Below, piece after piece: positions 1 through 64,000 of a DNA stretch of 64,000 nucleotides. The position numbers and the translations under genes were made by a program. A model generated the notes under the pieces. The model had not been told where the DNA came from, did not search any database, and saw only the letters and a program-made list of their open reading frames with translations. This DNA is from Candidatus Rhodoblastus alkanivorans (GTDB lineage: Bacteria; Pseudomonadota; Alphaproteobacteria; Rhizobiales; Beijerinckiaceae), in contig NZ_JAIVFP010000001.1 in the NCBI RefSeq assembly GCF_022760755.1, positions 637,501-701,500 on the forward strand. The letters run 5' to 3'. Every line of letters starts with the position of its first letter. The stretch's first letter is position 1.

Positions 1-100
1 CGTCCGTGCCGATCCAACGCGGCGCTCGGACGAAGGCGATGCGCTCACTCGGCGGCGCCGACAGAATAGGCCGCACGTGCTTGAAGAGATGTTCGTGCAA
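1..100 (-). CDS. TniB-like transposition ATPase, N-terminal fragment (runs off the window edge)
   Basis: Reading the minus strand from a TTG at 100-98 gives a start resembling the N-terminus of TniB, the AAA ATPase partner of TniA in Tn5053/Tn402-type transposons (LHEHLFKHVRPILSAPPSER, then a region ending APRWIG). It lies 4 bp beyond the stop of the transposase gene, as expected for a tniA-tniB operon. Only about 33 codons are visible, so the Walker motifs cannot be checked. The start is uncertain because no ATG exists in this frame before the transposase stop. Confidence 0.6.
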   Translation of the reverse strand, partial: MHEHLFKHVRPILSAPPSERIAFVRAPRWIGTD

Positions 101-104
101 AACG

Positions 105-1787
105 TCACCAGTCCTCGATCGGCAAGAATCGCTTGGCTCGCGCCGGATGAGACGCGGCCGGCGCGTCGGCCGGCTCAATGGTCTGGTGCGGCTTCGGGGC
201 CTCAGCCGCTTGCGCAGCGCGGACGACGTCGCGGAATTCGGCCTTCGAGGAACGCGGCGCCCGCGTCTTGGTCGTTCGCGCCGCATTCACGATCGCGTCG
301 ATTTCGCGCGAAATCGCGATTTTCTCGGTCGCGGTGCGAGCTTGCCCCGACCGCTTCTCGCGGCGATCGCGCAGATGCTCCCACAAGGTGAGCGAGGCCG
401 TCACGCCGTCGCGGCGCGTCGCCACGCGAAAACTGTCGTCGGACGGATCGCGCACATAGACTTGGTTGATGTCCCGCGGATCGTATCTGATCTCGAGTTT
501 TTCCAATCGGTCCCGTTCGGGGACGAGAACGCCGAGCCATGGCGCGTAACAGTGCAGCGCGAAGAGCTCCATTCCCTGCGGGGTCAGCCGGCGCCGCTTT
601 TCGGGCAGAAAATTCAAGAGAACCGCGTCGGGAGCGTCCGCGCCTTCCGGGAGGTCGGCGACATGCGCGCCCCATTCGGTGAGCGGAACTTTCAGGGTCT
701 TCTCGTTCATCTGGCCGTTGTGGTCGATGATGGCGAGCGCGACGCAGCGTTCGAGATCGGCGAAAGTCAGGCAAGCGCGCTTCTCGGATGGATAGCCATC
801 GCGATCCTTGATCGAGCGGCCCGTGGCGCCGTCGTGCCTGCCAATAACCGCGTTGAGCTTGCCGAGCAGGCGCTCGACCACGCCGCCTTCGTGCACACGA
901 CCTCGATTGCGGCGTCGGATCGCAACGCCGTATTCCGCGCAGCCCCGCCGGAACGCGGCTCCGCGGAACTCTTTCGCCGAATCCGTCACGATCTGCTTAG
1001 GCCGGCCGAAGGTCGGCCAGGCGTGCGCGATGCCGCGCGACTCGAGCCACGCCTCCTTGCGGCAGATGGCGTGGGCGAGGCACAGCGCCACGGAAAGCGT
1101 GCTCGGGGCTTCGAGCGTCAGACAGAAACCCAGAACGCAGCGGGAGAAAACGTCGACAAGAATGGTCAGATAGGCGCGACCGACGAAGGCGGCGGCGCCG
1201 TTGATCACTTCCACGAACTGGATGTCGGTCGGCGTATGATCGATCTGCGTCACGGCGAGCGGACGCGGCGCGCTGATGTAGCCGGGCCGAGGTTTGAGGC
1301 GACGCAAATGGTTAGGATTGGCCGAGCGACGTTTGGCGATTTCTTGCGGCGTGAACAAAGAAGCGGCCCGGCTGCGGACCGTGGCGTAAGACGGCGGCCG
1401 TACGCCCGCCGCCTCGCAGCGCGCCCTGATCTCGACGACAACCGGCGCCAGCGGCGGCGCCTCGAGAACCATCCATTTTTCCTGCAACGTCGCCGCGATG
1501 ATCGCCCCCGCGTCGCCGGCGAGCCTCTTGCGGCGGGCGGCGCCTTTGCGGGCGAGCAGCGCCGAAACCGTCCGCTCATCCCGGTACCGCGAGAGCAGCG
1601 TGTAAATTTGCCGGGTCGACAGCCGCAACTCCCCGGCCGCGCGGGCAATCGCCGTCTTGCGTGGTCCTGGCGCCTCCAGCACTTTGTCCAGTTCACGAGC
1701 GACCCGCTTGGCGTCCCGCCAATGCTCATCGTCCGCAGGACGCGCGGTCGCCGCTTTCCGAGGGGCACCCGAGTTGAAGTGTGGCAC
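105..1787 (-). CDS. tniA: Mu/TniA-type DDE transposase (TnsB-like)
   Basis: A 560-residue transposase of the Mu/TnsB/TniA class. An N-terminal helix-turn-helix region (about residues 40-75) precedes a retroviral-integrase-type catalytic core. The DDE triad is visible as D183 (QIDHTPTD), D269 (IVTDSAKEF) and E305 (EGGVVERLLG). A Mu-transposase C-terminal domain follows. Its length matches TniA proteins. The gene is followed at once by a TniB-like ATPase start, and it reads inward from a candidate transposon end near 1897. It looks intact. Such elements need TniB and often TniQ for target choice; the rest of the transposon lies to the left of the window. Confidence 0.85.
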   Translation of the reverse strand: MPHFNSGAPRKAATARPADDEHWRDAKRVARELDKVLEAPGPRKTAIARAAGELRLSTRQIYTLLSRYRDERTVSALLARKGAARRKRLAGDAGAIIAATLQEKWMVLEAPPLAPVVVEIRARCEAAGVRPPSYATVRSRAASLFTPQEIAKRRSANPNHLRRLKPRPGYISAPRPLAVTQIDHTPTDIQFVEVINGAAAFVGRAYLTILVDVFSRCVLGFCLTLEAPSTLSVALCLAHAICRKEAWLESRGIAHAWPTFGRPKQIVTDSAKEFRGAAFRRGCAEYGVAIRRRNRGRVHEGGVVERLLGKLNAVIGRHDGATGRSIKDRDGYPSEKRACLTFADLERCVALAIIDHNGQMNEKTLKVPLTEWGAHVADLPEGADAPDAVLLNFLPEKRRRLTPQGMELFALHCYAPWLGVLVPERDRLEKLEIRYDPRDINQVYVRDPSDDSFRVATRRDGVTASLTLWEHLRDRREKRSGQARTATEKIAISREIDAIVNAARTTKTRAPRSSKAEFRDVVRAAQAAEAPKPHQTIEPADAPAASHPARAKRFLPIEDW

Positions 1788-1802
1788 GAAACGGCTCCGG
1801 CA

Positions 1803-1897
1803 TTGAAGTTTTTAGGCAAAAACGCGGCGAGAATAACCACCGAGCCCGACAGAATGGTGACGTTTCAGCTTGTTGAAGTTTTAAATTAAATCCAACA
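1803..1897. repeat. Candidate transposon end with two transposase-binding repeats
   Basis: The 10-mer TTGAAGTTTT occurs at 1803-1812 and again at 1873-1882, 70 bp apart, between the start of the Mu-type transposase gene and the truncated gene to its right. Read from the right, the segment begins TGTTGGATTT at 1897, so it ends in the 5'-TGT...ACA-3' typical of Tn7/Tn5053-like termini. The coding frame of the interrupted gene resumes immediately outside it. The exact terminus and any 5-bp target duplication cannot be confirmed without the other end. Confidence 0.45.
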
Positions 1898-2973
1898 TCT
1901 ACGCTCCCCTGGCGCAAGCCGAGGACGCGCTCGCCCGGCTCGACGAGCGGCTGCGGGCCAGTCCGATCCGCGCCGGCTGGATCGAACGCGCGCATTTTGC
2001 AGACGCCTGCGCTTCGCTCTGGCTCGAGGGCTCTCTGGCGCATCTCGAAGACCTCGTGCTGCACGACGCGCGAATGGACGCGCGCGCGCCGACGGCGGAA
2101 ATTATCCGCGCCGCCCGCGTTCTCGCCGCCCGCCGCCTGCTGCTCTCCGCCGCGCCGGGCTGGGCGTTTTCCGCCGAGGGCCTTGCCGCTCTGCACGGCG
2201 GCGCCTTTCTGGCGCCGTGGGAGGGGGAGGCGGAAAAGCCCATGGCAAGCGACGAGCCGGATGGGGAGGGGGCTTTCGGCGATGACGGCGAACCAGCACC
2301 CGACGATCCGCTCGCCGCTGAATTGGCGGCGCTCGACGCCGCGCTCGCCCGCACGGAGCGCGCGCTTGAGCGGCGGCCGGCAGTCGATCCAGAATCGCGC
2401 GATCCGCTGGTCTACGATCTCGACTGGGACGAGGACGAGCGACTCGCGCATTGGCGGGATGCGGTGGAATTCACTTCCGGCCTGCCGCCGGTGCTGGCGG
2501 CGGCTTTGACCGCGGCTTTGTGGGACGACATCGAGCCGCTGCAGCACGTCCCGTGGCTCGGGCGCCTGCTCGCCGCCGCCCTTTTGCGTCAGCGCGGCAA
2601 AACCAAGAGCCATCTGCTGTGCGTGAATTCCGGTGCCCGCGCCGTCCCTCGGCTGCGGCTCAAACAAGCCGATCCGGTCGCCAAAATCCTGTTCTGGCTG
2701 GCTGCGATTTTGGCCGCCGCCGAACAGGGGTTGAGGGATCACGACCGCTGGCTGCTGGCGCGGGCTTCGCGCGTGGGGAAGTTGAGCGGGAGGAGGGGGA
2801 ATTCGCATCTGCCGCAGGCGCTCGATCTGGCTCTGGCCCGGCCGATCGTCACCGCGGAGCTGCTGGCGCAGGAGCTCAAGGTTTCGGCGCGAGCGGGGCA
2901 GAATCTCATCGCCGAACTTGGGCTGCGCGAGCTCACCGGACGGCGGCGCTATCGGGCGTGGGGGATTCTGTAA
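1897..2973 (+). pseudogene. RHE_PE00001-type DUF1612 / helix-turn-helix protein, 5'-truncated by the transposon
   Basis: The open frame begins IYAPLAQAEDALARLDERL and continues for about 358 codons to a TAA at 2973. It resembles the DUF1612 plus C-terminal HTH family common on rhizobial plasmids. The C-terminal segment (ELLAQELKVSARAGQNLI) looks like the winged-helix part. Family members normally have roughly 15 more residues at the start, and these are missing where the transposon end abuts. The first in-frame ATG is at 2056, so the remnant may still be translated internally without its first helices. The function of the family is unknown; the HTH suggests DNA binding. Confidence 0.7.
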
Positions 2974-3091
2974 GGCGGCGGCGCAACAAAAAAAGACCGC
3001 CGGTTGTGGCGCCAACGGCAAAAAGTCGAGGGAGGAAACGCCCAAGGAGGGCGATGAGGCCGGCAGGGTCGCGCCTCACACAGCTAAGATA

Positions 3092-3137
3092 TGCTGCGCT
3101 GCACAATTTGTCAAAGGATGTATTGCAGCGCAGCATT
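3092..3137. repeat. 13-bp perfect inverted repeat with 20-nt spacer
   Basis: ATGCTGCGCTGCA at 3092-3104 is repeated in inverse as TGCAGCGCAGCAT at 3125-3137. The stretch 2974-3284 between the DUF1612 remnant and the WGR gene otherwise holds no gene. The spacer is too long for an ordinary terminator loop and no T-run follows. A dyad operator or a recombination site is possible, and its role is unknown. Confidence 0.5.
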
Positions 3138-3284
3138 TGCCGGCCGACCGCCTGTTTGATTGAACGGCGTTCCAGAAATCGGGGCAGAACTCTGGCGAGC
3201 CCCGATCGAGCACGTGAATCAATGGACGCGATCTGATTCAAATTTCTAATTGGACGCGGAGTCGGTGCTTTGCGACTCTGCGAC

Positions 3285-3563
3285 ATGTCTCCAGCACCAG
3301 CAGACTTGCAGATCTTTACGCGCAAATTCTCGGAAGCTGCGCACCTGCGTCGGATCGACCCGACGCGGAACATGGCGCGGTTTTATGAAGTCTCGCTGGA
3401 GCCCTCGCTATTTGGGATCTGGGCGGTCGTGCGCCGATGGGGTCGTATCGGCTGTCAGGGCCGAATTCGATTGGAGCTTTGCGAAAGCGCCGACGACGCC
3501 TTCGATTGCATCAAGCGTGTGATCGCAGCGAAGCGTCGACGTGGCTATCAAACCGTCGTGTAA
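3285..3563 (+). CDS. WGR domain-containing protein
   Basis: A 92-residue protein that is almost entirely a WGR domain, with the signature RRWGRIGCQGR near the middle and a C-terminal helix rich in Lys and Arg. WGR domains bind nucleic acid and occur in PARPs, MolR-type proteins and short stand-alone bacterial proteins often carried on plasmids. The ATG at 3285 (MSPAPADLQIF) is preferred over the TTG at 3270. It converges on the large nuclease-TPR-PIN gene, whose stop is 35 bp away. Its role here is not known. Confidence 0.75.
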   Translation: MSPAPADLQIFTRKFSEAAHLRRIDPTRNMARFYEVSLEPSLFGIWAVVRRWGRIGCQGRIRLELCESADDAFDCIKRVIAAKRRRGYQTVV

Positions 3564-3597
3564 CAGAGAGAGTGGCGCGCGCGTGGCGGTGCAGCAG

Positions 3598-6500
3598 TTA
3601 AGAGCCGAATGGCCACAAAGTCGAAGCGAGTGCTGAAAGGCGTCGTTTTCCTGAGCTAAGTCGGTGATGCAAGGCCGCTTGAAACCCAATTAGGTCCTGC
3701 TCAGCCGCGGCAAGCTTGCCGATCGGCAGGAAATGTCCGATCACCCACGAATCCACATACTGTTGCAGCCGCCAATCCGCCCCTTGCTTGACGAAGGCGA
3801 GCGCGAAGGGCCAATCAACAGCGTGATGCGCGGTCAGGCGGTCCAACAGCAAAGCCGTCGCGCGCATCGCCTTCAGGGGCATCACGTCCTTGCCGCTCCA
3901 TAACCCTCCGAGGAACGTTGAAGCGACAGTCATGTGCGACCTCATGTCTGCGTTCTTGGTGGCGATGAACGCGGTCACGGGACGAAATCGATCGAGGGTT
4001 TCGGTATTGTCGGCGTGAAGGACGTTAGAGAGAGTTTCGGGATCGAGCGATAAATGGCTGTGCCGGCGCCAAGCGAGTTTCACTGCGGCGTCTGCGTATC
4101 GCTCACGCGAAATCATTCCCTGATCGCGCGCGAAAGCGAGCACCGGCTGGAGCCAGGTTCCCCTGGCGGCGACAGCGCCTTCGGTGATCTGGCGATAGTA
4201 CATGTCTTCGGCCAGCAGCACGTAGCCATCGGCGGCGAGATTGGCCGCGTCGAGGATATGCGATCCAAAGCTTTCGGTCAGAAGAACCGCTATTTCTGTC
4301 GGCGCATCCGGCGCGGCGTTGGGCGCAACCTGGCAAACCGACTCGATCTTTTGTATCTGCTCTCCGATGAAGCGATGACGCGCCTCGATGTCCTCCTTTG
4401 TGAATTCCTGTCTGAAATATTGCCCATTGTGCCATGCGATGGTCATCGCGCGTTCTGCCGGGCGGGCGTCTTTCTCATGAATTATGCGAAGCTCGTCGAG
4501 CGCGGATTGCGGCACCGTGAGCCTTCCAAACACGGCTGCGAGCACATCGAGAATATCCATCGTCGCCGCAGTCCAAGCGGTATATGTATCGAGAACAGCG
4601 CCGCATTCGCGCTGCCGCACGATGACGTCGAGCGCCGCAAGCCGCTCAGGTTCGGTTCCGACGCACACCTCGATATTGCGGTCGAGCGTCCTGACGTAAT
4701 CCGCGAAACTGATCGCATCTCCGCCGAGAGCGGCGGCGGCAACGGCCATCGGGAGATGCTGAATCAGATAGAGGTCGGCGAGCTGCCTATTGGCCTCGGA
4801 CGCCCGTCGCACCTCGTCAAGCGCCGGTTGGATGTCTCCCTCTCGGATTGAAAATTTATATATGCCCTTCGACTCCGGAAACCGGGTCTGAAAATTCTCC
4901 ATCACGTCGTGCAATGCATGCAGATACTTGTGCTTGATTTCGGCAACCCGCCATGTCGTATCGCCGCCGACGGCCTTTCTCTGCTCGAAGCAGGCGTTGA
5001 CCTCTAGGCCGATCGCGGCTGCGGCGATCGGATGTTTTGGATTTAGGATACCGTCCGCTGGACGATCGACGCTGTCTTCAATGATGAATCGAAATGTTTC
5101 TCCATTGACGCCCTCCAATCGGACCCAGGCGTCCACACCGACCCGGGTTATTGGCGGGATGACGCGCGAGTCCGGATCGGCCATCAACAGGCCAAAGTAG
5201 CGAAGCGCCGCGTCGGGGTCGTTCGGCGCATGTGTCAAAGTCTCGTAGGCAAAAGCGAGGGCGCGCTCCTTTTGGCCCGCCATGTGCAGCGCCTGGGCCA
5301 AATACATTTTCTGGCCTGGCGTTCCTTGGAGCGTGGCGAGATCTAGAGTTTCTAGGATTGGTCGAATCTTCTCCGCCTGTTCCGTTCGACGAAGGATGGC
5401 GAAAAGCGCGAGATAGTTGGTGAGGCTGGGACTGCTGTCGATCGCTCTGCGAAGACTAGCCTCCGCCTGTTTCAACGCGCCGCGATTGAAATGCATAAGC
5501 CCGGCAGCGTGAAGGTAGAATGGCAGAGTCCCTATCGATTGCGGCAACCGTTCGAAAAAGCGAATGGCCCGTTTGCGAACCGGTTGGTCGTTGACGAGGG
5601 CCGTCGCGAGGGTTCGAAGCTCATGGCTGTCGCACTCCTCTCCGACATGACCGTCCAGCAAATCGGCCACAGATTTCCAGTCGTTGCGTTTTGCGGCGTG
5701 CATCGCGACCATGAGGCGGGGCGCGATATGACTGTCTGCGTCGACCTTCCTTAGCGCATTCTGATAGGCTTCTTCGGCGATTGTCTCGTGACCGAGCATC
5801 ATGGAGAAGTCGGCAGCAACGATGCTCGCTCTTGGGTCACAAGATACATTGGCAACAACCGCGCGAAGTTGCGCTTCGGCATCCTCGCCGGTGTCGGTTT
5901 TCAGTTCAGCCAGCCGGGCCGCTGTCATGACGAGCGTACGCTCGACCTCCGGGATCTCGCCCGCATGCGCGCGGCAAATCTCAGCGACCTTCGCCCAATC
6001 GTTGTGTTGTGCGTAAAAACGAAAAGCAAGAATCACGGCTTCCGGGCCTGGCGGCAGCTTCGGCAAGAGCTCTCGTGCCAAATCGTCGTTGCGGCCATCT
6101 ATCGCAGCCGCCATGGCTCTCCCGACGAGATCGCGGTCATCTGGCGCGATGGCCAGTCCTTGCCGAGCGATCTCGACGACTCGCGTAAGGTCTTCCAACG
6201 CGAAGAAAGCGACCACGAGGTTGCTACAGAGGGCGATGTGTTCGGGTCGAACGCTTGCTTCGCCCGAACGCGCCTTATCCCAAAGTGCGAGCAGCAGATC
6301 CGCCGCCGCCGAGATCCGGCCGCGCTCGCCGGGACGGAACAAACCTGTCTGCTGAAACTGCGGATCACGCAGGATCTGATCGAGGTCAGCTTCGGCAGCG
6401 AATTGCCGGGTAAGAGGGTCATCGGGGTGGGTGGCGACGGCCTCGCGGGCGGCCTGCCACCAATCGAGCCCTCGGCCTCGGTGCTGCAAAAAAAGAATTC

Positions 6501-7581
6501 GGCCGATGGCGACTGGGGCCGATGTCTTGACATGGTCGGGCAACAGGGCCAGCGGTTCCTCGATCGTGCCGTCGAAGCGCGCCGCCTGAACGAGATAGCC
6601 TGCAACGCCGTCATTTGTCGGATCGGCGCGCAGGGCGACCTTGCCAAATTCCAGGAGCTCGCGCCAGTTTCCTTGTAGGAGCAGCGACAAGGCTTTGTTG
6701 GCGACGGCCTTCGGCTCGGTCGGCGCGTGGTCATAGGCATCGGCGAGAACCTGAGTCGCTTTGGAGTCGTCGCCCAACGCAAGGAGGCAGCTCGCAATAT
6801 TGGCCTTGATGCGAAACAATATCCTGCCGGACGCCGAAAACGCGACGCGGTCAAGAAGTCTCTCCAGGAGCGGCAGCGCTGTGCGTGGCTTGCCGGCATT
6901 CGCCAGGTCGCGAAACTCGTCAATTTCTGCGTCGAGGTGAGCTTCGAGCGCGTTCGCCACGACGGTGGCGTCGCCAGGAAGCGCGGGTAAAGCCGCTTCA
7001 ATCCGCGCCAGAGAGGAATTGATCGTCGAAAATCCTACGGCGAAATCGGTTTGGAAGCTGACCTGCAAGCCGACGCCTTCAGTCACCTTATCGAGAATTT
7101 GCTCGCTGAAGACGCCGTGACTGGGATCGAAAGCCTTGCGAGCGGCGGCATGTTCGCTGATGCGCTCCTCGAGCGTGTTCCAGCCCCAGACATGAATTAG
7201 GAGGCGTCGACCTTTCGCCATCAGATCAACCGCCAACTCGCGAGCCAGCTGTTGCAGGTCGACGTCGTCTGGCGACGTGGTGACGATGAAGTATTCACGT
7301 AGTTGGGGATTAAACGTGAGAGCGTTGTCGAGCTCGTCTCGAACCTCCTTCTCCGAGAGCTCGTGGCCGGCGCCCTTGAGTTTGCATTGGACGCCGACGA
7401 GATGGGTCGGATCGCCATTTCTTATCCCCACCAGGTCGACGCCATTTTGACGTTGGCCTCTGCGACCATGGCGCGAAACGTTCGGATCGCCGAGAAGACA
7501 GCGAAACAGCACAACCGAACCCCGCTCGAACGCTTGTTCGTCGGCAGGCTTGGGAATCTGTGTCGCGGCAAGTGCAGACAT
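3598..7581 (-). CDS. Large PD-(D/E)XK-nuclease / TPR-like repeat / PIN-like protein, putative defence effector
   Basis: A 1,327-residue protein read from the ATG at 7581 (MSALAATQIPK); the TTG at 7599 is less likely. The N-terminus has a restriction-endonuclease-like core, with GVDLVGI (Asp) followed by GVQCKLK (Q-x-K), the pattern of Mrr/Cap4-type nucleases, in about residues 20-160. A long alpha-helical region with TPR-like repeats follows (about 190-800). The C-terminal third carries a PIN-like fold: VLDTYTAW (Asp, about residue 997), PQSALDEL (Glu, about 1030) and GYVLLAEDMYYRQ (Glu-Asp, about 1125). It lies 14 bp downstream of a HEPN gene in the same orientation. Two candidate nuclease centres joined by a sensor-like repeat scaffold resemble defence proteins, but I recognise no named system. 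The defence role is inference. Confidence 0.75.
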   Translation of the reverse strand: MSALAATQIPKPADEQAFERGSVVLFRCLLGDPNVSRHGRRGQRQNGVDLVGIRNGDPTHLVGVQCKLKGAGHELSEKEVRDELDNALTFNPQLREYFIVTTSPDDVDLQQLARELAVDLMAKGRRLLIHVWGWNTLEERISEHAAARKAFDPSHGVFSEQILDKVTEGVGLQVSFQTDFAVGFSTINSSLARIEAALPALPGDATVVANALEAHLDAEIDEFRDLANAGKPRTALPLLERLLDRVAFSASGRILFRIKANIASCLLALGDDSKATQVLADAYDHAPTEPKAVANKALSLLLQGNWRELLEFGKVALRADPTNDGVAGYLVQAARFDGTIEEPLALLPDHVKTSAPVAIGRILFLQHRGRGLDWWQAAREAVATHPDDPLTRQFAAEADLDQILRDPQFQQTGLFRPGERGRISAAADLLLALWDKARSGEASVRPEHIALCSNLVVAFFALEDLTRVVEIARQGLAIAPDDRDLVGRAMAAAIDGRNDDLARELLPKLPPGPEAVILAFRFYAQHNDWAKVAEICRAHAGEIPEVERTLVMTAARLAELKTDTGEDAEAQLRAVVANVSCDPRASIVAADFSMMLGHETIAEEAYQNALRKVDADSHIAPRLMVAMHAAKRNDWKSVADLLDGHVGEECDSHELRTLATALVNDQPVRKRAIRFFERLPQSIGTLPFYLHAAGLMHFNRGALKQAEASLRRAIDSSPSLTNYLALFAILRRTEQAEKIRPILETLDLATLQGTPGQKMYLAQALHMAGQKERALAFAYETLTHAPNDPDAALRYFGLLMADPDSRVIPPITRVGVDAWVRLEGVNGETFRFIIEDSVDRPADGILNPKHPIAAAAIGLEVNACFEQRKAVGGDTTWRVAEIKHKYLHALHDVMENFQTRFPESKGIYKFSIREGDIQPALDEVRRASEANRQLADLYLIQHLPMAVAAAALGGDAISFADYVRTLDRNIEVCVGTEPERLAALDVIVRQRECGAVLDTYTAWTAATMDILDVLAAVFGRLTVPQSALDELRIIHEKDARPAERAMTIAWHNGQYFRQEFTKEDIEARHRFIGEQIQKIESVCQVAPNAAPDAPTEIAVLLTESFGSHILDAANLAADGYVLLAEDMYYRQITEGAVAARGTWLQPVLAFARDQGMISRERYADAAVKLAWRRHSHLSLDPETLSNVLHADNTETLDRFRPVTAFIATKNADMRSHMTVASTFLGGLWSGKDVMPLKAMRATALLLDRLTAHHAVDWPFALAFVKQGADWRLQQYVDSWVIGHFLPIGKLAAAEQDLIGFQAALHHRLSSGKRRLSALASTLWPFGS

Positions 7582-7595
7582 TGATGCAAAACCGA

Positions 7596-8315
7596 TCAAA
7601 ACATGAGGTTAGGATCGTCGGGAGACTGAGAGAGCAGGGCAGGGACGCGGCTGTGGTGAGAAATCCAGGTTTGGGTATGTGGCGAGATCCAGCCTGCGAC
7701 TTGCAGGATCGAGGCATAGTCCTTGGCCAAATGGCGATCGAGAACTGGCTCGTGATGGGCGATTCGATTGCGGAACGTTCGCAAATAATCCAGCGGGGCG
7801 TGCGCATTTTTGCGATTGATCTTGACGAAACGGAATGCGCGATACAGCGCCGGCCGCCAGAGAGTCATTTCGTAATTGGCCTTGCCGAATCCAGAAAGCC
7901 GACCGCCAGCCCCCAACAGCCCGACCCAGAAGCCGAACGACAACGCGGCCACCATGTGCGGCGGGTCGTCGACATATCGATCGCGCAGAAGATCGGCCCG
8001 CGCCGCTGCGATCCGCGCTTGCGTTCCCGCATCGAGGTCACAGGCTGAATTGTCGTACCAGTCAGCGCCGTATTTAGCGCTCAGCTCGCGGTGCACGGCA
8101 TTACGAAGGGCGACCTCCAGACCTTGCAATGGTCCATAGAAGGCGGCGCTGACCGCCGTATTCCAGGTGTATAGGCGCAGTGCTCTTTCGCGGTCGCCGC
8201 CGGTGCGGCACAGATAAGCAGTCATCCGCTCCGGCGACAGGGACGTCTCCAGGGCGTCGAGCATCGCATCCGTGTAGGAGAAGGCGCCCTTGACTACTGG
8301 TTCGTTTGAACTCAT
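7596..8315 (-). CDS. Abi-like HEPN-domain protein, putative RNase
   Basis: A 239-residue alpha-helical protein of the Abi-like class. Near the C-terminus it carries the HEPN motif R-x4-6-H as FRNRIAHHEP (R182, N183, H187). HEPN proteins of this kind often act as RNases in abortive infection or toxin systems. The stop at 7596 is 14 bp before the ATG of the nuclease-TPR-PIN gene, so the two are very probably cotranscribed with this gene first. An 89-bp space upstream separates it from the HTH gene. No antitoxin such as a MNT nucleotidyltransferase is adjacent, so the partner protein may supply control. Confidence 0.75.
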   Translation of the reverse strand: MSSNEPVVKGAFSYTDAMLDALETSLSPERMTAYLCRTGGDRERALRLYTWNTAVSAAFYGPLQGLEVALRNAVHRELSAKYGADWYDNSACDLDAGTQARIAAARADLLRDRYVDDPPHMVAALSFGFWVGLLGAGGRLSGFGKANYEMTLWRPALYRAFRFVKINRKNAHAPLDYLRTFRNRIAHHEPVLDRHLAKDYASILQVAGWISPHTQTWISHHSRVPALLSQSPDDPNLMF

Positions 8316-8404
8316 ATTGGCCCCGTAAGCCCTGGATACGCCTCTGCCTCTGGCATGCGCCCGGGGCTCAGCTTTTTGTGGAGCCGGCGCCGCGGCCGGA
8401 TTGC

Positions 8405-8914
8405 TCAGGCAGAGACCGCTTTGACGGGCGGCGGCCTATAACCTCGCTTCGAAACGGCTTTGCGCGCCGCCTTGTTGGCTTCCTCCACTTCGCGGAATTC
8501 AGGCTCGAGGCTCTGCAGGCGCTTCACCAGTCCGGAAAGATCATAAGTATTGCTAAGCTTTCCTCCGTTGCTGGCCCGGCGTTCGATGCGCCTGACGAGG
8601 CCTTCCTGTTCAAGTTCGGCAATGTATCTTTGAACCTGTCGCTCGCTGAGGCTGAGGCGTTGCGAGAGCGTTTCTTTGCTGGGGAAAGGTTTACGTTCCT
8701 TGTCCCACCAAAAATCGCAAAGCTGCAGCAAGACGGCCAGCTGCGTCGGGTTCAGGTTCAATCGTCGCTGGGCGCGCAGCAGGAGCGATGGAACGAGACA
8801 GAAGCCAAGATCCATCACCGCCTGCCCCCATTTTTCGGCTGACGCCTTATTCGTCGTCCTCATCGCCGCCGCGGGAATCGTCGCATCTGCCGATTGTTGC
8901 GCGTTTTCGTCCAT
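8405..8914 (-). CDS. Helix-turn-helix DNA-binding protein
   Basis: A 169-residue protein with a central winged-helix domain. QLAVLLQLCDFWWD is followed by PSKETLSQRLSLSERQVQRY and the wing IAELEQEGLVRRIER, close to the HTH_36 domains of plasmid and phage replication or regulatory proteins. The N-terminal 35 residues look disordered. It lies between the HEPN gene and the herA remnant, all on the minus strand. A perfect dyad at 9020-9037, about 105 bp upstream of the start, may be its operator. It could regulate the island; the exact function is unknown. Confidence 0.65.
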   Translation of the reverse strand: MDENAQQSADATIPAAAMRTTNKASAEKWGQAVMDLGFCLVPSLLLRAQRRLNLNPTQLAVLLQLCDFWWDKERKPFPSKETLSQRLSLSERQVQRYIAELEQEGLVRRIERRASNGGKLSNTYDLSGLVKRLQSLEPEFREVEEANKAARKAVSKRGYRPPPVKAVSA

Positions 8915-9019
8915 GGTAGTCTCGCTTCGTTGGCTGTGCAGACAACAAATGCAGGTGTTTGAGCTCTATCGCAAGGATAGATGACAAGTCATAAATGTCC
9001 CATGGGTGGAGACGTATCC

Positions 9020-9037
9020 GACTGGTGGACACCAGTC
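9020..9037. promoter_or_regulatory. Perfect 8-bp dyad, candidate operator of the HTH gene
   Basis: GACTGGTG-GA-CACCAGTC lies in the 264-bp space between the 3' end of herA and the start of the HTH gene. There is no T-tract on either side, so a protein-binding site is more likely than a terminator. The link to the HTH protein is inference from position. Confidence 0.35.
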
Positions 9038-10611
9038 AAGCCCGACCTATAAAGTGTGATATATCGTCTAACCGCAGACGAAGGCGTATCGCACATAAAC
9101 GAGTAGTAGCTCGACACCGGTCGGCGATGTCCGCTGGGGGTAGCGATTCACGCTCAATGTCGACGATGCCGCGACCGGTCAGAAAGGAATGTCATCGTCG
9201 AGGTCGCCATAAAAGCCAGGAGCGGGCGTGGCGGCCGGCGGGTCAGCCTGCCCGGCGACAGCCTCTTCGGCAGGCACGGATTGCGGCACGACTGACGGTT
9301 GCGCAGCGTTCGCTAGCAGATTGGCTGCAGCAGCCTCGGCCCTCGCACGCCGCGTCTTCCAAAAGCTTTGAAATTCCGGCCCCTTCGAGTTCGGAGGATA
9401 TTCGGGTGGATGAATGAACAACGGCACCGGCGCCGGAATGTCCGGACCGATCACCACCGCTTCCCCCGGGGCCAACATCGGAACGAACTGCGCGGCACTG
9501 CGATCGAGATCGCCGCAAGCGCGCTCGACCGTCTCCCGGTCCTGGTCGTTCGTGAGACGATGCACAAACAGTGTGCCGAGTTGACTCATCACATTCTGCG
9601 GAATGTCGCGCGGGCGCTGTGTGGCGAGGACGCAGGTCAATCCGTATTTGCGGCCTTCCTTGGCGATCAGCCCAAAGGAATCGAGATTTACGCTGCCGTA
9701 GTCGTCACCGACCGAGCGGCCGAGAAACTGATGAGCCTCGTCGAGGAACACCACCAGCGGTGATGTCCTGAAGGCGCCAGCACGCGCCTCCGCCAGCAGG
9801 AACCGGCCGATGACGTTCAGTAGAATTTCTCGCGTGTTATGCTCGAAACGCACGTCTTTGAACGAGATGACGGCGAGATCTTTCCTGTCGTCGGCCAGAA
9901 AAGCGCGTAGCTCCGCGACGAGTGAGGTGCCGTTGGTTCGGAAGATGCACTCAAGCTCGCGCGAGCCCAGAAGGGTGTTTATCCGCGCGATCAACGACTC
10001 GCAATAACCTATCGAGTTCTGATCGGTGTTGCCGAACGCACCTGCATTATTCTGCGCGCTGCCCCATACACACTCGTTCTTCACCTGCTCGGCGAGATTG
10101 GCGATGTCAAAATCGCAGGCTGGCGCGTGAAGCTGCGCGGCATGAGCGTGGAGTGCGGTGAAGTAGGGTGCACGCTGGCGACCGGCTTTTTCGATTAGGC
10201 CATTGTTGATGACGAGCCCCGCCGGCACCGCCCCGGCCACCGCCGCGACGAGCTTGAGGCTCTTGATCGCTTCGCGGAGGCGCGGTCCTTGGCTCTGTCC
10301 CGATGGCCTGAACAGCGAGAACAGATCGTCTTCGGTCACTTCGCGATAGGGAAAGTGGACGAGTTTGGCCGCCCCGACGGGGGCATCGAAGACAAACACA
10401 TCATCGACATTGCCCATATCGGCAAATTCGCCGGTAGGGTCGAGAATGATCGCCCTCCCACCTGCCTTCTTGAGTTGCTGCACCAGTGTAGCGACCGTCC
10501 AACTCTTGGCGCCACCCGTCGCGCCGAAAACACCGCAATGTCGGCCGAAGATCTTTTCGGGTGGAAGGCAAACGTCAACACCATCGGCAGCGTCGATGCG
10601 GCCGACGCTCA

Positions 10612-11544
10612 GAACCCGACTCGAATTTCAATTCTGACTGGCTTTTGCCCTCGCCAGCCTTCGCATGAGAAGGAAAGCCAGGGCCAATTGCAGCCACGCG
10701 AGGGCGGATTCGATGGTCGCCTCGAAGTCTTTTGACAGACGGCGCGCGCGATTGATCCAACCGAGCGTCCTTTCGACGACCCAGCGTTTCGGCAGCACCG
10801 TAAATCCTTTCACCTCTTTATCGGTTCGCTTGACGACGGTGATGGAAATGCGGCTCGCCTCGAAGGCTGCGCGCTTGGCTTCATCACCCTGATAACCCCC
10901 GTCGACGAAGGACATTTTCACCCACGGGCTCTTGCGATGCACGGCCTTCAGCAACGGCGCGAGAGCGTCGCGGTCCTGCACGTCGGCGGTCGTGATCTGG
11001 CATTCGATGGGCAGACCGATCGTGTCGACGGCGAGATGGCGCTTGCGCCCCTTGACCTTCTTGCCCGCATCGAAACCACGGGGGCCGCCGGCTTCCGTCG
11101 TCTTGACAGATTGGCTGTCGACGACGACAGCCGTCGGCGCGGCCTCACGGCTTTCCGCTTCGCGGGCGTCCATCACGAGAACGCTGATGATTTGCGCCCA
11201 CACGCCGCTGTCGCGCCACGCGTAGAAGCGGTTTTGCACGGTCGTGAACGGCGGAAAATCCTTCGGCAGATATCGCCATGGGCAGCCGCAGCGGATCAAA
11301 TAAAACAAGGCGTTGAGAATGATCTGGGCATCTGTCGGCTTGCGTCCGCGCCGTTTGGGCGGCGGCAACAGCGGCGAAATCAGCGCCAGTTCGGCCTCCG
11401 ACATATCGCTTGAATAGCGCGCCCGAATGACTTCATACTTCGCGCGATCGGCCTCGCTCCACGGCATCGCGAATCTCCCAAAGTTGTTGCAAACCAAGGG
11501 AATCAAGGGCCGCGAGGCCGGTCAACCAATTTCAGGTCAGGCTC
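10612..11544 (-). mobile_element. IS5-family insertion sequence (933 bp) inside herA
   Basis: The termini read GAGCCTGAC... and GAACCCGAC..., imperfect inverted repeats continuing through GAA-TT. The element is flanked by the trinucleotide TCA (TGA on the herA strand) at 10609-10611 and 11545-11547. This fits the TNA target duplication of the IS1031-type subgroup of IS5. Clean flanks that rejoin the host reading frame suggest a recent simple transposition. Confidence 0.8.
10628..11467 (-). CDS. IS5-family transposase
   Basis: A DDE transposase of about 279 residues starting MPWSEADRAKYEV. It has an N-terminal DUF4096-like domain (LPPPKRRGRKPTDAQIILNA) and a catalytic domain with VVDSQSVKTTEAGG (first Asp), MSFVDGGYQGD (second Asp) and RWVVERTLGWINRARRL (Glu). 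Upstream in-frame codons back to 11506 lack support as a start. The gene is intact and is the only gene of the element interrupting herA. Confidence 0.9.
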   Translation of the reverse strand: MPWSEADRAKYEVIRARYSSDMSEAELALISPLLPPPKRRGRKPTDAQIILNALFYLIRCGCPWRYLPKDFPPFTTVQNRFYAWRDSGVWAQIISVLVMDAREAESREAAPTAVVVDSQSVKTTEAGGPRGFDAGKKVKGRKRHLAVDTIGLPIECQITTADVQDRDALAPLLKAVHRKSPWVKMSFVDGGYQGDEAKRAAFEASRISITVVKRTDKEVKGFTVLPKRWVVERTLGWINRARRLSKDFEATIESALAWLQLALAFLLMRRLARAKASQN

Positions 11545-11967
11545 TCAGCGTCAGTTCTTCCTCGTCAGCGACGGCATTTCGGATCAGCGTGGCAAGCTGA
11601 CTCGGCTCTGCGAGATAAACACCGTCCCCGATTCGCGGAAATTCTGGCAGCCCGCGACGTAGTCGGTTCGAGCGCTGTTCGACCGCCGCCAGTAACTGTA
11701 CCCGACCGATCGGATTGGTAATACCGGCCTTCCCGAGCGTCGGCTCGACTGTCAGGCGTTCGGCGTCGGGAATCTTCGTCTCAACGATCCGGCCGAGGAT
11801 TTGAAACCGCTCGCAATCGACGAACACGAAATCACCCACCGCGCCGAGCGCAAGTCCGCGCCGCTCGGGGGCGGCGGCGGCATTTGGAAGATTAACATAC
11901 ACATGTGAAGCCGTAGCCTGCGTGACCGTCCCTATATAGCGATCGGGGTTGATCGGATTGATGCGGG

Positions 11968-13290
11968 TCACGCCACGCCGTCCATGCCGTCTCGAAGCGA
12001 CCGGATGCGCTGCATGTGTCGTTCCCGATCGGTCTCGCCGATCAGATCAGGGAGAGCAGATACCAGATCTTGGAAGCGTCCGTTGATCAGGTGGATGCGA
12101 GCATCGCCGCCCGCGACCATCCGCTTAAATGTTTGAAGAAAGGGGTTCGTTGGGTCTGCTACTTCGGTCATCGACTGCGTCCCCTCGGCAAGGTTGTCAG
12201 CGGGCACAAACGCAGGATCACAGATGACGAGGCGGAGCGACATATTGGCTTCGATGGCCGACAGGATTGGCCGGCTGATATGGTCGTCATTGAAGCCGAA
12301 CCCCGAGATCAGGACTGCCGTGTCCGGCTCGCGCAACGCGGCTTGGAATGAGCCGATCATATCGAGATACGGCACCTCGAAGCTCTCCTGATATTTGCTT
12401 GAGCGCGGATAGATTAGGACCGGTTTGCCCTCTGGCCCGCGCGATCGAAAAATGTCCGCCGCCTGCCTACGCCAATCCAGCGAGCCGTGCAGCTTGTAGA
12501 GGTGAAACACATTCTCGATGTAATCGGGCGCGTCTCGCAAGCCCGACCTCCGCACGATGTCGAACTCGAAATGGCTTCTGTCGTAGACTTGGTCCATCCC
12601 GTGCGAGAAGCCATCAATGATCGTGAAGCGATGGCGCCGCGCTGCTTCCTCGAAGCACAGGTCATAATTCGTTGTGAACAGCTTCATCCGCGCTTTGCGC
12701 ACACCGCGGCGGCCGATCTTCTGAATGAGCCCGGCATGCGCGTCCAGAATGGTCGTCTGGTCAACGAAATTAACACGCGCTAGGATTGCCTTTTCCGCTG
12801 CCTCCACGAAATTGTGGACTTTCTTGTAGGTCTCGTCCTCGATCGCAGTCTCGTGCAACTCGAGATAGAGTTTACATAAGGTGAGCAGGCGCTCGATATT
12901 GTCATCAATCTTCGCGCTAGCGAAGGTGTCGCACACCTCTTTGAATGCTGCGGCTCCGACCTCTGACTCGACTGCCTGCCATACGTCTCACATGCCCGCC
13001 GGAGTCAGCTTCTCTGCCGTGTTCGTCGCGGCGAAGGAGGAGCCCGTGCCTGTGAGAACTGCCACGTTTGTTGCATTCAGGATGTTGAGCAAGCTGCTCT
13101 CGATGGCGCGCTGCGTTCCAGAGTCCTCGATCCGATTGCCTTCTGCGTTCATCTTGTCCTTGAACGCGCGCCAGCCATCTCCTGGAACGAAGAGCCGCAA
13201 ATTCGCGGCATCGGCCGCCCGATCCTTCCAATAGGTCATCCGCCCAAACCCGCCTACTTTCGCCCCATCCAGATCTAGCAGATTTTGCAA
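11968..13290 (-). pseudogene. SIR2-family NADase of a SIR2-HerA pair, with an in-frame TGA
   Basis: A 440-codon frame from about 13290 (TTG; ATG alternative at 13239) to 11968 with a single internal TGA at 12990-12988. Before it, NVAVLTGTGSSFA gives the NAD-binding G-x-G-x-S loop of SIR2 proteins. After it, the same frame continues DVWQAVESEVGAAAF and then FTTNYDLCFEEAA, FHLYKLHGSLDW and ISGFGFNDDH, all typical of SIR2_2 proteins. The TGA lies where a residue such as Trp (TGG) would fit. SIR2 partners deplete NAD+ when HerA-SIR2 senses phage. With both genes broken the pair is probably inactive. The herA start overlaps the stop. Confidence 0.85.
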
Positions 13291-13528
13291 GCGACAGCAG
13301 CGGTCAAGTCGATCTTATCCCGGCCATGCCCGGCTTTATGCGAATGGGGTAGCTGACGATCAAATCTAACCGACACGCGGAGAGTCCCCAACGAACGGCG
13401 ACGACGGGAGCTGCGGCCCCCTCTCAGCACCGTGACCGCCGTCATCGGACATAGGACCGAGCAGGAACGACCGGCTCTGCGACCAAGAGATTCATTGCGG
13501 GCGATCTCAGCCCAGTCTTGCAACATTC

Positions 13529-13550
13529 AATATACGAGCTAATGTATATT
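13529..13550. promoter_or_regulatory. AATATAC/GTATATT dyad, candidate operator upstream of the XRE gene
   Basis: AATATAC at 13529-13535 and GTATATT at 13544-13550 form a perfect 7-bp dyad with an 8-nt centre. It lies 54 bp upstream of the XRE regulator and about 240 bp from the divergent sir2 gene, and is AT-rich against a GC-rich background. Such sites are typical of XRE regulators that repress themselves. The rest of the 13291-13604 gap shows no gene. Confidence 0.45.
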
Positions 13551-13604
13551 ATGCCGCCTTTCATCGCGGCCGAATCTCCCTCGTGATCGAGCAACGATCC
13601 TCCC

Positions 13605-13976
13605 ATGGCGCCCGTACGAAAGCCCCTCCCCGCCGATCATTCGATCCTTAACGAAATGCTGGCCATTCGGCTGCAGCAGCTCGAACTTGAGAACGGCGGC
13701 ATGGAGGCGTTCCAGCCGAAGACCGGCATCGCGCGCGGCACCTATTATACGATCGTGCGCGGCCTCGGGAATCCGACCTTCAAGACGATGGAGCGGATCG
13801 CATCTAGCCTCAATATGAGCGTTCTCGAACTTCTCGGCTTTGAGGTCGACGACGCGCGTCGGGCGCTGAAGAAGAGTGGCGTCGACTACGACGACCTGTC
13901 TGCGGCGATCTGCAAGAAGAACCAAGCCGATCGGCGCGTCGCCCGGCAGGCGCGCTCGCGGAAGGTTGGGGGATAG
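13605..13976 (+). CDS. XRE-family helix-turn-helix regulator
   Basis: A 123-residue protein with an XRE/Cro-like domain in about residues 20-80 (FQPKTGIARGTYYTIVRGLG, then FKTMERIASSLNMSVLELLG) and a basic C-terminal tail. ATG at 13605 follows a GATCCTCCC stretch. It lies divergent from the decayed sir2-herA pair, and the dyad upstream could control it. Whether it belongs to the defence pair or to plasmid functions cannot be decided from sequence. Confidence 0.7.
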   Translation: MAPVRKPLPADHSILNEMLAIRLQQLELENGGMEAFQPKTGIARGTYYTIVRGLGNPTFKTMERIASSLNMSVLELLGFEVDDARRALKKSGVDYDDLSAAICKKNQADRRVARQARSRKVGG

Positions 13977-14040
13977 CGGCGAGCCGACGTGCCGTCAGCG
14001 GAGCAGCCCCGGCGCCGACGCAACGTGTTAGACTTCAACG

Positions 14041-14532
14041 ATGGCAAAACGCGATATCGCCTATCTTCTCGCTACCGGCGCCGGCGCTCCGACGTCGCAT
14101 CCGGGCATGCAGAGCTTTCGCGCGATGGCGGAATCGATTGGGGCGGTCGTCCCATTCGACTACTCCTACGCGCTTGAAGGTCGGAACAGCCCCGACCGAC
14201 TACCCAAGCTCATCGAATCCCACTGGGCCGCGCTCGCGGCACTGCGCGAAAGACACGCCGGCCCGATCGTGCTGGTCGGCAAGAGCATGGGCGGACGCGT
14301 TGGCTGTCACGTCGCTTTGGCCGAGCCTGTCTTGCCTTGTCTTCGTCGCACACCTTCGTTCAGGGAAGAGCCGTTCCGCGGCGGCTGTCCAGTCGCGGCA
14401 GCGACCGCAGCGCAGCGGAGCGGGCCCGTAGCCGGACCGCGCTTCCCCATAGCGCCGCAGGGACGGCGGAGGGCCTGTGGTCAGGCGCCGCGCGTGGGCG
14501 GCAGGCGTCCCGCCTTCTTCAGATGTTCGTAA
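14041..14532 (+). pseudogene. KANL3/Tex30-type alpha/beta hydrolase, 3'-truncated
   Basis: The first ~100 codons match the alpha/beta hydrolase family related to KANL3/Tex30: LLATGAGAPTSHPGMQSFRA, then VVPFDYSYALEG and the nucleophile elbow IVLVGKSMGGRVGCHVAL. The similarity stops near 14335 (after LAEPVL). The rest of the frame to 14532 is low-complexity and overlaps the end of the opposing gene. Normal members are about 210-230 residues and need a later Asp and His that are absent here, so this is a fragment joined to unrelated plasmid DNA. Confidence 0.65.
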
Positions 14533-14909
14533 AGGATGCGATCGACGATGCGCAACGGTTGCGTCCGCTCCTCCGCGGCCATTTGACGAATGACGAGGTC
14601 GATCGGGTCGGGGAGCCGCAGGGCGTAGGGCCGCGACGACGACCGTTCGCCATAGGCGTCGAACGGATTGCGTCCGCTGTCCGCCTTGGATCGGCCGGCG
14701 CGCGCCGGCGGCTCAAGATTTTGTGCCCTGCCGTCTTTTCGCAGCGGAGCGGGCGTCGGCGAAATGGGGCGATCGTCATAGTCCGGCGTGACGATGACCG
14801 GCTTCACGGGGGGAGCCGCTGTCGTGTCCGCCGCCGCGCGTTGGGCGCGGAACGCATCGCGCGGCAGGGCGGGGCGGTCGGGCTTTTTGTCTTGCGCAGG
14901 ATCGCTCAT
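14481..14909 (-). CDS. ParA-operon partner, ribbon-helix-helix-like small protein
   Basis: A 142-residue protein whose start overlaps the parA stop by 4 bp (14906-14909). The N-terminal 80 residues are Pro- and Arg-rich and probably disordered. The C-terminal part (RPYALRLPDPIDLVIRQMAA, then RIVDRILYEHLKKAGRL) resembles a ribbon-helix-helix domain. The layout matches partition modules with a ParA ATPase followed by a small centromere-binding protein. No canonical ParB domain is present, so the binding role is inferred from position. Confidence 0.55.
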   Translation of the reverse strand: MSDPAQDKKPDRPALPRDAFRAQRAAADTTAAPPVKPVIVTPDYDDRPISPTPAPLRKDGRAQNLEPPARAGRSKADSGRNPFDAYGERSSSRPYALRLPDPIDLVIRQMAAEERTQPLRIVDRILYEHLKKAGRLPPTRGA

Positions 14910-15607
14910 GCGGCGGCGCCGCCCTGTTCGGCGCCTTGGCTCGCGGCGAGAAGCTCGCGCACGACCTGGTCGGCGTTATAGCGGGCCTTGCGAATGGATT
15001 CGTCCTTGTCGTTCATCTGATAGAGCGTGCCGTGGCCGCTCGTCATGGTGCGATAGGTGACGCGCCGGTAAAGCGCGTTAGCGCAGACCGGCACGCGCTC
15101 GGCGTCGAAATAGGCGAGGACCTCGCGTAGCGGCCGCGTGTTGCGGTCGAGGCTGTCATATTCGTTGAAGAGCACGCGGTGCTGGCTCATCGGCAATTTC
15201 GATTCGGCCGCATGCCGCTCGAGGCTGCGAATCGTGCGGACCACCTGAGTGGCGTCAAACGTGTGCGCCTTGCAGGGCAGGACGACGAGGTCGGCGCGCA
15301 GGGCCGACTGTGTCAGCGCGCCGCCGTAATAGCCGGGCGTGTCGACGACGACGACATCGTAAGCGTCGAGGCGTTCGATCGCTTGGGCAAGAGTTTTGTC
15401 GTCCGGCGCGCGCACCAGATCGATCCCGTTGGGGCTCATGCCGCGCGCCACCGACGAGGCGTGCCATTGATAGGCGGAGCCTTGCGGATCGGCGTCGATG
15501 ATGGCGACGGAATAGGAGTGCTTGGCGAATTCGCCGGCGAGGATGATGGCGACAGTGGTCTTGCCGCTGCCGCCTTTCGGGTTGGCGATGGCGAAGATGC
15601 TCGGCAT
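14906..15607 (-). CDS. parA: ParA-family partition ATPase
   Basis: A 233-residue ATPase starting MPSIFAIANPKGG. The deviant Walker A is NPKGGSGKTTVA. DADPQGSAYQW (A') and VVVDTPGYYGG (Walker B) follow, the standard ParA/Soj/VirC1 arrangement, without an N-terminal HTH (type Ib size). In-frame codons further upstream overlap the repeat array and are unlikely. The palindromic repeats directly upstream may be its centromere. With the downstream partner it probably segregates the plasmid. Confidence 0.85.
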   Translation of the reverse strand: MPSIFAIANPKGGSGKTTVAIILAGEFAKHSYSVAIIDADPQGSAYQWHASSVARGMSPNGIDLVRAPDDKTLAQAIERLDAYDVVVVDTPGYYGGALTQSALRADLVVLPCKAHTFDATQVVRTIRSLERHAAESKLPMSQHRVLFNEYDSLDRNTRPLREVLAYFDAERVPVCANALYRRVTYRTMTSGHGTLYQMNDKDESIRKARYNADQVVRELLAASQGAEQGGAAA

Positions 15608-15626
15608 GGGGGCCCTCGGGGTTAAT

Positions 15627-15955
15627 GCGGCAATGCCGCAATGAGCGAATAACAACATACAATAAAATGAACATACGGCAATGCCGCTTTGCGGCGTTCC
15701 GGCTTCGCCTTAAGTGGGCATTGCCGCAATGCATCGATGCAGCATTCCCGCCATGCGGCGTTGCGGGAAGGCGGTGTTGCCGTCGTTCGGCATTTCATCG
15801 TTGACGCCCTTCACCAATGACGAAATGCGGCAGTGCATGGATACGGGATTCCCGCGATGCGGCATCACGAAAGTACGGTATTTCTGCCTTTCGGCTTTGC
15901 GGCATCGTCGCATTTCATCAGTGTCGAAATGCGGTAATGCGGCATTGCGTAAGCA
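15627..15955. repeat. Array of GCGGCA/TGCCGC palindromic repeats upstream of parA, candidate centromere or iteron region
   Basis: At least eight copies of a TGCGGCA-type motif lie in about 330 bp with no gene. Clear palindromic copies are GCGGCAATGCCGC at 15627-15639, ACGGCAATGCCGC at 15675-15687 and GGGCATTGCCGC at 15716-15727. Looser copies (ATGCGGC, AATGCGG, GCGGCAT) occur around 15754, 15824, 15858, 15899, 15928 and 15936. GCATTTCATC also repeats at about 15790 and 15910. Position next to parA suggests a partition site; replication iterons are the alternative. Spacing is irregular. Confidence 0.6.
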
Positions 15956-16129
15956 GCGTTGGCCGCGCGTTGATCCGAAGGTCTTGCGCAATCGCGCCTG
16001 AGGACGGCTGCGCGGGGGCGCTTCGCGCCGAACGGCCGTTGATTTCATGAGGACTGCTTTGGTGGCCGTGGCCGCCCTTCATTCGCAGCGTTTTAATAGT
16101 CAGTATATTGGATATTATTTGACAAGATA

Positions 16130-16151
16130 CCGGTTTGTGGGCCACAACCGG
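16130..16151. other. Candidate oriT hairpin upstream of mobilization genes
   Basis: CCGGTTTGTGG at 16130-16140 faces CCACAACCGG at 16142-16151, an inverted repeat with one extra T in the left arm. It sits about 130 bp upstream of the MobC-like gene, next to an AT-rich patch (16091-16121). Inverted repeats beside AT-rich DNA just upstream of relaxosome genes are typical of oriT. The nick site itself is not identified. Confidence 0.4.
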
Positions 16152-16279
16152 GAAGACTGCTCGACGCAGCCAGGGCGCTGACGCGCCAGCGCCGCCGATA
16201 AGGCGACGAAAACGGGCATCCAATGTAACGGCGCGGGTTCTGCGACCTGCGCGGCGTTCGCCGTGAAAGGGGAGGGGCG

Positions 16280-16693
16280 TTGGCCGGGTCGAGCGCACAG
16301 CGGCGGAAGAAACCGCGGCTGCGGACGGAATTGTCCGAGGCCGACGAACGACGCCTGGCCGAGGCAGTGGCTTTGTTCGGCTTGCCCAAGGCCGAAGTCG
16401 TGCGCCGGCTGATCCGCGCCTCCGTCCAGGCCGGGCCGGCGCTGTCGGCCGAGAACACGCGCGCCGTGGTGGAGTTGGCGAGCCAGGTGCGGATGGTCGG
16501 CCGCAACCTGGCGCAGGTCCTCAAAGCGATCCATCGCGGCCAGGCCGTGCGTCTCGAAGACACCGAGGCGGTCTGGCGCGGGCTGCATGAGGTCGTCGCG
16601 GCGATCAATGACGAACTCACCGAAATGACCGTCGCCTATGGCTCGAAGCTGCGCCGCGAGGCGCAGCTGACGCTGCGCGAGGAGGCCGAATGA
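16280..16693 (+). CDS. MobC-like relaxosome accessory protein
   Basis: A 137-residue basic protein with a ribbon-helix-helix-like N-terminus (RLRTELSEADERRLAEAVAL) and a MobC-type C-terminal part (VELASQVRMVGRNLAQVLKA). It starts at TTG 16280, close behind a strong GGAGGGG ribosome site at 16271-16277, and its stop overlaps the relaxase start by 4 bp. MobC-type proteins help the relaxase melt and nick oriT. Confidence 0.75.
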   Translation: MAGSSAQRRKKPRLRTELSEADERRLAEAVALFGLPKAEVVRRLIRASVQAGPALSAENTRAVVELASQVRMVGRNLAQVLKAIHRGQAVRLEDTEAVWRGLHEVVAAINDELTEMTVAYGSKLRREAQLTLREEAE

Positions 16694-19011
16694 GCCAAGC
16701 CGCGCAGATCGACTGGTGGCTCGCGCAGGTCGAAGTGAGCCGGCGCGCGGTCCTGTCGGGACGGGACGAGCGCCGACGGCTGCGGCCGTCGGGCCCGCTC
16801 GATGACGCGCCTTGGGCGCGCCGCGCGCAGGCGACACGGACGATGGAGGCTCCGGCCAGCGAGGCCGGCGTCGAGGGCAGGACGATCACCGGCGCCCGAG
16901 ACGACGAACGCCGCCGCGGCCTGCCTGCAGCTTCTGGAGGCGGCGGGGCGACGGGCGGGACAGGTGATCCGCGAGCGGAAAGCGCGCCGATCGCCGGCGA
17001 CTTATCCGGTGGCGGTGGAAAGAGCGGCGGCGCACTCGGCCGGGCGAGAAAACTCGCCGCCGGCTACCAGCCCGCCGTCATCAAAGTCGTTTCCTATGCG
17101 CGCGGCGCGGCCCGGGCGACGGCGACCGGGCAATATGTGCAGCGCGACGACGTTGCCCTCGAATCCCATGACGGGCGCATGCTGGAGGACCGCGACGCGG
17201 TCGCCGAAGAAATCAAGGCCTGGTCGGCGAGTTTCTCCAGGCGGGCGGAGAGTCAGGACGTCGTGGCGCTGCGGCTGAAGTTGACCGGTGTTTCCAATAC
17301 GCCCGAGGGCCGGGCGGTTTACGAAATGGCGGTCGCCGCCGGATTCGAGGGGCATCGTCACGCCTGGCGCATCGACGCCTCGCCTTCGGGCGAAATCGAG
17401 GCGCGCGTGGTCGTCGCGACGGCCGGCGCGCCGAAGGAGAGGTTCCGCGTCCGCGAGGAGCGGTTCGACGCCGAGGGGGACGGATTTGCGCGCCGTCGCC
17501 TCGATGGCAAATCCGAAGCGGCCATCAAGGCGCGCATCGAAGCCGCGACGAACTCCGCGCCGCAGGCGATCGCCGTCATCCCCGGCGCCCCCGGGCACGG
17601 CCGGGACGGGGTCGTCGACCGGCTGACTAGGCTCGTCGAAAAAGGCGCGGCGGCCGACGACCGCGGCGAGGCGATCGCAAGCCCGGGCGACATTCGCTTG
17701 GCCGCGCGGCAATGGGGCCCGTCGCTGCGCTCGCAATCATCGCGCGACACGATGCATCTGATCATTTCGGCGAAGGCCGGGACCGACGTTTCGGCGCTGA
17801 CCAACGCCGCGCGCGCCTTCCTGCACGACCGCTTCGCCGACCATAAATTCATGTTCGGCGTCCATACCGACAAGGAGGCCGACGGGCACATCCACGCCCA
17901 TGCGGTCATCACGGTCAGGAACGAATCTGGCCAAAAAATCCATCCGAACCGCGACACGTTTCGCGATTGGCGCGAATCTTACGCCGAGCACGCGCAGGCG
18001 CAGGGGCTCAAGATCGTCGCGACTTCGGCGAAGGAGCGGGCGTCGTCGCAGAGCTACGGCCCGAAGGACAAGGCGATCGTTGACGCCGCCGAGCGGCCGC
18101 GGCCGCGGCCGGCGCGCGAGGCGCGCGACCGCGCCTACGCCGCCGATCCCGCCAATCGATGCTTGATCGACAACGCCCGCCAGCGCATCCGCATTGCGCG
18201 GACCAATCCGATCCGGCTGCCGGCGTCGGAACCGGACCGGCGCGCCGTCAGCGAAAGCGTTTCGGCCTGGGCGGCGGTCGCGCGGGAAAACCCCGAAAAC
18301 GCCGCCGCCCGAGACATGCACGATCGCTTGAGCCTCGCGCAGACGATCGGCGGCATCCTGCACGCGATCGAGAACCGCGTCGCCTATTTTGCCAAGGAGG
18401 ACCAGGACATGGCGATCACGTCGGAGCAGATGACGAAGGATCTGCGCTTGATGAACGAGGCGGTTTCGCGCACCGCCGATCTTCTCGACGGCGAGACCAA
18501 ACTGCAGTTTCGCGAGCGGTCGGCGCGCTATCTCGAAACGCTCGCCAACCGCGTCGACCTGCAACGGGCGCAGGAGCGCGGCGCCCAAGAGCTTTCGCGC
18601 GCCGAAGTCGAAAGAATCGCCGGCGCGAACGCCGACCGCCTGATCGAGCGCGTCGAGGCGATCCGCGCGAAAGAGGAGCGGGAGGCGGCGGAGGCGCGGC
18701 GGCTCGCCGATCGCGCGATCGAGGCCGAGCGCCGCCAGGAGGGAAGGGGCGGGGTCGATCCCGAGTCGCAGCGCGAAACCCGCGCCGATCGGGCGATCGT
18801 CGCCGGCGCGCAGCAGGCGGCGGCGCGAGAGGCTGCCGCGGCGCGAGAGGCGGCGAATGTTCTCGCCGATCATCCGGCGCGGCCTTTGCCGCAGGCGTCG
18901 GTCGAGTCCGACGCGCTGGCGAAGCTTCGCGCCGAGCAGGAAAAGGTCTTGCGCGACATCGAGGGCGAGGGCGCCGAGGCGCAGACCAACAAGGGTCAAC
19001 GCATGGGGTGA
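16690..19011 (+). CDS. Conjugative relaxase / mobilization nuclease
   Basis: A 773-residue relaxase. A Pro/Gly/Arg-rich stretch of about 130 residues precedes the nuclease region. TATGQYVQRDD (near residue 155) offers a candidate catalytic Tyr, and the metal-binding histidines are seen as VHTDKEADGHIHAHAVI (H392, H400, H402, H404), the three-histidine signature of MOBP/MOBQ-like enzymes. The C-terminal third is Glu/Arg/Ala-rich and likely coiled-coil. It is translationally coupled to the MobC-like gene. No coupling protein or type IV secretion gene is in the window, so the element is at least mobilizable. Confidence 0.85.
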   Translation: MSQAAQIDWWLAQVEVSRRAVLSGRDERRRLRPSGPLDDAPWARRAQATRTMEAPASEAGVEGRTITGARDDERRRGLPAASGGGGATGGTGDPRAESAPIAGDLSGGGGKSGGALGRARKLAAGYQPAVIKVVSYARGAARATATGQYVQRDDVALESHDGRMLEDRDAVAEEIKAWSASFSRRAESQDVVALRLKLTGVSNTPEGRAVYEMAVAAGFEGHRHAWRIDASPSGEIEARVVVATAGAPKERFRVREERFDAEGDGFARRRLDGKSEAAIKARIEAATNSAPQAIAVIPGAPGHGRDGVVDRLTRLVEKGAAADDRGEAIASPGDIRLAARQWGPSLRSQSSRDTMHLIISAKAGTDVSALTNAARAFLHDRFADHKFMFGVHTDKEADGHIHAHAVITVRNESGQKIHPNRDTFRDWRESYAEHAQAQGLKIVATSAKERASSQSYGPKDKAIVDAAERPRPRPAREARDRAYAADPANRCLIDNARQRIRIARTNPIRLPASEPDRRAVSESVSAWAAVARENPENAAARDMHDRLSLAQTIGGILHAIENRVAYFAKEDQDMAITSEQMTKDLRLMNEAVSRTADLLDGETKLQFRERSARYLETLANRVDLQRAQERGAQELSRAEVERIAGANADRLIERVEAIRAKEEREAAEARRLADRAIEAERRQEGRGGVDPESQRETRADRAIVAGAQQAAAREAAAAREAANVLADHPARPLPQASVESDALAKLRAEQEKVLRDIEGEGAEAQTNKGQRMG

Positions 19012-19035
19012 TGCGACCGCCGGCGGAATTCGCAC

Positions 19036-19764
19036 TCAGCGCAGCAGCTTCATCCGCAAGGCGATGGCGATCGCGTGGCCCTTGGTGACGGCACCGAGTT
19101 TTTCGCGGGCGGAGAGGAGATGTTTGACCACGGTGGGCTTGGAGATTCCGAGGATGACGGCGATCTCCCAGTCCGTCTTGCCCTCGGCCGCCCACAGCAG
19201 GCAGTCGAATTCCCGCGGGGTGACCTTGCCGAGGAGACGCCGGCGACTCTCGCGGTGGTGCAGGAATGCGCCGACCGCGTAACTGGCGGCGAAACCTAGC
19301 AGTGCGCGGCCTTCCGCGTCGACGGCAGCGTCAGGGCCTCCGAACGACACCGCCGCGAGGCTGCCGTCGAGAGTCGGCACGGGAACGACATAGCCATCGC
19401 GCAGGCCGAATTCCGCCGCCTCGCCCTTGATCAGCGCGACGTCGTCGGCCGCGGGGCACGAGCTGTAGGCCTCATCCCAATCGAAGGGAGCCCGATCGCT
19501 CTGGAGGCGACGCACAATCGGATCGCGAAAAACAAAGCCGCGGTCGTGGTAGCGGCCGGCCCATTCCGAGGGGAAGCGCTGGAACAGGATTCGGGATGCG
19601 ATTTCATCGGGCGAGACGCGGGTTGTGGGTACGATGCCAGCGAACACAGAGTTGAAGCCGTACTGGACGGCAATTTTCAGCAGTGAACGTTCGACTTCCG
19701 CCGCGTCGCTGGAACGCTCGATGCTTTCAATGAACCGCCACGTCTTATCAAAATTCTTATCCAA
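19036..19764 (-). CDS. LuxR-family regulator with autoinducer-binding domain (LuxR solo)
   Basis: With the TTG at 19764, preceded by AAGGGA at suitable spacing, the protein has 242 residues, the usual LuxR size; in-frame codons extend to 19962. The N-terminal part (WAGRYHDRGFVFRDPIVRRL, then FDWDEAY) is an autoinducer-binding domain with the typical W, Y and D residues. The C-terminus is a LuxR HTH (LTPREFDCLLWAAEGKTDWE resembles it, read here as VTPREF..., then ISKPTVVKHLLSAREKLG). No luxI homologue is nearby. It converges on the relaxase with a 24-bp gap, recalling TraR control of conjugation; that link is inference. Confidence 0.75.
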   Translation of the reverse strand: MDKNFDKTWRFIESIERSSDAAEVERSLLKIAVQYGFNSVFAGIVPTTRVSPDEIASRILFQRFPSEWAGRYHDRGFVFRDPIVRRLQSDRAPFDWDEAYSSCPAADDVALIKGEAAEFGLRDGYVVPVPTLDGSLAAVSFGGPDAAVDAEGRALLGFAASYAVGAFLHHRESRRRLLGKVTPREFDCLLWAAEGKTDWEIAVILGISKPTVVKHLLSAREKLGAVTKGHAIAIALRMKLLR

Positions 19765-20258
19765 TATCGTTCGTCCCTTCACAAATACGATGAAATGCGC
19801 TGGCTGGCGCAGGAGGACCCTCCCGACACTGTTCAGGTTGAGGGGAATGTTTCCACGGGATCGGGGCCAAAATGCGAAGCCTAAGCACGACTTTCGTCTA
19901 TGTCTACCGATGTCGGCCCCGTTGTTCGCGATTGCAAATTCCTTATGGCAGGCCAGAGGCAAAAGCCGGCGCGCCGGGCGATTATTCGCTCGGCGCGCCA
20001 GTGCGTGCGTCTAAACGCAAATCGGACGGCAACGCCCCGAGAAAAAGGCTTTGCAACCGGCTTCGTCGTGGAAGCATGATCGCCTTGTTTCGCGCTCCGA
20101 CAAGCAACTGATATATCCAATGAAATTTCTTGGGCGCCTCTCGATATTATTGTTATGCCTTATTCGTCAGGCGGCTTGGCCTTGCGCCCCACCGTTCGGT
20201 CGCTATCCTGCTCCAACCTTGATGCTTTTCGCCTTTGATAAAGCGTGCGGAATTTGAA
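19765..20258. other. Gap without a recognisable gene
   Basis: About 490 bp between the LuxR gene and the DISARM remnant. The part near the LuxR gene probably holds its promoter. No protein with recognisable similarity, tRNA or clear repeat was seen. Confidence 0.5.
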
Positions 20259-21208
20259 ATGACGGAAATCGGCAGTTTTGTTGAGTTGCGCGGCCGGAAA
20301 TGGTTGGTCGAAGGTACCGACGGCGATCTCGGCGACCTCGAATCCGTTCGCCTCTCCTGCATTTCCGACGACGCTCAGGGCGAACCGCTTGAAGTGCTTT
20401 GGGACGCGGAAATTGCGCCCAGGTCGCTCGATGAAGACGAATGGGCCAAGATCGGTCATGGCGCGCCCGACGCCCCGGAAGTTCTCGCAGCGCATTCACC
20501 CGCTTTGAAGCGGCGCCATCGTCGGCCGATGGCGACATCGAAGATGTTCATTTGGCTGTTGATGGCGCACCGATCGCAAAGGACGCCGATTGGCTGCCGG
20601 CCGTCGAGCTATTCGGCGAGGGGCTGTTCGTCCATTTTGAATATGAGGCCATCAAGGCTTGGCTTAACAAGCAAACAGTCCGGGCGCGGGAGGAACAGCT
20701 CTTGCGAGGCTATGCCCATTGGGCGTCGAAGTTTTCGGGCAAGAAACCGGATTATCCTGGAACACCCTATGTCCTGCTGCACAGCTTGGCGCATGCTTTG
20801 ATGCAAGAAATCGCGCTTGATTGCGGCAATCCGGCGAGTTCGTTGAAAGAGAGGGTTTATGCACAGCAGGCGATCCGCGGGGGTGCTTACGATCGCTGCG
20901 GTCTTCTAATTTATACCGCCAGTACGGGCGCTCAAGGGACGCTGGGCGGTCTGGTTGGGGTCGCGTCACGTTTTGCAAGCATCCTGCAGGCTGCTCTGCG
21001 CCGCTTGGAGATCTGCTCCAACGATCCGATCTGCGCCGATCATGAGCCCGATGATCGCAGCGGCGATCGGGCGACACATGGCGCCGCTTGCCACGGATGC
21101 CTGCTCGTGGCTGAGACAAGTTGCGAGAGCCGAAATCTGTTTTTGGACCGGGCGCTGCTTGTAAAAACCATGGCGGCGGGCGACGCGGCGTTTTTCAACA
21201 GTGCTTGA
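20259..21208 (+). pseudogene. DISARM deletion scar: start of drmD joined to end of drmB
   Basis: From ATG 20259 about 78 codons (MTEIGSFVELRGRKWLVEG through APDAPEVLAA) match the N-terminus of DrmD, the SNF2-type helicase of class 1 DISARM. Near 20494 the similarity switches frame to a C-terminal DrmB (DUF1998) segment starting FTRFEAAPSS. It continues with VLLHSLAHALMQEIALDCG, LLIYTASTGAQGTLGGLVG and the Cys-rich HGAACHGCLLVAETSCES, ending at 21208. The order drmD-drmMI-drmA-drmB of class 1 DISARM explains this as one deletion removing everything between. The joint is out of frame, so no fusion protein is expected. drmC is not downstream. Confidence 0.75.
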
Positions 21209-21296
21209 AGAGCCTGACCTATGCCAAGGCAGGGCCGCGCGCGCCGGCGATAGGCTGGGCCAGAAATCCGGAATCCCTCGATCGAGGCCCGACACG

Positions 21297-21848
21297 ATGA
21301 AGCCGTTCGCCCTCCTCGCCGTCCTTTTCGCCACGGCGCCCATCATGCCCGCCTTCGCCGCCGACATCTGCGAGGCGATCGTCCTCAGGGACGTCCCCGC
21401 CGTGGAGGAACCGTCCTCGATTCTCCGGCGCGGCGAGCACGACACGGCGATTACCCAGTACCGCGTCAACAAGAAGACCGGCATGGGCTCATTCTGCTCG
21501 CACGGCGGCTACTGCTATCCGACTGATGTCCTCGTGGACGGGCAGAAGGTTGAGGCGCTCCGCCTCACCAACTGCAAGGTCGGCAAGAAGGACGACTTCG
21601 ACGACCCAGACGACGTCTTCTACAGGGTGGACGTGCTGCGCTCGAAGGTGTCGCCCCGTGAGCTCCGGGTGGACGACGTTGACAACCGGCTTCTGGAAAT
21701 GGGCCTTTGCTCGGCCTGCGCCGGGAACGCCGCCCATTACTATGTCGAGATGCCGAACTCGAAGTGCGGGAGGCTCGTCAAGGCCACGCTGGAGGGCAAC
21801 CCCGCCGCGCTGAGGACGCTGAAGGACGGCCCCGGCTATTGCAACTGA
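21297..21848 (+). CDS. Secreted hypothetical protein, Cys-rich
   Basis: A 183-residue protein with a clear Sec signal peptide (MKPFALLAVLFATAPIMPAFA, cleavage after AFA). The mature part has eight or more Cys in pairs (ICEAIV, SFCSHGGYC, LCSACAGN, GYCN), suggesting disulfides in the periplasm. I chose ATG 21297 because the signal peptide begins there, although the frame is open to 21201. I do not recognise the family. It stands alone between the DISARM scar and a gene-free stretch. Confidence 0.6.
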   Translation: MKPFALLAVLFATAPIMPAFAADICEAIVLRDVPAVEEPSSILRRGEHDTAITQYRVNKKTGMGSFCSHGGYCYPTDVLVDGQKVEALRLTNCKVGKKDDFDDPDDVFYRVDVLRSKVSPRELRVDDVDNRLLEMGLCSACAGNAAHYYVEMPNSKCGRLVKATLEGNPAALRTLKDGPGYCN

Positions 21849-22306
21849 CGCTGCCGATGGGGGCGCGGGCGAAGCCCGGTCCGTTCAGCGCTATTTATGC
21901 CGCGAACGCCCGTGAGCTGACGGGCGGGCGCCTTTGGAGCCGGAGGCCTTCGCCATCGCATGTCTCGCGCCGAATCCGCGCATTACGGGCGCGAATCCCC
22001 GACCTCGAGCCTTCTGCGCCGGAAGAGGCGTCTTCTTCGAGAAGCCGGGCCATTCCGTCGCCGCACCGATGCACTCGACGCGTGTGAGGTCGCGCCGCTT
22101 CTCCGAGTCCATGGCCGCGAATCCCGCCGTCTTATCCTTTTTCAGTGATCATCTTCGCTCCCCCCTAAATTTGCACCGTTTAGATGGGGACACGACAGCG
22201 GGGAAAAAGTCCGCTCGGTCCTCGCACGGTCGAACCAGCCGAACATGCCTGCGATCCCCACGAGGCAGACTGCGGCAAGTAGCGCCTTCGTTCAAGCTCG
22301 GCTCGA
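21849..22306. other. Gap without a recognisable gene
   Basis: About 460 bp between the secreted protein and the converging SRAP gene. Several short open frames exist but none has a convincing start, composition or similarity. Confidence 0.5.
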
Positions 22307-22966
22307 TTATTCAGCCACCCCGTCCTGCCGCTCCCCCTTTGCCACGATCTTGAGCGCCGCGTCAGCCAACGGTCTTTGAAGCGCCATGGCCTCGGCCGCC
22401 GGCGCCCGCAGCCAGACGTCGAATTCGTCCTCGGTCGTCAGTATCACCGGCATGGCCTTCGGGTGAATCGGGGCAACGATGCCGTTCGGCTCTGTCGTCA
22501 GGAAGGCAAAGACGTCGGCGGTGACCTCGCCCTCCTTGGCCTTCCGCACCGATGTCCAACTCGTCCAGACGCCGGCGAAGGCGGCGAGGGGGCGGCCGTC
22601 GTCGAGGGCGAACCAGACCGGGATTTTCTTCTTATCCGGCATGGTTTCGTATTCCGAGAATGACGTGAAAGGCACGAGACATCGGTTCGCCGGCCCGAGC
22701 CAGCGGCGCCAGTGCGGAGACGCCACGTTGCGGACGTTGGTTACGCCGGGATCGGTCGCCTTCCCCTTCAGGGCGAACTGCGGCGACGGCATGCCCCACC
22801 TGGCCGTCGTCAGTTCCCGCTCGCCGGCGGCCACACGGACGATCGGCGCCGGGTAGTCGGGAAATATGCCGGGCATTGGAGGCAGGTTGCCGGTCCGGTC
22901 ATGGGTGACGCGGAACAGGGACCGCATAGCGTCCTGCGCCTTGGTGATCGAATACAAATTACACAT
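22307..22966 (-). CDS. SOS response-associated peptidase (SRAP/HMCES/YedK family)
   Basis: A 219-residue SRAP protein. The start is fixed by MCNLYS: Cys2 becomes the N-terminal nucleophile after Met removal and forms the thiazolidine link to abasic sites in single-stranded DNA. Further family residues are visible as TNVRNVAS, the active-site Glu in PFTSFSEYE and the His in APIHPKAMPVIL. Family members protect abasic sites and are common in mobile and SOS-linked regions. In-frame codons upstream to 23065 would bury Cys2 and are rejected. Confidence 0.9.
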   Translation of the reverse strand: MCNLYSITKAQDAMRSLFRVTHDRTGNLPPMPGIFPDYPAPIVRVAAGERELTTARWGMPSPQFALKGKATDPGVTNVRNVASPHWRRWLGPANRCLVPFTSFSEYETMPDKKKIPVWFALDDGRPLAAFAGVWTSWTSVRKAKEGEVTADVFAFLTTEPNGIVAPIHPKAMPVILTTEDEFDVWLRAPAAEAMALQRPLADAALKIVAKGERQDGVAE

Positions 22967-23208
22967 GGGCGGATTATGCTCGCCGAGGCGGCTGAGACAA
23001 TGGAAAACCACAACCTTGGCCTTCCCCGGAAGCCCCCCGGCGAAAGGCCCCGCGCCCGGGGGCATTGCGGGGCCGCGCGAAACCGCCGAAGGGCGTTCTT
23101 GCGCCGAGCTCGTACTTGGCCTTGGCTGCGGATATACGCCATCGAATGGCGGGCGCCCTTACCCCCGCGCGAAGCGGTCGCGACCGCCCAGCCAACTACA
23201 GGTGACGC

Positions 23209-23922
23209 ATGGCAGACGACGATTCGACGAAGAGCGCCGTCGCCGACCCGCCGGTCGTCAGCCTAGACGACCTCCTGCCGGGCGACGTGCTGCTGTACCG
23301 TCCGGCCGGTCCGAACGCCGTGCAAAGGCGGATTTCGGCGACGACAAGCAGCCCTTACACGCACGCGGCGATCCACCTCGGCGGAGGCGAGATCGCCGAG
23401 TCCGTGGCCTGACCTCTTCTGCGCGGCGTCGGGAAATCCGCGGTCGGACAGTCGCTGAATGGCAGCCTTTGCGTCGGCGTCCTTCGGACCCAATGCGTGT
23501 TTTCCGCGGAGCGGGCGGCAAAGTTGAACGAGTTCGTCGACGCCGTCGTCAGTCGCGGAAGGCTCTATAATGTCGGCGCCGCCGCCGGCTTCGAGCGGAA
23601 GAGCGCCGATTATTTCGACAACCAGTTGGAAATAATCCAAGCCAATTACGGGAAGTGGCGCTCGCTCAAAAGCTTCGTCGACGAGAGCTACATCTGCTCG
23701 GCATTCGTCGTCGCGTGCTATTCCGTCGTGGGGATCATCGCAGAAAGCGCCCATGTGGCCTATCCACCGGAGTTCTTTTCGCCGGCGGGCCTCTACGGGG
23801 ATCCGACGTTCGGCTGGCTGCTCGGATACCTGCTCCCGGAAGGCGGGTCGGTGCCGGCCGGCGATCCGCTGCTGGCGCAGACGACCCATTGGCGCGACAA
23901 TCTGGCCGTGCGGTGGTGGTAG
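23209..23922 (+). pseudogene. YiiX-type papain-like cysteine hydrolase with an in-frame TGA
   Basis: A 237-codon frame broken once by TGA at 23410-23412. The first part has LLPGDVLLYRPAGPN and YTHAAIHLGGGEIAE, holding the catalytic His of permuted NlpC/P60-like (YiiX) hydrolases. The second part, in the same frame, continues CVGVLRTQCVFSAERAAKLN and ESYICSAFVVACY with the catalytic Cys. Both catalytic residues survive on separate halves, so one point mutation appears to have inactivated the gene. It has no signal peptide. The substrate in this family is often unknown. Confidence 0.7.
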
Positions 23923-24007
23923 GGCGTGGTCGGGCCATTTCCCGAGCGCCTTCGCCGGTCCGCGGTCGCTAGGCGCACCGCGCGCCCGGCGGGGACTCGC
24001 CGAAACC

Positions 24008-24613
24008 CTATTCGGCCTTGTGCCGCTCGATGATGTCCAAGCCTGCCGCGGTCAGGAACAGGCCTTTCGAGACGCGACTTCCGATCAGGCGACCTTCGAC
24101 GGCCGCGACGACTTTCGGGCCGACCTCGACCTGAAGGCGGGACAGCGTCTTCGCCGTTTTCGCCTCGTTGTGGACCGGGCCGGCCTCGCCAACGTACCTG
24201 CGGATGCCCGGCCATTTGTCGTAGGTGCTGCCGTTGGCGCGGCGCTTGAGACGCGGTCTTCCCGTGTTCGGATCGACCCATTCGTCGATCAGGTCCAGAA
24301 ACAGCGCCGTGAGCGTTTTTCCGCCCGCCTTCGCCAGTTCCCCAAGTTCCGTCCTCAGCTTCGCGGGCACGTCGCCTTGGAGGAATCCCGAGCGGTCGCG
24401 CGTTTCCTCGTCTAGCAGGTCGTCCAGCGCCCGCAGGATCGCCCGGCTCGCTTTCGCCTTCGCGCGCGTCTTGACGGCGGCCTTGCCCGCGATCGCCTTG
24501 GCTTCTTCGCTTGATTTCGCGACCCGGATGACGAGTTGGCCGCCCTGCGCCTTGAAGGTCACCGCAGGAGACCGGCTCCCCGTGTTGATTTTTATCGACG
24601 CGTTTTCGTTCAT
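24008..24613 (-). CDS. Hypothetical protein
   Basis: A 201-residue basic protein from ATG 24613 (MNENASIKINTGSRSPAV). The N-terminal half is Lys/Ala-rich. The middle has LRTELGELAKAGGKTLTALF and the C-terminus LSRLQVEVGPKVVAAVEGRL. I do not recognise a family. It faces away from the small gene at 24807, and the nested dyads at 24683-24733 lie between them. Confidence 0.5.
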   Translation of the reverse strand: MNENASIKINTGSRSPAVTFKAQGGQLVIRVAKSSEEAKAIAGKAAVKTRAKAKASRAILRALDDLLDEETRDRSGFLQGDVPAKLRTELGELAKAGGKTLTALFLDLIDEWVDPNTGRPRLKRRANGSTYDKWPGIRRYVGEAGPVHNEAKTAKTLSRLQVEVGPKVVAAVEGRLIGSRVSKGLFLTAAGLDIIERHKAE

Positions 24614-24682
24614 CGTGGCTCTCCTGCTTCGACCCATGAATGCTGCGAAATCAGAGACCTGGCCTGTCCGCCAACATCCATG

Positions 24683-24733
24683 TGTCCTCTGAATGTCGTC
24701 GCATCGCCCTCAAACGAGGGCATATAGAGGACA
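24683..24733. promoter_or_regulatory. Nested double dyad in a divergent promoter region
   Basis: TGTCCTCT (24683-24690) pairs with AGAGGACA (24726-24733). Inside them GCCCTC (24706-24711) pairs with GAGGGC (24716-24721) around an AAAC loop. The structure lies in the 193-bp space between two divergent small genes. It could be paired operator sites or a structured leader. Confidence 0.45.
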
Positions 24734-24806
24734 TGCTACTAGCCTGGACTAGACAGCATTTCGTGATCAAATTCAATGCAGTTAGACAAGAACGAGGGAG
24801 ACAAAA

Positions 24807-25142
24807 ATGGGGAAAATCGTACCGTTTAAAAAACGCGTCCACGTCGCGCTTCACACCGCGCCGGCGCGGTCGCGCAAGGGCGGCAAAAAGGCCGAGGCGG
24901 CCCGTATCGACGTCTACATCGACCCGGAGCCGGAGTTTCGCCTGCGGGTCGTAAAGCGCTACGTTTTGCACGGAATCCTGTCGTCCTGGGGCTGGCGGCT
25001 GACGAAGGGCCTGTTCAGGGAGATTTTCGAGCAGGGCGGGGTTTTCGAGGTCCGCTGTAAGGCGTCGGACGCCGTCGAAATCCGGGAGCAGATCCGGCTG
25101 CGCCTGCCTGATCTGCGCGTCCGTCGCGTCCGGGCGGCCTGA
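24807..25142 (+). CDS. Small basic hypothetical protein
   Basis: A 111-residue protein (MGKIVPFKKRVHVALHTAPA) very rich in Lys and Arg. FRLRVVKRYVLHGILSSWGW in the middle may be an amphipathic segment, and the C-terminus is basic. A strong hairpin 33 bp after the stop supports it as a real transcription unit. No family recognised. Confidence 0.5.
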   Translation: MGKIVPFKKRVHVALHTAPARSRKGGKKAEAARIDVYIDPEPEFRLRVVKRYVLHGILSSWGWRLTKGLFREIFEQGGVFEVRCKASDAVEIREQIRLRLPDLRVRRVRAA

Positions 25143-25174
25143 GGAACCGGCTGCGCCCCTCTCGCGTGCGAAAG

Positions 25175-25198
25175 GCCGCCCGGATCGCTCCGGGCGGC
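25175..25198 (+). terminator. GC-rich hairpin terminator
   Basis: GCCGCCCGGA-TCGC-TCCGGGCGGC is a perfect 10-bp stem with a tetraloop, followed by a short T-containing stretch (ATTGTTGC). It terminates the small gene ending at 25142. Confidence 0.6.
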
Positions 25199-25631
25199 AT
25201 TGTTGCTACCCATCCTTTCGCTTCCCGCGCGGCTCGACCGGCCTGCGGTCGTCGGAGCAGACCACGTTGGGACCGGTCGGAGCCGGGACCGGCCCCCTCT
25301 TGACTTCGCGCTTCCGGCACGCGGCCTCGGCCGGCACGTCCGTCGACCTGCGCCCTGCTGATTAACAGCATCGCATTTGGCGTAATCATGATTATGCAAA
25401 TTGCCGTTCTTAGACTCCCACTCGTCAAAATGTTCTTCTTATGTTCTAAGTTGGAGGCGGAGCAGCCCGATGTCGGCGATGGTTGAGCAACTTGTCATTG
25501 CCTACGCCACGGACGAGGAGATCGGTCCCTTGATTATGGCGGGACAGGCGTAAACATTGGGTTTCTAGGGTGGCGTGGCGGAGAGGGAGGGATTGCCCGC
25601 TCTCGCGATTTATCTCAATAAAAGCAGCATC
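25199..25631. other. Gap without a recognisable gene
   Basis: About 430 bp between the hairpin and the small gene at 25632. No protein with recognisable similarity or clear repeat was seen. Confidence 0.45.
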
Positions 25632-25859
25632 TTACGACGGGGCCGCGTTTGAGCTTTGTACCACCGCTTCGTACCTCTGTCGAGAGGCCAGCACGAGGTC
25701 ATCCGCGGTTCGATAAGCCAGGCCGTTGCGGTCCAAGGACATGAAGGTCCCGCCGGCGGCTGTCGCGCGCTCAACGGACATTCCGAAAGCGAAATGAACC
25801 AGTGCTCGTGACCCACAGCCGTCCTTCACCAATCGTGACCTGGAACTCGATTTACGCAT
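25632..25859 (-). CDS. Small hypothetical protein
   Basis: A possible 75-residue protein from ATG 25859 (MRKSSSRSRLVKDGCGS), about 100 bp downstream of the AI-2E-type transporter in the same orientation. It has a mixed, protein-like composition and no recognised domain. Confidence is low because of its size. Confidence 0.3.
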   Translation of the reverse strand: MRKSSSRSRLVKDGCGSRALVHFAFGMSVERATAAGGTFMSLDRNGLAYRTADDLVLASRQRYEAVVQSSNAAPS

Positions 25860-25956
25860 CAAAGCAGTCCTTCCGAGCGTCGATGGCGGATATCTGTCCG
25901 TTGCGCGGCTTTGAGCAACGCATGAAATCATCGCTTGGTTAAAGGCGCTCTCCTTC

Positions 25957-27030
25957 TCAAGACGATCCATTTGGCGTCGTTGATGTCGAAATGGGATCTT
26001 GCCCCAAGGTTTGCTCGACATAGAGCAGTTCGACAACGACTATCAAAAAAAGCGTGAGCGGCGCTGCGATGAGCACCGAGGCGGGACCGATGAGCACGCC
26101 AAACGCCACGATGGAAAGCAAGGAAAGGACAGGCGGGAGCGAAGTCGCCTCCGCCTGGACGAAGGGGGTGATGAAATTACCCTCGATGAAATGGACGGCG
26201 GCATACATAGCGACGACGGAAAGCGCATAAGTCGGCCCCTGAGTCAGAGCCACGAGCGTCGCCGGAACGGCGGCGATGACAGCTCCGACATAGGGAATGA
26301 AACACAGGAAGCCGCCGACCAGACCCAGCGCGATCGCCGATTCGATGCCAAGCAGCCAGAGTCCGACGCCAGACAAGACGCCAATGATGGTCATGACGAT
26401 GAGCTGTCCCAGAAGCCAGCGTCTCAAAACCTTTCCCGTCTCGTCGAAGACGCTCGACAGGGCCGGCTGTTGCCATGGCGGCAGAAGGCGCAGGCACATG
26501 CTCCGGTATCGTCCCGATTCGGCCGCCAGGTAAATTGCGAGAAAGAAAACGAGAAAGGCATAGGCGACCGCCTGCAAGGTGGAGCGCGCGATGAGCGCCA
26601 AGGACGAAGCGACCCAGCCCGTCGAACCTGCAACGTTGAAAGCGCGCGCCTGCTCCAAAGCATAGAGGCCATAGGGATTGGCCTGAATGCGTTCGACAAC
26701 GATTCGCAGCCCCTGCGGGACTTGCTTGATGAGTTCGTCGACCTGCGCGGTGATGACGCTTCCAAAGAAAATGATTGCCAGGCCGAAACACGCCAAGCCG
26801 ATCAGAACGACGATGGCGAGCGAGACCGCGTTTGACGCCCGCGTTCGGCGCGAGACGGCCGCCGCCGCCGTCTGGAGCCCGACCGAGAACAGAACGGCGC
26901 CAAAGGTGAGAACGACAAGATCCGCGAGTCGCCACAAGGCATAGGCCAATGCAGCCATCAGGAAGACAACGAAAACGCGTTTGATAAACGATTCGCCTTT
27001 GGAATCGATATGTGAACGCTCCGCCGTCAT
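25957..27030 (-). CDS. AI-2E family (PerM-like) membrane transporter
   Basis: A 357-residue inner-membrane protein. The start at ATG 27030 overlaps the stop of the upstream P-type ATPase (ATGA), so the two are coupled. About eight hydrophobic segments are visible, beginning VFVVFLMAALAYALWRLADL, with the family-typical region GFLCFIPYVGAVIAAVPATL and, later, VHFIEGNFITPF. The family includes AI-2 exporters and ion antiporters, so the substrate is uncertain. Pairing with a cation ATPase favours an ion-related role by context only. Confidence 0.85.
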   Translation of the reverse strand: MTAERSHIDSKGESFIKRVFVVFLMAALAYALWRLADLVVLTFGAVLFSVGLQTAAAAVSRRTRASNAVSLAIVVLIGLACFGLAIIFFGSVITAQVDELIKQVPQGLRIVVERIQANPYGLYALEQARAFNVAGSTGWVASSLALIARSTLQAVAYAFLVFFLAIYLAAESGRYRSMCLRLLPPWQQPALSSVFDETGKVLRRWLLGQLIVMTIIGVLSGVGLWLLGIESAIALGLVGGFLCFIPYVGAVIAAVPATLVALTQGPTYALSVVAMYAAVHFIEGNFITPFVQAEATSLPPVLSLLSIVAFGVLIGPASVLIAAPLTLFLIVVVELLYVEQTLGQDPISTSTTPNGSS

Positions 27031-29591
27031 TGGTCCGCCCTTTGATTTCGATCGCGACGAGACCACAACCACTTAAACGATTCGAGCACAATGAGCACGA
27101 TCAGGCCGGCGCCAAAAGTGAGCGAGAGATCGTCGGCATGGAGCGGGCCGAATCGGAACAGGTCGCGGGCGGCGGGCCACAGCAATGTGGCGGCGAGCAT
27201 GGCCACCACGGCGGGAAGCACCGCCGCAAGCACCCGATTGGGCCGCAGGAGAGCCTTGAACAGCGAAGCGCTGATCGAACGGTTCACGAAGATCAGCGCG
27301 ACAATCGAAATCACCAGCGAGAAGAAGGTCAGAGCGCGCACTTCGTCCACTGGCATGCCACGTTGGAGCGCGACCAGGTAGATGGCGGCGACGAGGCTAA
27401 GAGTTAAAGCGCCCTGAAAGACGCTCCACAGTATCATAGCGCCCGAAAACAAGGGCTCCGCTGGATCGCGGGGCGGACGGCGCATCAGATTGTCTTCCTC
27501 GACTTCAGCCTCGAAGACGAGCGAGCAGACGGGATCGATGATCATTTCGAGGAAGGCGATATGCATCGGTCCGAACAGGATCGGCATGCCAAAAGCCAGC
27601 GGCAGCAAGGCCAACCCGGCGATGGGGACGTGCACCGCGAAGATGAAACTCATAGCCTTGCGCAGATTGTCGTAGATGCGCCGCCCGAGCCGAATCGTCG
27701 TCACGATTGAGCCGAATTCGTCGTCGAGCAATACGATGGAAGAAGCCTCGCGCGCCACGTCCGTACCGCGCCCGCCCATGGCGACGCCGATATGGGCCGC
27801 CTTGAGCGAAGGCGCATCGTTGACGCCGTCGCCCGTCATGGCGACGATCTCGTTATTGGCCTTCAAGGCCTTGACGACGCGCAGCTTCTGATCCGGCATG
27901 ATGCGGGCGAATATGGAGCAGGTCTTTACGCGGGCGGCGAGCGCCGCGTCATCAAGTCGTTCTAGCTCCTCGCCCGTGATCGCGTCTTCACTGTCGATCC
28001 CCGCCTGCCGGGAGATGGCTCGGGCCGTCGCCGGATAATCGCCGGTAATCATGATGACGCGAATTCCGGCGGTCCGGCATAAGGCGACCGCTGGCGGAAC
28101 GCTTTTCCGCAGGGGGTCGGCAAGACCGGCCAAGCCGATGAATTTGAAGCGAAAGTCTCGCTGGGTCTCGGGAAAATCGGTTCCTTTGAATGCCGCGCGC
28201 GCGATTCCAAGAACCCGCAGTCCCGAAGCCGCCATTTCATCCACGGCCGCCGCCAGCGCCGCCCGCTCCCCGGCGCCCAGACGACAAAGATCGGCTATGG
28301 CCTCGGGGGCCCCTTTCGCCGCGACGACATGGTCATTCGTCGCCCCGGCCGGCCGCCAGACTTGTGCCATGGCGAGAAAGTCGGATCGCAATGGATAAGA
28401 CCTGACCAATGCGCCTTTTGACGCGGCCGGCGTAATGCCACGCTGCGCGAGAGCGTGAAACGCTTTTTCCATCGGATCGAACGGCTCCACAGCGCTCGCG
28501 AGCGCCCCTAAATCGACCAGATCGCCAAAGCCGGAGGGCAAGCTTTCCCCCACCGCGCTAACAGTCTGGCTAGCACCCGAAGCCAGCCGCAATTCTGCGA
28601 TCGTCATGCGGTTTTCGGTCAGCGTTCCCGTCTTGTCGGTGCAAAGCACGGTGGCGGAGCCAAGGGCCTCGATCGCCATGGCGCGCCGCGTCAAAACCCG
28701 GGCCTGCGAAATGCGCCAGGCGCCCATGGCCATAAAAACGGCCAGCACGACCGGAAACTCTTCCGGCAGCATCGACATGCCAACCGCAATGCCTGCGAGG
28801 AGGGCGTCGAGCCAACTGCCGCGCAGAGTCCCGTAAAGAACGACGACCACAACGCTGACGATGCCGCCGAATATGGCGAAAATGCCCACGAGCTTGCGCG
28901 TCTCGGTTTGTAAATGGGGCGCTGCGGTCTCCAATTCCCCGAGCGACTTGCCAATTTTGCCAATTTCACTGGCGGCGCCAGTGGCGATAACCTCGCCGAT
29001 GCCGGAGCCTCGGACGATCAAGGTTCCTGAATAAGCAACGGGTAGATCGTCGCCGCCGGGTCGCGGCGTCGCCTTCGAGCCGCTGGCGGCGGCAATCTTG
29101 CGCACGGCCGCGGATTCCCCCGTTAACAACGATTCATCGGCCTGAAGGTCTTCCCCTACGACGAGCCGTACATCGGCAGGAACGCGATCGCCTTCCGCGA
29201 GCACGATCAAATCGCCGCGAACGACCTCCCGCCCGGCAATCCGCTGGCGCTCGCCGTCGCGGATCACCAGCGCGCGCGGACTGGTCAGATCGCGCAACGC
29301 CTCCAGCACCTTTTCGGTGCGCGTTTCCTGAACGACGGTGATCACCACGGAAAGACACGCGAAAACCAGAAGGACGATCGCCTCCTTAACGTCGCCCAAA
29401 GCGAGATAGATGACGCCGCCGCCGATCAGCAGGACGAGCATGGGTTCGCGCAACACGTCCAGAACGATGCGGAATGGCGTCCGCCGGTCAGCTTGCGGCA
29501 GTTCGTTAAAGCCCTCGGCAGCGAGACGCGCCGTGGCTTCCTCCTCGGTGAGCCCTCGCGAATCCGATGTTGAAGCGGAATCGGTTGACAT
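27027..29591 (-). CDS. Cation-translocating P-type ATPase (P2 type)
   Basis: An 854-residue P-type ATPase. The N-terminal cation ATPase segment has TEEEATARLAAEGFNELP. The actuator domain has the TGES loop (SLLTGESAAV), the phosphorylation site is DKTGTLT with D319, and the hinge is MTGDGVNDAPSLK. The membrane helix before the phosphorylation domain carries PEEFP instead of the PEGLP of calcium pumps. No N-terminal heavy-metal domain or CPC motif is present, so calcium, magnesium or another hard cation is more likely than copper. It is first in a two-gene operon with the AI-2E-type transporter. Confidence 0.85.
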   Translation of the reverse strand: MSTDSASTSDSRGLTEEEATARLAAEGFNELPQADRRTPFRIVLDVLREPMLVLLIGGGVIYLALGDVKEAIVLLVFACLSVVITVVQETRTEKVLEALRDLTSPRALVIRDGERQRIAGREVVRGDLIVLAEGDRVPADVRLVVGEDLQADESLLTGESAAVRKIAAASGSKATPRPGGDDLPVAYSGTLIVRGSGIGEVIATGAASEIGKIGKSLGELETAAPHLQTETRKLVGIFAIFGGIVSVVVVVLYGTLRGSWLDALLAGIAVGMSMLPEEFPVVLAVFMAMGAWRISQARVLTRRAMAIEALGSATVLCTDKTGTLTENRMTIAELRLASGASQTVSAVGESLPSGFGDLVDLGALASAVEPFDPMEKAFHALAQRGITPAASKGALVRSYPLRSDFLAMAQVWRPAGATNDHVVAAKGAPEAIADLCRLGAGERAALAAAVDEMAASGLRVLGIARAAFKGTDFPETQRDFRFKFIGLAGLADPLRKSVPPAVALCRTAGIRVIMITGDYPATARAISRQAGIDSEDAITGEELERLDDAALAARVKTCSIFARIMPDQKLRVVKALKANNEIVAMTGDGVNDAPSLKAAHIGVAMGGRGTDVAREASSIVLLDDEFGSIVTTIRLGRRIYDNLRKAMSFIFAVHVPIAGLALLPLAFGMPILFGPMHIAFLEMIIDPVCSLVFEAEVEEDNLMRRPPRDPAEPLFSGAMILWSVFQGALTLSLVAAIYLVALQRGMPVDEVRALTFFSLVISIVALIFVNRSISASLFKALLRPNRVLAAVLPAVVAMLAATLLWPAARDLFRFGPLHADDLSLTFGAGLIVLIVLESFKWLWSRRDRNQRADQ

Positions 29592-30277
29592 CGCACTGGT
29601 CCTTCAAGATCGCGTCGGGACGCTCATCGACGCCTGCACTGCGCAGGCTCGCGGCAAAACAGATAGCACGTTGGCGTGGAGGCCGGGCGACAGCCGGCGC
29701 CTCGGGCCGAGGTGTTGCGCAGCGTCAAGGCGATCCCAAGCCCAGGCCGATGGGTGGCGACCAACGTTCGCATCGCGTTGAAGCGCACGCAGATTTCATG
29801 ATGGCCGCCGTCGCCGGAACGTCCGACATTACACGGGACGAGCTTCGCGAAAGCCTGGCGGGCGAAGGCGTCCGGGGCGCGGTTTCGACGCTGTGGCGGT
29901 TTTTCGCCCGTCGTGGATACACTTGGAAAAAAACGGCTCATGCGAGCGTACAGGAACGTCCCGACATAAAACGGCGACGCGAAGACTGGTTCGACGGCCA
30001 GCTCGATCTCGACCCGGACCTGTTGGTCTTTATCGACGAAACACGGACCTCGACCAATTTGGCGCGAACGCGCGGCCGCGCTCCCAAAGGCGAGCGATTG
30101 CGCGCCTCAATCCCTCACGGCCACTGGAAAACAACGACTTTCATCGCGGGCTTGCGTCGCTCCGGCATGGTCGCGCCGATGGTGCTCGATGGCCCAATCA
30201 ACGGCGTCTGGTTCCAGGCCTATGTCGATCAGGTTTTGGTTCCGACGCTCTCGCAAGGCGACATAGTGATCATGGAC

Positions 30278-31637
30278 ATGTATGGACGCCCCCGTTGGAG
30301 CAAGAAGAATCTTTCGGCAAGCGCTGCGCGTAGTCGAGTGCTGACATGTATCCGGCCTCTGATGCGGCGCGTTACATGCCGCCGGCCCGTATGGGAGTTC
30401 GCGGATCGGATCCAAAACAATCTGGCGCGCTCACGGCGCTTATCCATGAACTGGTTTTTCCGACCCCGTCTCTGCGACCGTTGCGCCATACCTTCCGTTC
30501 GTTCTTCTTACGCCGTCGACAACCTCGCGCTCTTGACCTACACGGCCAAGACCGGAGCCCGGTAAACCTCACCTTTGCTGAGAATTGCCCATGCTATGCG
30601 GGCCATTTTGTTGGCCAGCGCCACTCGCACCAACATTGGAGGCTTGCGGGTTAGCATGCGATCCAACCACGAACCTGTTGGAGCGCCTTTGCGCGCCCTC
30701 CATGAGGCTACGGCGCTGGCGCCAATGATCAACAAACGCCGCAGCGTTCTTTCGCCCATTCTTGAGGTTCGTCCGAGACGTTCCTTACCTCCAGTTGACC
30801 TCTGGAGGGGCGTCAAGCCCAGCCAGGCAGCGAAGTCGCGTCCACGCTTGAACGTTTCGGTTGGCGGCGCCAGAGCGGATAGCGCCGCTGCGGTGATGGC
30901 GCCGATGCCCGGAATCGTCATCAACCGGCGCGCTGCCGGATCTTCTTTCGCTCGGCGCGCAATCTCTCGATCGAGGTTCGCCACGCGTGCGTTCAACGCG
31001 TTCAACTCCTCGGTCAGAAATTTCAAAATGTCGCGCGCGGCATTGGCAGGTCTGTGGCTGAATCGTTCACAAGAGCGATGAGCTTTCCTGCATGCTGCGG
31101 TCCCTTCGCGACGATTATGCCGAACTCGGTCAAATGACCGCGCAATGCATTTATTATCTGTGTGCGTTGCCGAACGAGTAAATCGCGTGTTCGAAAAATG
31201 ATGGTGGAGGCTTGGGCCTCTTCCGTTTTGACGGCGACGAACCTCATCGTTGGACGCTGCGCGGCTTCACAGATCGCCTCTGCGTCGGATGCGTCGTTTT
31301 TTTGCCGCTTGACGAAGGGCTTCACATAGGCCGGCGCAATTAATTTGACGCAATGCCCCAACTTGCCGATCTCTCGCCCCCAATAGTGAGCGCCGGCGCA
31401 AGCCTCCATCGCCACCGTGCATCGAGGAAGATCGGAGAAAAATGACAAAACCTGTTGGCGGCGCAGTTTCTTGCGAAATATCACAGCCCCGCTCTGGTCA
31501 GCTCCGTGAGCTTGAAACACATGTTTGGCGAGATCGAGCCCGACAATGTGAACGTTTTCCACGGACGCCTCCTTTGAATGACCCGCGACGTCGCCACTTT
31601 GGCACAACGGCGCCGTCGAGGGGGCGTCCACCCCATC
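30278..31637 (-). mobile_element. IS110 family (IS1111-group-like) element, about 1,360 bp
   Basis: The element sits exactly between codons of the IS630 gene (after 30277, before 31638) without target duplication. Subterminal inverted repeats TGGACGCCCCC at 30283-30293 and GGGGGCGTCCA at 31620-31630, set in from the ends, are characteristic of the IS1111 subgroup. The transposase gene is on the minus strand. The longer non-coding end (30294-30537) lies downstream of it, where this subgroup encodes its bridge RNA. Confidence 0.75.
30538..31562 (-). pseudogene. IS110-family transposase, frameshifted
   Basis: From GTG 31562 (VENVHIVGLDLAKHVFQ, behind an AAGGAGG ribosome site) the N-terminal DEDD RuvC-like domain is intact: VGLDLAKHVF, VAMEACAGAHYW, KNDASDAEAICEA. 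The frame runs into a stop at 31023. The C-terminal part continues in another frame as ANAARDILKFLTEEL, MTIPGIGAITAAAL and FAAWLGLTPLQRSTGGKERL to 30538. One base is missing or extra near 31045. IS110 proteins are normally a single frame, so this copy is probably inactive. Confidence 0.8.
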
Positions 31638-31915
31638 AATCTGGGTAGTCATAAGCGCCCCGGCATTCGCGCCGCAATCGAGGCCGCAGGCGCGACACTG
31701 CTCTACCCGCCGCCCTACAGCCCGGACTTCAATCCGATCGAAAAGACCTTCTCGAAGCTGAAAGCGCAGCTCCGCAAGGCGCCGGAGCGTACCGTCGAGG
31801 GGTTGTGGCCCGCGATCGGCGCACTCATCCCGGCGTTCAAACCAGATCGTGTCCCCGGCGGTGGTGTAGCTGAAGCTTGGCCTTGCACCGCGTTTTCCGG
31901 CATGGGCCGGGTTGG

Positions 31916-33106
31916 TCAGACGGCCACTGCGGGCAGTCCGACGGTGGCATCATCTCTCAAGCTGGCGATGGTTTCCAGCGTCATGTAGCGGCAGCGCTGC
32001 ACCGCCCATTCATCGTTCTGCTCCAGCAGGATGGCGCCTACGAGCCTTGTGATGGCTGCGTCGTTGGGGAAGATGCCGACGACCTCGGTGCGGCGTTTCA
32101 CCTCGCCGTTGAGACGCTCCATGCCGTTGGTCGAATGTATTTTTTGCCAGTGCTCCTTGGGAAAGGTCATGTAGGCCAGCACGTCGGCCTCGGATTCATC
32201 CATGAAACCGGCGAGCTTGGACAGTTTTGGGCGCAACTGGTCGGCGACCTTGCGCCATTGCGTCTTCGCGGCTTCGGCGCTGTCCTGCGCGAAGGCGGTG
32301 GCCATGAAGGCGGAGACGACGCGCCGCCCGCTCTTGCCGGCGTGGGCGAGGGCGTTGCGCATGGTGTGGACGCGGCAGCGTTGCCAAGTGGCGTTCATCA
32401 ACTTGGAGACAGCGGCCTTGATGCCTTCATGGGCGTCCGAAATCACAAGTTGAACCCCGCGAAGGCCGCGCCGGCGCAGCTTGCGGAGGAACTCGGTCCA
32501 GAAGGTCTCCGCCTCCGAGGGGCCGACGTCCATGCCCAGCACTTCGCGTCTGCCGTCGGCGTTGACGCCGATCGCAACAATCACCGCGGTGGAGACGATG
32601 CGGTTGTTGCGCCGCACTTTGACATAGGTGGCGTCGAGCCAGACGTAGGGCCATTCGCCTTCGAGCGGTCGGGTGAGGAAGGCCTGGACCTTCTCGTCGA
32701 TCTCCTCGCACAGGCGCGACACCTGGCTTTTCGAAACGCCGGAGCCGCCCATCGCCTTGACGAGTTCATCGACCGATCGGGTCGACACGCCCTGCACATA
32801 GGCCTCCTGGATCACGGCGGCGAGCGCCTTCTCCGCCATCCGGCGCGGCTCAAGGAAGCTCGGGAAGTACGAGCCCTTGCGCAGTTTCGGGATGCGCAGT
32901 TCAACCGCGCCGGCGCGCGTCTCCCAATCGCGATCGCGGTAGCCGTTGCGCTGGGCAAGCCGCGCGGCGGGATTGCGTTCGCCGTGGGCGGCGCCGGTCA
33001 GCGCGCCGATCTCCAGTTCCATCAGCCGCTCGGCGGCAAAGCCGATCATCTCGCGCAGAAAATCCGTGTCGGGCGCCTTTTCCACAAGCGCGCGAAGGCT
33101 CATCAT
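31916..33106 (-). CDS. IS256-family (mutator type) transposase
   Basis: A 396-residue intact transposase. DDE residues are visible in [23 protein letters not shown] and [20 protein letters not shown], the last being the family signature. An IS3 element begins at 33121, only 15 bp before the start codon. The upstream terminal repeat of this IS256 copy has therefore probably been lost, and the element may no longer move by itself. Its 3' side abuts the decayed end of the IS630 gene. Confidence 0.9.
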
Positions 33107-33184
33107 CTCGTCGGTTGAAATAGCCCCGTAAGTCGCCGGACAGGCACTCCCACTTCGCTAAGAGGTAGGAGTAATGTGGTGTTT

Positions 33185-33589
33185 ATGACTGGTGACAATC
33201 CGAAGAGTGAGGTCCTGCCGGGCCGAGAACGACGGCGTCGGCGCACGTCGGCGGAGAAATTGGCGATCATTGCCGAGACGATGGAGCCGGGCATGACGGT
33301 TAGCCTTGTCGCGCGCCGTCACGGCATCGCCCCCAATCAGCTGTTCACCTGGCGGCGGCTGGCGAACCAAGGCGCCCTGACCGCGACGCAGGCCGAGGAG
33401 GACGTCGTTCCGGCGTCCGCCTACAGGGCTTTGGTCGACCAGGTGCGCGAACTGCAGCGCCTGCTCGGCAAGAAGTCGATGGAGGCCGAAATCCTCAAAG
33501 AGGCGCTTGAAGTCGCCGTAGGCTCAAAAAAACGGATGTTGCGGTCGTTGTCGCTGCCGACGCTCAATCCACGGGACGGTTCGCGATGA
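33185..33589 (+). CDS. IS3-family OrfA (HTH protein)
   Basis: A 134-residue OrfA from ATG 33185 with an HTH_Tnp_1 domain ([20 protein letters not shown], then [15 protein letters not shown]) and a leucine-zipper-like C-terminal helix ([20 protein letters not shown]). The run of seven A at 33526-33532 is a slippery site. From it the -1 frame is open into orfB ([14 protein letters not shown]), so the active OrfAB transposase is probably made by frameshifting. Confidence 0.85.
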
Positions 33590-34443
33590 AGGCCGTCTGC
33601 GAAACCCTCGGCGTCGCCCGCTCGAATGTCGCCGCGCGCATTGCCGGCGGCGCGGCCAAACGCATGGGCCGACCGCCCCTGCCGGAAGACGATCTGCTCT
33701 GCGAGATCAAGGGGATCATCGCCGAACAGCCGTCCTGGGGCTACGCCCGCGTGTGGGCCGACCTGCGCCGCAAAAGACGCGCCGAGGGCGCGGCGCCGGT
33801 CAACCGCAAGCGGGTTTATCGGGTGATGAGGGCGCACGGCCTGTTGCTTCAACGTCATGCCGGCGGCGGCGAAAACCGCCGGCATGACGGCAAGATCGCC
33901 GTTCTGCGCTCCAACCTGCGTTGGTGTTCCGACGGCTTCGAGATCGCTTGCGACAATGCCGAAAAAGTCCGCGTCGCCTTCGCGCTTGATTGCTGCGACC
34001 GGGAAGCCCTCGGCCATGTCGCCACGACGGCGGGCGTCAAGGGCGAGGACATCCGCGACCTGATGGTCAGCGCCGTCGAATATCGCTTTGGCCCGGTCAA
34101 TCGCCTGCCCAGCCCGATCGAATGGCTGACCGACAACGGGTCTTGCTACATCGCTGGCGACACGAAACATTTTGCCCGCGAAATCGGCCTTGAGCCGCTG
34201 ACCACGCCGGTCGAAAGCCCCCAATCGAATGGAATGGCCGAAGCCTTCGTCCGCACGATCAAACGCGATTACGCGCGCGTGTCGCCACTGCCGGACGCCG
34301 AAACCGTGATCCGCTTGCTGCCGTCGTGGTTCGAGCATTACAACACACGCCATCCGCATCGCGCGCTTGGCTATCGTTCACCCCGCGAGTTCATCGCGGA
34401 TCGCTTGGCCGCCGAAGCCGGAGAGTGTCTGTCCGAAACTTAA
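33586..34443 (+). CDS. IS3-family OrfB (integrase-core transposase)
   Basis: A 285-residue OrfB overlapping the OrfA stop by 4 bp. HTH_21-like [13 protein letters not shown] precedes the rve core with catalytic residues in [24 protein letters not shown] and [18 protein letters not shown], and an IS2-group-like ending [19 protein letters not shown]. The element it belongs to starts at 33121 and ends at 34450. Confidence 0.85.
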
Positions 34444-34450
34444 GGGGCTA

Positions 34451-34683
34451 CAACATTCATCGTCTGGAATAGGCAGTTCTTCCCGAACGTTACGCGTTGC
34501 ACGCTCGGTCATTGCGATCAAATACTCACGCTCCGTTGCCCCGCGGATTGCGACCAGTTGGCCGATCCCTATCCGGGTCAACAACACCGAGTTGGTGACA
34601 TCGATAGCAACGCGGCTCGTATCGACCGAGGCTACACGCCCGATTTTGTCGTCGTCGGCAAACTGGAGAGCGGCTTCAGTCAT
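34451..34683 (-). pseudogene. herA: Second HerA-type gene, only the N-terminal barrel remains
   Basis: The frame starts at ATG 34683, overlapping the sir2 stop (ATGA), and encodes about 77 codons: MTEAALQFADDDKIGRVASV, then VLLTRIGIGQLVAIRGATER. This is the HAS-barrel start of a HerA ATPase. It is cut by the IS3 element ending at 34450, and no ATPase part is found on the other side. The rest was therefore deleted along with the rearrangement. Confidence 0.7.
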
Positions 34684-35717
34684 GGTTCGAGCACCTCGGC
34701 AACGAATGCGCCTAGATCCCATAGGGCCAGGCCGGAAAAGAAGGTTTCGACGCCAGCGACATGAACGCTGGAGCCCGCGATACCGCCCAACTCGGCGCGA
34801 TGAATGGCAATGACAGTGGGGCACTCTGCCACCAACTTTAATGCATTCGCCGATAGGGTGTGGGTCAGGAGGAGTGTCGGGACGCCGCTGCGGATTCGTG
34901 GCGTCAAGTGAGTTTCGAGATGGTCGTCGTTAAAGCCGTAGCCGATCACCAAGAAGCGACTCGCGCGGTCGATCGCCGCATTAGCGCGTTCACGATGACG
35001 ATCAAAGGGGCTTTCGTAACCGTTTCGAAACTTGTTCAGGCCTGGCGTGATGATGAGCCTCGGAAGGTCGAGATCACCGGAATAGCGGACTGGCTTCCCG
35101 TCGCGATGATACCAATCGAGGCTGCCGTGTGGCTTGAAGACGTTGGCGCGCAGACGATAGCGATACTGCACCTGCTTTCCCCGAAGTGTCACTTCCCGAC
35201 AAAAGCTCAAACGACTTTCCGCCTCGTTCAGCTCTCCCGCAAAGTGGCCAACAAAAAGAGTATCGACGCCGAGACCCGCCTCTTCCACTGCCACTTCGAT
35301 CAGGCGGTCATAATTCGTCGTGACGATCGGAAGGCCAGTTTGCGGTTTCAGCAACTGCTTTATCAGCCGTGTGAACCGCAACGTCCTCGTGCGGGAGAAA
35401 ACTTCCGCGACAATCTGCCGCTCTCGGGAAGCTATCAATTCTGCCGTCCGAGTTACGATCGCGGTTTCCAACCCAGGCGTTGGGGGCACCTCCAACAGCG
35501 CCGCCTCCAGCCCCTTGGCAGATATAAGCGGCGATATTGCCGTCCACCTGTCCCTGTCTGCAGCCGCCAAGCCAGGAATTACCGTCGTGTCGAGATGGCT
35601 GGCCAGCTCTCCCATGCCTGGCAGCCCCTCGGCGCATGACAGACCGGAACCAACGATCGTCACGAGGCCGTCGGTCAAATGCTTCTGAAGCATGAGTTTC
35701 AGGTCATGAAGTTCCAA
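34680..35717 (-). CDS. SIR2-family protein of a second SIR2-HerA pair, intact orphan
   Basis: A 345-residue SIR2_2-type protein. The NAD-binding loop is VTIVGSGLSCAEGLPGM. Further family blocks are LPIVTTNYDRLIEVA (with N and D), ANVFKPHGSLDWYHRDG and FLVIGYGFNDDHLETHL. In characterised SIR2-HerA systems this subunit degrades NAD+ once the HerA complex senses phage. The frame is uninterrupted, unlike the sir2 gene at 11968-13290, but its HerA partner is destroyed. It may be silent or freed from control. No divergent regulator is visible upstream. Confidence 0.85.
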   Translation of the reverse strand: MELHDLKLMLQKHLTDGLVTIVGSGLSCAEGLPGMGELASHLDTTVIPGLAAADRDRWTAISPLISAKGLEAALLEVPPTPGLETAIVTRTAELIASRERQIVAEVFSRTRTLRFTRLIKQLLKPQTGLPIVTTNYDRLIEVAVEEAGLGVDTLFVGHFAGELNEAESRLSFCREVTLRGKQVQYRYRLRANVFKPHGSLDWYHRDGKPVRYSGDLDLPRLIITPGLNKFRNGYESPFDRHRERANAAIDRASRFLVIGYGFNDDHLETHLTPRIRSGVPTLLLTHTLSANALKLVAECPTVIAIHRAELGGIAGSSVHVAGVETFFSGLALWDLGAFVAEVLEP

Positions 35718-36033
35718 ACTTTGCTCTCGGAAATTCTGCGGCGGGCGCGATTCGACCAGTATGATAGGGTACCAATTGTTTTGTGATAACCAGCATTCTC
35801 CGTCGTGGGGCGCATAAGTTAAGACACATCAACATAGTTTCAGTGGGATGAACTGAGTCGTGCCTCTCCTTTTGGCTAACCGTTAAGCCGTAGCCGCATT
35901 TCGGACGTGGTCGCCTTTGCGGCTTGGGGATTTCCCTTGCGCTGTCCGTGAGAGGGAGAGGGCGGCGCTTCGCTTCGTGACGGGTTAGAGGTCGAGAGAG
36001 AGTCTCCCGGCCGCCCGTCGCGGAGTAAAGAGC
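35718..36033. other. Intergenic region upstream of the parB-like fragment
   Basis: This 316-bp stretch holds the promoter side of the orphan sir2 gene and a purine-rich leader (GTGAGAGGGAGAGG) ahead of the ParB-like start. No gene is seen. Confidence 0.4.
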
Positions 36034-36160
36034 ATGGCGTCAGCCATTCAGAAGATCACCCTTTCGTCGTCGCGCGACATCCCGTTCAACAAGCTGGTGC
36101 TCAGCCAGTCGAACGTGTCCGACGTCAGCGCGAGTGGGACAAAACAGGTCGTTTTGTGAG
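36034..36160 (+). pseudogene. ParB/RepB-like partition protein, 5' fragment
   Basis: ATG 36034, behind a GGAG site, begins MASAIQKITLSSSRDIPFNK then LVLSQSNV, the characteristic N-terminus of plasmid ParB-like proteins of alphaproteobacteria. Similarity ends near 36125, where the IS3 element starts, and the frame stops at 36160. The remaining ~600 codons expected for the family are missing, so this is a dead remnant, probably of a different plasmid backbone. Confidence 0.65.
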
Positions 36161-36201
36161 GGGAGGATTTCTGGCTCATCATAGCTGATCAAGGAGCGAA
36201 G

Positions 36202-36588
36202 ATGAGACAGAAATCCGGACCGGCGAAGGCGCCGGCAGAAGCTGTTTTGAAGGATATCCGTCGGGCGACGCGGCGGCATTTCTCTGCCGAGGACAAGATC
36301 CGCATTGTGCTGGAAGGCTTGCGCGGCGAGGAAAGCATCGCCGAACTGTGCCGGCGCGAAGGCATCGCCACCTCGATGTATTACGGCTGGTCGAAGGAGT
36401 TCCTTGAAGCCGGCAAAAAGCGTCTGGCCGGCGACACGGCCCGCGCCGCCACCTCGGACGAGGTCAAGACGCTGCGCCGGGAGGCGCAAGCGCTGAAAGA
36501 GGTCGTGGCCGATCTCACCCTCGAAAACCGCCTGCTCAAAAAAAGCGTGATCGCGGATGGGGTCGAGGACCTGGAGGACGAGGCATGA
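36202..36588 (+). CDS. IS3-family OrfA
   Basis: A 128-residue OrfA with an HTH region (FSAEDKIRIVLEGLRGEESI, then LCRREGIATSMYYGWSKEFL) and a C-terminal coiled coil (TLRREAQALKEVVADLTLEN). Seven A at 36538-36544 form a slippery site; the -1 frame is open from there into orfB. The element has cut a parB-like gene on its left. Confidence 0.85.
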   Translation: MRQKSGPAKAPAEAVLKDIRRATRRHFSAEDKIRIVLEGLRGEESIAELCRREGIATSMYYGWSKEFLEAGKKRLAGDTARAATSDEVKTLRREAQALKEVVADLTLENRLLKKSVIADGVEDLEDEA

Positions 36589-37571
36589 GATATTCGCCCT
36601 CCGAAAAGTCCGAGATCATCCGCCTGGTTGAGGAGTCGCATCTTTCCGCATCGAAGACCCTGGAAAAACTCGGCATTCCCCGTTCGACCTTTTACCGCTG
36701 GGTCGAGCGGCTGCGAGCGGGCGGCCCCGAGGCTTTGGCCGATCGGCCGTCGCGCCCTGAGCGCAACTGGAACCGCATTCCCGAGGAGACGCGCCAGGCG
36801 ATCGTGGCCATGGCGCTGGAGCAGCCGGAGCTCTCGCCCCGCGAACTCGCGGTGCGCTTCACCGACGAGGCGAAGTATTTTGTCTCGGAGGCCTCGGTCT
36901 ACCGCCTGCTCAAGGCCCACGACCTCATCACCAGCCCGGCCTATATTGTCATCAAGGCCGCCAACGAGTTCAAGGACAAGACGACGGCGCCAAACCAGCA
37001 ATGGCAGACCGATTTTACGTATCTCAAGATCACCGGCTGGGGCTGGTATTATCTGTCGACGATTCTCGACGACTACTCGCGTTTTATCGTGGCCTGGAAA
37101 CTCTGCGCCACGATGAAGGCCGAGGACGTCACGGCGACGCTCGATCTCGCCCTCCAGGCGGCGAAGCTCGATCAGGTCGCGGTCGTTCATCGGCCGCGGC
37201 TGCTGTCGGACAATGGCGCGTCTTATATCGCCGAGGACCTCGCCAATTATCTCAAGGCCAAGGGCATGAGCCACGTGCGCGGCGCGCCCTATCACCCTCA
37301 GACACAGGGCAAAATCGAACGCTGGCATCAAACGCTCAAGAACCGCATCCTGCTGGAAAACTATTACCTGCCCGGCGAACTGGAGCAGCAGATCGCCGCC
37401 TTTGTCGACCACTACAATCATGGCCGCTACCATGAAAGTCTCGACAATCTAACGCCCGCCGACATCTACTTCGGGTTCGGGCGCGGAGACGCCATCCTGC
37501 TCGAACGCGAAAACATCAAACGCCAGACTATGCGAAACCGCCGCTTGCAGCATCGCGCTCAGGCCGCGTAA
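36585..37571 (+). CDS. IS3-family OrfB (integrase-core transposase)
   Basis: A 328-residue OrfB overlapping OrfA by 4 bp. An N-terminal HTH (SASKTLEKLGIPRSTFYRWV) precedes the rve core with Asp in WQTDFTYLKIT, Asp in LLSDNGASYIAE and Glu in PQTQGKIERWHQTLKNRI. It is intact. A standalone product is possible from the coupled start, and the fusion by -1 frameshift. Confidence 0.85.
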   Translation: MRYSPSEKSEIIRLVEESHLSASKTLEKLGIPRSTFYRWVERLRAGGPEALADRPSRPERNWNRIPEETRQAIVAMALEQPELSPRELAVRFTDEAKYFVSEASVYRLLKAHDLITSPAYIVIKAANEFKDKTTAPNQQWQTDFTYLKITGWGWYYLSTILDDYSRFIVAWKLCATMKAEDVTATLDLALQAAKLDQVAVVHRPRLLSDNGASYIAEDLANYLKAKGMSHVRGAPYHPQTQGKIERWHQTLKNRILLENYYLPGELEQQIAAFVDHYNHGRYHESLDNLTPADIYFGFGRGDAILLERENIKRQTMRNRRLQHRAQAA

Positions 37572-38108
37572 AATCTAACCCCAGTGAGCCAGAGCCTCCG
37601 TTCCCGAGCGTCGCGAATTGTCTCAAATCTTCTGACGACGGACACACGGCGTCGAAATGCCCGCGATCCGCGAGGCCATTCACATATTTACCCAGTTCCG
37701 CGTCGATCGTGACATCGACCAACGCCGCGTCGATTTGCGCTGCCTCATCCGCGGCTTCGCCCATTCCTGAATTTGCTGCCGCGCAAAGAAGCCGCCGATT
37801 GTTTCGACATCGGCCGATCCATTCGCGTGGCCTTCCGATCGCCGCCGGGCGTCTCGACCGGCCGTTCACCGGAGCATTCGTGGTGTCGCCATTGATCCGG
37901 ATGAGTCACAGCAAATTTTTTTCGTATAACCAACAATTTAATTCGTTTGTCGCCGAAATGCGGATCATTCAAATTGACCTCGATCATCGCCGTCGACGAG
38001 ATCGTGCCGATCATGCTGAAGTTCAAGGTGTTTTCGTCCTCGCTCGCCAGGGAGGAAAGCGCGTCCCGGACCATGCCGGGCGCCGATGCACAAACAGAAG
38101 GCTGAACA
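37572..38108. other. Gap between IS3 element and cytochrome c gene
   Basis: About 540 bp. It should hold the right end of the IS3 element and the promoter of the cytochrome c gene. On the minus strand two weak frames (about 37766 to 37528 and 38074 to 37745) have protein-like stretches but no recognisable family and may be remnants. An AT-rich patch at 37917-37943 (TTTTTTTCGTATAACC region) could be promoter DNA. Confidence 0.35.
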
Positions 38109-38477
38109 ATGAAGACCGCAACGTTTCTCCTGTCCGCATTGGTCGTCGTCGGCTACGCGGCTTCCGCGGCCGCCGCCGACGTGAACGCCGGCAAGAAGGT
38201 GTTCTATAAGTGCGCTATCTGCCATACGGCGGTTAAAGGCAGAAACAGCATAGGCCCGTCGCTCTTCGACGTAGTCGGGCGAAAAGCCGCTTCGCTGCCC
38301 GGCTACAACTTCTCCGATGCGCTCAAGGCCTCCAACAAGATCTGGGATGAAAAGACGCTCGACGCCTGGCTGACCAATCCGCAGAAAGATGTGCCGGGGA
38401 CCAAAATGACATTTCCCGGCCTGCCCAATGCTGAAGATCGCGCCAATGTGATCGCCTATCTGGCGACGCTCAAATAA
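38109..38477 (+). CDS. Class I periplasmic cytochrome c
   Basis: A 122-residue c-type cytochrome with a Sec signal peptide (MKTATFLLSALVVVGYAASA). Heme c binds at CAICH near residue 38, and the axial Met is in VPGTKMTFPGLPNAEDRANV; the ending ANVIAYLATLK is typical of c550/c2-like proteins. It lies 132 bp upstream of nosR in the same direction and may be an electron donor for N2O reduction. Donor function is inference from position. Confidence 0.85.
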   Translation: MKTATFLLSALVVVGYAASAAAADVNAGKKVFYKCAICHTAVKGRNSIGPSLFDVVGRKAASLPGYNFSDALKASNKIWDEKTLDAWLTNPQKDVPGTKMTFPGLPNAEDRANVIAYLATLK

Positions 38478-38609
38478 TTGTGTTCTCGGCCGGGTGCGTT
38501 CGGACGCAGGCGGCAGTTTCTTCTTTGGCCTGGAACAGGCGACTTCGCGCATGGCCTGCGCGAAAGCGGTGATTTGCGCGCCGGTTGTTCCGCTCAAACG
38601 GGGCGTAAT

Positions 38610-40820
38610 GTGAGGCTCGGGGTAAAACATCTGTTCGGGACGCTGGCCTTGCTATGTTGGGCGCTTGTCGCCGGCTCGGCATTTGCCTCGGAAAGCCATC
38701 TGGCGGCCTATTTAAAGCAAGTTTCCGCCGGAGAATTGGCGCCTGGCGCCGACCATTACGGGCCCGTCGGGGGCAAGCCGGACGTCGCTAAAATTTTCTC
38801 CGGCGACAAGCTGGCTGGTTATGCTTTCGTCAATGCCGACTGGGTGAATTCCACCGGTTATTCGGGTCAGCCGATCGAAATATTGGAAGGACTTTCCGCC
38901 GACGGCAAGATCACTGGCGCCCGTTTGATGAAGCATCACGAGCCGATCGTGCTGATCGGCATCCCGCCAGCGCGCATTGAACATTTTATTCACGGCTATA
39001 TCGGGCGCTCGGTTCTGGCCACCAGCCAGTCTGCTTCGTCCAGCCGGCCGCCGGTGGATATCGTGAGCGGCGCGACCGTGACCGTAACGGTCATCGCCGA
39101 GAGCATGGTGCGTGCGGCGGAAAAGGTGGCGGAAGCCGAGAAAATGCCCGGCGCCCCGACTTCGCGGAAAGTCGTGACGCGTGAACTCGATGCCGCCCAT
39201 GTCGCGCCTGCTGACTGGAGCAGCCTCGTCAAGGAAGGCGCAGTGGAAAGGCTGAGCCTATCGGTCGGGAACGTCACCGCCGCCTTCAAACGCGCGGGCA
39301 ATCAGCAAGGCGCCGATCATCCTGAATCCGACGATCCCGCAGCGTCTTTTATCGACCTCTATATCGCGCCTGTGTCGGTTCCGGCGATCGGGAAACGCCT
39401 GCTCGGCGAACAAGGCTTCGCCGCTTTGCAAAAGTCGCTGGCGCCGAAACAGCAGGCCGTTCTGATTGCGGCTAACGGCATCTATTCCTTCAAGGGCTCG
39501 GGCTATGTGCGCGGCGGCATTTTCGACCGCTTCGAGATTCTACAAGGCGATTCGAGCATACGTTTTCGCGACCTCAACCATTCCCGCCTGAGCGACGTTC
39601 ACGTGGCCGGCGCGCCGGTATTCCAGGACGTGGATCTTTTCACCGTCCCGACCTCCGCCACGCTCGATCCCACCCAGCCGTGGCGCCTGCAATTGCTGGC
39701 GCAGCGCGCCTATGGCGCGCGCGACAAGGCCTTCCTGACGTTCCGCCTGAACTATCAGCTTCCGGAAGCCTATCTCAAGTCGCTGCCTCCGCCTTCGCTT
39801 TCCACCAGGATCACCACCGCACTGTTTGGAAGCGCGGCGGGGCAGGCCGCCGAACCGCCGGTTTGGTTTACCTTGTGGCAGGCGAAGACGGCCCAAGTCG
39901 GCGTGATGCTCGCCGCCATCGCTCTCCTGACCCTGATCTTCTTCTTCCAGGATTGGCTGGTGCGCCGGCCTGTCCTTTACGATCGGGTACGCCTGGGTTT
40001 CCTGGCCTTCACCCTAGTCTGGATCGGCTGGCTCACTCAGGCGCAATTGTCGGTCGTCAATGTCTTCGCCTTCCTCGGCGCCCTGCGGACCAATTTCCGC
40101 TGGGATTATTTCCTGATGGCGCCTCTGATCTTCATTTTGTGGTTCGCGGCCGCGGCGTCGCTGCTGTTCTGGAATCGCGGCGCCTATTGCGGCTGGCTGT
40201 GCCCGTTTGGCGCCTTGCAGGAGTTGGTCAATCGCCTGGCGCGCCGCCTGAAAGTTCCACAGCTGAAAATTTCTTTCGGTCTGCACCAGCGGCTGACAGC
40301 CCTCAAATATATCGTCTTCCTGGTCCTGTTCGGCATTTCCCTGAGCGATCTCGGGCTTGCCGAACGCATGTCGGAAGTCGAGCCGTTCAAGACGGCGATC
40401 ATCCTGCGTTTCGCACGGGAATGGCCATTCGTCCTCTATGCGGGGGCGATGGTCGCGGCCAGCATTGTCGTTGAACGCGCCTTCTGCCGCTATCTCTGCC
40501 CGTTGGGCGCGGCGCTCGCCATCCCGTCACGCCTACGCATGTTCGATTGGCTGCGGCGCTATCGCGAATGCGGCAATCCCTGCCAGAGATGCGGCAACGA
40601 ATGCCCCGTTCAGGCTATCCATCCCGAAGGGCATATCAATCCGAACGAATGCATCCAGTGCCTGCACTGCCAGATGCTCTACCACCACGACCAAAAATGC
40701 CCGGTCATGATCCAACGGCGACTCAAGCGCGAAAGGCGCGCGGCTTCGTCGCAATCCGTCGACCTGCCGCCCAAAACAAAAATTTCGGCGCAGCGAGTGG
40801 ACACTACGTCGCCGCCTTAG
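38610..40820 (+). CDS. nosR: NosR, N2O reductase maturation and electron-transfer flavoprotein
   Basis: A 736-residue inner-membrane protein that supports nos expression and NosZ activity. I chose GTG 38610 because a signal segment follows ([20 protein letters not shown]); the frame is open to 38478. The periplasmic FMN-binding domain has the [13 protein letters not shown] flavinylation motif. Several membrane helices follow, with two C-x3-CP motifs (YCGWLCPFG and FCRYLCPLG). The C-terminal ferredoxin-like part has Cys clusters [13 protein letters not shown] and [18 protein letters not shown]. The length and domain order are complete. nosZ follows after 65 bp. Confidence 0.95.
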
Positions 40821-40885
40821 GGGGCGACTTGCGCGAATTTGGCGACCACCGCTTCGCAGGGCGAAGCGAAACTTGGGAGGACGAC

Positions 40886-42808
40886 ATGACCGATCATGAA
40901 CACGAACACGAACCCAAAACCAGCGTCAGCCGCCGCAACCTGTTGGGCGGAACAGCGGTCGTCGGCGCGGCGGCGATTTCCGGCGCCGGATCCTATATGG
41001 ATTTCGTCCGAACCGCGAAGGCGGCGACGCAAAATATCGCCGAATCCGAGGTCAAGCCGGGTGACCTCGACGAATATTATGGGTTCAACAGCAGCGGCCA
41101 GACCGGGGAGGTCCGTATCCTCGGAATACCATCCGGTCGTGAGATCATGCGCATCCCGGTGTTCAACCGCGACAGCGGGACCGGCTGGGGCCTGACGAAC
41201 GAGAGCAAAAAGATACTGACCGAGGGTCTGCTGCCGGAAACCAAGAAGTTTCTCGAAACGCGGGGCGGCAATTACCACAATGGAGACGCGCACCACCCGC
41301 ATATGTCGTTTACGGACGGCACTTACGATGGTCGCTACATTTTCATCAACGACAAGGCCAATTGTCGCGTCGCGCGCATCCGCTGCGACGTGATGAAGTG
41401 CGACAAGATCATCGAGGTTCCCAACGCCTCCGACATCCACGGCCTGCGCCCGCAAAAATATCCGCGCACCGGCTATGTCTTCTGCAACAGCGAGCACCCG
41501 ATCCCCATTCCGAACGACGGCAAGGTCGTCGACGATCCGACGAAGAATTATTGGTCGGTGTTCACCGCCGTTGACGGCGACCAGATGAAGGTCGCCTGGC
41601 AGGTCCTGGTGGACGGCAATCTCGATAATACCGACGCCGACTACCAGGGCAAATACGCCTTCTCGACCTGCTATAACCCGAACAAGGGCACCAATTTGAG
41701 CAGCATGACCGACCACGAGCAATCCTGGTGCGTCGTATTCAACCTCAAGCGAATCGAACAGGCCGTCGCGTCGGGTGATTATAAGGAAATCAACGGCGTG
41801 AAGGTGGTCGATGGCCGCCACGGATCGAAATATACGCGCTACATTACGATTCCCGGTTCGCCCCATGGCGTCAACACTGCGCCCGACGGCGTCCATGTCG
41901 TGGTCAACGGCAAGCTGTCGCCGACTTGTACGGTCATCGACGTCCGCAAGCTCGACGATCTGTTCGATGACAAAATCAAGCAGCGCGACGCGGTCGTGGC
42001 GGAGCCGCAGCTTGGCCTTGGCCCGCTACACACGGCGTTCGACGGCAAAGGCAACGCCTATACGACCGTTTTCATCGACAGCCAGATCGTCAAATGGAAC
42101 ATCGACATGGCGCGGCGCGCCTATGCCGGCGAGAAGGTCGAGCCGGTGCTGCAGAAGCTCGACGTCCATTACCAGCCCGGCCACAATCACTCGACGATGG
42201 GCGAGACCAAGGAGGCGGACGGCAAATGGCTCGTCTCCCTCAACAAGTTCTCCAAGGACCGCTTCCTGCCCGTCGGGCCGCTTCATCCCGAAAACGATCA
42301 GCTGATCGATATTTCGGGCGACAAGATGGTGCTGGCAGCGGACCATCCCGCCTTCGCCGAGCCGCATGACATGTTGATCGTGCACCGCTCTAAGGTCAAT
42401 CCCATCAAGGTCTGGAAGCGCGACGATCCCATGTGGGAAGATGTCCGCAAACAGGCGGAAAAGGATGGCGTCAAGCTGGAGACGGCGGCGAATATCATTC
42501 GCGACGGCAACAAGGTGCGCGTCTATATGCACTCCAACGCGCCGCAATACAGCCTCGAGAAGATCGAGGTCAACGAGGGTGACGAGGTCACCATCGTCCT
42601 CACCAACATGGACGACATCGAGGATCTGACCCACGGCTTCACCATCGTCAGATACGGAATCATGATGGAGATTTCGCCCCAGGAAACGGCATCCGTCACC
42701 TTCATAGCCGACCGCCCTGGAGTTCATTGGTATTATCGCCAATGGTTCTGCCACGCACTTCACATGGAAATGTCCAATCCGATGATTGTGCATCCCAGGA
42801 AGGTTTGA
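40886..42808 (+). CDS. nosZ: NosZ, nitrous-oxide reductase (clade I), with Arg at the first CuA cysteine
   Basis: A 640-residue periplasmic enzyme reducing N2O to N2. ATG 40886 follows GGAGG (40877-40881). The Tat signal is [15 protein letters not shown], placing it in clade I. The beta-propeller CuZ histidines are present ([30 protein letters not shown]). In the cupredoxin domain H583 (DLTHGF), W620, C622, H626 and M629 are present ([11 protein letters not shown]). Residue 618, normally the second bridging Cys of CuA (YYC-x-WFC), is Arg, codon CGC at 42737-42739, one transition from TGC. The last 12 residues ([11 protein letters not shown]) also differ from the common GRMLVEP ending. CuA may be defective. 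Confidence 0.95.
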
Positions 42809-42810
42809 AC

Positions 42811-44076
42811 ATGCGGCGCGCGCGCTCCTTCTTGCTGATTGCGGCCGTCGTAGCCGCGGCGGCGGGCGGCGCGCGCGCCGCGGACATCGCCGTGCCGGCC
42901 GGCGGCGGCCTCGCCGAGGTTGTCGCCCGGGCCGCGCCCGGCGACGTGCTCCATCTGGCGTCAGGCGCTCATCCCGGCGCGGTGGTGATCGCCACGCCGC
43001 GTCTGACACTTGAAGGCGAGCCCGGCGCGATCGTCGACGGGCAGGGCAAAGGCAGCGCCGTCACCATCAGGGCGCCCGGCGTGACTTTGCGGGGTCTGAC
43101 GATTACGGGATCCGGGCTCAGCCTTTTCGACAAGGATTCCGGCGTTTTCATTGATCGTGGAGCTGACCACGCGACCGTCATCGACAATCATTTCGAAAAT
43201 GATCTGATCGGCGTCTACCTCGACGGTCCGAAGTTCGCACTGGTCGAGCACAACCGCATCGATGGCCTGCGGACCATGCGGCTGAATGAGCGCGGACCGG
43301 GGGTCGAAGTGTTCGACACGCCAGGCTCGCGCATCATCGACAATGATTTCAGCTACGGGCGCGACGGCGTGTTTTCCGTCAACAGCCGCGACAACGAGGT
43401 GCGCGGCAACCGCTTCCGCGACCTGCGTTTCGCCGTTCATTTCATGTATACCAACAATAGCTCCGTCATCGACAACGTTTCCGTCGGAAACGACATCGGC
43501 TACGCCATGATGTATTCCGATCGGCTCATCGTGATGGGCAACGCCTCCGCACGTGATCGTGAGCACGGACTGCTGTTCAATTACGCCAATAACTCGCTGG
43601 TAGAAAACAATGCCGTGCGCACAAGCGATAAATGCGTCTTCATTTACAACTCAAACAAGAACCGTTTCTCGGGTAATTGGTTTCAAGGCTGCAATATCGG
43701 CATTCATTTCACCGCCGGGTCCGAACAGAATCAGATGACCGGCAATTCCTTCGTCAATAGCCGCACCCAGGTCATGTATGTGGGGACGACGAGCCTGGAC
43801 TGGTCGGTCAAGGGACGCGGCAATTATTACAGCGACAATCCCGCCTTCGACCTCAACGGCGACGGGATCGCCGATGCACCCTACCGGCCCAACGATTTGA
43901 TGGATCAGGTCATCTGGCGCGCGCCGGAGGCCAAGCTGTTGCTGAACAGTCCGGCGGTCCAGATTGTCCGCTGGGCTCAGGCGCGCTTTCCGGCGATTCA
44001 TCCGGGCGGCGTGTTCGACTCGGCGCCGCTGATGAAGCCGCTGCCTCCGCCCGCGCTGAAACGGTTGAACGGATGA
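42811..44076 (+). CDS. nosD: NosD, periplasmic CuZ-site maturation protein
   Basis: A 421-residue protein with a signal peptide (MRRARSFLLIAAVVAAAAGG) and a right-handed beta-helix of CASH/parallel repeats (N-rich rungs such as VIDNHFENDLIGVYLDGPKF and NSLVENNAVR). It works with the NosFY transporter to supply sulfur for the CuZ cluster. It starts 2 bp after the nosZ stop, and its stop overlaps nosF by 4 bp. Confidence 0.95.
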   Translation: MRRARSFLLIAAVVAAAAGGARAADIAVPAGGGLAEVVARAAPGDVLHLASGAHPGAVVIATPRLTLEGEPGAIVDGQGKGSAVTIRAPGVTLRGLTITGSGLSLFDKDSGVFIDRGADHATVIDNHFENDLIGVYLDGPKFALVEHNRIDGLRTMRLNERGPGVEVFDTPGSRIIDNDFSYGRDGVFSVNSRDNEVRGNRFRDLRFAVHFMYTNNSSVIDNVSVGNDIGYAMMYSDRLIVMGNASARDREHGLLFNYANNSLVENNAVRTSDKCVFIYNSNKNRFSGNWFQGCNIGIHFTAGSEQNQMTGNSFVNSRTQVMYVGTTSLDWSVKGRGNYYSDNPAFDLNGDGIADAPYRPNDLMDQVIWRAPEAKLLLNSPAVQIVRWAQARFPAIHPGGVFDSAPLMKPLPPPALKRLNG

Positions 44077-44972
44077 AACACGAGTCCCTCGGCATGAACG
44101 CGGTCGAGATGCGCGACATCACCAAGCGCTATGGCCGGCTCGTCGCGGTCGACGCCGTCGACCTGACGTTACGCGCCGGGGAATGCGTCGGACTCGTCGG
44201 CCATAATGGCGCCGGCAAAAGCACCCTGATTAAAATGATGCTGGGACTGCTGCCGCCGACCTCCGGTTCGGTGAAAACGCTCGGCCAGGAGCCCGGCGCG
44301 GCCGCCGCCGCGGCGGTCCGGCGCGAATTGGGCTATCTGCCGGAAAATCTTGCGCTTTATCCGTCCCTGACGGGCGCCGAGACGCTTAAATTTTACGCGC
44401 GTCTCAAGCGGGGGACGACGGAGGGGAACGCGGCCTTGCTGAAGCGCGTTGGACTGGAGGCGGCGGCGGGGCGACGCGTTGGAACCTATTCCAAGGGAAT
44501 GCGGCAAAGACTAGGGCTTGCTCAGGCTTTGCTCGGCGCTCCGCGCGCCTTGTTCCTCGACGAGCCGACGACGGGGCTCGATCCCGCCTCGCGCCAGGAT
44601 TTTTATGCGATCCTGCGTGAATTGCGCCGCGACGGCGCGATGGTTCTGCTGTCGTCGCACGTGCTGGCGGAACTGGAAGGACAGGTCGACCGCGTAGTCG
44701 TCATGAACCGTGGCCGCAAGGTCGCCGACGGCGCCATTACCGAATTGCGCCGCGTCGCCGCCATCCCGCCGCGCATCCGCTTCCAGCCCGCCGCGGCGCA
44801 TGAAAGCTTTGAGGGCTGGACTCCCATCCCCGGCGGCCAATTGGAACGTTGCTGCACGGAAGAGGAAGTCGCCGGAATTCTGCGCGCCTTGCCGGCTTCC
44901 GCGCGCGAGATAGAAATCCTCAGGCCGTCCCTGGACGATCTTTACGCCGAATTTCAGAAAGGGGTCTTGTGA
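44073..44972 (+). CDS. nosF: NosF, ABC transporter ATPase for CuZ maturation
   Basis: A 299-residue ATP-binding subunit. Walker A is GHNGAGKSTLIKMM, the signature is YSKGMRQRLGLAQALL, Walker B is ALFLDEPTTGLDP and the switch His is in LLSSHVLAELE. It pairs with NosY and NosD to deliver a sulfur species for NosZ. Both ends overlap neighbours by 4 bp, so nosDFY are translationally coupled. Confidence 0.95.
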   Translation: MKHESLGMNAVEMRDITKRYGRLVAVDAVDLTLRAGECVGLVGHNGAGKSTLIKMMLGLLPPTSGSVKTLGQEPGAAAAAAVRRELGYLPENLALYPSLTGAETLKFYARLKRGTTEGNAALLKRVGLEAAAGRRVGTYSKGMRQRLGLAQALLGAPRALFLDEPTTGLDPASRQDFYAILRELRRDGAMVLLSSHVLAELEGQVDRVVVMNRGRKVADGAITELRRVAAIPPRIRFQPAAAHESFEGWTPIPGGQLERCCTEEEVAGILRALPASAREIEILRPSLDDLYAEFQKGVL

Positions 44973-45796
44973 GCCAGACGCTGCTCATCGCCGTCAAGGA
45001 ATGGCGCGACGGATTGCGCAATCGCTGGGTGATCGCGACGACCGCGCTTCTCGCCGCTCTGGCGCTGACGCTTGCCTTTCTCGGCTCGGCGCCGACAGGG
45101 ACGGTCAAGGTCGGCGGGCTCGCGGTGACCGTCGTGAGCCTCTCCAGCCTTACCATCTTCCTAGTACCGCTGATCGCCTTGCTGCTGTCCTATGACGCGA
45201 TCGTCGGCGAAATCGACCGCGGGACGATGTCGCTGCTGCTGACTTATCCGGTCGCGCGTTGGCAGGTGCTGCTCGGCAAATTCATCGGACATCTCGCCAT
45301 TCTGGTTTTCGCCACCGTGGTCGGCTATGGAACTGCGGGCATGGCCGCGCAATGGTCCGGAAGCGGCGATCCCGACGCCTGGGCCGCGTTCGCCCTGCTG
45401 ATCGCGACTTCGGCCCTCCTTGGCGGCGTCTTCATCGCCATCGGCTATCTGATCAGCGCCATGGTCGGCGACCGCGGCGCCGCCGGCGGAATCGCGGTGG
45501 GAGTCTGGCTGTTCTTCGTGGTGATATATGACATGGCCCTGCTCGGAGGACTGGCGGTCGACCAAGGCCGCACGATGACCGCGTCCATGCTCAACTTTTT
45601 GCTGCTGGTCAATCCGACCGACGCTTATCGGCTGCTCAATCTGACCGCGACGAAAGACGTGAGCGCCATCTCGGGCGTCGCCGTGCTCGGCGCGCATTCC
45701 GGCATTGGGCCGCAAGCGCTGATCGGCGCGCTGGTCGCGTGGATTTTGGCGCCGCTGGTCGGCGCCATGGCCCTTTTCGCGCGGAGGCAGGTATGA
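44969..45796 (+). CDS. nosY: NosY, ABC transporter permease for CuZ maturation
   Basis: A 275-residue integral membrane protein with six hydrophobic segments (for example TIFLVPLIALLLSYDAIVGE and VGVWLFFVVIYDMALLGGLA). The start is GTG 44969, overlapping the nosF stop. The motif EIDRGTMSLLLTYPVARWQV is typical of ABC-2-type NosY. It ends in a 4-bp overlap with nosL. Confidence 0.93.
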   Translation: MSQTLLIAVKEWRDGLRNRWVIATTALLAALALTLAFLGSAPTGTVKVGGLAVTVVSLSSLTIFLVPLIALLLSYDAIVGEIDRGTMSLLLTYPVARWQVLLGKFIGHLAILVFATVVGYGTAGMAAQWSGSGDPDAWAAFALLIATSALLGGVFIAIGYLISAMVGDRGAAGGIAVGVWLFFVVIYDMALLGGLAVDQGRTMTASMLNFLLLVNPTDAYRLLNLTATKDVSAISGVAVLGAHSGIGPQALIGALVAWILAPLVGAMALFARRQV

Positions 45797-46308
45797 AGCG
45801 CAGGCGCTTCCTTCTTGTCCTGCTGGCGGCGCCCTTACTGGCGTCCTGCAAGAGGAACGGCGATGCCGAAGCCATGCCGCCGCCGCGCGAGATCACGGAT
45901 TCGTCGGTCGCCTATTTCTGTGGCATGTCGCTCAACGAACATAATGGTCCGAAAGCGCAGATCTTCATTCGGGATCAGAAAGATCCCTTCTGGTTCTCCA
46001 GCGTGCGCGACGCCTTCGCCTTTCTCAAACTGCCGGAAACGCCCAAGGCGGTGGTGGCGGTCTATGTCAACGACATGGCGAAAGCCAGGAACTGGGACCA
46101 TCCGGGTCCTGGAACCTGGATTGACGCGCACAAGGCCGTTTACGTGATCGACAGCCGCCGCAGCGGCGGAATGAACGCGGCCGAGACGATCCCCTTCGGT
46201 ACCGCCGCCGCCGCGCAACAATTCGTAAAGGCCGAGGGCGGGAAGATCGTTGGTTTCGACGACGTGCCAAGTGATTATGTCCTCGGCTCGAAGACGGGAG
46301 GAAAATGA
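45793..46308 (+). CDS. nosL: NosL, copper chaperone lipoprotein
   Basis: A 171-residue lipoprotein with lipobox LLASC near residue 18. The copper-binding C-x-M (YFCGMSLNEH) lies in the conserved N-terminal block. The rest matches NosL (KDPFWFSSVRDAFAFL, VYVNDMAKARNWDHP, GMNAAETIPFGT). It supplies Cu(I) to NosZ in the periplasm. The stop overlaps nosX. Confidence 0.93.
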   Translation: MKRRRFLLVLLAAPLLASCKRNGDAEAMPPPREITDSSVAYFCGMSLNEHNGPKAQIFIRDQKDPFWFSSVRDAFAFLKLPETPKAVVAVYVNDMAKARNWDHPGPGTWIDAHKAVYVIDSRRSGGMNAAETIPFGTAAAAQQFVKAEGGKIVGFDDVPSDYVLGSKTGGK

Positions 46309-47306
46309 TGCGCTCCACGCGCCGCCGTTTTATCGCCATCGCCGCCGCCGCCGGCGGTCTGCCGCTGCTGCCCTTTGCCGCCGGTTGGGGCGCGCCGTCG
46401 AAAAATCCGCTTTTGCGGTTCTGGTCCGGCGCGGCGCTCGGCGCCGACGCCAGCATGCAGATCCATCATCCCGATCCGGCGGTCGCCGACCGGTTGATCG
46501 CCGCGAGCCTCGCCGAGGTCGGGCGTCTGGAGAAGCAGCTGAGCCTTTACCGGCCGGACAGCGCCATTTCACGCCTCAATCGCGACGGCGTTCTGGACGA
46601 CCCGCCGTTCGACCTGTTGCGGGCTTTGGCGGAAAGTCTTCGTTACGGCGAGATCACCGGCGGCGCCTTTGACGTGACGGTCCAGCCTTTGTGGAATCTT
46701 TACGCGGCGCATTTTTCGCAACCGAACCCTTCGCCGAATGGTCCCTCACAGCGCGAACTGGCGGCGGCGGTGGCGCGAATCGGCCAGGACGCCCTGGACG
46801 TAACGGAAAGCCGCATCAGCCTGACCCGTCCGGCGATGAGCGTCACGCTCAACGGCATAGGCGAAGGCTATGTCACCGATCGCGTCGTGGAGCTGTTGCG
46901 CGCCGGCGGCGTGGAGCACGCCATGGTCAATATGGGCGAAATCTATGCGCTCGGCGCGCGGCCCGCCGGCGGCTCCTGGTCAGTCGGTCTCGAGGACCCG
47001 CGCGCGCCGACGAAAATCACCGAAGAGGTCGCCTTGCAGGATCGCGCGCTCGCGACCTCTGCCGGCTACGGCACGACTTTCGATCCGGCCGGACGTTTCA
47101 ATCATTTGTTCGATCCGCGCAGCGGCCACACGAGCTGGCGCTGGCTTTCGGTTTCGGTGGAGGCCGCGACGGCGACCGAAGCCGACGCGCTTTCAACCGC
47201 CTTCAGTCTGATGCCGGAGGAAGCGACGGCGCCGATCGTCCGCAAGCTTGGGCTGACCGCGCATTTCATCCGCCCCGACGGCTCGCGGCTGACGCAGCGG
47301 GCGTAA
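46305..47306 (+). CDS. nosX: NosX, ApbE-type FMN transferase for NosR
   Basis: A 333-residue ApbE-family flavin transferase with a Tat-like signal (STRRRFIAIAAAAGGLPLL). Family residues are seen in GGAFDVTVQPLWNLY, LNGIGEGYVTDRVVELL, MVNMGEIYALG and FNHLFDPRSGHTS. It attaches FMN to the Thr of NosR. It is the last gene of the nosRZDFYLX operon, and a palindromic element follows. Confidence 0.93.
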   Translation: MMRSTRRRFIAIAAAAGGLPLLPFAAGWGAPSKNPLLRFWSGAALGADASMQIHHPDPAVADRLIAASLAEVGRLEKQLSLYRPDSAISRLNRDGVLDDPPFDLLRALAESLRYGEITGGAFDVTVQPLWNLYAAHFSQPNPSPNGPSQRELAAAVARIGQDALDVTESRISLTRPAMSVTLNGIGEGYVTDRVVELLRAGGVEHAMVNMGEIYALGARPAGGSWSVGLEDPRAPTKITEEVALQDRALATSAGYGTTFDPAGRFNHLFDPRSGHTSWRWLSVSVEAATATEADALSTAFSLMPEEATAPIVRKLGLTAHFIRPDGSRLTQRA

Positions 47307-47330
47307 GGGCGGCGCCGGATAGGCGCTCCG

Positions 47331-47420
47331 TTTGCGCATATTCCCGAAAAGTGGGTCCGGCTTTCGGACGAGAATATGCGCAAAAACGAGAAGCTCGATC
47401 GCGTTCGGCGAACGCGATCG
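47331..47420. repeat. Complex palindromic intergenic element after nosX
   Basis: TTTGCGCATATTC (47331-47343) pairs with GAATATGCGCAAA (47372-47384) around CCGAAA...TTTCGG. Then GATCGCGTTC-GGC-GAACGCGATC (47397-47419) forms a second perfect hairpin. The core GAAAAGTGGG...CCGG...TTTCGG resembles a dispersed intergenic repeat of Rhizobiales genomes. It may end nos transcription. Only one copy is present in the window. Confidence 0.55.
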
Positions 47421-47448
47421 AACGTGCAAAGGATGGGGGAGATGGCGG

Positions 47449-48330
47449 ATGGGCGATACCGGCCAAGTCAATGTTCGGGTGGGTTCCACCGACGATCTGC
47501 TTTCGCTCGCCGAGGCTTTGGAACAGGAGGCCGCCGCGCGCTACCGCAGTCTGGCGGCGCGCATGGCGCGGCAGGGCGACGCCGAGCTGGCGGCGCAATT
47601 CGAGAGCCTGGCCAAAATGGAGGATCGCCACGCGGAGCAGATCGGCGAACGCGGTTTGCGTATGTCGGGTCGCGCGCCCAAGTTCGCCCGCGCGAAATGG
47701 GAGACGCCGCCGGGATATGACGAGGATGAAGCGCGCGGGGCCGAGTTGAGCGCCTATCATGCGCTGGCCTTCGCCGTCCGCAATGAGGAGCGCGCCTTCG
47801 CCTTTTACAGCTATGTCGCCGCCGAAGCGGAAAACGCGGAGATTCGCGCCCTCGCGGAAGAAATGGCGTCCGAGGAATTGCAGCACGCCGCGCTGCTCCG
47901 GCAATTTCGCCGCCGCGCCTTCCGCCAGCAGCGGCCGGCGACGATCGAAACGCCGCAAGATATCGGCGAATTGCGCGCGCTGGCGCGACGCTGGGACGCG
48001 GAAGCCGCCGCCGCCCACGCCGCTCTGGCCGATGCGCTCGACGCCATCGGAGAAACATCCGACGCCCGAATCTTTCGTCGCCTAGCCGAAGACGAGAAAC
48101 TATCCGCCGAAGGCGCCGCGGCGGCGAGGACGCGCACCTTGCGCGGCGCCGCGGATGGCTTGCGGGCGCTGGAAGAAAGCTTCGATCGTTACGCTTCGAT
48201 CGCCGAACGCGCCAAGGATGAGAAAGTCGTGGCCGAGGCGCAAAAGCTCGCCGGCCGGATTGTCGCCCGTCTGGCCTTGGCCGGAGGCGCGCGCAGGAAC
48301 ACACTGTTGATCGGCGAAAAAGGCCCATGA
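47449..48330 (+). CDS. Rubrerythrin/ferritin-like protein
   Basis: A 293-residue all-helical protein of the ferritin-like superfamily from ATG 47449 (MGDTGQVNVRVGSTDDLLSL). Two ferritin-like four-helix units can be seen. Metal-ligand Glu and E-x-x-H pairs are in EALEQEAAARY, KMEDRHAEQI, VRNEERAFAFY and SEELQHAALL. A C-terminal helical repeat lacks a rubredoxin domain. Such proteins handle iron or peroxide. It follows the nos operon after the palindromic element and converges on the LysR gene. Confidence 0.75.
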   Translation: MGDTGQVNVRVGSTDDLLSLAEALEQEAAARYRSLAARMARQGDAELAAQFESLAKMEDRHAEQIGERGLRMSGRAPKFARAKWETPPGYDEDEARGAELSAYHALAFAVRNEERAFAFYSYVAAEAENAEIRALAEEMASEELQHAALLRQFRRRAFRQQRPATIETPQDIGELRALARRWDAEAAAAHAALADALDAIGETSDARIFRRLAEDEKLSAEGAAAARTRTLRGAADGLRALEESFDRYASIAERAKDEKVVAEAQKLAGRIVARLALAGGARRNTLLIGEKGP

Positions 48331-48356
48331 CAACCTGCGACGGGGCCGTCGCCTCA

Positions 48357-49196
48357 TCACCTGACAAAACAATCCCGCAATGACCGGCGAAGCAGATCGA
48401 TCAGCTCTTTGTCTCGCTGAGCGGAGTGAACGATATAGATGGAGTGCGAAAACTCTGGCGCGTCCTCGACGCGCCGCAATCGCCCCTGCGCAAGGTACGG
48501 CTGAACCGATCCTTGACGGAAATAGCCGGCTCCGCCAACGGCGAGCAGGTAGTTACGCGCCAAGGGACCCAGGTTGATCGAAACGGGCGGACTGGGGGGC
48601 GTTGCAGCGGCGGCCGGGTGGTTGGCCAGGAAGGTCGGGCCCCAGTCGACCAGAATATAGTCGTCGGGCTTAAATCCGCCGTCTTCCGCCGTCGTCACCA
48701 GAATCAGTTTCTCTTCGCAAAGCAATTCGGCGACCAGTTCAGAATTTTGCGGCGGATTGTGCAGCACGCCCATATCGAGCGACCCTTTGCGAATTTTTTC
48801 CATCAGGTCCGAGGACGAATCCACTTCGGCGCGAATGGCGATATCAGGCTGGTGATGATGCATCCAGACCAGCCAGTCGGCGAAGTGCGGGTCGGACAGG
48901 CTGAACTCCACACCGACGCTGACGCCTTCGCTGCGGCCGGCCGGCACGGCGATCTGTTGACGGGCGATCTCCCATGTCTGGACAAGATTGTTCGCATGGC
49001 GGAAAAAACGTTCGCCCGCGGCCGTCAGCTTGGCTCCAGCCTTGGTGCGAACGAACAGCGACCGTCCGAGCTGCTCCTCAAGCGTACGAATGCGTGCGCT
49101 GACCGCGGTTTGGGTGATGTTCAGCCTTTCGGCGGCGGCGACGAAGCTGCCGGTCGAAACAACCGCGAGGTAAGTGCGCGCGAGACAGACGTCCAT
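48357..49196 (-). CDS. LysR-family transcriptional regulator
   Basis: A 279-residue LysR regulator from ATG 49196 (MDVCLARTYLAVVSTGSFVA). HTH residues follow (AAERLNITQTAVSARIRTLE) and an LTTR effector domain fills the rest. It converges with the rubrerythrin-like gene. The ligand is unknown; no divergent partner gene marks a target. Confidence 0.85.
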   Translation of the reverse strand: MDVCLARTYLAVVSTGSFVAAAERLNITQTAVSARIRTLEEQLGRSLFVRTKAGAKLTAAGERFFRHANNLVQTWEIARQQIAVPAGRSEGVSVGVEFSLSDPHFADWLVWMHHHQPDIAIRAEVDSSSDLMEKIRKGSLDMGVLHNPPQNSELVAELLCEEKLILVTTAEDGGFKPDDYILVDWGPTFLANHPAAAATPPSPPVSINLGPLARNYLLAVGGAGYFRQGSVQPYLAQGRLRRVEDAPEFSHSIYIVHSAQRDKELIDLLRRSLRDCFVR

Positions 49197-49628
49197 GGAA
49201 CTTCGCCTTTGACGGCCTCCTCGCCGGCTTCGATTGTGTCGCTCTCCGAACGTCCGTGGCGGCAATGCTGTTCCCGCCGTCATGGGACGGCGTTGCTCAG
49301 GCAAAATCACGAAATCCGCGCGGGCTTATTGCTAACCTGAATTCCGCGTGAATCGCACGGAATTCACCTTCAGTCTCGGACAGCCGGAGTCCGTGGATCG
49401 CGCACTCGTGTTTCGACCGTCCAACGTCGCCAGAATTCACCACTTGGCGCTCCAAATCGTTGTTGCGGAGCAATGAACGCGAAATTGGTCCGCAGGACGC
49501 CAACGAATAGGCTAAATCCAGAATGACACGCTTTGGCGCCCCGCTATGAACCAGCTTGCTGACTATTTCGACGACTGGCGCGCTTTGCGCTCCGTTCCAC
49601 CAAGGTTGGGACGCCGCCCCGATGCTGA
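49197..49628. other. Gap without a recognisable gene
   Basis: About 430 bp between the LysR start and the hypothetical protein end at 49629. It should include the LysR promoter. Nothing else is recognised. Confidence 0.45.
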
Positions 49629-50003
49629 TCAGCGGCCTGACTCGCCGCTTTTTTTCGGTAACTTAAAGGCGCGGCCAATCACGAAGACGGTTGTGCTTTC
49701 GCCATTGACGGCGAAAGCACGAACCTCAAACGCCTGGCGCTCGGTATCGTCGGCGCGTCCGGCTCGCGCCACCAGGTAACACCGTCCCGGATCCCGAAGA
49801 GGCGCGCCCATGACAAACGACTCCACAATGAGTTCCTGGCGCGCCAACCGCAGCCAACGCCGGTCGCCGGACGCCATCATTTGCATGTGAGCCAATGTTC
49901 GTACGTCGCTTGCCCTTTCACAGAGCGCCTTGATCTCCGATCCACCAAGGCGTTCGCTTTCCAGCCATTTGCTTTCGGCCATCGCTGGCGCCGTCGCCAA
50001 CAA
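49629..50003 (-). CDS. Hypothetical exported protein, start uncertain
   Basis: A frame of about 124 codons whose N-terminus looks like the end of a signal peptide (LLLLATAPAMAESKW, cleavage after AMA). No ATG or GTG start lies in frame upstream, where the leader would need to begin, so TTG or a frameshift near 50050 is implied. The mature part is basic and has two Cys. No family recognised. Confidence 0.4.
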   Translation of the reverse strand: MLATAPAMAESKWLESERLGGSEIKALCERASDVRTLAHMQMMASGDRRWLRLARQELIVESFVMGAPLRDPGRCYLVARAGRADDTERQAFEVRAFAVNGESTTVFVIGRAFKLPKKSGESGR

Positions 50004-50258
50004 GAGCAGCGCGACTATAGAGCTTGGCCTCTGCTTTGTCCCCGCTCCTCTGGGGGGCGCGCATCATTATCCGCCTCCCATGCGGCGTCCTTGATGAGGG
50101 TTAAGCCCGGCGGATTGGCGCACGACGTCTTCGGGTTTGTGCGTCGGTTCGGTCCAGCCCGTCTGCGGAAATGGCGAAAGTCCGCAGCGTGCTGCGCGCG
50201 GAAGTTCTTGGCGCGAAGCGCCAGCAGCGCCGCAGTCGGGATACGGCGACCGCGCGCG

Positions 50259-50621
50259 TCATTCAGCGAGAAGGTCGCGCAGGACGACAGCTTGGTTATG
50301 AAGCTCGTCGCGCGCCGCGAAGATAAGCGTGTGGCGGCGCTCCCGCACCCTTTCCCGGAGGTCTTTCACGAGATCGGATCGCTGCGATAGCTCGTCCAAA
50401 TAGCATCGGCGGAATTCATCCCAGCGATTTGGATCATGCCCGAACCATCGCCGCAATTCATCGCTGGGGGCGAGTTCCTTCAGCCATAGATCGATCGCGG
50501 CCTCGTCCTTGCGCAGACCGCGCGGCCAAAGACGATCGACCAGGATTCGTACACCATCCTCGGAGGAGGGGGGGTCATAGGCGCGCTTGAGGCGCAAATC
50601 GGAAATTTCCCTTGCCGTCAT
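50259..50621 (-). CDS. DUF488 family protein
   Basis: A 120-residue protein from ATG 50621 (MTAREISDLRLKRAYDPPSS). The family signature is ILVDRLWPRGLRKDEAAIDLW, with APSDELRRWFGHDPNRWDEF and the Cys of RRCYLDEL in the middle. DUF488 proteins are common beside nitrosative-stress genes; function unknown. Confidence 0.85.
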   Translation of the reverse strand: MTAREISDLRLKRAYDPPSSEDGVRILVDRLWPRGLRKDEAAIDLWLKELAPSDELRRWFGHDPNRWDEFRRCYLDELSQRSDLVKDLRERVRERRHTLIFAARDELHNQAVVLRDLLAE

Positions 50622-50654
50622 GATCGCCATCCGCCGCTGAAGCGCGGGCGCCAA

Positions 50655-51245
50655 TTATTCGACGGATTGGAGAAGCTCGGCCGCCTTTTTCCGGAAGACG
50701 ACGCGCGTCTTTTCCTCCTGGCCGGCGCGTGGCGCGACCCAGGCGAATTGACGCAACAGCGATTTCAATCCACGCACGCAATTATATCGCGCCGCGATGG
50801 CCGCCGCCGGTTTGTCGCAAGCCTCGGCGCGAACGAATTCTCCCATGCGTCGGATGCAGATTCCGAGGCAGTCTTGAGGCGCTTCCACCTGTCCGCAGGC
50901 GGAGCAGAGCCAGATCGTCATGCGCTCGTCCTCCGACGTCGTGGGTGCGGGCAGGTCCATGACGTCGCGATCCAGCGCGCCGAGCAATTTTCGCGCGCGC
51001 TCCCGCAGCGCGCGATATTCGCTGGCAAGATCGTTCGCGCTCGCCGTGAGCGTGGCGACGGCGCGAGCCAATTCGCTCAGGCGCGCCGTCTGTTCGTCGA
51101 TCTCGTCGCGCCCTTCGAGAAGATCGGCGTAATCCTGCGCGTCGACGACTTCCAGCCTCTTGAAATCGCACGCGCCGACGCAGGCCTCCCCATTGCCCAT
51201 GGCGCCGCAGCCGATGCATCGCCACATGACGAGCGCAGTCTCCAT
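50655..51245 (-). CDS. Hypothetical protein with two zinc-ribbon-like Cys clusters
   Basis: A 196-residue protein with a duplicated pattern C-x2-C-x8-C-x3-C, at [17 protein letters not shown] near residue 10 and [17 protein letters not shown] near residue 114. They are separated by a coiled-coil-like Glu/Arg/Ala stretch (about residues 45-95). It probably binds two metals. It is divergent from fdxA across the dyad pair at 51518-51587. No family name recognised. Confidence 0.6.
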
Positions 51246-51517
51246 GGCGCTACCTTCTGTTTCATGAAAGAGGGCTTTTCGCGCCGCGCAGCGACGCCCC
51301 GAAACGCGGCGACATATCGGGCTCTTCTCCCAGCGTCGATGTTAGAAACAGAATTATCATATCGACGTCAATTTCGTTTTTCGTCGAAGCGTTTTCGCAC
51401 GGATCGCCCCAATGCCTGCGACGCCTTTTGCTGTTTTCGGGGTTTGGCGGGAACAACAGCCGATCGGACTATCATCACTGGCGCGCCTGTCAACGGCGCG
51501 CGCGCCATCGCCGCCGC

Positions 51518-51587
51518 AAAAAGAGATATTTTCCATATTGCTTTTTGCGCATCCCCTGCATAAAGAGATATTACAAATCGCTCTTTA
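51518..51587. promoter_or_regulatory. Two dyad operators upstream of fdxA
   Basis: Site 1, AAAAAGAGATAT-N5-ATATTGCTTTTT (51518-51546), and site 2, TAAAGAGATAT-N5-ATCGCTCTTTA (51561-51587), share the arm AAAGAGATATT and the 5-nt centre. A third half-site, AAAAGGGATATT, lies before the NsrR-like gene at 52689-52700. An Rrf2-type regulator is a likely binder, since nsrR is 1.2 kb away. Binding is inference. Confidence 0.5.
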
Positions 51588-51631
51588 TAGGAGCGCGAAC
51601 GGAAACGCCGGAATCTCGAAAAGGAAAGGCG

Positions 51632-51970
51632 ATGGCCCATGTCGTCACCGACAATTGCATCAAATGCAAATATATGGATTGCGTCGAGGTCTGCCCGGTC
51701 GACTGCTTCTATGTCGGCGAAAACATGCTCGTCATCCATCCGGACGAATGCATCGACTGCGGCGTCTGCGTGCCCGAATGTCCGGCGGAGGCGATCTTTC
51801 AGGACACGGACGACCAGGTCGAGTCGCATTGGTTGGATCATAACCGGAAATATGCGGAATCATGGCCAAATATCCTCCGAAAGGGCCTGACGCCCCCGGA
51901 CGCGGACGAATGGAACGGCGCGCCCAGCAAATTGGCCGAGCATTTCAGCCCGAAGCCGGGGGACGGCTGA
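51632..51970 (+). CDS. fdxA: 7Fe ferredoxin (FdxA type)
   Basis: A 112-residue ferredoxin from ATG 51632 behind a GGAAAGG stretch. [3Fe-4S] and [4Fe-4S] ligands are visible in [17 protein letters not shown] and [12 protein letters not shown]. The C-terminal extension ([17 protein letters not shown]) is typical of the Azotobacter FdI/FdxA type of 107-112 residues. Two dyads upstream suggest regulation by redox or NO. Confidence 0.93.
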
Positions 51971-52292
51971 CGCGGTCATAGCGCCGCGTCGCTTGTCGAT
52001 CAGGCTTCAAAGCGCCGCCAGAGGTGCGCGCCCTGCGTCGGAACATCCGTTTGGGGTTTTCGAAATATTTGGCGTGTCAGAATGAAATTGGTTCGATCAT
52101 CGTATCGTCAAGGTCGGGACTCCGCCACCCTTGCGGCCGCCGACCTACCGCTGGACGCCCTGCGGAAGCTCGCCGACCGCGGGAGAGGTCCTAGGCCTGC
52201 CGCTTCGCCTTGCGCCGCGGCGCCCCGATGGAGGCTGACTGCGTCCGCGCCATAAATTTGCCGTCGGCGCAAAAAAAACAAGGAGGTTCGAA
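51971..52292. other. Gap without a recognisable gene
   Basis: About 320 bp between fdxA and the AhpD-like gene. It ends with a run of eight A and GGAGG (52280-52284), the ribosome site of the next gene. No other feature was recognised. Confidence 0.45.
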
Positions 52293-52640
52293 ATGGCCGA
52301 GACCCTTTATCCTGAATCGACGCGCGAACTGTCCGAGAAGAGAAGGGCGCTCGCGCCCGAGACCGAAAAAGCGTTCCAGGCGTTCAGTCGTCAGGTCTTC
52401 GCCGACGGCGCGCTGCCCGCAAAGACCAAACAGCTGATCGCCGTCGCGGTCGCGCATGTCACGCAATGCCCCTATTGCATCAAGGGCCACACCAAGGCGG
52501 CGCTTCGCCACGGCGCCACGCGCGAGGAATTGATGGAGGCGATCTGGGTCGCGGCGGAGATGCGCGCCGGCGGCGCCTATGCGCATAGCGCCCTTTCCTT
52601 GGCGGCGATGGACGCGGCGGATCGACCGCGATCGCCTTGA
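52293..52640 (+). CDS. AhpD-like carboxymuconolactone decarboxylase family protein
   Basis: A 115-residue protein with the AhpD/CMD redox motif C-x2-C-x3-H as CPYCIKGHTKAALRHGA (Cys pair near residue 62). GGAGG lies 8 bp before ATG 52293. Such proteins reduce peroxide or nitrosative-stress products with dithiol partners. It lies between fdxA and the NsrR-like gene, consistent with a stress-response cluster. Confidence 0.85.
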   Translation: MAETLYPESTRELSEKRRALAPETEKAFQAFSRQVFADGALPAKTKQLIAVAVAHVTQCPYCIKGHTKAALRHGATREELMEAIWVAAEMRAGGAYAHSALSLAAMDAADRPRSP

Positions 52641-52688
52641 ACAAGGGCGTCGTTGCGCAACGGCCGTCCAGGATCCCGACAGGCTTGC

Positions 52689-52715
52689 AAAAGGGATATT
52701 GCTCGGATATCTTTT
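52689..52715. promoter_or_regulatory. Rrf2-type half-site upstream of nsrR
   Basis: AAAAGGGATATT (52689-52700) followed by GGATATCTTTT (52705-52715) is an imperfect dyad 64 bp upstream of nsrR. It shares the half-site AAARGGATATT with the two fdxA dyads, which suggests autoregulation. Confidence 0.45.
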
Positions 52716-52778
52716 CGCTGCGCGTCGCGCCGACGAACGGCCTGCCGGTCTCAGTCGCGCCTTTTGGGCGGAGCATTT

Positions 52779-53207
52779 ATGCGGCTGATGGGATTTACCG
52801 ACTTCGCTCTACGGTTGCTGATGTATGCGGCGGCGCAAGAGGGCCGTTTGATCACGATCGAAGAAACGGCCGATATTTTCAAAATATCGCGGGGCCATCT
52901 CAAGAAGGTCGCTTACGCCCTGACGCGCGCGGGTTATCTGAAAGCGGTGCGTGGGCGTTCGGGAGGCCTGACCCTGGCGCAGGCGCCGAATATGATCCGG
53001 CTGGGCGAGGTCATCCACCTGACCGAACCGGATTTCGCCATGGTCGAATGTTTCGCCCCCGGCAATGAATGTGTCATCACGCGCTGTTGCCGGATGCGGG
53101 GCATCCTTCACGAGGGCCTCGACGCGTTTCACGCCGTTCTCGACAAATATACGCTGGCGGATCTCGTGCTCCGGCCCAAGGATTTCGGCGTCCGACCCGC
53201 CACGTGA
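52779..53207 (+). CDS. nsrR: NsrR-like Rrf2-family NO-sensing repressor
   Basis: A 142-residue Rrf2 protein. HTH region: MRLMGFTDFALRLLMYAAAQ and IEETADIFKISRGHLKKVAY. The wing is AVRGRSGGLTLA. Four Cys for an iron-sulfur cluster lie in ECFAPGNECVITRCCRMRG. NsrR represses NO-detoxification genes and is released when NO reaches the cluster. The neighbours fdxA, CMD, DUF488 and ric fit that regulon. The name rests on sequence pattern and context. Confidence 0.8.
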   Translation: MRLMGFTDFALRLLMYAAAQEGRLITIEETADIFKISRGHLKKVAYALTRAGYLKAVRGRSGGLTLAQAPNMIRLGEVIHLTEPDFAMVECFAPGNECVITRCCRMRGILHEGLDAFHAVLDKYTLADLVLRPKDFGVRPAT

Positions 53208-53427
53208 CAACGCACCTCGGCGGTCGCCGCCACTGCCGAAGCGCAACGATGACAGCGGCTGGCGGTTGAGGCCGGTGGGACGACGGAAAGCAATCGACGC
53301 CAACGGCGCGGTTATTCGGCTTTTGTCGAGGCATCCGCCTGATGCGACAGGGTTGAGGATCAGACGGCGACCCGCTCGGGTTGACAAATCCCAGACGCCG
53401 GACAGCCGAATATGCTAAGCTGCGCCC

Positions 53428-53886
53428 ATGACGACCGTTGTGAAAGCTGCCGGCGCCGCGTCTCTCGTCGCATCGAATTTGGTGCGAAAGCGGCGGGGCA
53501 ATCATCAATTGCGCGCCGCGAGGCTGTGTTATGGTCACCTCGCCGGGCGGCTCGGCGTCGGAATCGCCGATCTGCCTTGCGCGAGCGGGCGGATCGTGAT
53601 CGGCGAGGGCGTTTGCGAGGTGACAGCAGAGGGCGAATCCTTCTTCGCTGAACTCGGGATCGATGTGCGCGCCCAGGCCCGTCAACGGCGCGCTCTGTGC
53701 CGTTCCTGTCTCGATGTGACCGAGCGTCGCCCGCATATTGGCGGCGCCGTTGGCGCGGCCCTGGCGCAACGTCTTCTGGAGCAGAAGTTGCCTCAGCCGA
53801 TCGACGACTCGCGCGGCCTGGCCGTCACAGCGGCCGGCCGTTGGCGCTTGAGAAAAATTTTTGGGCCGGGCCTCTTTGCGGACTAA
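53428..53886 (+). pseudogene. ArsR-like regulator, C-terminal half
   Basis: About 152 codons; from LRAARLCYGHLAGRLGVGIA on they match the C-terminal part of an ArsR-type regulator family, including RALCRSCLDVTERRPHIGGA and the ending LTAAGRWRLRKIF-like. The N-terminal HTH of about 90 residues is missing; the first 25 codons look like the start of the truncated part. Probably inactive. Confidence 0.5.
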
Positions 53887-53965
53887 GATCGGGCGGCCGA
53901 CGAATAGATGTCGATAAAACATCGTCGGCGACCCGCCAACCTGTTTGCAACATTACGGCGGCCAA

Positions 53966-55165
53966 TCATTTCGAACGGGCGTCAAACGCACCAGTCAGCG
54001 GCGTCGGATCGCCCAGTGCGGCGAGGCCGGTTTCAAGGCCGGCGATGAGATCGGCCTCGGCTTCGAGGCCGACCGACAATCGCAGCAATCCATCGTCTAT
54101 TCCGGCGGCGCGGCGTGCTTCCTCGCCCATTCCGGCATGGATCATGGTGGCTGGATGAGCGACAAGGCTCTCGACGCCGCCCAGGGATTCGGCGAATGCG
54201 AACACCTCCACGGATTCGACGAAGCGCCGAGCCGCTTCGGCGCCGCCGGCCAATTCGAAGCTCAGCATCGCGCCGAAGCCGGATTGTTGCGCCTTGGCGA
54301 TCGCATGGCCAGGATGTGAGGCAAGTCCTGGATAATGGACCGCGCTGACTTCGGCCCGGCCGACGAGAAAACGGGCGATCGCGGCGGCATTGGCCTGCTG
54401 CTGCAGGAGTCGCGGGAACAAGGTGCGCAATCCGCGCAGGGTCAAATAGGAATCGAACGGCGAGCCCGTCACGCCGATGGTATTGGCCCAGGCGGCCAAG
54501 GTTTCGGCTTCGGCGCGGTCGGCGGCGACGACGGCTCCGCCGACGACATCCGAATGGCCGTTGAGATATTTGGTCGTCGAATGGATGACGAAATCGGCGC
54601 CGAGCGTGATCGGACGTTGCAGGGCGGGCGAAAGAAAAGTGTTGTCGACCGCGACCTTCGCGCCGGCCGCATGGGCCCCCGCCGCAAGCGCGCGAATGTC
54701 GACCACGCGCATCAATGGATTGCTCGGCGTTTCGATCAGCACCAGGGCCGGTCGGCGCGCCAATGCCGCGCGCAAGGCGTCGTCGTCGTTCTGATCGACG
54801 AAGGCGACGTCGAAATGACCGCGCTCGCGGCGCGCGGCCAGCAGGCGATAGGTTCCGCCATAGCAATCGTGTGGGGCGATGACGAGGTCGTCGCGACGAA
54901 GGCGGGAAAGCACGAGGTCGACCGCCGCCATGCCGGAGGCGAGCACGATCGCCGCCGCGCCGCGCTCCAGTTGCGCGATGGCGTCGGCGAGCAGTTCGCG
55001 GGTCGGATTGGCGCCCCGGCTGTAGTCGTGGGCGCGCGGTCGATCATAGCCGGCGAAGGCGAAAGTGCTTGATAGGACGATCGGCGGCGTCACCGCGCCA
55101 AAGGCGGCGTCGGCGGCGACGCCATGGGCCGCCGCAATCGTTTCCGGGCGTCTCGTCTGGGACAT
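53966..55165 (-). CDS. metB: Cystathionine gamma-synthase / PLP-dependent trans-sulfuration enzyme
   Basis: A 399-residue enzyme from ATG 55165 (MSQTRRPETIAAAHGVAADA). PLP-binding Lys is in HSTTKYLNGHSDVVGG, the aspartate in VAVDNTFLSPALQRP. SRGANPTRELLADAIAQLE and GPSQG-like IETPSNPLMRV are family blocks. It forms cystathionine from an activated homoserine and cysteine; a gamma-lyase activity is possible. It diverges from ric. Confidence 0.85.
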   Translation of the reverse strand: MSQTRRPETIAAAHGVAADAAFGAVTPPIVLSSTFAFAGYDRPRAHDYSRGANPTRELLADAIAQLERGAAAIVLASGMAAVDLVLSRLRRDDLVIAPHDCYGGTYRLLAARRERGHFDVAFVDQNDDDALRAALARRPALVLIETPSNPLMRVVDIRALAAGAHAAGAKVAVDNTFLSPALQRPITLGADFVIHSTTKYLNGHSDVVGGAVVAADRAEAETLAAWANTIGVTGSPFDSYLTLRGLRTLFPRLLQQQANAAAIARFLVGRAEVSAVHYPGLASHPGHAIAKAQQSGFGAMLSFELAGGAEAARRFVESVEVFAFAESLGGVESLVAHPATMIHAGMGEEARRAAGIDDGLLRLSVGLEAEADLIAGLETGLAALGDPTPLTGAFDARSK

Positions 55166-55220
55166 TGCGATCAATCCTTTTGTCGGCCTCCCTCGATACA
55201 GGCCCCCACTCCGGTATTGG

Positions 55221-55234
55221 TTGCGCCGGCGCAA
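55221..55234. promoter_or_regulatory. TTGCG-N4-CGCAA palindrome upstream of ric
   Basis: TTGCGCCGGCGCAA is a perfect 14-bp palindrome 72 bp before ric and 56 bp before the divergent metB start. The TTGCG/CGCAA arms with a 4-bp centre fit the CRP/FNR-type sites of NO regulators such as NnrR. The assignment is inference. Confidence 0.45.
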
Positions 55235-55305
55235 CGATCGTCGATTTCCCGAGGCCTAGGCTAGCGTCGCGTCGAAGGACGAAATTTACTGGACCGAGGT
55301 TGACG

Positions 55306-55974
55306 ATGACAGAAACGAAAGGCGCTGAGCGGAATTTTGGCGCGATTCCGATCGGGGAAATCGCCGTGCGCGCCCCGGGTGCGACCGCAATCTTCCGCAA
55401 ATACAAGCTCGACTATTGCTGCAACGGCGGCGCCTCGCTCGCCGAAGCGGTTCGCAAGCGCGGTCTTGAACTTGGCGACATCGAACACCAGATCGCGGCG
55501 CTGCTCGAGCAGCCGGGCGAACCGCCGCGCGAGACCGAAGAGTTGATCGAATTCATCATCACGCGCTTTCACGACACCCACAGGCGCGAGTTTCCGGAAC
55601 TCATCCAGCTGGCGCGGCGAGTCGAACGCGTCCATGCCCACCATCCGCAAGCGCCGAAAGGTTTGGCGCAATTTTTGGAGCGGATAAGCGCGGATCTCGA
55701 AACGCATATGGAAAAGGAAGAACTTGTGCTCTTTCCTTTGATGCGCGCCCATCACCCCGGGGTATCCGCGCCCATCGCCGCCATGCGGGCGGAGCACGTC
55801 GATCACGGCGACGCCTTGGCGGCTCTGGCGACGGCGACCCATGATATGCAGGCGCCTCAGGGCGCCTGCGGCTCGTGGCTCGCGCTTTACGCCGGCCTGA
55901 AGAAATTGTCCGACGATCTCGTGGAACATATCCATGTCGAGAACAACATGCTCTTCCCACGCTTCATCGGTTGA
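55306..55974 (+). CDS. ric: RIC/YtfE/ScdA-type iron-sulfur cluster repair di-iron protein
   Basis: A 222-residue protein. The N-terminal ScdA domain has the CC pair in YKLDYCCNGGASLAEAV. The hemerythrin-like part has the metal His and Glu residues (IITRFHDTHRREFPEL, HMEKEELVLFPLMRAH, MRAEHVDHGDAL, VEHIHVENNMLFPRF). It repairs NO-damaged Fe-S clusters in the cytoplasm. The start at ATG 55306 fits the family N-terminus. Confidence 0.92.
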   Translation: MTETKGAERNFGAIPIGEIAVRAPGATAIFRKYKLDYCCNGGASLAEAVRKRGLELGDIEHQIAALLEQPGEPPRETEELIEFIITRFHDTHRREFPELIQLARRVERVHAHHPQAPKGLAQFLERISADLETHMEKEELVLFPLMRAHHPGVSAPIAAMRAEHVDHGDALAALATATHDMQAPQGACGSWLALYAGLKKLSDDLVEHIHVENNMLFPRFIG

Positions 55975-56137
55975 CTGGCCGGGCGCGATCAAAACGGCCG
56001 CCGCCGACGTGCTTTTTTTTCGGTGGCGCGTCGGGAATTTTGGATGACGTCCGGGTAGGTCGTTCTCTCCCCACGCAACGCTGGTCCATCGCCGTGACAT
56101 GGACGGCTGAGCTGCTGCCGGCTTCGTGGACGGTCTG

Positions 56138-56977
56138 TTAAGCTAATCCCACCTTCCTTTCGAACTCAACCGGGCTGAGATAGCCGATGGTCGAGTGCCG
56201 GCGCGCGGTATTGTAGAAGCGATCGATATAATCGAACACAACCGCCCCGGCGGCGTCGCGCGTCCGGTAGACTTTTCTGCCTATGCGCTCGGTTTTCAAG
56301 GATGAGAAGAACGACTCCATCGCCGCATTGTCCCAGACATTGCCAGAGCGGCTCATCGAACAGGTCACGCCATTGTCTGTCATCAGGCGTTGGAACTGGT
56401 CGCTGGTGTATTGGCTAGGTTCAAGCCGTCGTCGCCAGATCGCCATGATGAGCGCGTCGGCGACCAGTTGTGCGGTCATTTCCGCCTTCATCGACCAGCC
56501 GACGACCCGTCGCGAGAACAGGTCGATCACGGCAGCGACATAAAGCCAGCCCTCGGCTGTCCAGATGTAGGTGAAGTCGGCAATCCACTTCCGGTTCGGT
56601 CGCTCGGCGACAAATTGGCGATCCAGAACATTCGGCGCCACGGCATTGGCGAGCCTTTGGCCTCCGTCTTTCGGCAAGCCACGCCGCCGAGGCCGCGCCC
56701 GCAAGGCGTTTGCCCGCATCAGCCGCTCGATCTTGTGCAGCCCGCAGGAGAAGCCGTCGGACAAGACATCCCGCCAGACGCGCCGAGCGCCATAGGTTCT
56801 GCCGCTGGCGACAAAACTCGCCCGGATTGAGGCCGTCATCTCCTCGTCGATCTGCTCACGGACGCTTGGCCCACGTTTGAGCCAGGCGTGAAAGCCCGAG
56901 CGGGAGACGTCCAGCGCTTCGCAGAGCCATGCCACCGGCCAGATCGAACGATGCTTCGCGATAAAAGCGAATCTCAT
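56138..56977 (-). CDS. IS3-family OrfB (integrase-core transposase)
   Basis: A 279-residue OrfB. HTH_21-like GRTYGARRVWRDVL precedes the rve core with Asp in WIADFTYIWTA, Asp in LMTDNGVTCSMS and Glu in WDNAAMESFFSSLKTERIG, and the ending YNTARRHSTIGYLSPVEF. It overlaps orfA by 4 bp. A slippery run A6 (57008-57013, minus strand) in orfA leads by -1 shift into this frame. Confidence 0.88.
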   Translation of the reverse strand: MRFAFIAKHRSIWPVAWLCEALDVSRSGFHAWLKRGPSVREQIDEEMTASIRASFVASGRTYGARRVWRDVLSDGFSCGLHKIERLMRANALRARPRRRGLPKDGGQRLANAVAPNVLDRQFVAERPNRKWIADFTYIWTAEGWLYVAAVIDLFSRRVVGWSMKAEMTAQLVADALIMAIWRRRLEPSQYTSDQFQRLMTDNGVTCSMSRSGNVWDNAAMESFFSSLKTERIGRKVYRTRDAAGAVVFDYIDRFYNTARRHSTIGYLSPVEFERKVGLA

Positions 56978-57270
56978 TTCGCTTCCCTCGCAAAGAAGGC
57001 TGCGGCCTTTTTTAGAATGTCGCGCTCCGCCCGCAGTTTGGCGACTTCGCGCCGCAGACGATCAATTTCCATCTGTTCGGGCTTCATCTGGCCATTGCCT
57101 GGAAACGCTTGAGCGGGGTCGCCAGCCATTTCCTTCACCCAACGGCGCAACATATTTTCATGGAGGTCGTGGTCCCGCGCCGCCTGTGCGACGCTCACGC
57201 CGCGCTCACGAATAAGTCGCACCGCCTCGATCTTGAATTCCCGACTGAATTTACGCCTTTCCATCGCCAA
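56974..57270 (-). CDS. IS3-family OrfA
   Basis: A 98-residue HTH protein (FSREFKIEAVRLIRERGVSV, then ARDHDLHENMLRRWVKEM) with a C-terminal helix for multimerisation (LRREVAKLRAERDILKKAAA). The IS3 element is inserted into the start of an IS21 istA gene lying to its right. Confidence 0.88.
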   Translation of the reverse strand: MAMERRKFSREFKIEAVRLIRERGVSVAQAARDHDLHENMLRRWVKEMAGDPAQAFPGNGQMKPEQMEIDRLRREVAKLRAERDILKKAAAFFAREAK

Positions 57271-57299
57271 CCTCCGGCTTCGTCAAACACCTTATCTCG

Positions 57300-57553
57300 G
57301 TGTCCGAAAAACCGGCAGCAGCTCAGAACTTTGCGGACCGTGTCGCGCGCGATCCCCAGCTCCCGCGCGATCCGCTTGATCCCTTTGCCGTTCTGGAAAT
57401 GCTCGAACCGGATCCGCGTGATCGTCTCCACGCCCATCATCCCCAGACCCCTCCGCAAAGCCGGAAGGATCGCTGAAAGCCGTAACCGGGGGGACAATCT
57501 TCAACGCGAAATCAGCCCCTCAAGGGGACAACATTCCACGCGATCTCACAGAC
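57300..57553 (-). mobile_element. IS21 remnant: end with two 24-bp repeats and start of istA
   Basis: istA starts at about 57440 (MMGVETITRIRFEHFQNGKG, IKRIARELGIARDTVRKVL) and is broken after ~40 codons by the IS3 element. Upstream, two related 24-bp direct repeats beginning GGGGACAA (57490-57513 and 57524-57547) are the multiple terminal sites typical of IS21. istB is absent. Confidence 0.7.
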
Positions 57554-57726
57554 TGCGGCCGTAAAGCGCGGCAAGGCGGCGCTTCACGTCATTGAACAGC
57601 GGCGATCGAACCATGGCGGAGCTGGCGTCTGGATGAGCTTTCTTCACGGAAAGCGCTTCAATCGCCGGATATTCCGTTGGATGTCGGATTCGCGGCGCGG
57701 CGAAATCAGAAATTCGCCGCGATCGA

Positions 57727-58572
57727 CTATTTTCGGCTCGCCGCCGTCCAGATCGGCAGGACAATATTCGCCCACAGGCGCGTGTCCCTGCCGCCATAGT
57801 TCTGCTCGGCGACATCGGTTGTCAGTTTCAGCTGAAGATCGACCGGGCCGAAATTGTATCCGACGAGGCCGCCGAGCGCGAACTGGCTCTGGCGGGCGTA
57901 GCCGGCATAGGGACTTGAAAGATCTGTCGAGCCGAAACCGACGGCGCCGATCTCCCATTTGCCGAACGTCTTGGTCGCGGTCAGGTCGTAGTTGAACCAG
58001 GACGGCGCGAAGGAGCCGACCGTCGTCCCGTTCCGGCCTGTGCCGTAGAGGAAGGTCGCGGAGAGATTCCAGCCGTCGTTGAGGTAGGACAGCGCAGCAA
58101 CCTGCATGAAAGTCGCGAAATCATAAGCGACGCCAATCTGCTCCAAGGGTCCCTCGACCGGAAGATGAACGCCTTCGTGGACGCCGAAGAAGAAATGATT
58201 GCCGAGATCCCATTTCAGGCTCATCTCGACCAGCGGATTTGTCCAGCCGGCCTTGTTCAGTCCGACCGGATTGTCGATGCTGACCTGAGCCACCGGGGTC
58301 GCCGCGTCAAAGCCAAGTCGGCCGCCTAGCAAGGTCCAGGGCGTCGACCAAACGATCCAGGCTGGCGTCAATACGCCGACGTCTGTCGCGGGATGCGTGT
58401 CGCGCGCGCCCCAGTTGGGCAGGATGATGTCATAAAGGCCCTCGGGCAAAGGCGCCGCGATGGCGAGACCGGTCGTCGTGCCCGGCTGAAATTGCGAGCC
58501 CGCGTGAGCCTCTTGCGGCGCATGAGCGAAGACCGCGGCAAGCGCGGCGACTGAGAGATAGTTGATGCGCAA
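57727..58572 (-). CDS. Outer-membrane protein of the phenol/MetA-degradation (SphA) family
   Basis: A 281-residue protein with signal peptide (MRINYLSVAALAAVFAHAPQ, cleavage after AHA). Its mature part alternates polar and aromatic residues in beta-strand patterns (FGVHEGVHLPVEGPLEQIGV, WNLSATFLYGTGRNG). Such barrels often accompany hydrophobic or ketone-degrading operons. It lies 150 bp beyond acxC in the same direction, behind the hairpin at 58666-58694. Partial cotranscription is possible. Function in ketone uptake is inference. Confidence 0.75.
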   Translation of the reverse strand: MRINYLSVAALAAVFAHAPQEAHAGSQFQPGTTTGLAIAAPLPEGLYDIILPNWGARDTHPATDVGVLTPAWIVWSTPWTLLGGRLGFDAATPVAQVSIDNPVGLNKAGWTNPLVEMSLKWDLGNHFFFGVHEGVHLPVEGPLEQIGVAYDFATFMQVAALSYLNDGWNLSATFLYGTGRNGTTVGSFAPSWFNYDLTATKTFGKWEIGAVGFGSTDLSSPYAGYARQSQFALGGLVGYNFGPVDLQLKLTTDVAEQNYGGRDTRLWANIVLPIWTAASRK

Positions 58573-58665
58573 TGTTTCCTCCGCCCGGCAAGGCGCACGA
58601 CATCGATCTCGCGAAACGTCGTTTCACGGGCCGGTCGTCGAATGCTGTTCTGATTGAGCCAAAGA

Positions 58666-58694
58666 CCGCCGGCGGGTGGGAGGTCCGCCGGCGG
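58666..58694 (-). terminator. Hairpin after acxC
   Basis: CCGCCGGCGG at 58666-58675 and again at 58685-58694; each is self-complementary and they pair across a 9-nt loop. On the minus strand the stem is followed by TCTTTGG. It lies 28 bp after the acxC stop and may reduce read-through into the outer-membrane protein gene. Confidence 0.6.
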
Positions 58695-58721
58695 CTTTGC
58701 CTTTCGAGCGACCCGGGGGGG

Positions 58722-59222
58722 TCAGGCGCGCTCGGGCACCGGGAGATTGACCCAATCCCGGTAGAAGGTCTCGATATCCGGCTCGAAATCGTGAATCACC
58801 GGATACCAGGGCGTCGGGGCTTCGACGTCATGCATGGTCCCGCATTTCGGGCAGTAATATTCGCGATAGACCTGCCATTGCGTGTCGGGCGCCATCAGCT
58901 TGGGATAGACATCCGTCATCGCTTCCTCGGTGTCGCGGACATAGATCGAGGCATGGAGCTTCCAGTTCTGCGTGTGATCGCAGAACTCGTGGCCGCAATC
59001 GCATTTGATCATCCATTTCTTGTCGCTCGCGCGCTGCACGATGTTCATGTGCGGAGCGAGCGGCAGCACGATCTTGTCAGCGTAGGCAACCCTGGCCTGG
59101 AGCGCCGCGAGATATTTCTCGAAGCGGCCCAGGTCCTTGGGCATGGAGAGCATGCGGAAGGTGGTTTCCCAGTCGAGCTTGCCGTCGACCAGATTGGCGA
59201 CCTGTTCCTCGGTGTAGGACAT
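58722..59222 (-). CDS. acxC: Acetone carboxylase gamma subunit
   Basis: A 166-residue subunit (MSYTEEQVANLVDGKLDWET). A metal-binding Cys pattern is visible in CDCGHEFCDHTQNW and YYCPKCGTMHDVE. In the alpha2-beta2-gamma2 enzyme this subunit completes the complex that carboxylates acetone to acetoacetate at the expense of ATP. It follows acxB after 36 bp. Confidence 0.93.
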   Translation of the reverse strand: MSYTEEQVANLVDGKLDWETTFRMLSMPKDLGRFEKYLAALQARVAYADKIVLPLAPHMNIVQRASDKKWMIKCDCGHEFCDHTQNWKLHASIYVRDTEEAMTDVYPKLMAPDTQWQVYREYYCPKCGTMHDVEAPTPWYPVIHDFEPDIETFYRDWVNLPVPERA

Positions 59223-59258
59223 GTTCGTTTCCTCAATGTTTGAAGCGTGGCTGGCGGA

Positions 59259-61595
59259 TCATTCCTCGACCTGGACGACGGTGTGGACGTCGGGCAGGAG
59301 CGAGAGATCCATGCGGTGCTTGGAGCCGTAGGACGGCACGCCGAGTTCCTCTTCGCGCAGGTCCCAGCCGGCGGGCAGGTCCCAGAAGGACTTGAATTCC
59401 GACTTGAACTTTTCGGACAGGCCGAAGCTCGTCGCGAACATGTGCCGCACCTGGACGGAGGCGTGTTTGTCGAGGATGCGCTGGCGCTCTTCCTTCATCC
59501 ATTCGCGGGTCGGCACGGCGCGCGCCAGGCGCTCCTTGCGGATTTCCGCGCGCCGCGCCTGCGTCTTCGCCGCGTCGACCGTGAATACGCCCTTGGCGTC
59601 CACGGCGAAGACCGCGCCATAGACCTTGGCGGCATATTCCGGCAGCAGGAATTTTTGATTCAGATCGTCCTCGATGGCCTTGGGGTCGCGGTCGATGGGA
59701 TCGCCGAAGCCCGGTCCGCCGCGCAGGTAGTTCAGATAGAGGTCGTGGTTTTCGTAGCAATCCTCCGTCGTGACGCATTGCTTGTCACGCTTGACCGCCG
59801 CGGTCGCGTCGATGTGGCGCTCGTAATCCGGATGGGTCGGATCGAGATCGCCGCCGAGCGGCAGCGAGTCGCCGACTGCGATGCGCTCCTTCAGGCCGGT
59901 GTTGTGGGCTTCGAAGCGATAGCCGGTGGCCGAGGGATAGCCGCCCATCATGCCCCAGTCGCTGTTCATGAAGCCATTGCCCATGAAGAACATGGTCCAG
60001 TCCTGGGCGTTCCACACCATGCGCAAGGTCTCGAAGCCGCAGCCGCCGCGATATTTGCCGTAGCCGCCGGAATTGGCCTTCACATTGCGGCCGAGATAGA
60101 GAAGCGGCTCGGCCATTTCCCAGATCTCGATGTCGCCCATGTCGCCTTCCGGGTTCCAGATCGCGGCGGCGTGGTTCAACCCGTCCTTGACCGCGCAGGC
60201 ACCGGTTCCGCAGGACGAAGCCTCGAACGAGTTGACCGCGTGGATTTCACCGTCCTGGTTGATGCCGCCGCCCTGCAGCCAGTTCGACGTATTGGCGTTG
60301 CCGGCGTTGACTTCCTCCAGATAGCCGCGGCTGAAATAGGATTGACCTAGACCGCGCCACAAAGCCGCCCAGCCGGACACCAGGAAGTGCCAGGCATAGG
60401 CGTGGCCGGTGCGGCGGTCGTCGGGATTGCACCAGGAGCCTTTGGGCAGGTGGAAATCGGTGGCGAAATAGGCGCCGTCATTGATGCGCTGCGTCGGCAC
60501 CAAAGTTTGGCACATCATCACCCAGATCCCCGAGGTGAAGGCGACCTGATGGGCGTTGAAGGTATGCCAGCCCCAGCGGCTCGCGCCCTCGAAATCGAGC
60601 TTCCACGAACCGTCGCCGCGAATGGTCATTTCGCAGGGCGAATGCATGATGGAGTCGAGCTTGGCGAAGGCAGATGAAACCTGCACGTCGGGATGCTTGA
60701 AGGGTACGTCGACGAAGGCCACCTTGCGATATTTGCCCGGCAGGGTCATCGCCTTGATGCGGCCCAACAGGCCGCGACGGCCTTCCTCGATCACCTCGCT
60801 AGCGAATTTCTCGTAAGCCTCGAGACCGTCGGCGCGGATCACCTCCTCGACCAGATCGCGGATCATGTGGCAGCCGGCGATGCGGGTGCGTTCGTCCAGG
60901 ATCCAGTATTTCGGCGTGCGCACCGAGCGCTGCGATTCATGCAGCCAGTCGCGCAGGGGCGTGTCGTTCACGCCGGTCTTCCGGCAGGTGATCATGTAGC
61001 CGTCGCCGAAGCGCTGCACCTGGCCGGTGGACATCGAGCCGGGCGTCACCGCGCCGGTGTCGATGACGTGGGTGACGCCGCCAACCCAGCCGATCAGCTT
61101 GTTCTCCCAGAAGATCGGAACGATGGTCGCGATGTCGCAAGGATGCACATTGCCGATGGCGCAGTCGTTGGTCGTGAACATGTCGCCGGGATTGATGCCC
61201 GGATTCCCCTCCCAATTGTTCTCGATCATATATTTGATCGCCGCGCCCATCGTGCCGACATGGATGATGATGCCGGTCGAGGTCACCACGCAGTCGCCGG
61301 CCGCGTTATAGAGGGTGAAGCAAAGCTCGCCCTCCTGCTCCACGATCGGGCTCGCCGCGATCTTCTTCGCCGTTTCGCGGGCGTGGACCACGCCGCCGCG
61401 CAGCTTCGAGAACAGCTTCTCATAACGGATCGGATCGCTGTCGCGAAAGGCGAGCTTTTCGAGGCCGTTGTAATAGCCGGTCGCTTTGGTGCGCTCGATG
61501 ATGGCGTCGCGATATTGCTTCAGCGTCAGTCCATTGCCGAGCAGATTGCCGTAATTGGTCGCGAGGCCAGCGAAATTTTTGTCCTGCATGTTCAT
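59259..61595 (-). CDS. acxB: Acetone carboxylase alpha subunit (hydantoinase B/oxoprolinase family)
   Basis: A 778-residue HyuB-type subunit (MNMQDKNFAGLATNYGNLLG). Family blocks include IVEQEGELCFTLYNAAGDCV, GDMFTTNDCAIGNVHPCD and SSCGTGACAVKDGLNHAAAI. Mn-dependent carboxylation of the activated enol takes place here. It starts 15 bp after acxA. The frame is intact and full length. Confidence 0.93.
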   Translation of the reverse strand: MNMQDKNFAGLATNYGNLLGNGLTLKQYRDAIIERTKATGYYNGLEKLAFRDSDPIRYEKLFSKLRGGVVHARETAKKIAASPIVEQEGELCFTLYNAAGDCVVTSTGIIIHVGTMGAAIKYMIENNWEGNPGINPGDMFTTNDCAIGNVHPCDIATIVPIFWENKLIGWVGGVTHVIDTGAVTPGSMSTGQVQRFGDGYMITCRKTGVNDTPLRDWLHESQRSVRTPKYWILDERTRIAGCHMIRDLVEEVIRADGLEAYEKFASEVIEEGRRGLLGRIKAMTLPGKYRKVAFVDVPFKHPDVQVSSAFAKLDSIMHSPCEMTIRGDGSWKLDFEGASRWGWHTFNAHQVAFTSGIWVMMCQTLVPTQRINDGAYFATDFHLPKGSWCNPDDRRTGHAYAWHFLVSGWAALWRGLGQSYFSRGYLEEVNAGNANTSNWLQGGGINQDGEIHAVNSFEASSCGTGACAVKDGLNHAAAIWNPEGDMGDIEIWEMAEPLLYLGRNVKANSGGYGKYRGGCGFETLRMVWNAQDWTMFFMGNGFMNSDWGMMGGYPSATGYRFEAHNTGLKERIAVGDSLPLGGDLDPTHPDYERHIDATAAVKRDKQCVTTEDCYENHDLYLNYLRGGPGFGDPIDRDPKAIEDDLNQKFLLPEYAAKVYGAVFAVDAKGVFTVDAAKTQARRAEIRKERLARAVPTREWMKEERQRILDKHASVQVRHMFATSFGLSEKFKSEFKSFWDLPAGWDLREEELGVPSYGSKHRMDLSLLPDVHTVVQVEE

Positions 61596-61610
61596 GGTGG
61601 AATCCTCCCC

Positions 61611-63758
61611 TTATTTCACTTCCTTGAGATGGAACAGGCGGTGCTTGTCGATCGTGGTCTCGAAGCCGTCTGGCACCACGAAAGTGGTCGCGTCGGATTC
61701 GATGATGGCGGGCCCGACGATGTGGTTGCCGGCCTTGAGCGCCTCCATCTTCCACAGGACGGCGTCGACCCATTTCTTGTGGCGATAGAACGGACGGGTT
61801 CCGAGCTTCGCTTCGGGCGGCGGCGTGGGACCGCAATCCGGGTCTTCGGGCAGCACCGGCTTCTGGGTCGCCACCGTGCCGCGCAGGATCGCGCCAGTGA
61901 TCGAGAAGCCGAGTTCCGGCGAGCGCGCCGAACTCGCATAGACGCGGCCGTAAGTGTTTTCGAAGGCGTCGACGATCTGGTCCCAGTCGGCGGCGGTCTG
62001 GGCGGAGGTCACGGGCGAAACGATTTCGAGATCGTTGAGCTGGCCCATGTACTGCATCTTGAAGCCGGGGATCAGCAGCACGTCCTCGGGCTTGAAGCCG
62101 TTGATCACGAATTCGTCGATGACCTTGACGGCGAGTTCGGCCCAGGCCTCCTGCAGGGTCTTGCAGGCGGCGGCTTTTTGGTCGTCGCTCGCGAATTGCG
62201 CGACGCCGAGATCGACCGATTTGTCGTAGCGATATTCGAAATCCGCGCAGGCGCAGCCAAAGGCCGAGAAGCCCGCCGCCCAGGCAGGAACGACGACATC
62301 CTTGAAGCCGACGCCCTCGGTATAGCCATAGGTGTGGACCGGGCCGGCGCCGCCATAGGAGAAGCAGGTGAATTCGGCCGGGTTGTAGCCTTTGGCGGAA
62401 ATATTGGCGCGCAGATATTCCGACAAAGTCAGGTCAAGCAGTTCGATCACGCCGGAGGCGGCGTCTTCGACCGAGAGGCCGAGCGGATCGGCGATCTGGG
62501 CCTTGATGTGCTGGCGCGCGCGTTCGACGTCGAGCTTGATCGCGCCGCCGAGGAAGTTCTCGGGATTGAGATAGCCGAGCACGACATGGCAGTCGGAAAC
62601 CGAAACCGTGTCGAGGCCGCTGTCCGGCCAGCAGGTGCCGACGCGATAACCGGCGCTGTCCGGACCGAGCTTGATCGACTTGCTGTAGGGGTCGAGGCGG
62701 ACGAAGCTGCCGGCGCCGGCGCCGACCGAATCCATCGCCACCAGCGGCAGCGACAGCACGAGGCGGGCCATGTCGGGATCGGACTTGATCGCGAAATTGC
62801 CCTTGGTGATCAAAGCCACGTCGAAGCTCGTGCCGCCAATGTCGGAACAGGCGATGTTCTCATCGCCGAGCGCCTCGCCGAGCAGCTTCGAGCCGATGAC
62901 GCCGCCGATCGGGCCGGAGACGATGGTGCGCGCCAATTCCTTCGCCTTCCAGCTGATGGTGCCGCCATGGGTGGCCATCACGCGCAGGTCGAATTTAGCG
63001 CCGTGCTTCTTGAAGCGGTCGTTGACCAGCTTCAGGGTCTGACGCGACGGCTCGGCGCCATAGGCTTCGAGGATCGTCGTGTTCATGCGATGGCTTTCCT
63101 TCCGCGACGGGTAATAATCGACGGAAGCGAAGACCGGGATTTCAACGCCGAGACGCGCCAGCTCCGCTTTCGCGATGTCGCGGGCCTTCTGTTCGGACGT
63201 CTCGTTCTTGTGCGATTGCAGCAGGCAGATCACGATCGCCTGAGCGCCTTCATCGATCAGTTCGCGGGTCGCCTGACGCACTTCCTCCTCGCGCAGCGGA
63301 ATGACGATCTTGCCCTGCACGTCGGTGCGCTCGGTGACGCCGCGGGTGCGCGAAACCGGCACAAGCGGGTCGTCGTAACGATGGGTGTTGAGGTGGATGC
63401 GATCCTCCAGCGCGTAGCCGAGATAACTCTGCAAGGCGCGGCCCATGGAATGGATCTGCTCAAAACCCTTGTTGCAGATCAGGCCGACCTTGAGGCCCTT
63501 GCGCATGAGAATGCGGTTGAGCATCGCCGTGCCGGAATAGACGCAGGTGACGAGTTCGGGATAGACGTCGTCGACCCCGCGGCTCCAATGGGCCAGCGCA
63601 TCGACCGACGAATTGTAGATCGCGAGCGATTCATCGGCCGGATTGCTCTGCGCCTTACCGACGACGAAACGTCCGTCGGCGCGCACGAAAAAGGTGTCGG
63701 TCATCGTGCCGCCGGCGTCGATGCCCATAACCTGGACGGAATTGGTCTGAGTCTCCAC
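61611..63758 (-). CDS. acxA: Acetone carboxylase beta subunit (hydantoinase A/oxoprolinase family)
   Basis: A 715-residue HyuA-type ATPase subunit. I chose GTG 63758 (VETQTNSVQVMGIDAGGTMT), since this matches the usual start and a GGAGGA ribosome site lies 6 bp upstream; the frame is open to 63806. The acetate/sugar kinase-like phosphate loop is GIDAGGTMTDTFF and DIGGTSFDVALI follows in the middle. It phosphorylates acetone and carboxylate for coupling. It is first in the operon acxABC behind a sigma-54 promoter. Confidence 0.92.
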   Translation of the reverse strand: METQTNSVQVMGIDAGGTMTDTFFVRADGRFVVGKAQSNPADESLAIYNSSVDALAHWSRGVDDVYPELVTCVYSGTAMLNRILMRKGLKVGLICNKGFEQIHSMGRALQSYLGYALEDRIHLNTHRYDDPLVPVSRTRGVTERTDVQGKIVIPLREEEVRQATRELIDEGAQAIVICLLQSHKNETSEQKARDIAKAELARLGVEIPVFASVDYYPSRKESHRMNTTILEAYGAEPSRQTLKLVNDRFKKHGAKFDLRVMATHGGTISWKAKELARTIVSGPIGGVIGSKLLGEALGDENIACSDIGGTSFDVALITKGNFAIKSDPDMARLVLSLPLVAMDSVGAGAGSFVRLDPYSKSIKLGPDSAGYRVGTCWPDSGLDTVSVSDCHVVLGYLNPENFLGGAIKLDVERARQHIKAQIADPLGLSVEDAASGVIELLDLTLSEYLRANISAKGYNPAEFTCFSYGGAGPVHTYGYTEGVGFKDVVVPAWAAGFSAFGCACADFEYRYDKSVDLGVAQFASDDQKAAACKTLQEAWAELAVKVIDEFVINGFKPEDVLLIPGFKMQYMGQLNDLEIVSPVTSAQTAADWDQIVDAFENTYGRVYASSARSPELGFSITGAILRGTVATQKPVLPEDPDCGPTPPPEAKLGTRPFYRHKKWVDAVLWKMEALKAGNHIVGPAIIESDATTFVVPDGFETTIDKHRLFHLKEVK

Positions 63759-63835
63759 GGGGTCCTCCGCTGTGATTTTTCGAAACGTCCGGAGGCTCAA
63801 CCACAATCGAACCGGCGCGCTTCACGGAGTAGTCC

Positions 63836-63850
63836 GCAACGGATGTGCCA
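63836..63850 (-). promoter_or_regulatory. Sigma-54 promoter of the acx operon
   Basis: On the minus strand TGGCAC-N5-TTGC (read 63850 to 63836) matches the -24/-12 consensus exactly. The start of acxA lies 78 bp downstream, giving a leader of about 65 nt. Acetone carboxylase operons are known to be driven by a sigma-54 activator (AcxR), which is not in the window. The upstream region 63851-64000 is AT-rich and shows no gene. Confidence 0.75.
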
Positions 63851-64000
63851 GAATTTTTTTTCGTCTAATAAATTGATTTAACGTAATTATTTTCGAGATC
63901 GCGAGTCCATCTCGCGTTCGCAGCAAACGTTTTCGCGTCTGCATTCCGGACGCAGTCGGAACGTGATCGCAGCCGACGCCCAAAACAAAAAAGCGCGTGT

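Follow-up and report, generated by a model that had tools for sequence, protein, structure and literature searches.

The stretch analysed here (the window, 64,000 nucleotides) carries a nos cluster on its plus strand, in the order cytochrome c, nosR, nosZ, nosD, nosF, nosY, nosL, nosX and ferritin-like gene, so that the nosRZDFYL(X) arrangement is whole. The features of this locus are the following:

37974..37987, plus strand: FNR/NnrR-like box with a single mismatch, located 122 bases upstream of the cytochrome gene and weak when taken alone
38109..38477, plus strand: c-type cytochrome upstream of nosR, whose orthologues in genomes G006 and G008 (63% and 69%) also precede nosR
38478..40820, plus strand: nosR, open reading frame (ORF) as listed, the true start being probably further downstream
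40886..42808, plus strand: nosZ, encoding a TAT-dependent nitrous oxide reductase of clade I that carries C618R (ORF, profile and solved-sequence matches)
42737..42739, plus strand: nosZ codon 618, which reads CGC (Arg) where homologues have the first bridging CuA cysteine (sequence and alignment)
42811..44076, plus strand: nosD (profile match and homologues)
44073..44972, plus strand: nosF, ABC ATPase (profile match and homologues)
44969..45796, plus strand: nosY, ABC permease with a GTG start (homologues)
45793..46308, plus strand: nosL, copper chaperone (named from its similarity to the nosL genes of relatives, without an NCBIfam match)
46305..47306, plus strand: nosX, ApbE-type flavin transferase (profile match and homologues)
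47332..48330, plus strand: ferritin/rubrerythrin-like gene linked to the nos clusters of relatives, start uncertain

The same gene order was found in two genomes of the same genus, G008 and, over two contigs that may be misplaced, G006. Concerning the FNR/NnrR-like box, the window contains nine matches compared to 3.78 expected, a number that was reached in three of 100 shuffles. The first-pass annotation had described the rest of the nos operon as intact, and a comparison of invariant positions with those of relatives bears this out: no such position is changed in NosR (0/119), NosF (0/33), NosY (0/30), NosL (0/16), NosX (0/26) or the ferritin-like protein (0/12), and a single one in NosD (1/49, N317S). 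NosX additionally shows one change at a near-invariant position (Q187E), and the upstream cytochrome shows changes at six of 29 invariant positions, defined from only five distant homologues (41-45%). Damage to the nos genes by an IS3-type element was considered and rejected, since the match to this element ends near position 37645, upstream of the FNR-like box and of the cytochrome gene, and the nos ORFs are whole.

The nosZ ORF encodes a protein of 640 amino acids and contains neither stop nor frameshift. This protein scores 1122 bits against TIGR04244 (TAT-dependent nitrous-oxide reductase; cut-off 625), which places it in the clade I family, and it gives a two-domain match to profiles and solved sequences, its best matches among the latter being nitrous oxide reductases (1fwx, 5i5i, 3sbp and 1qni). 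A twin-arginine signal (SRRNLLG, residues 15-21) was read by eye from the sequence. Seven histidines located by motif (H136, H137, H185, H327, H382, H433 and H494), which we take to be the CuZ ligands, are all present. Codon 618 lies in the context TAT TAT CGC CAA TGG TTC TGC and, as the first-pass annotation had reported for this full-length gene, the given sequence reads CGC at this place. In two solved-sequence alignments, the residue facing Arg618 is the first Cys of WYYC; the pair of bridging cysteines is incomplete (Arg618 and Cys622). The other CuA residues, i.e. the two histidines (H583 and H626), the methionine (M629) and the tryptophan (W620), were found where they had been announced, as was C622, and none of them varies among the homologue rows in which they are covered. 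Overall, the window protein shares with the solved clade I NosZ its length, TAT signal and two-domain match, and it resembles clade I NosZ also in its seven CuZ histidines, five of the six CuA residues and operon context, but it differs from them by an Arg that replaces the first bridging CuA cysteine. Neither a compensating ligand nor an extra domain was seen in the sequence or in its profile and solved-sequence matches. The nosZ gene is single-copy, with no second, intact copy elsewhere in the genome, and the subunit II of the cytochrome oxidase encoded by the same genome keeps both CuA cysteines.

The prevalence of this substitution was evaluated on an alignment of 112 clade I homologue rows, 111 of which reach codon 618 (the fragment L084 stops short). 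The first-pass annotation had asked whether close homologues share the Arg: none of these 111 rows has it, all of them carrying Cys (99 TGC and 12 TGT), and Cys is likewise found in 98 of the 98 rows left after removal of sequences at least 98% identical. The homologues were the best 80 of 474 relatives plus further retrieved loci, and the survey is thus a sample; a distant NosZ with Arg could escape retrieval, although one of the six query peptides contained Arg. NosZ matches came from 144 plasmid records, and the site was read in two of them (L092 and L093). The Sec-type NosZ loci L085, L086 and L088-L091 (three genomes), excluded from the clade I counts, also possess both cysteines. A search with the CuA motif written as a DNA pattern, codon 618 being left free, matched 29 of 398 genomes of the phylum and 25 of 385 genomes of the class, four genomes (including the one studied here) being in both lists and some being also among the 112 rows. 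This corresponds to 50 distinct genomes, 49 with Cys and one, the genome under study, with Arg. Two further peculiarities were noticed among the homologues. The NosZ of a metagenome-assembled genome (L002, 4590-6389) has HHPRMS beside the CuZ histidine pair, where all other rows have HHPH. Furthermore, genome G281 harbors a partial second nosZ-like stretch (C2:156638-157081; 63%, residues 267-415 of the query) with an internal TAG, besides a full-length nosZ elsewhere.

Laboratory mutants of CuA ligands exist for Pseudomonas stutzeri NosZ and for engineered CuA proteins. They likewise combine the loss of a ligand with an otherwise whole protein, but were made by mutagenesis, whereas the change described here is found in a natural genome record. 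No report of a natural NosZ devoid of a bridging cysteine was found among the matches listed in the open-licence literature; variation at the CuA tryptophan is described for haloarchaeal NosZ (PMC8301774).

The nearest full-length homologue among the rows aligned, L094 (genome G026, from another genus), is identical at 551 of 639 residues but has Cys at position 618 and Ala at position 98. It ends with the same SNPMIVHP tail, which is common to L002, L003, L004, L087 and L094 (L087 and L094 being practically one sequence); the initial description of the C-terminal tail of the window protein as atypical does not hold. The loci L094/L176 from G026 are almost identical to L087/L177 and L084/L178 from G006 (99.98% over 8.6 kb and 99.95% over 1.8 kb) and were counted as one sequence. 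Since G026 and G006 belong to different genera, this near-identical nos stretch may result from a recent transfer or from a contig wrongly placed in one of them. Methylocella tundrae (L005) encodes a NosZ that is 80% identical to that of the window and has the same nosRZDFYLX order, but its NosZ keeps the cysteine at position 618, no match to the upstream cytochrome was found there, and the ferritin-like gene is located upstream in reverse orientation. Strain T4 of M. tundrae is described as growing by N2O respiration, and the metal-binding residues of methanotroph NosZ are, according to the authors of the same article, mostly conserved (PMC11102522).

Comparison of nosZ with that of L094 gives dS = 0.905, dN = 0.080 and a ratio of 0.088. 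Three-point estimates attribute dN values of 0.042-0.059 and dS values of 0.42-0.70 to the branch of the window gene, compared to 0.032-0.037 and 0.26-0.48 for that of L094. The dN/dS of the window branch (0.07-0.10) is similar to that of the L094 branch, these branch figures being rough since they were obtained by simple counting with dS near saturation (0.9 for the nearest homologue and up to 2.5 for others). Out of 181 NosZ positions that are invariant in the homologues, only two are changed in the window (A98G and C618R), whereas about 180-300 hits would be expected at these codons if the whole branch had evolved neutrally. Therefore, a neutral phase could represent at most about 2-4% of the branch. 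Leave-one-out analysis of 87 rows found no deviation in 62, one in 17, two in six (window included) and three in two. The two deviations of the window thus lie towards the top of the range while remaining within it, eight of the 87 rows having two or more. This normal constraint implies that nosZ was maintained until very recently and that C618R is either a late isolated event or an error. A98G is left unexplained and, like the upper-range count of deviations, weighs against the explanation that we prefer.

The quality of the assembly was controlled on five genes encoding ribosomal proteins or RNA polymerase subunits (named from order and size), compared with their counterparts in the 10 remaining genomes of the genus (8 to 10 per gene). 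Of 2795 positions that are otherwise invariant, 11 carry a change unique to the genome studied here, and none of these changes is radical (BLOSUM62 of -2 or lower), compared to 2 to 24 unique changes, including 0 to 2 radical ones, in the other genomes of the genus. Both rpoB and rpoC are unbroken, and the contig that carries the window measures 4.13 Mb, in an assembly of five contigs. The core genes therefore show no sign of a generally error-prone assembly, but they cannot clear one particular base.

Among the three options that the first-pass annotation had left unranked, i.e. a recent mutation, a sequencing error and an unusual enzyme working without a normal CuA, a recent mutation is favored because no other sequence of the sample has the change, the rest of the gene is fully constrained and the operon is intact, whereas no homologue shares the Arg, which argues against a functional variant. 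On the basis of the sequence comparisons, it is thus probable that this locus carries a normal clade I nosZ that very recently underwent a missense mutation at the first bridging CuA cysteine, destroying CuA and respiratory N2O reduction. In the N2O reductase of Marinobacter nauticus, cysteines 614 and 618 (in its numbering) are described as bridging both CuA coppers (PMC11573801). CuA is reported to receive electrons from cytochrome c550 or pseudoazurin for the reduction of N2O at CuZ (PMC6530538), and each CuA of the head-to-tail NosZ dimer lies, according to PMC7660919, near the CuZ of the other subunit; this article describes both copper centers as essential for activity. Furthermore, the loss of NosL is reported to deplete CuZ but not CuA in copper-sufficient cells, both centers being missing under copper limitation (PMC6530538), which implies at least partial independence between the two sites. 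The C618R protein would still be exported by the TAT pathway and folded, and NosDFY and NosL may still assemble its CuZ. With only one bridging thiolate left, the dinuclear CuA site should not form, electrons from periplasmic donors could then not reach CuZ and N2O respiration would cease, although some viologen-driven activity is conceivable. The most likely result of C618R is the loss of respiratory N2O reduction. By descent and by profile model, the window protein is a clade I NosZ, but in view of its incomplete set of CuA residues, it should not be classified among the competent N2O reductases.

A single-base error of assembly or consensus, or a mixture of strains in the source, is the most serious rival of this recent missense mutation and, albeit rather unlikely, has an appreciable probability; the organism would then have Cys618 and an ordinary NosZ. 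CGC differs by only one base from the codon of most relatives, everything else in nosZ and in the operon is normal and, of the 112 sequences covering the site (window included), no other has the change. However, no radical change was found among the 11 unique ones at the 2795 core-gene positions, rpoB and rpoC are unbroken and the unbroken nos genes lie on a contig of 4.13 Mb, even if none of this clears one particular base. Another explanation is a functional variant, perhaps slow, in which a single copper would be held by C622, H583, H626 and M629, or in which electrons would enter directly at CuZ. The four remaining side-chain ligands are indeed present, as a Cys/His/His/Met set comparable to the one found in blue copper proteins, and the operon is intact, with no sign of further decay; a full-length gene in a complete operon is equally expected under this explanation, which counts against the preferred one. 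Nevertheless, such a variant appears improbable, since Arg was found in no relative, the cysteine never varies in the sample, neither an additional domain nor a ligand that would compensate was seen and both copper centers are called essential in PMC7660919.

An old pseudogene in slow decay would also have lost a cofactor ligand. However, nosZ has no stop or frameshift, its dN/dS is about 0.09, any neutral phase covers at most about 2-4% of the branch and the partner genes keep their invariant positions. Long-term decay was therefore rejected on the constraint of the operon, the dN/dS and the shortness of the neutral phase, and this explanation is very improbable. C-to-U editing of the mRNA, restoring a cysteine at position 618, has an even lower probability: C618R belongs to the type of change that this editing would reverse, but the other unique deviations (A98G in NosZ, N317S in NosD and the 11 in core genes) are not of that kind and, to our knowledge, this editing is not known in bacteria of this group. 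Overall, the finding, although striking, is probably a simple one, i.e. a recent inactivating missense change or else an error.

If the base is real, this locus provides a natural case of CuA ligand loss in an otherwise complete N2O reductase operon. It would also call for caution in metagenomics, since surveys would take such a full-length nosZ, lying in an intact cluster, for an N2O sink while its enzyme is probably dead. If, on the contrary, the variant enzyme worked, CuA would not be strictly required for N2O respiration and the view that it is indispensable would fall; C618R thus offers a cheap natural test of this indispensability. If the base results from a sequencing error, nothing follows.

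Searches of the whole genome found no NarG (above the cut-off in six of 11 genomes of the genus), no copper NirK above the cut-off (one weak match of 38.5 bits, compared to four of 11 genomes of the genus above it) and no heme-copper NO reductase. From these searches for NarG, copper NirK and heme-copper NO reductase, the organism looks like a nosZ-only N2O reducer. Therefore, the loss of NosZ would be costly only when outside N2O is available, and a strain or culture line could retain such a mutation. Photosynthetic reaction-center genes, present in five of the 11 genomes of the genus, are absent from this one. Eight matches to PF02332 (diiron monooxygenase hydroxylase), located around 1369000-1405300 on contig C1 and around 111000-114000 on contig C2 of this genome (G000), point to the oxidation of hydrocarbons or aromatics.

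The region upstream of the nos cluster (window positions 10600-37600) is rich in transposase genes (10628-11506, 31916-33106 and 36585-37571) and contains a gene encoding a MobA/VirD2-type relaxase (16690-19011), which suggests an island or an integrated element. Two frames encoding HerA-like (9179-10483) and SIR2-like (11968-12936) proteins flank the first of these transposase genes, which is of the IS4/5 type. Their matches start at about position 194 of 579 and 112 of 414 of the respective profiles; these frames (9179-12936) are probably the remains of a defense system of the SIR2-HerA type. Another SIR2-like protein, encoded at 34680-35717 beside IS elements upstream of the nos cluster, matches a SIR2 model of PADLOC along the whole length of the model (1-344 of 345). 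Finally, the minus strand of the window encodes Hydantoinase B and A type subunits at 59259-63806, and our guess is that this pair is possibly an acetone carboxylase.
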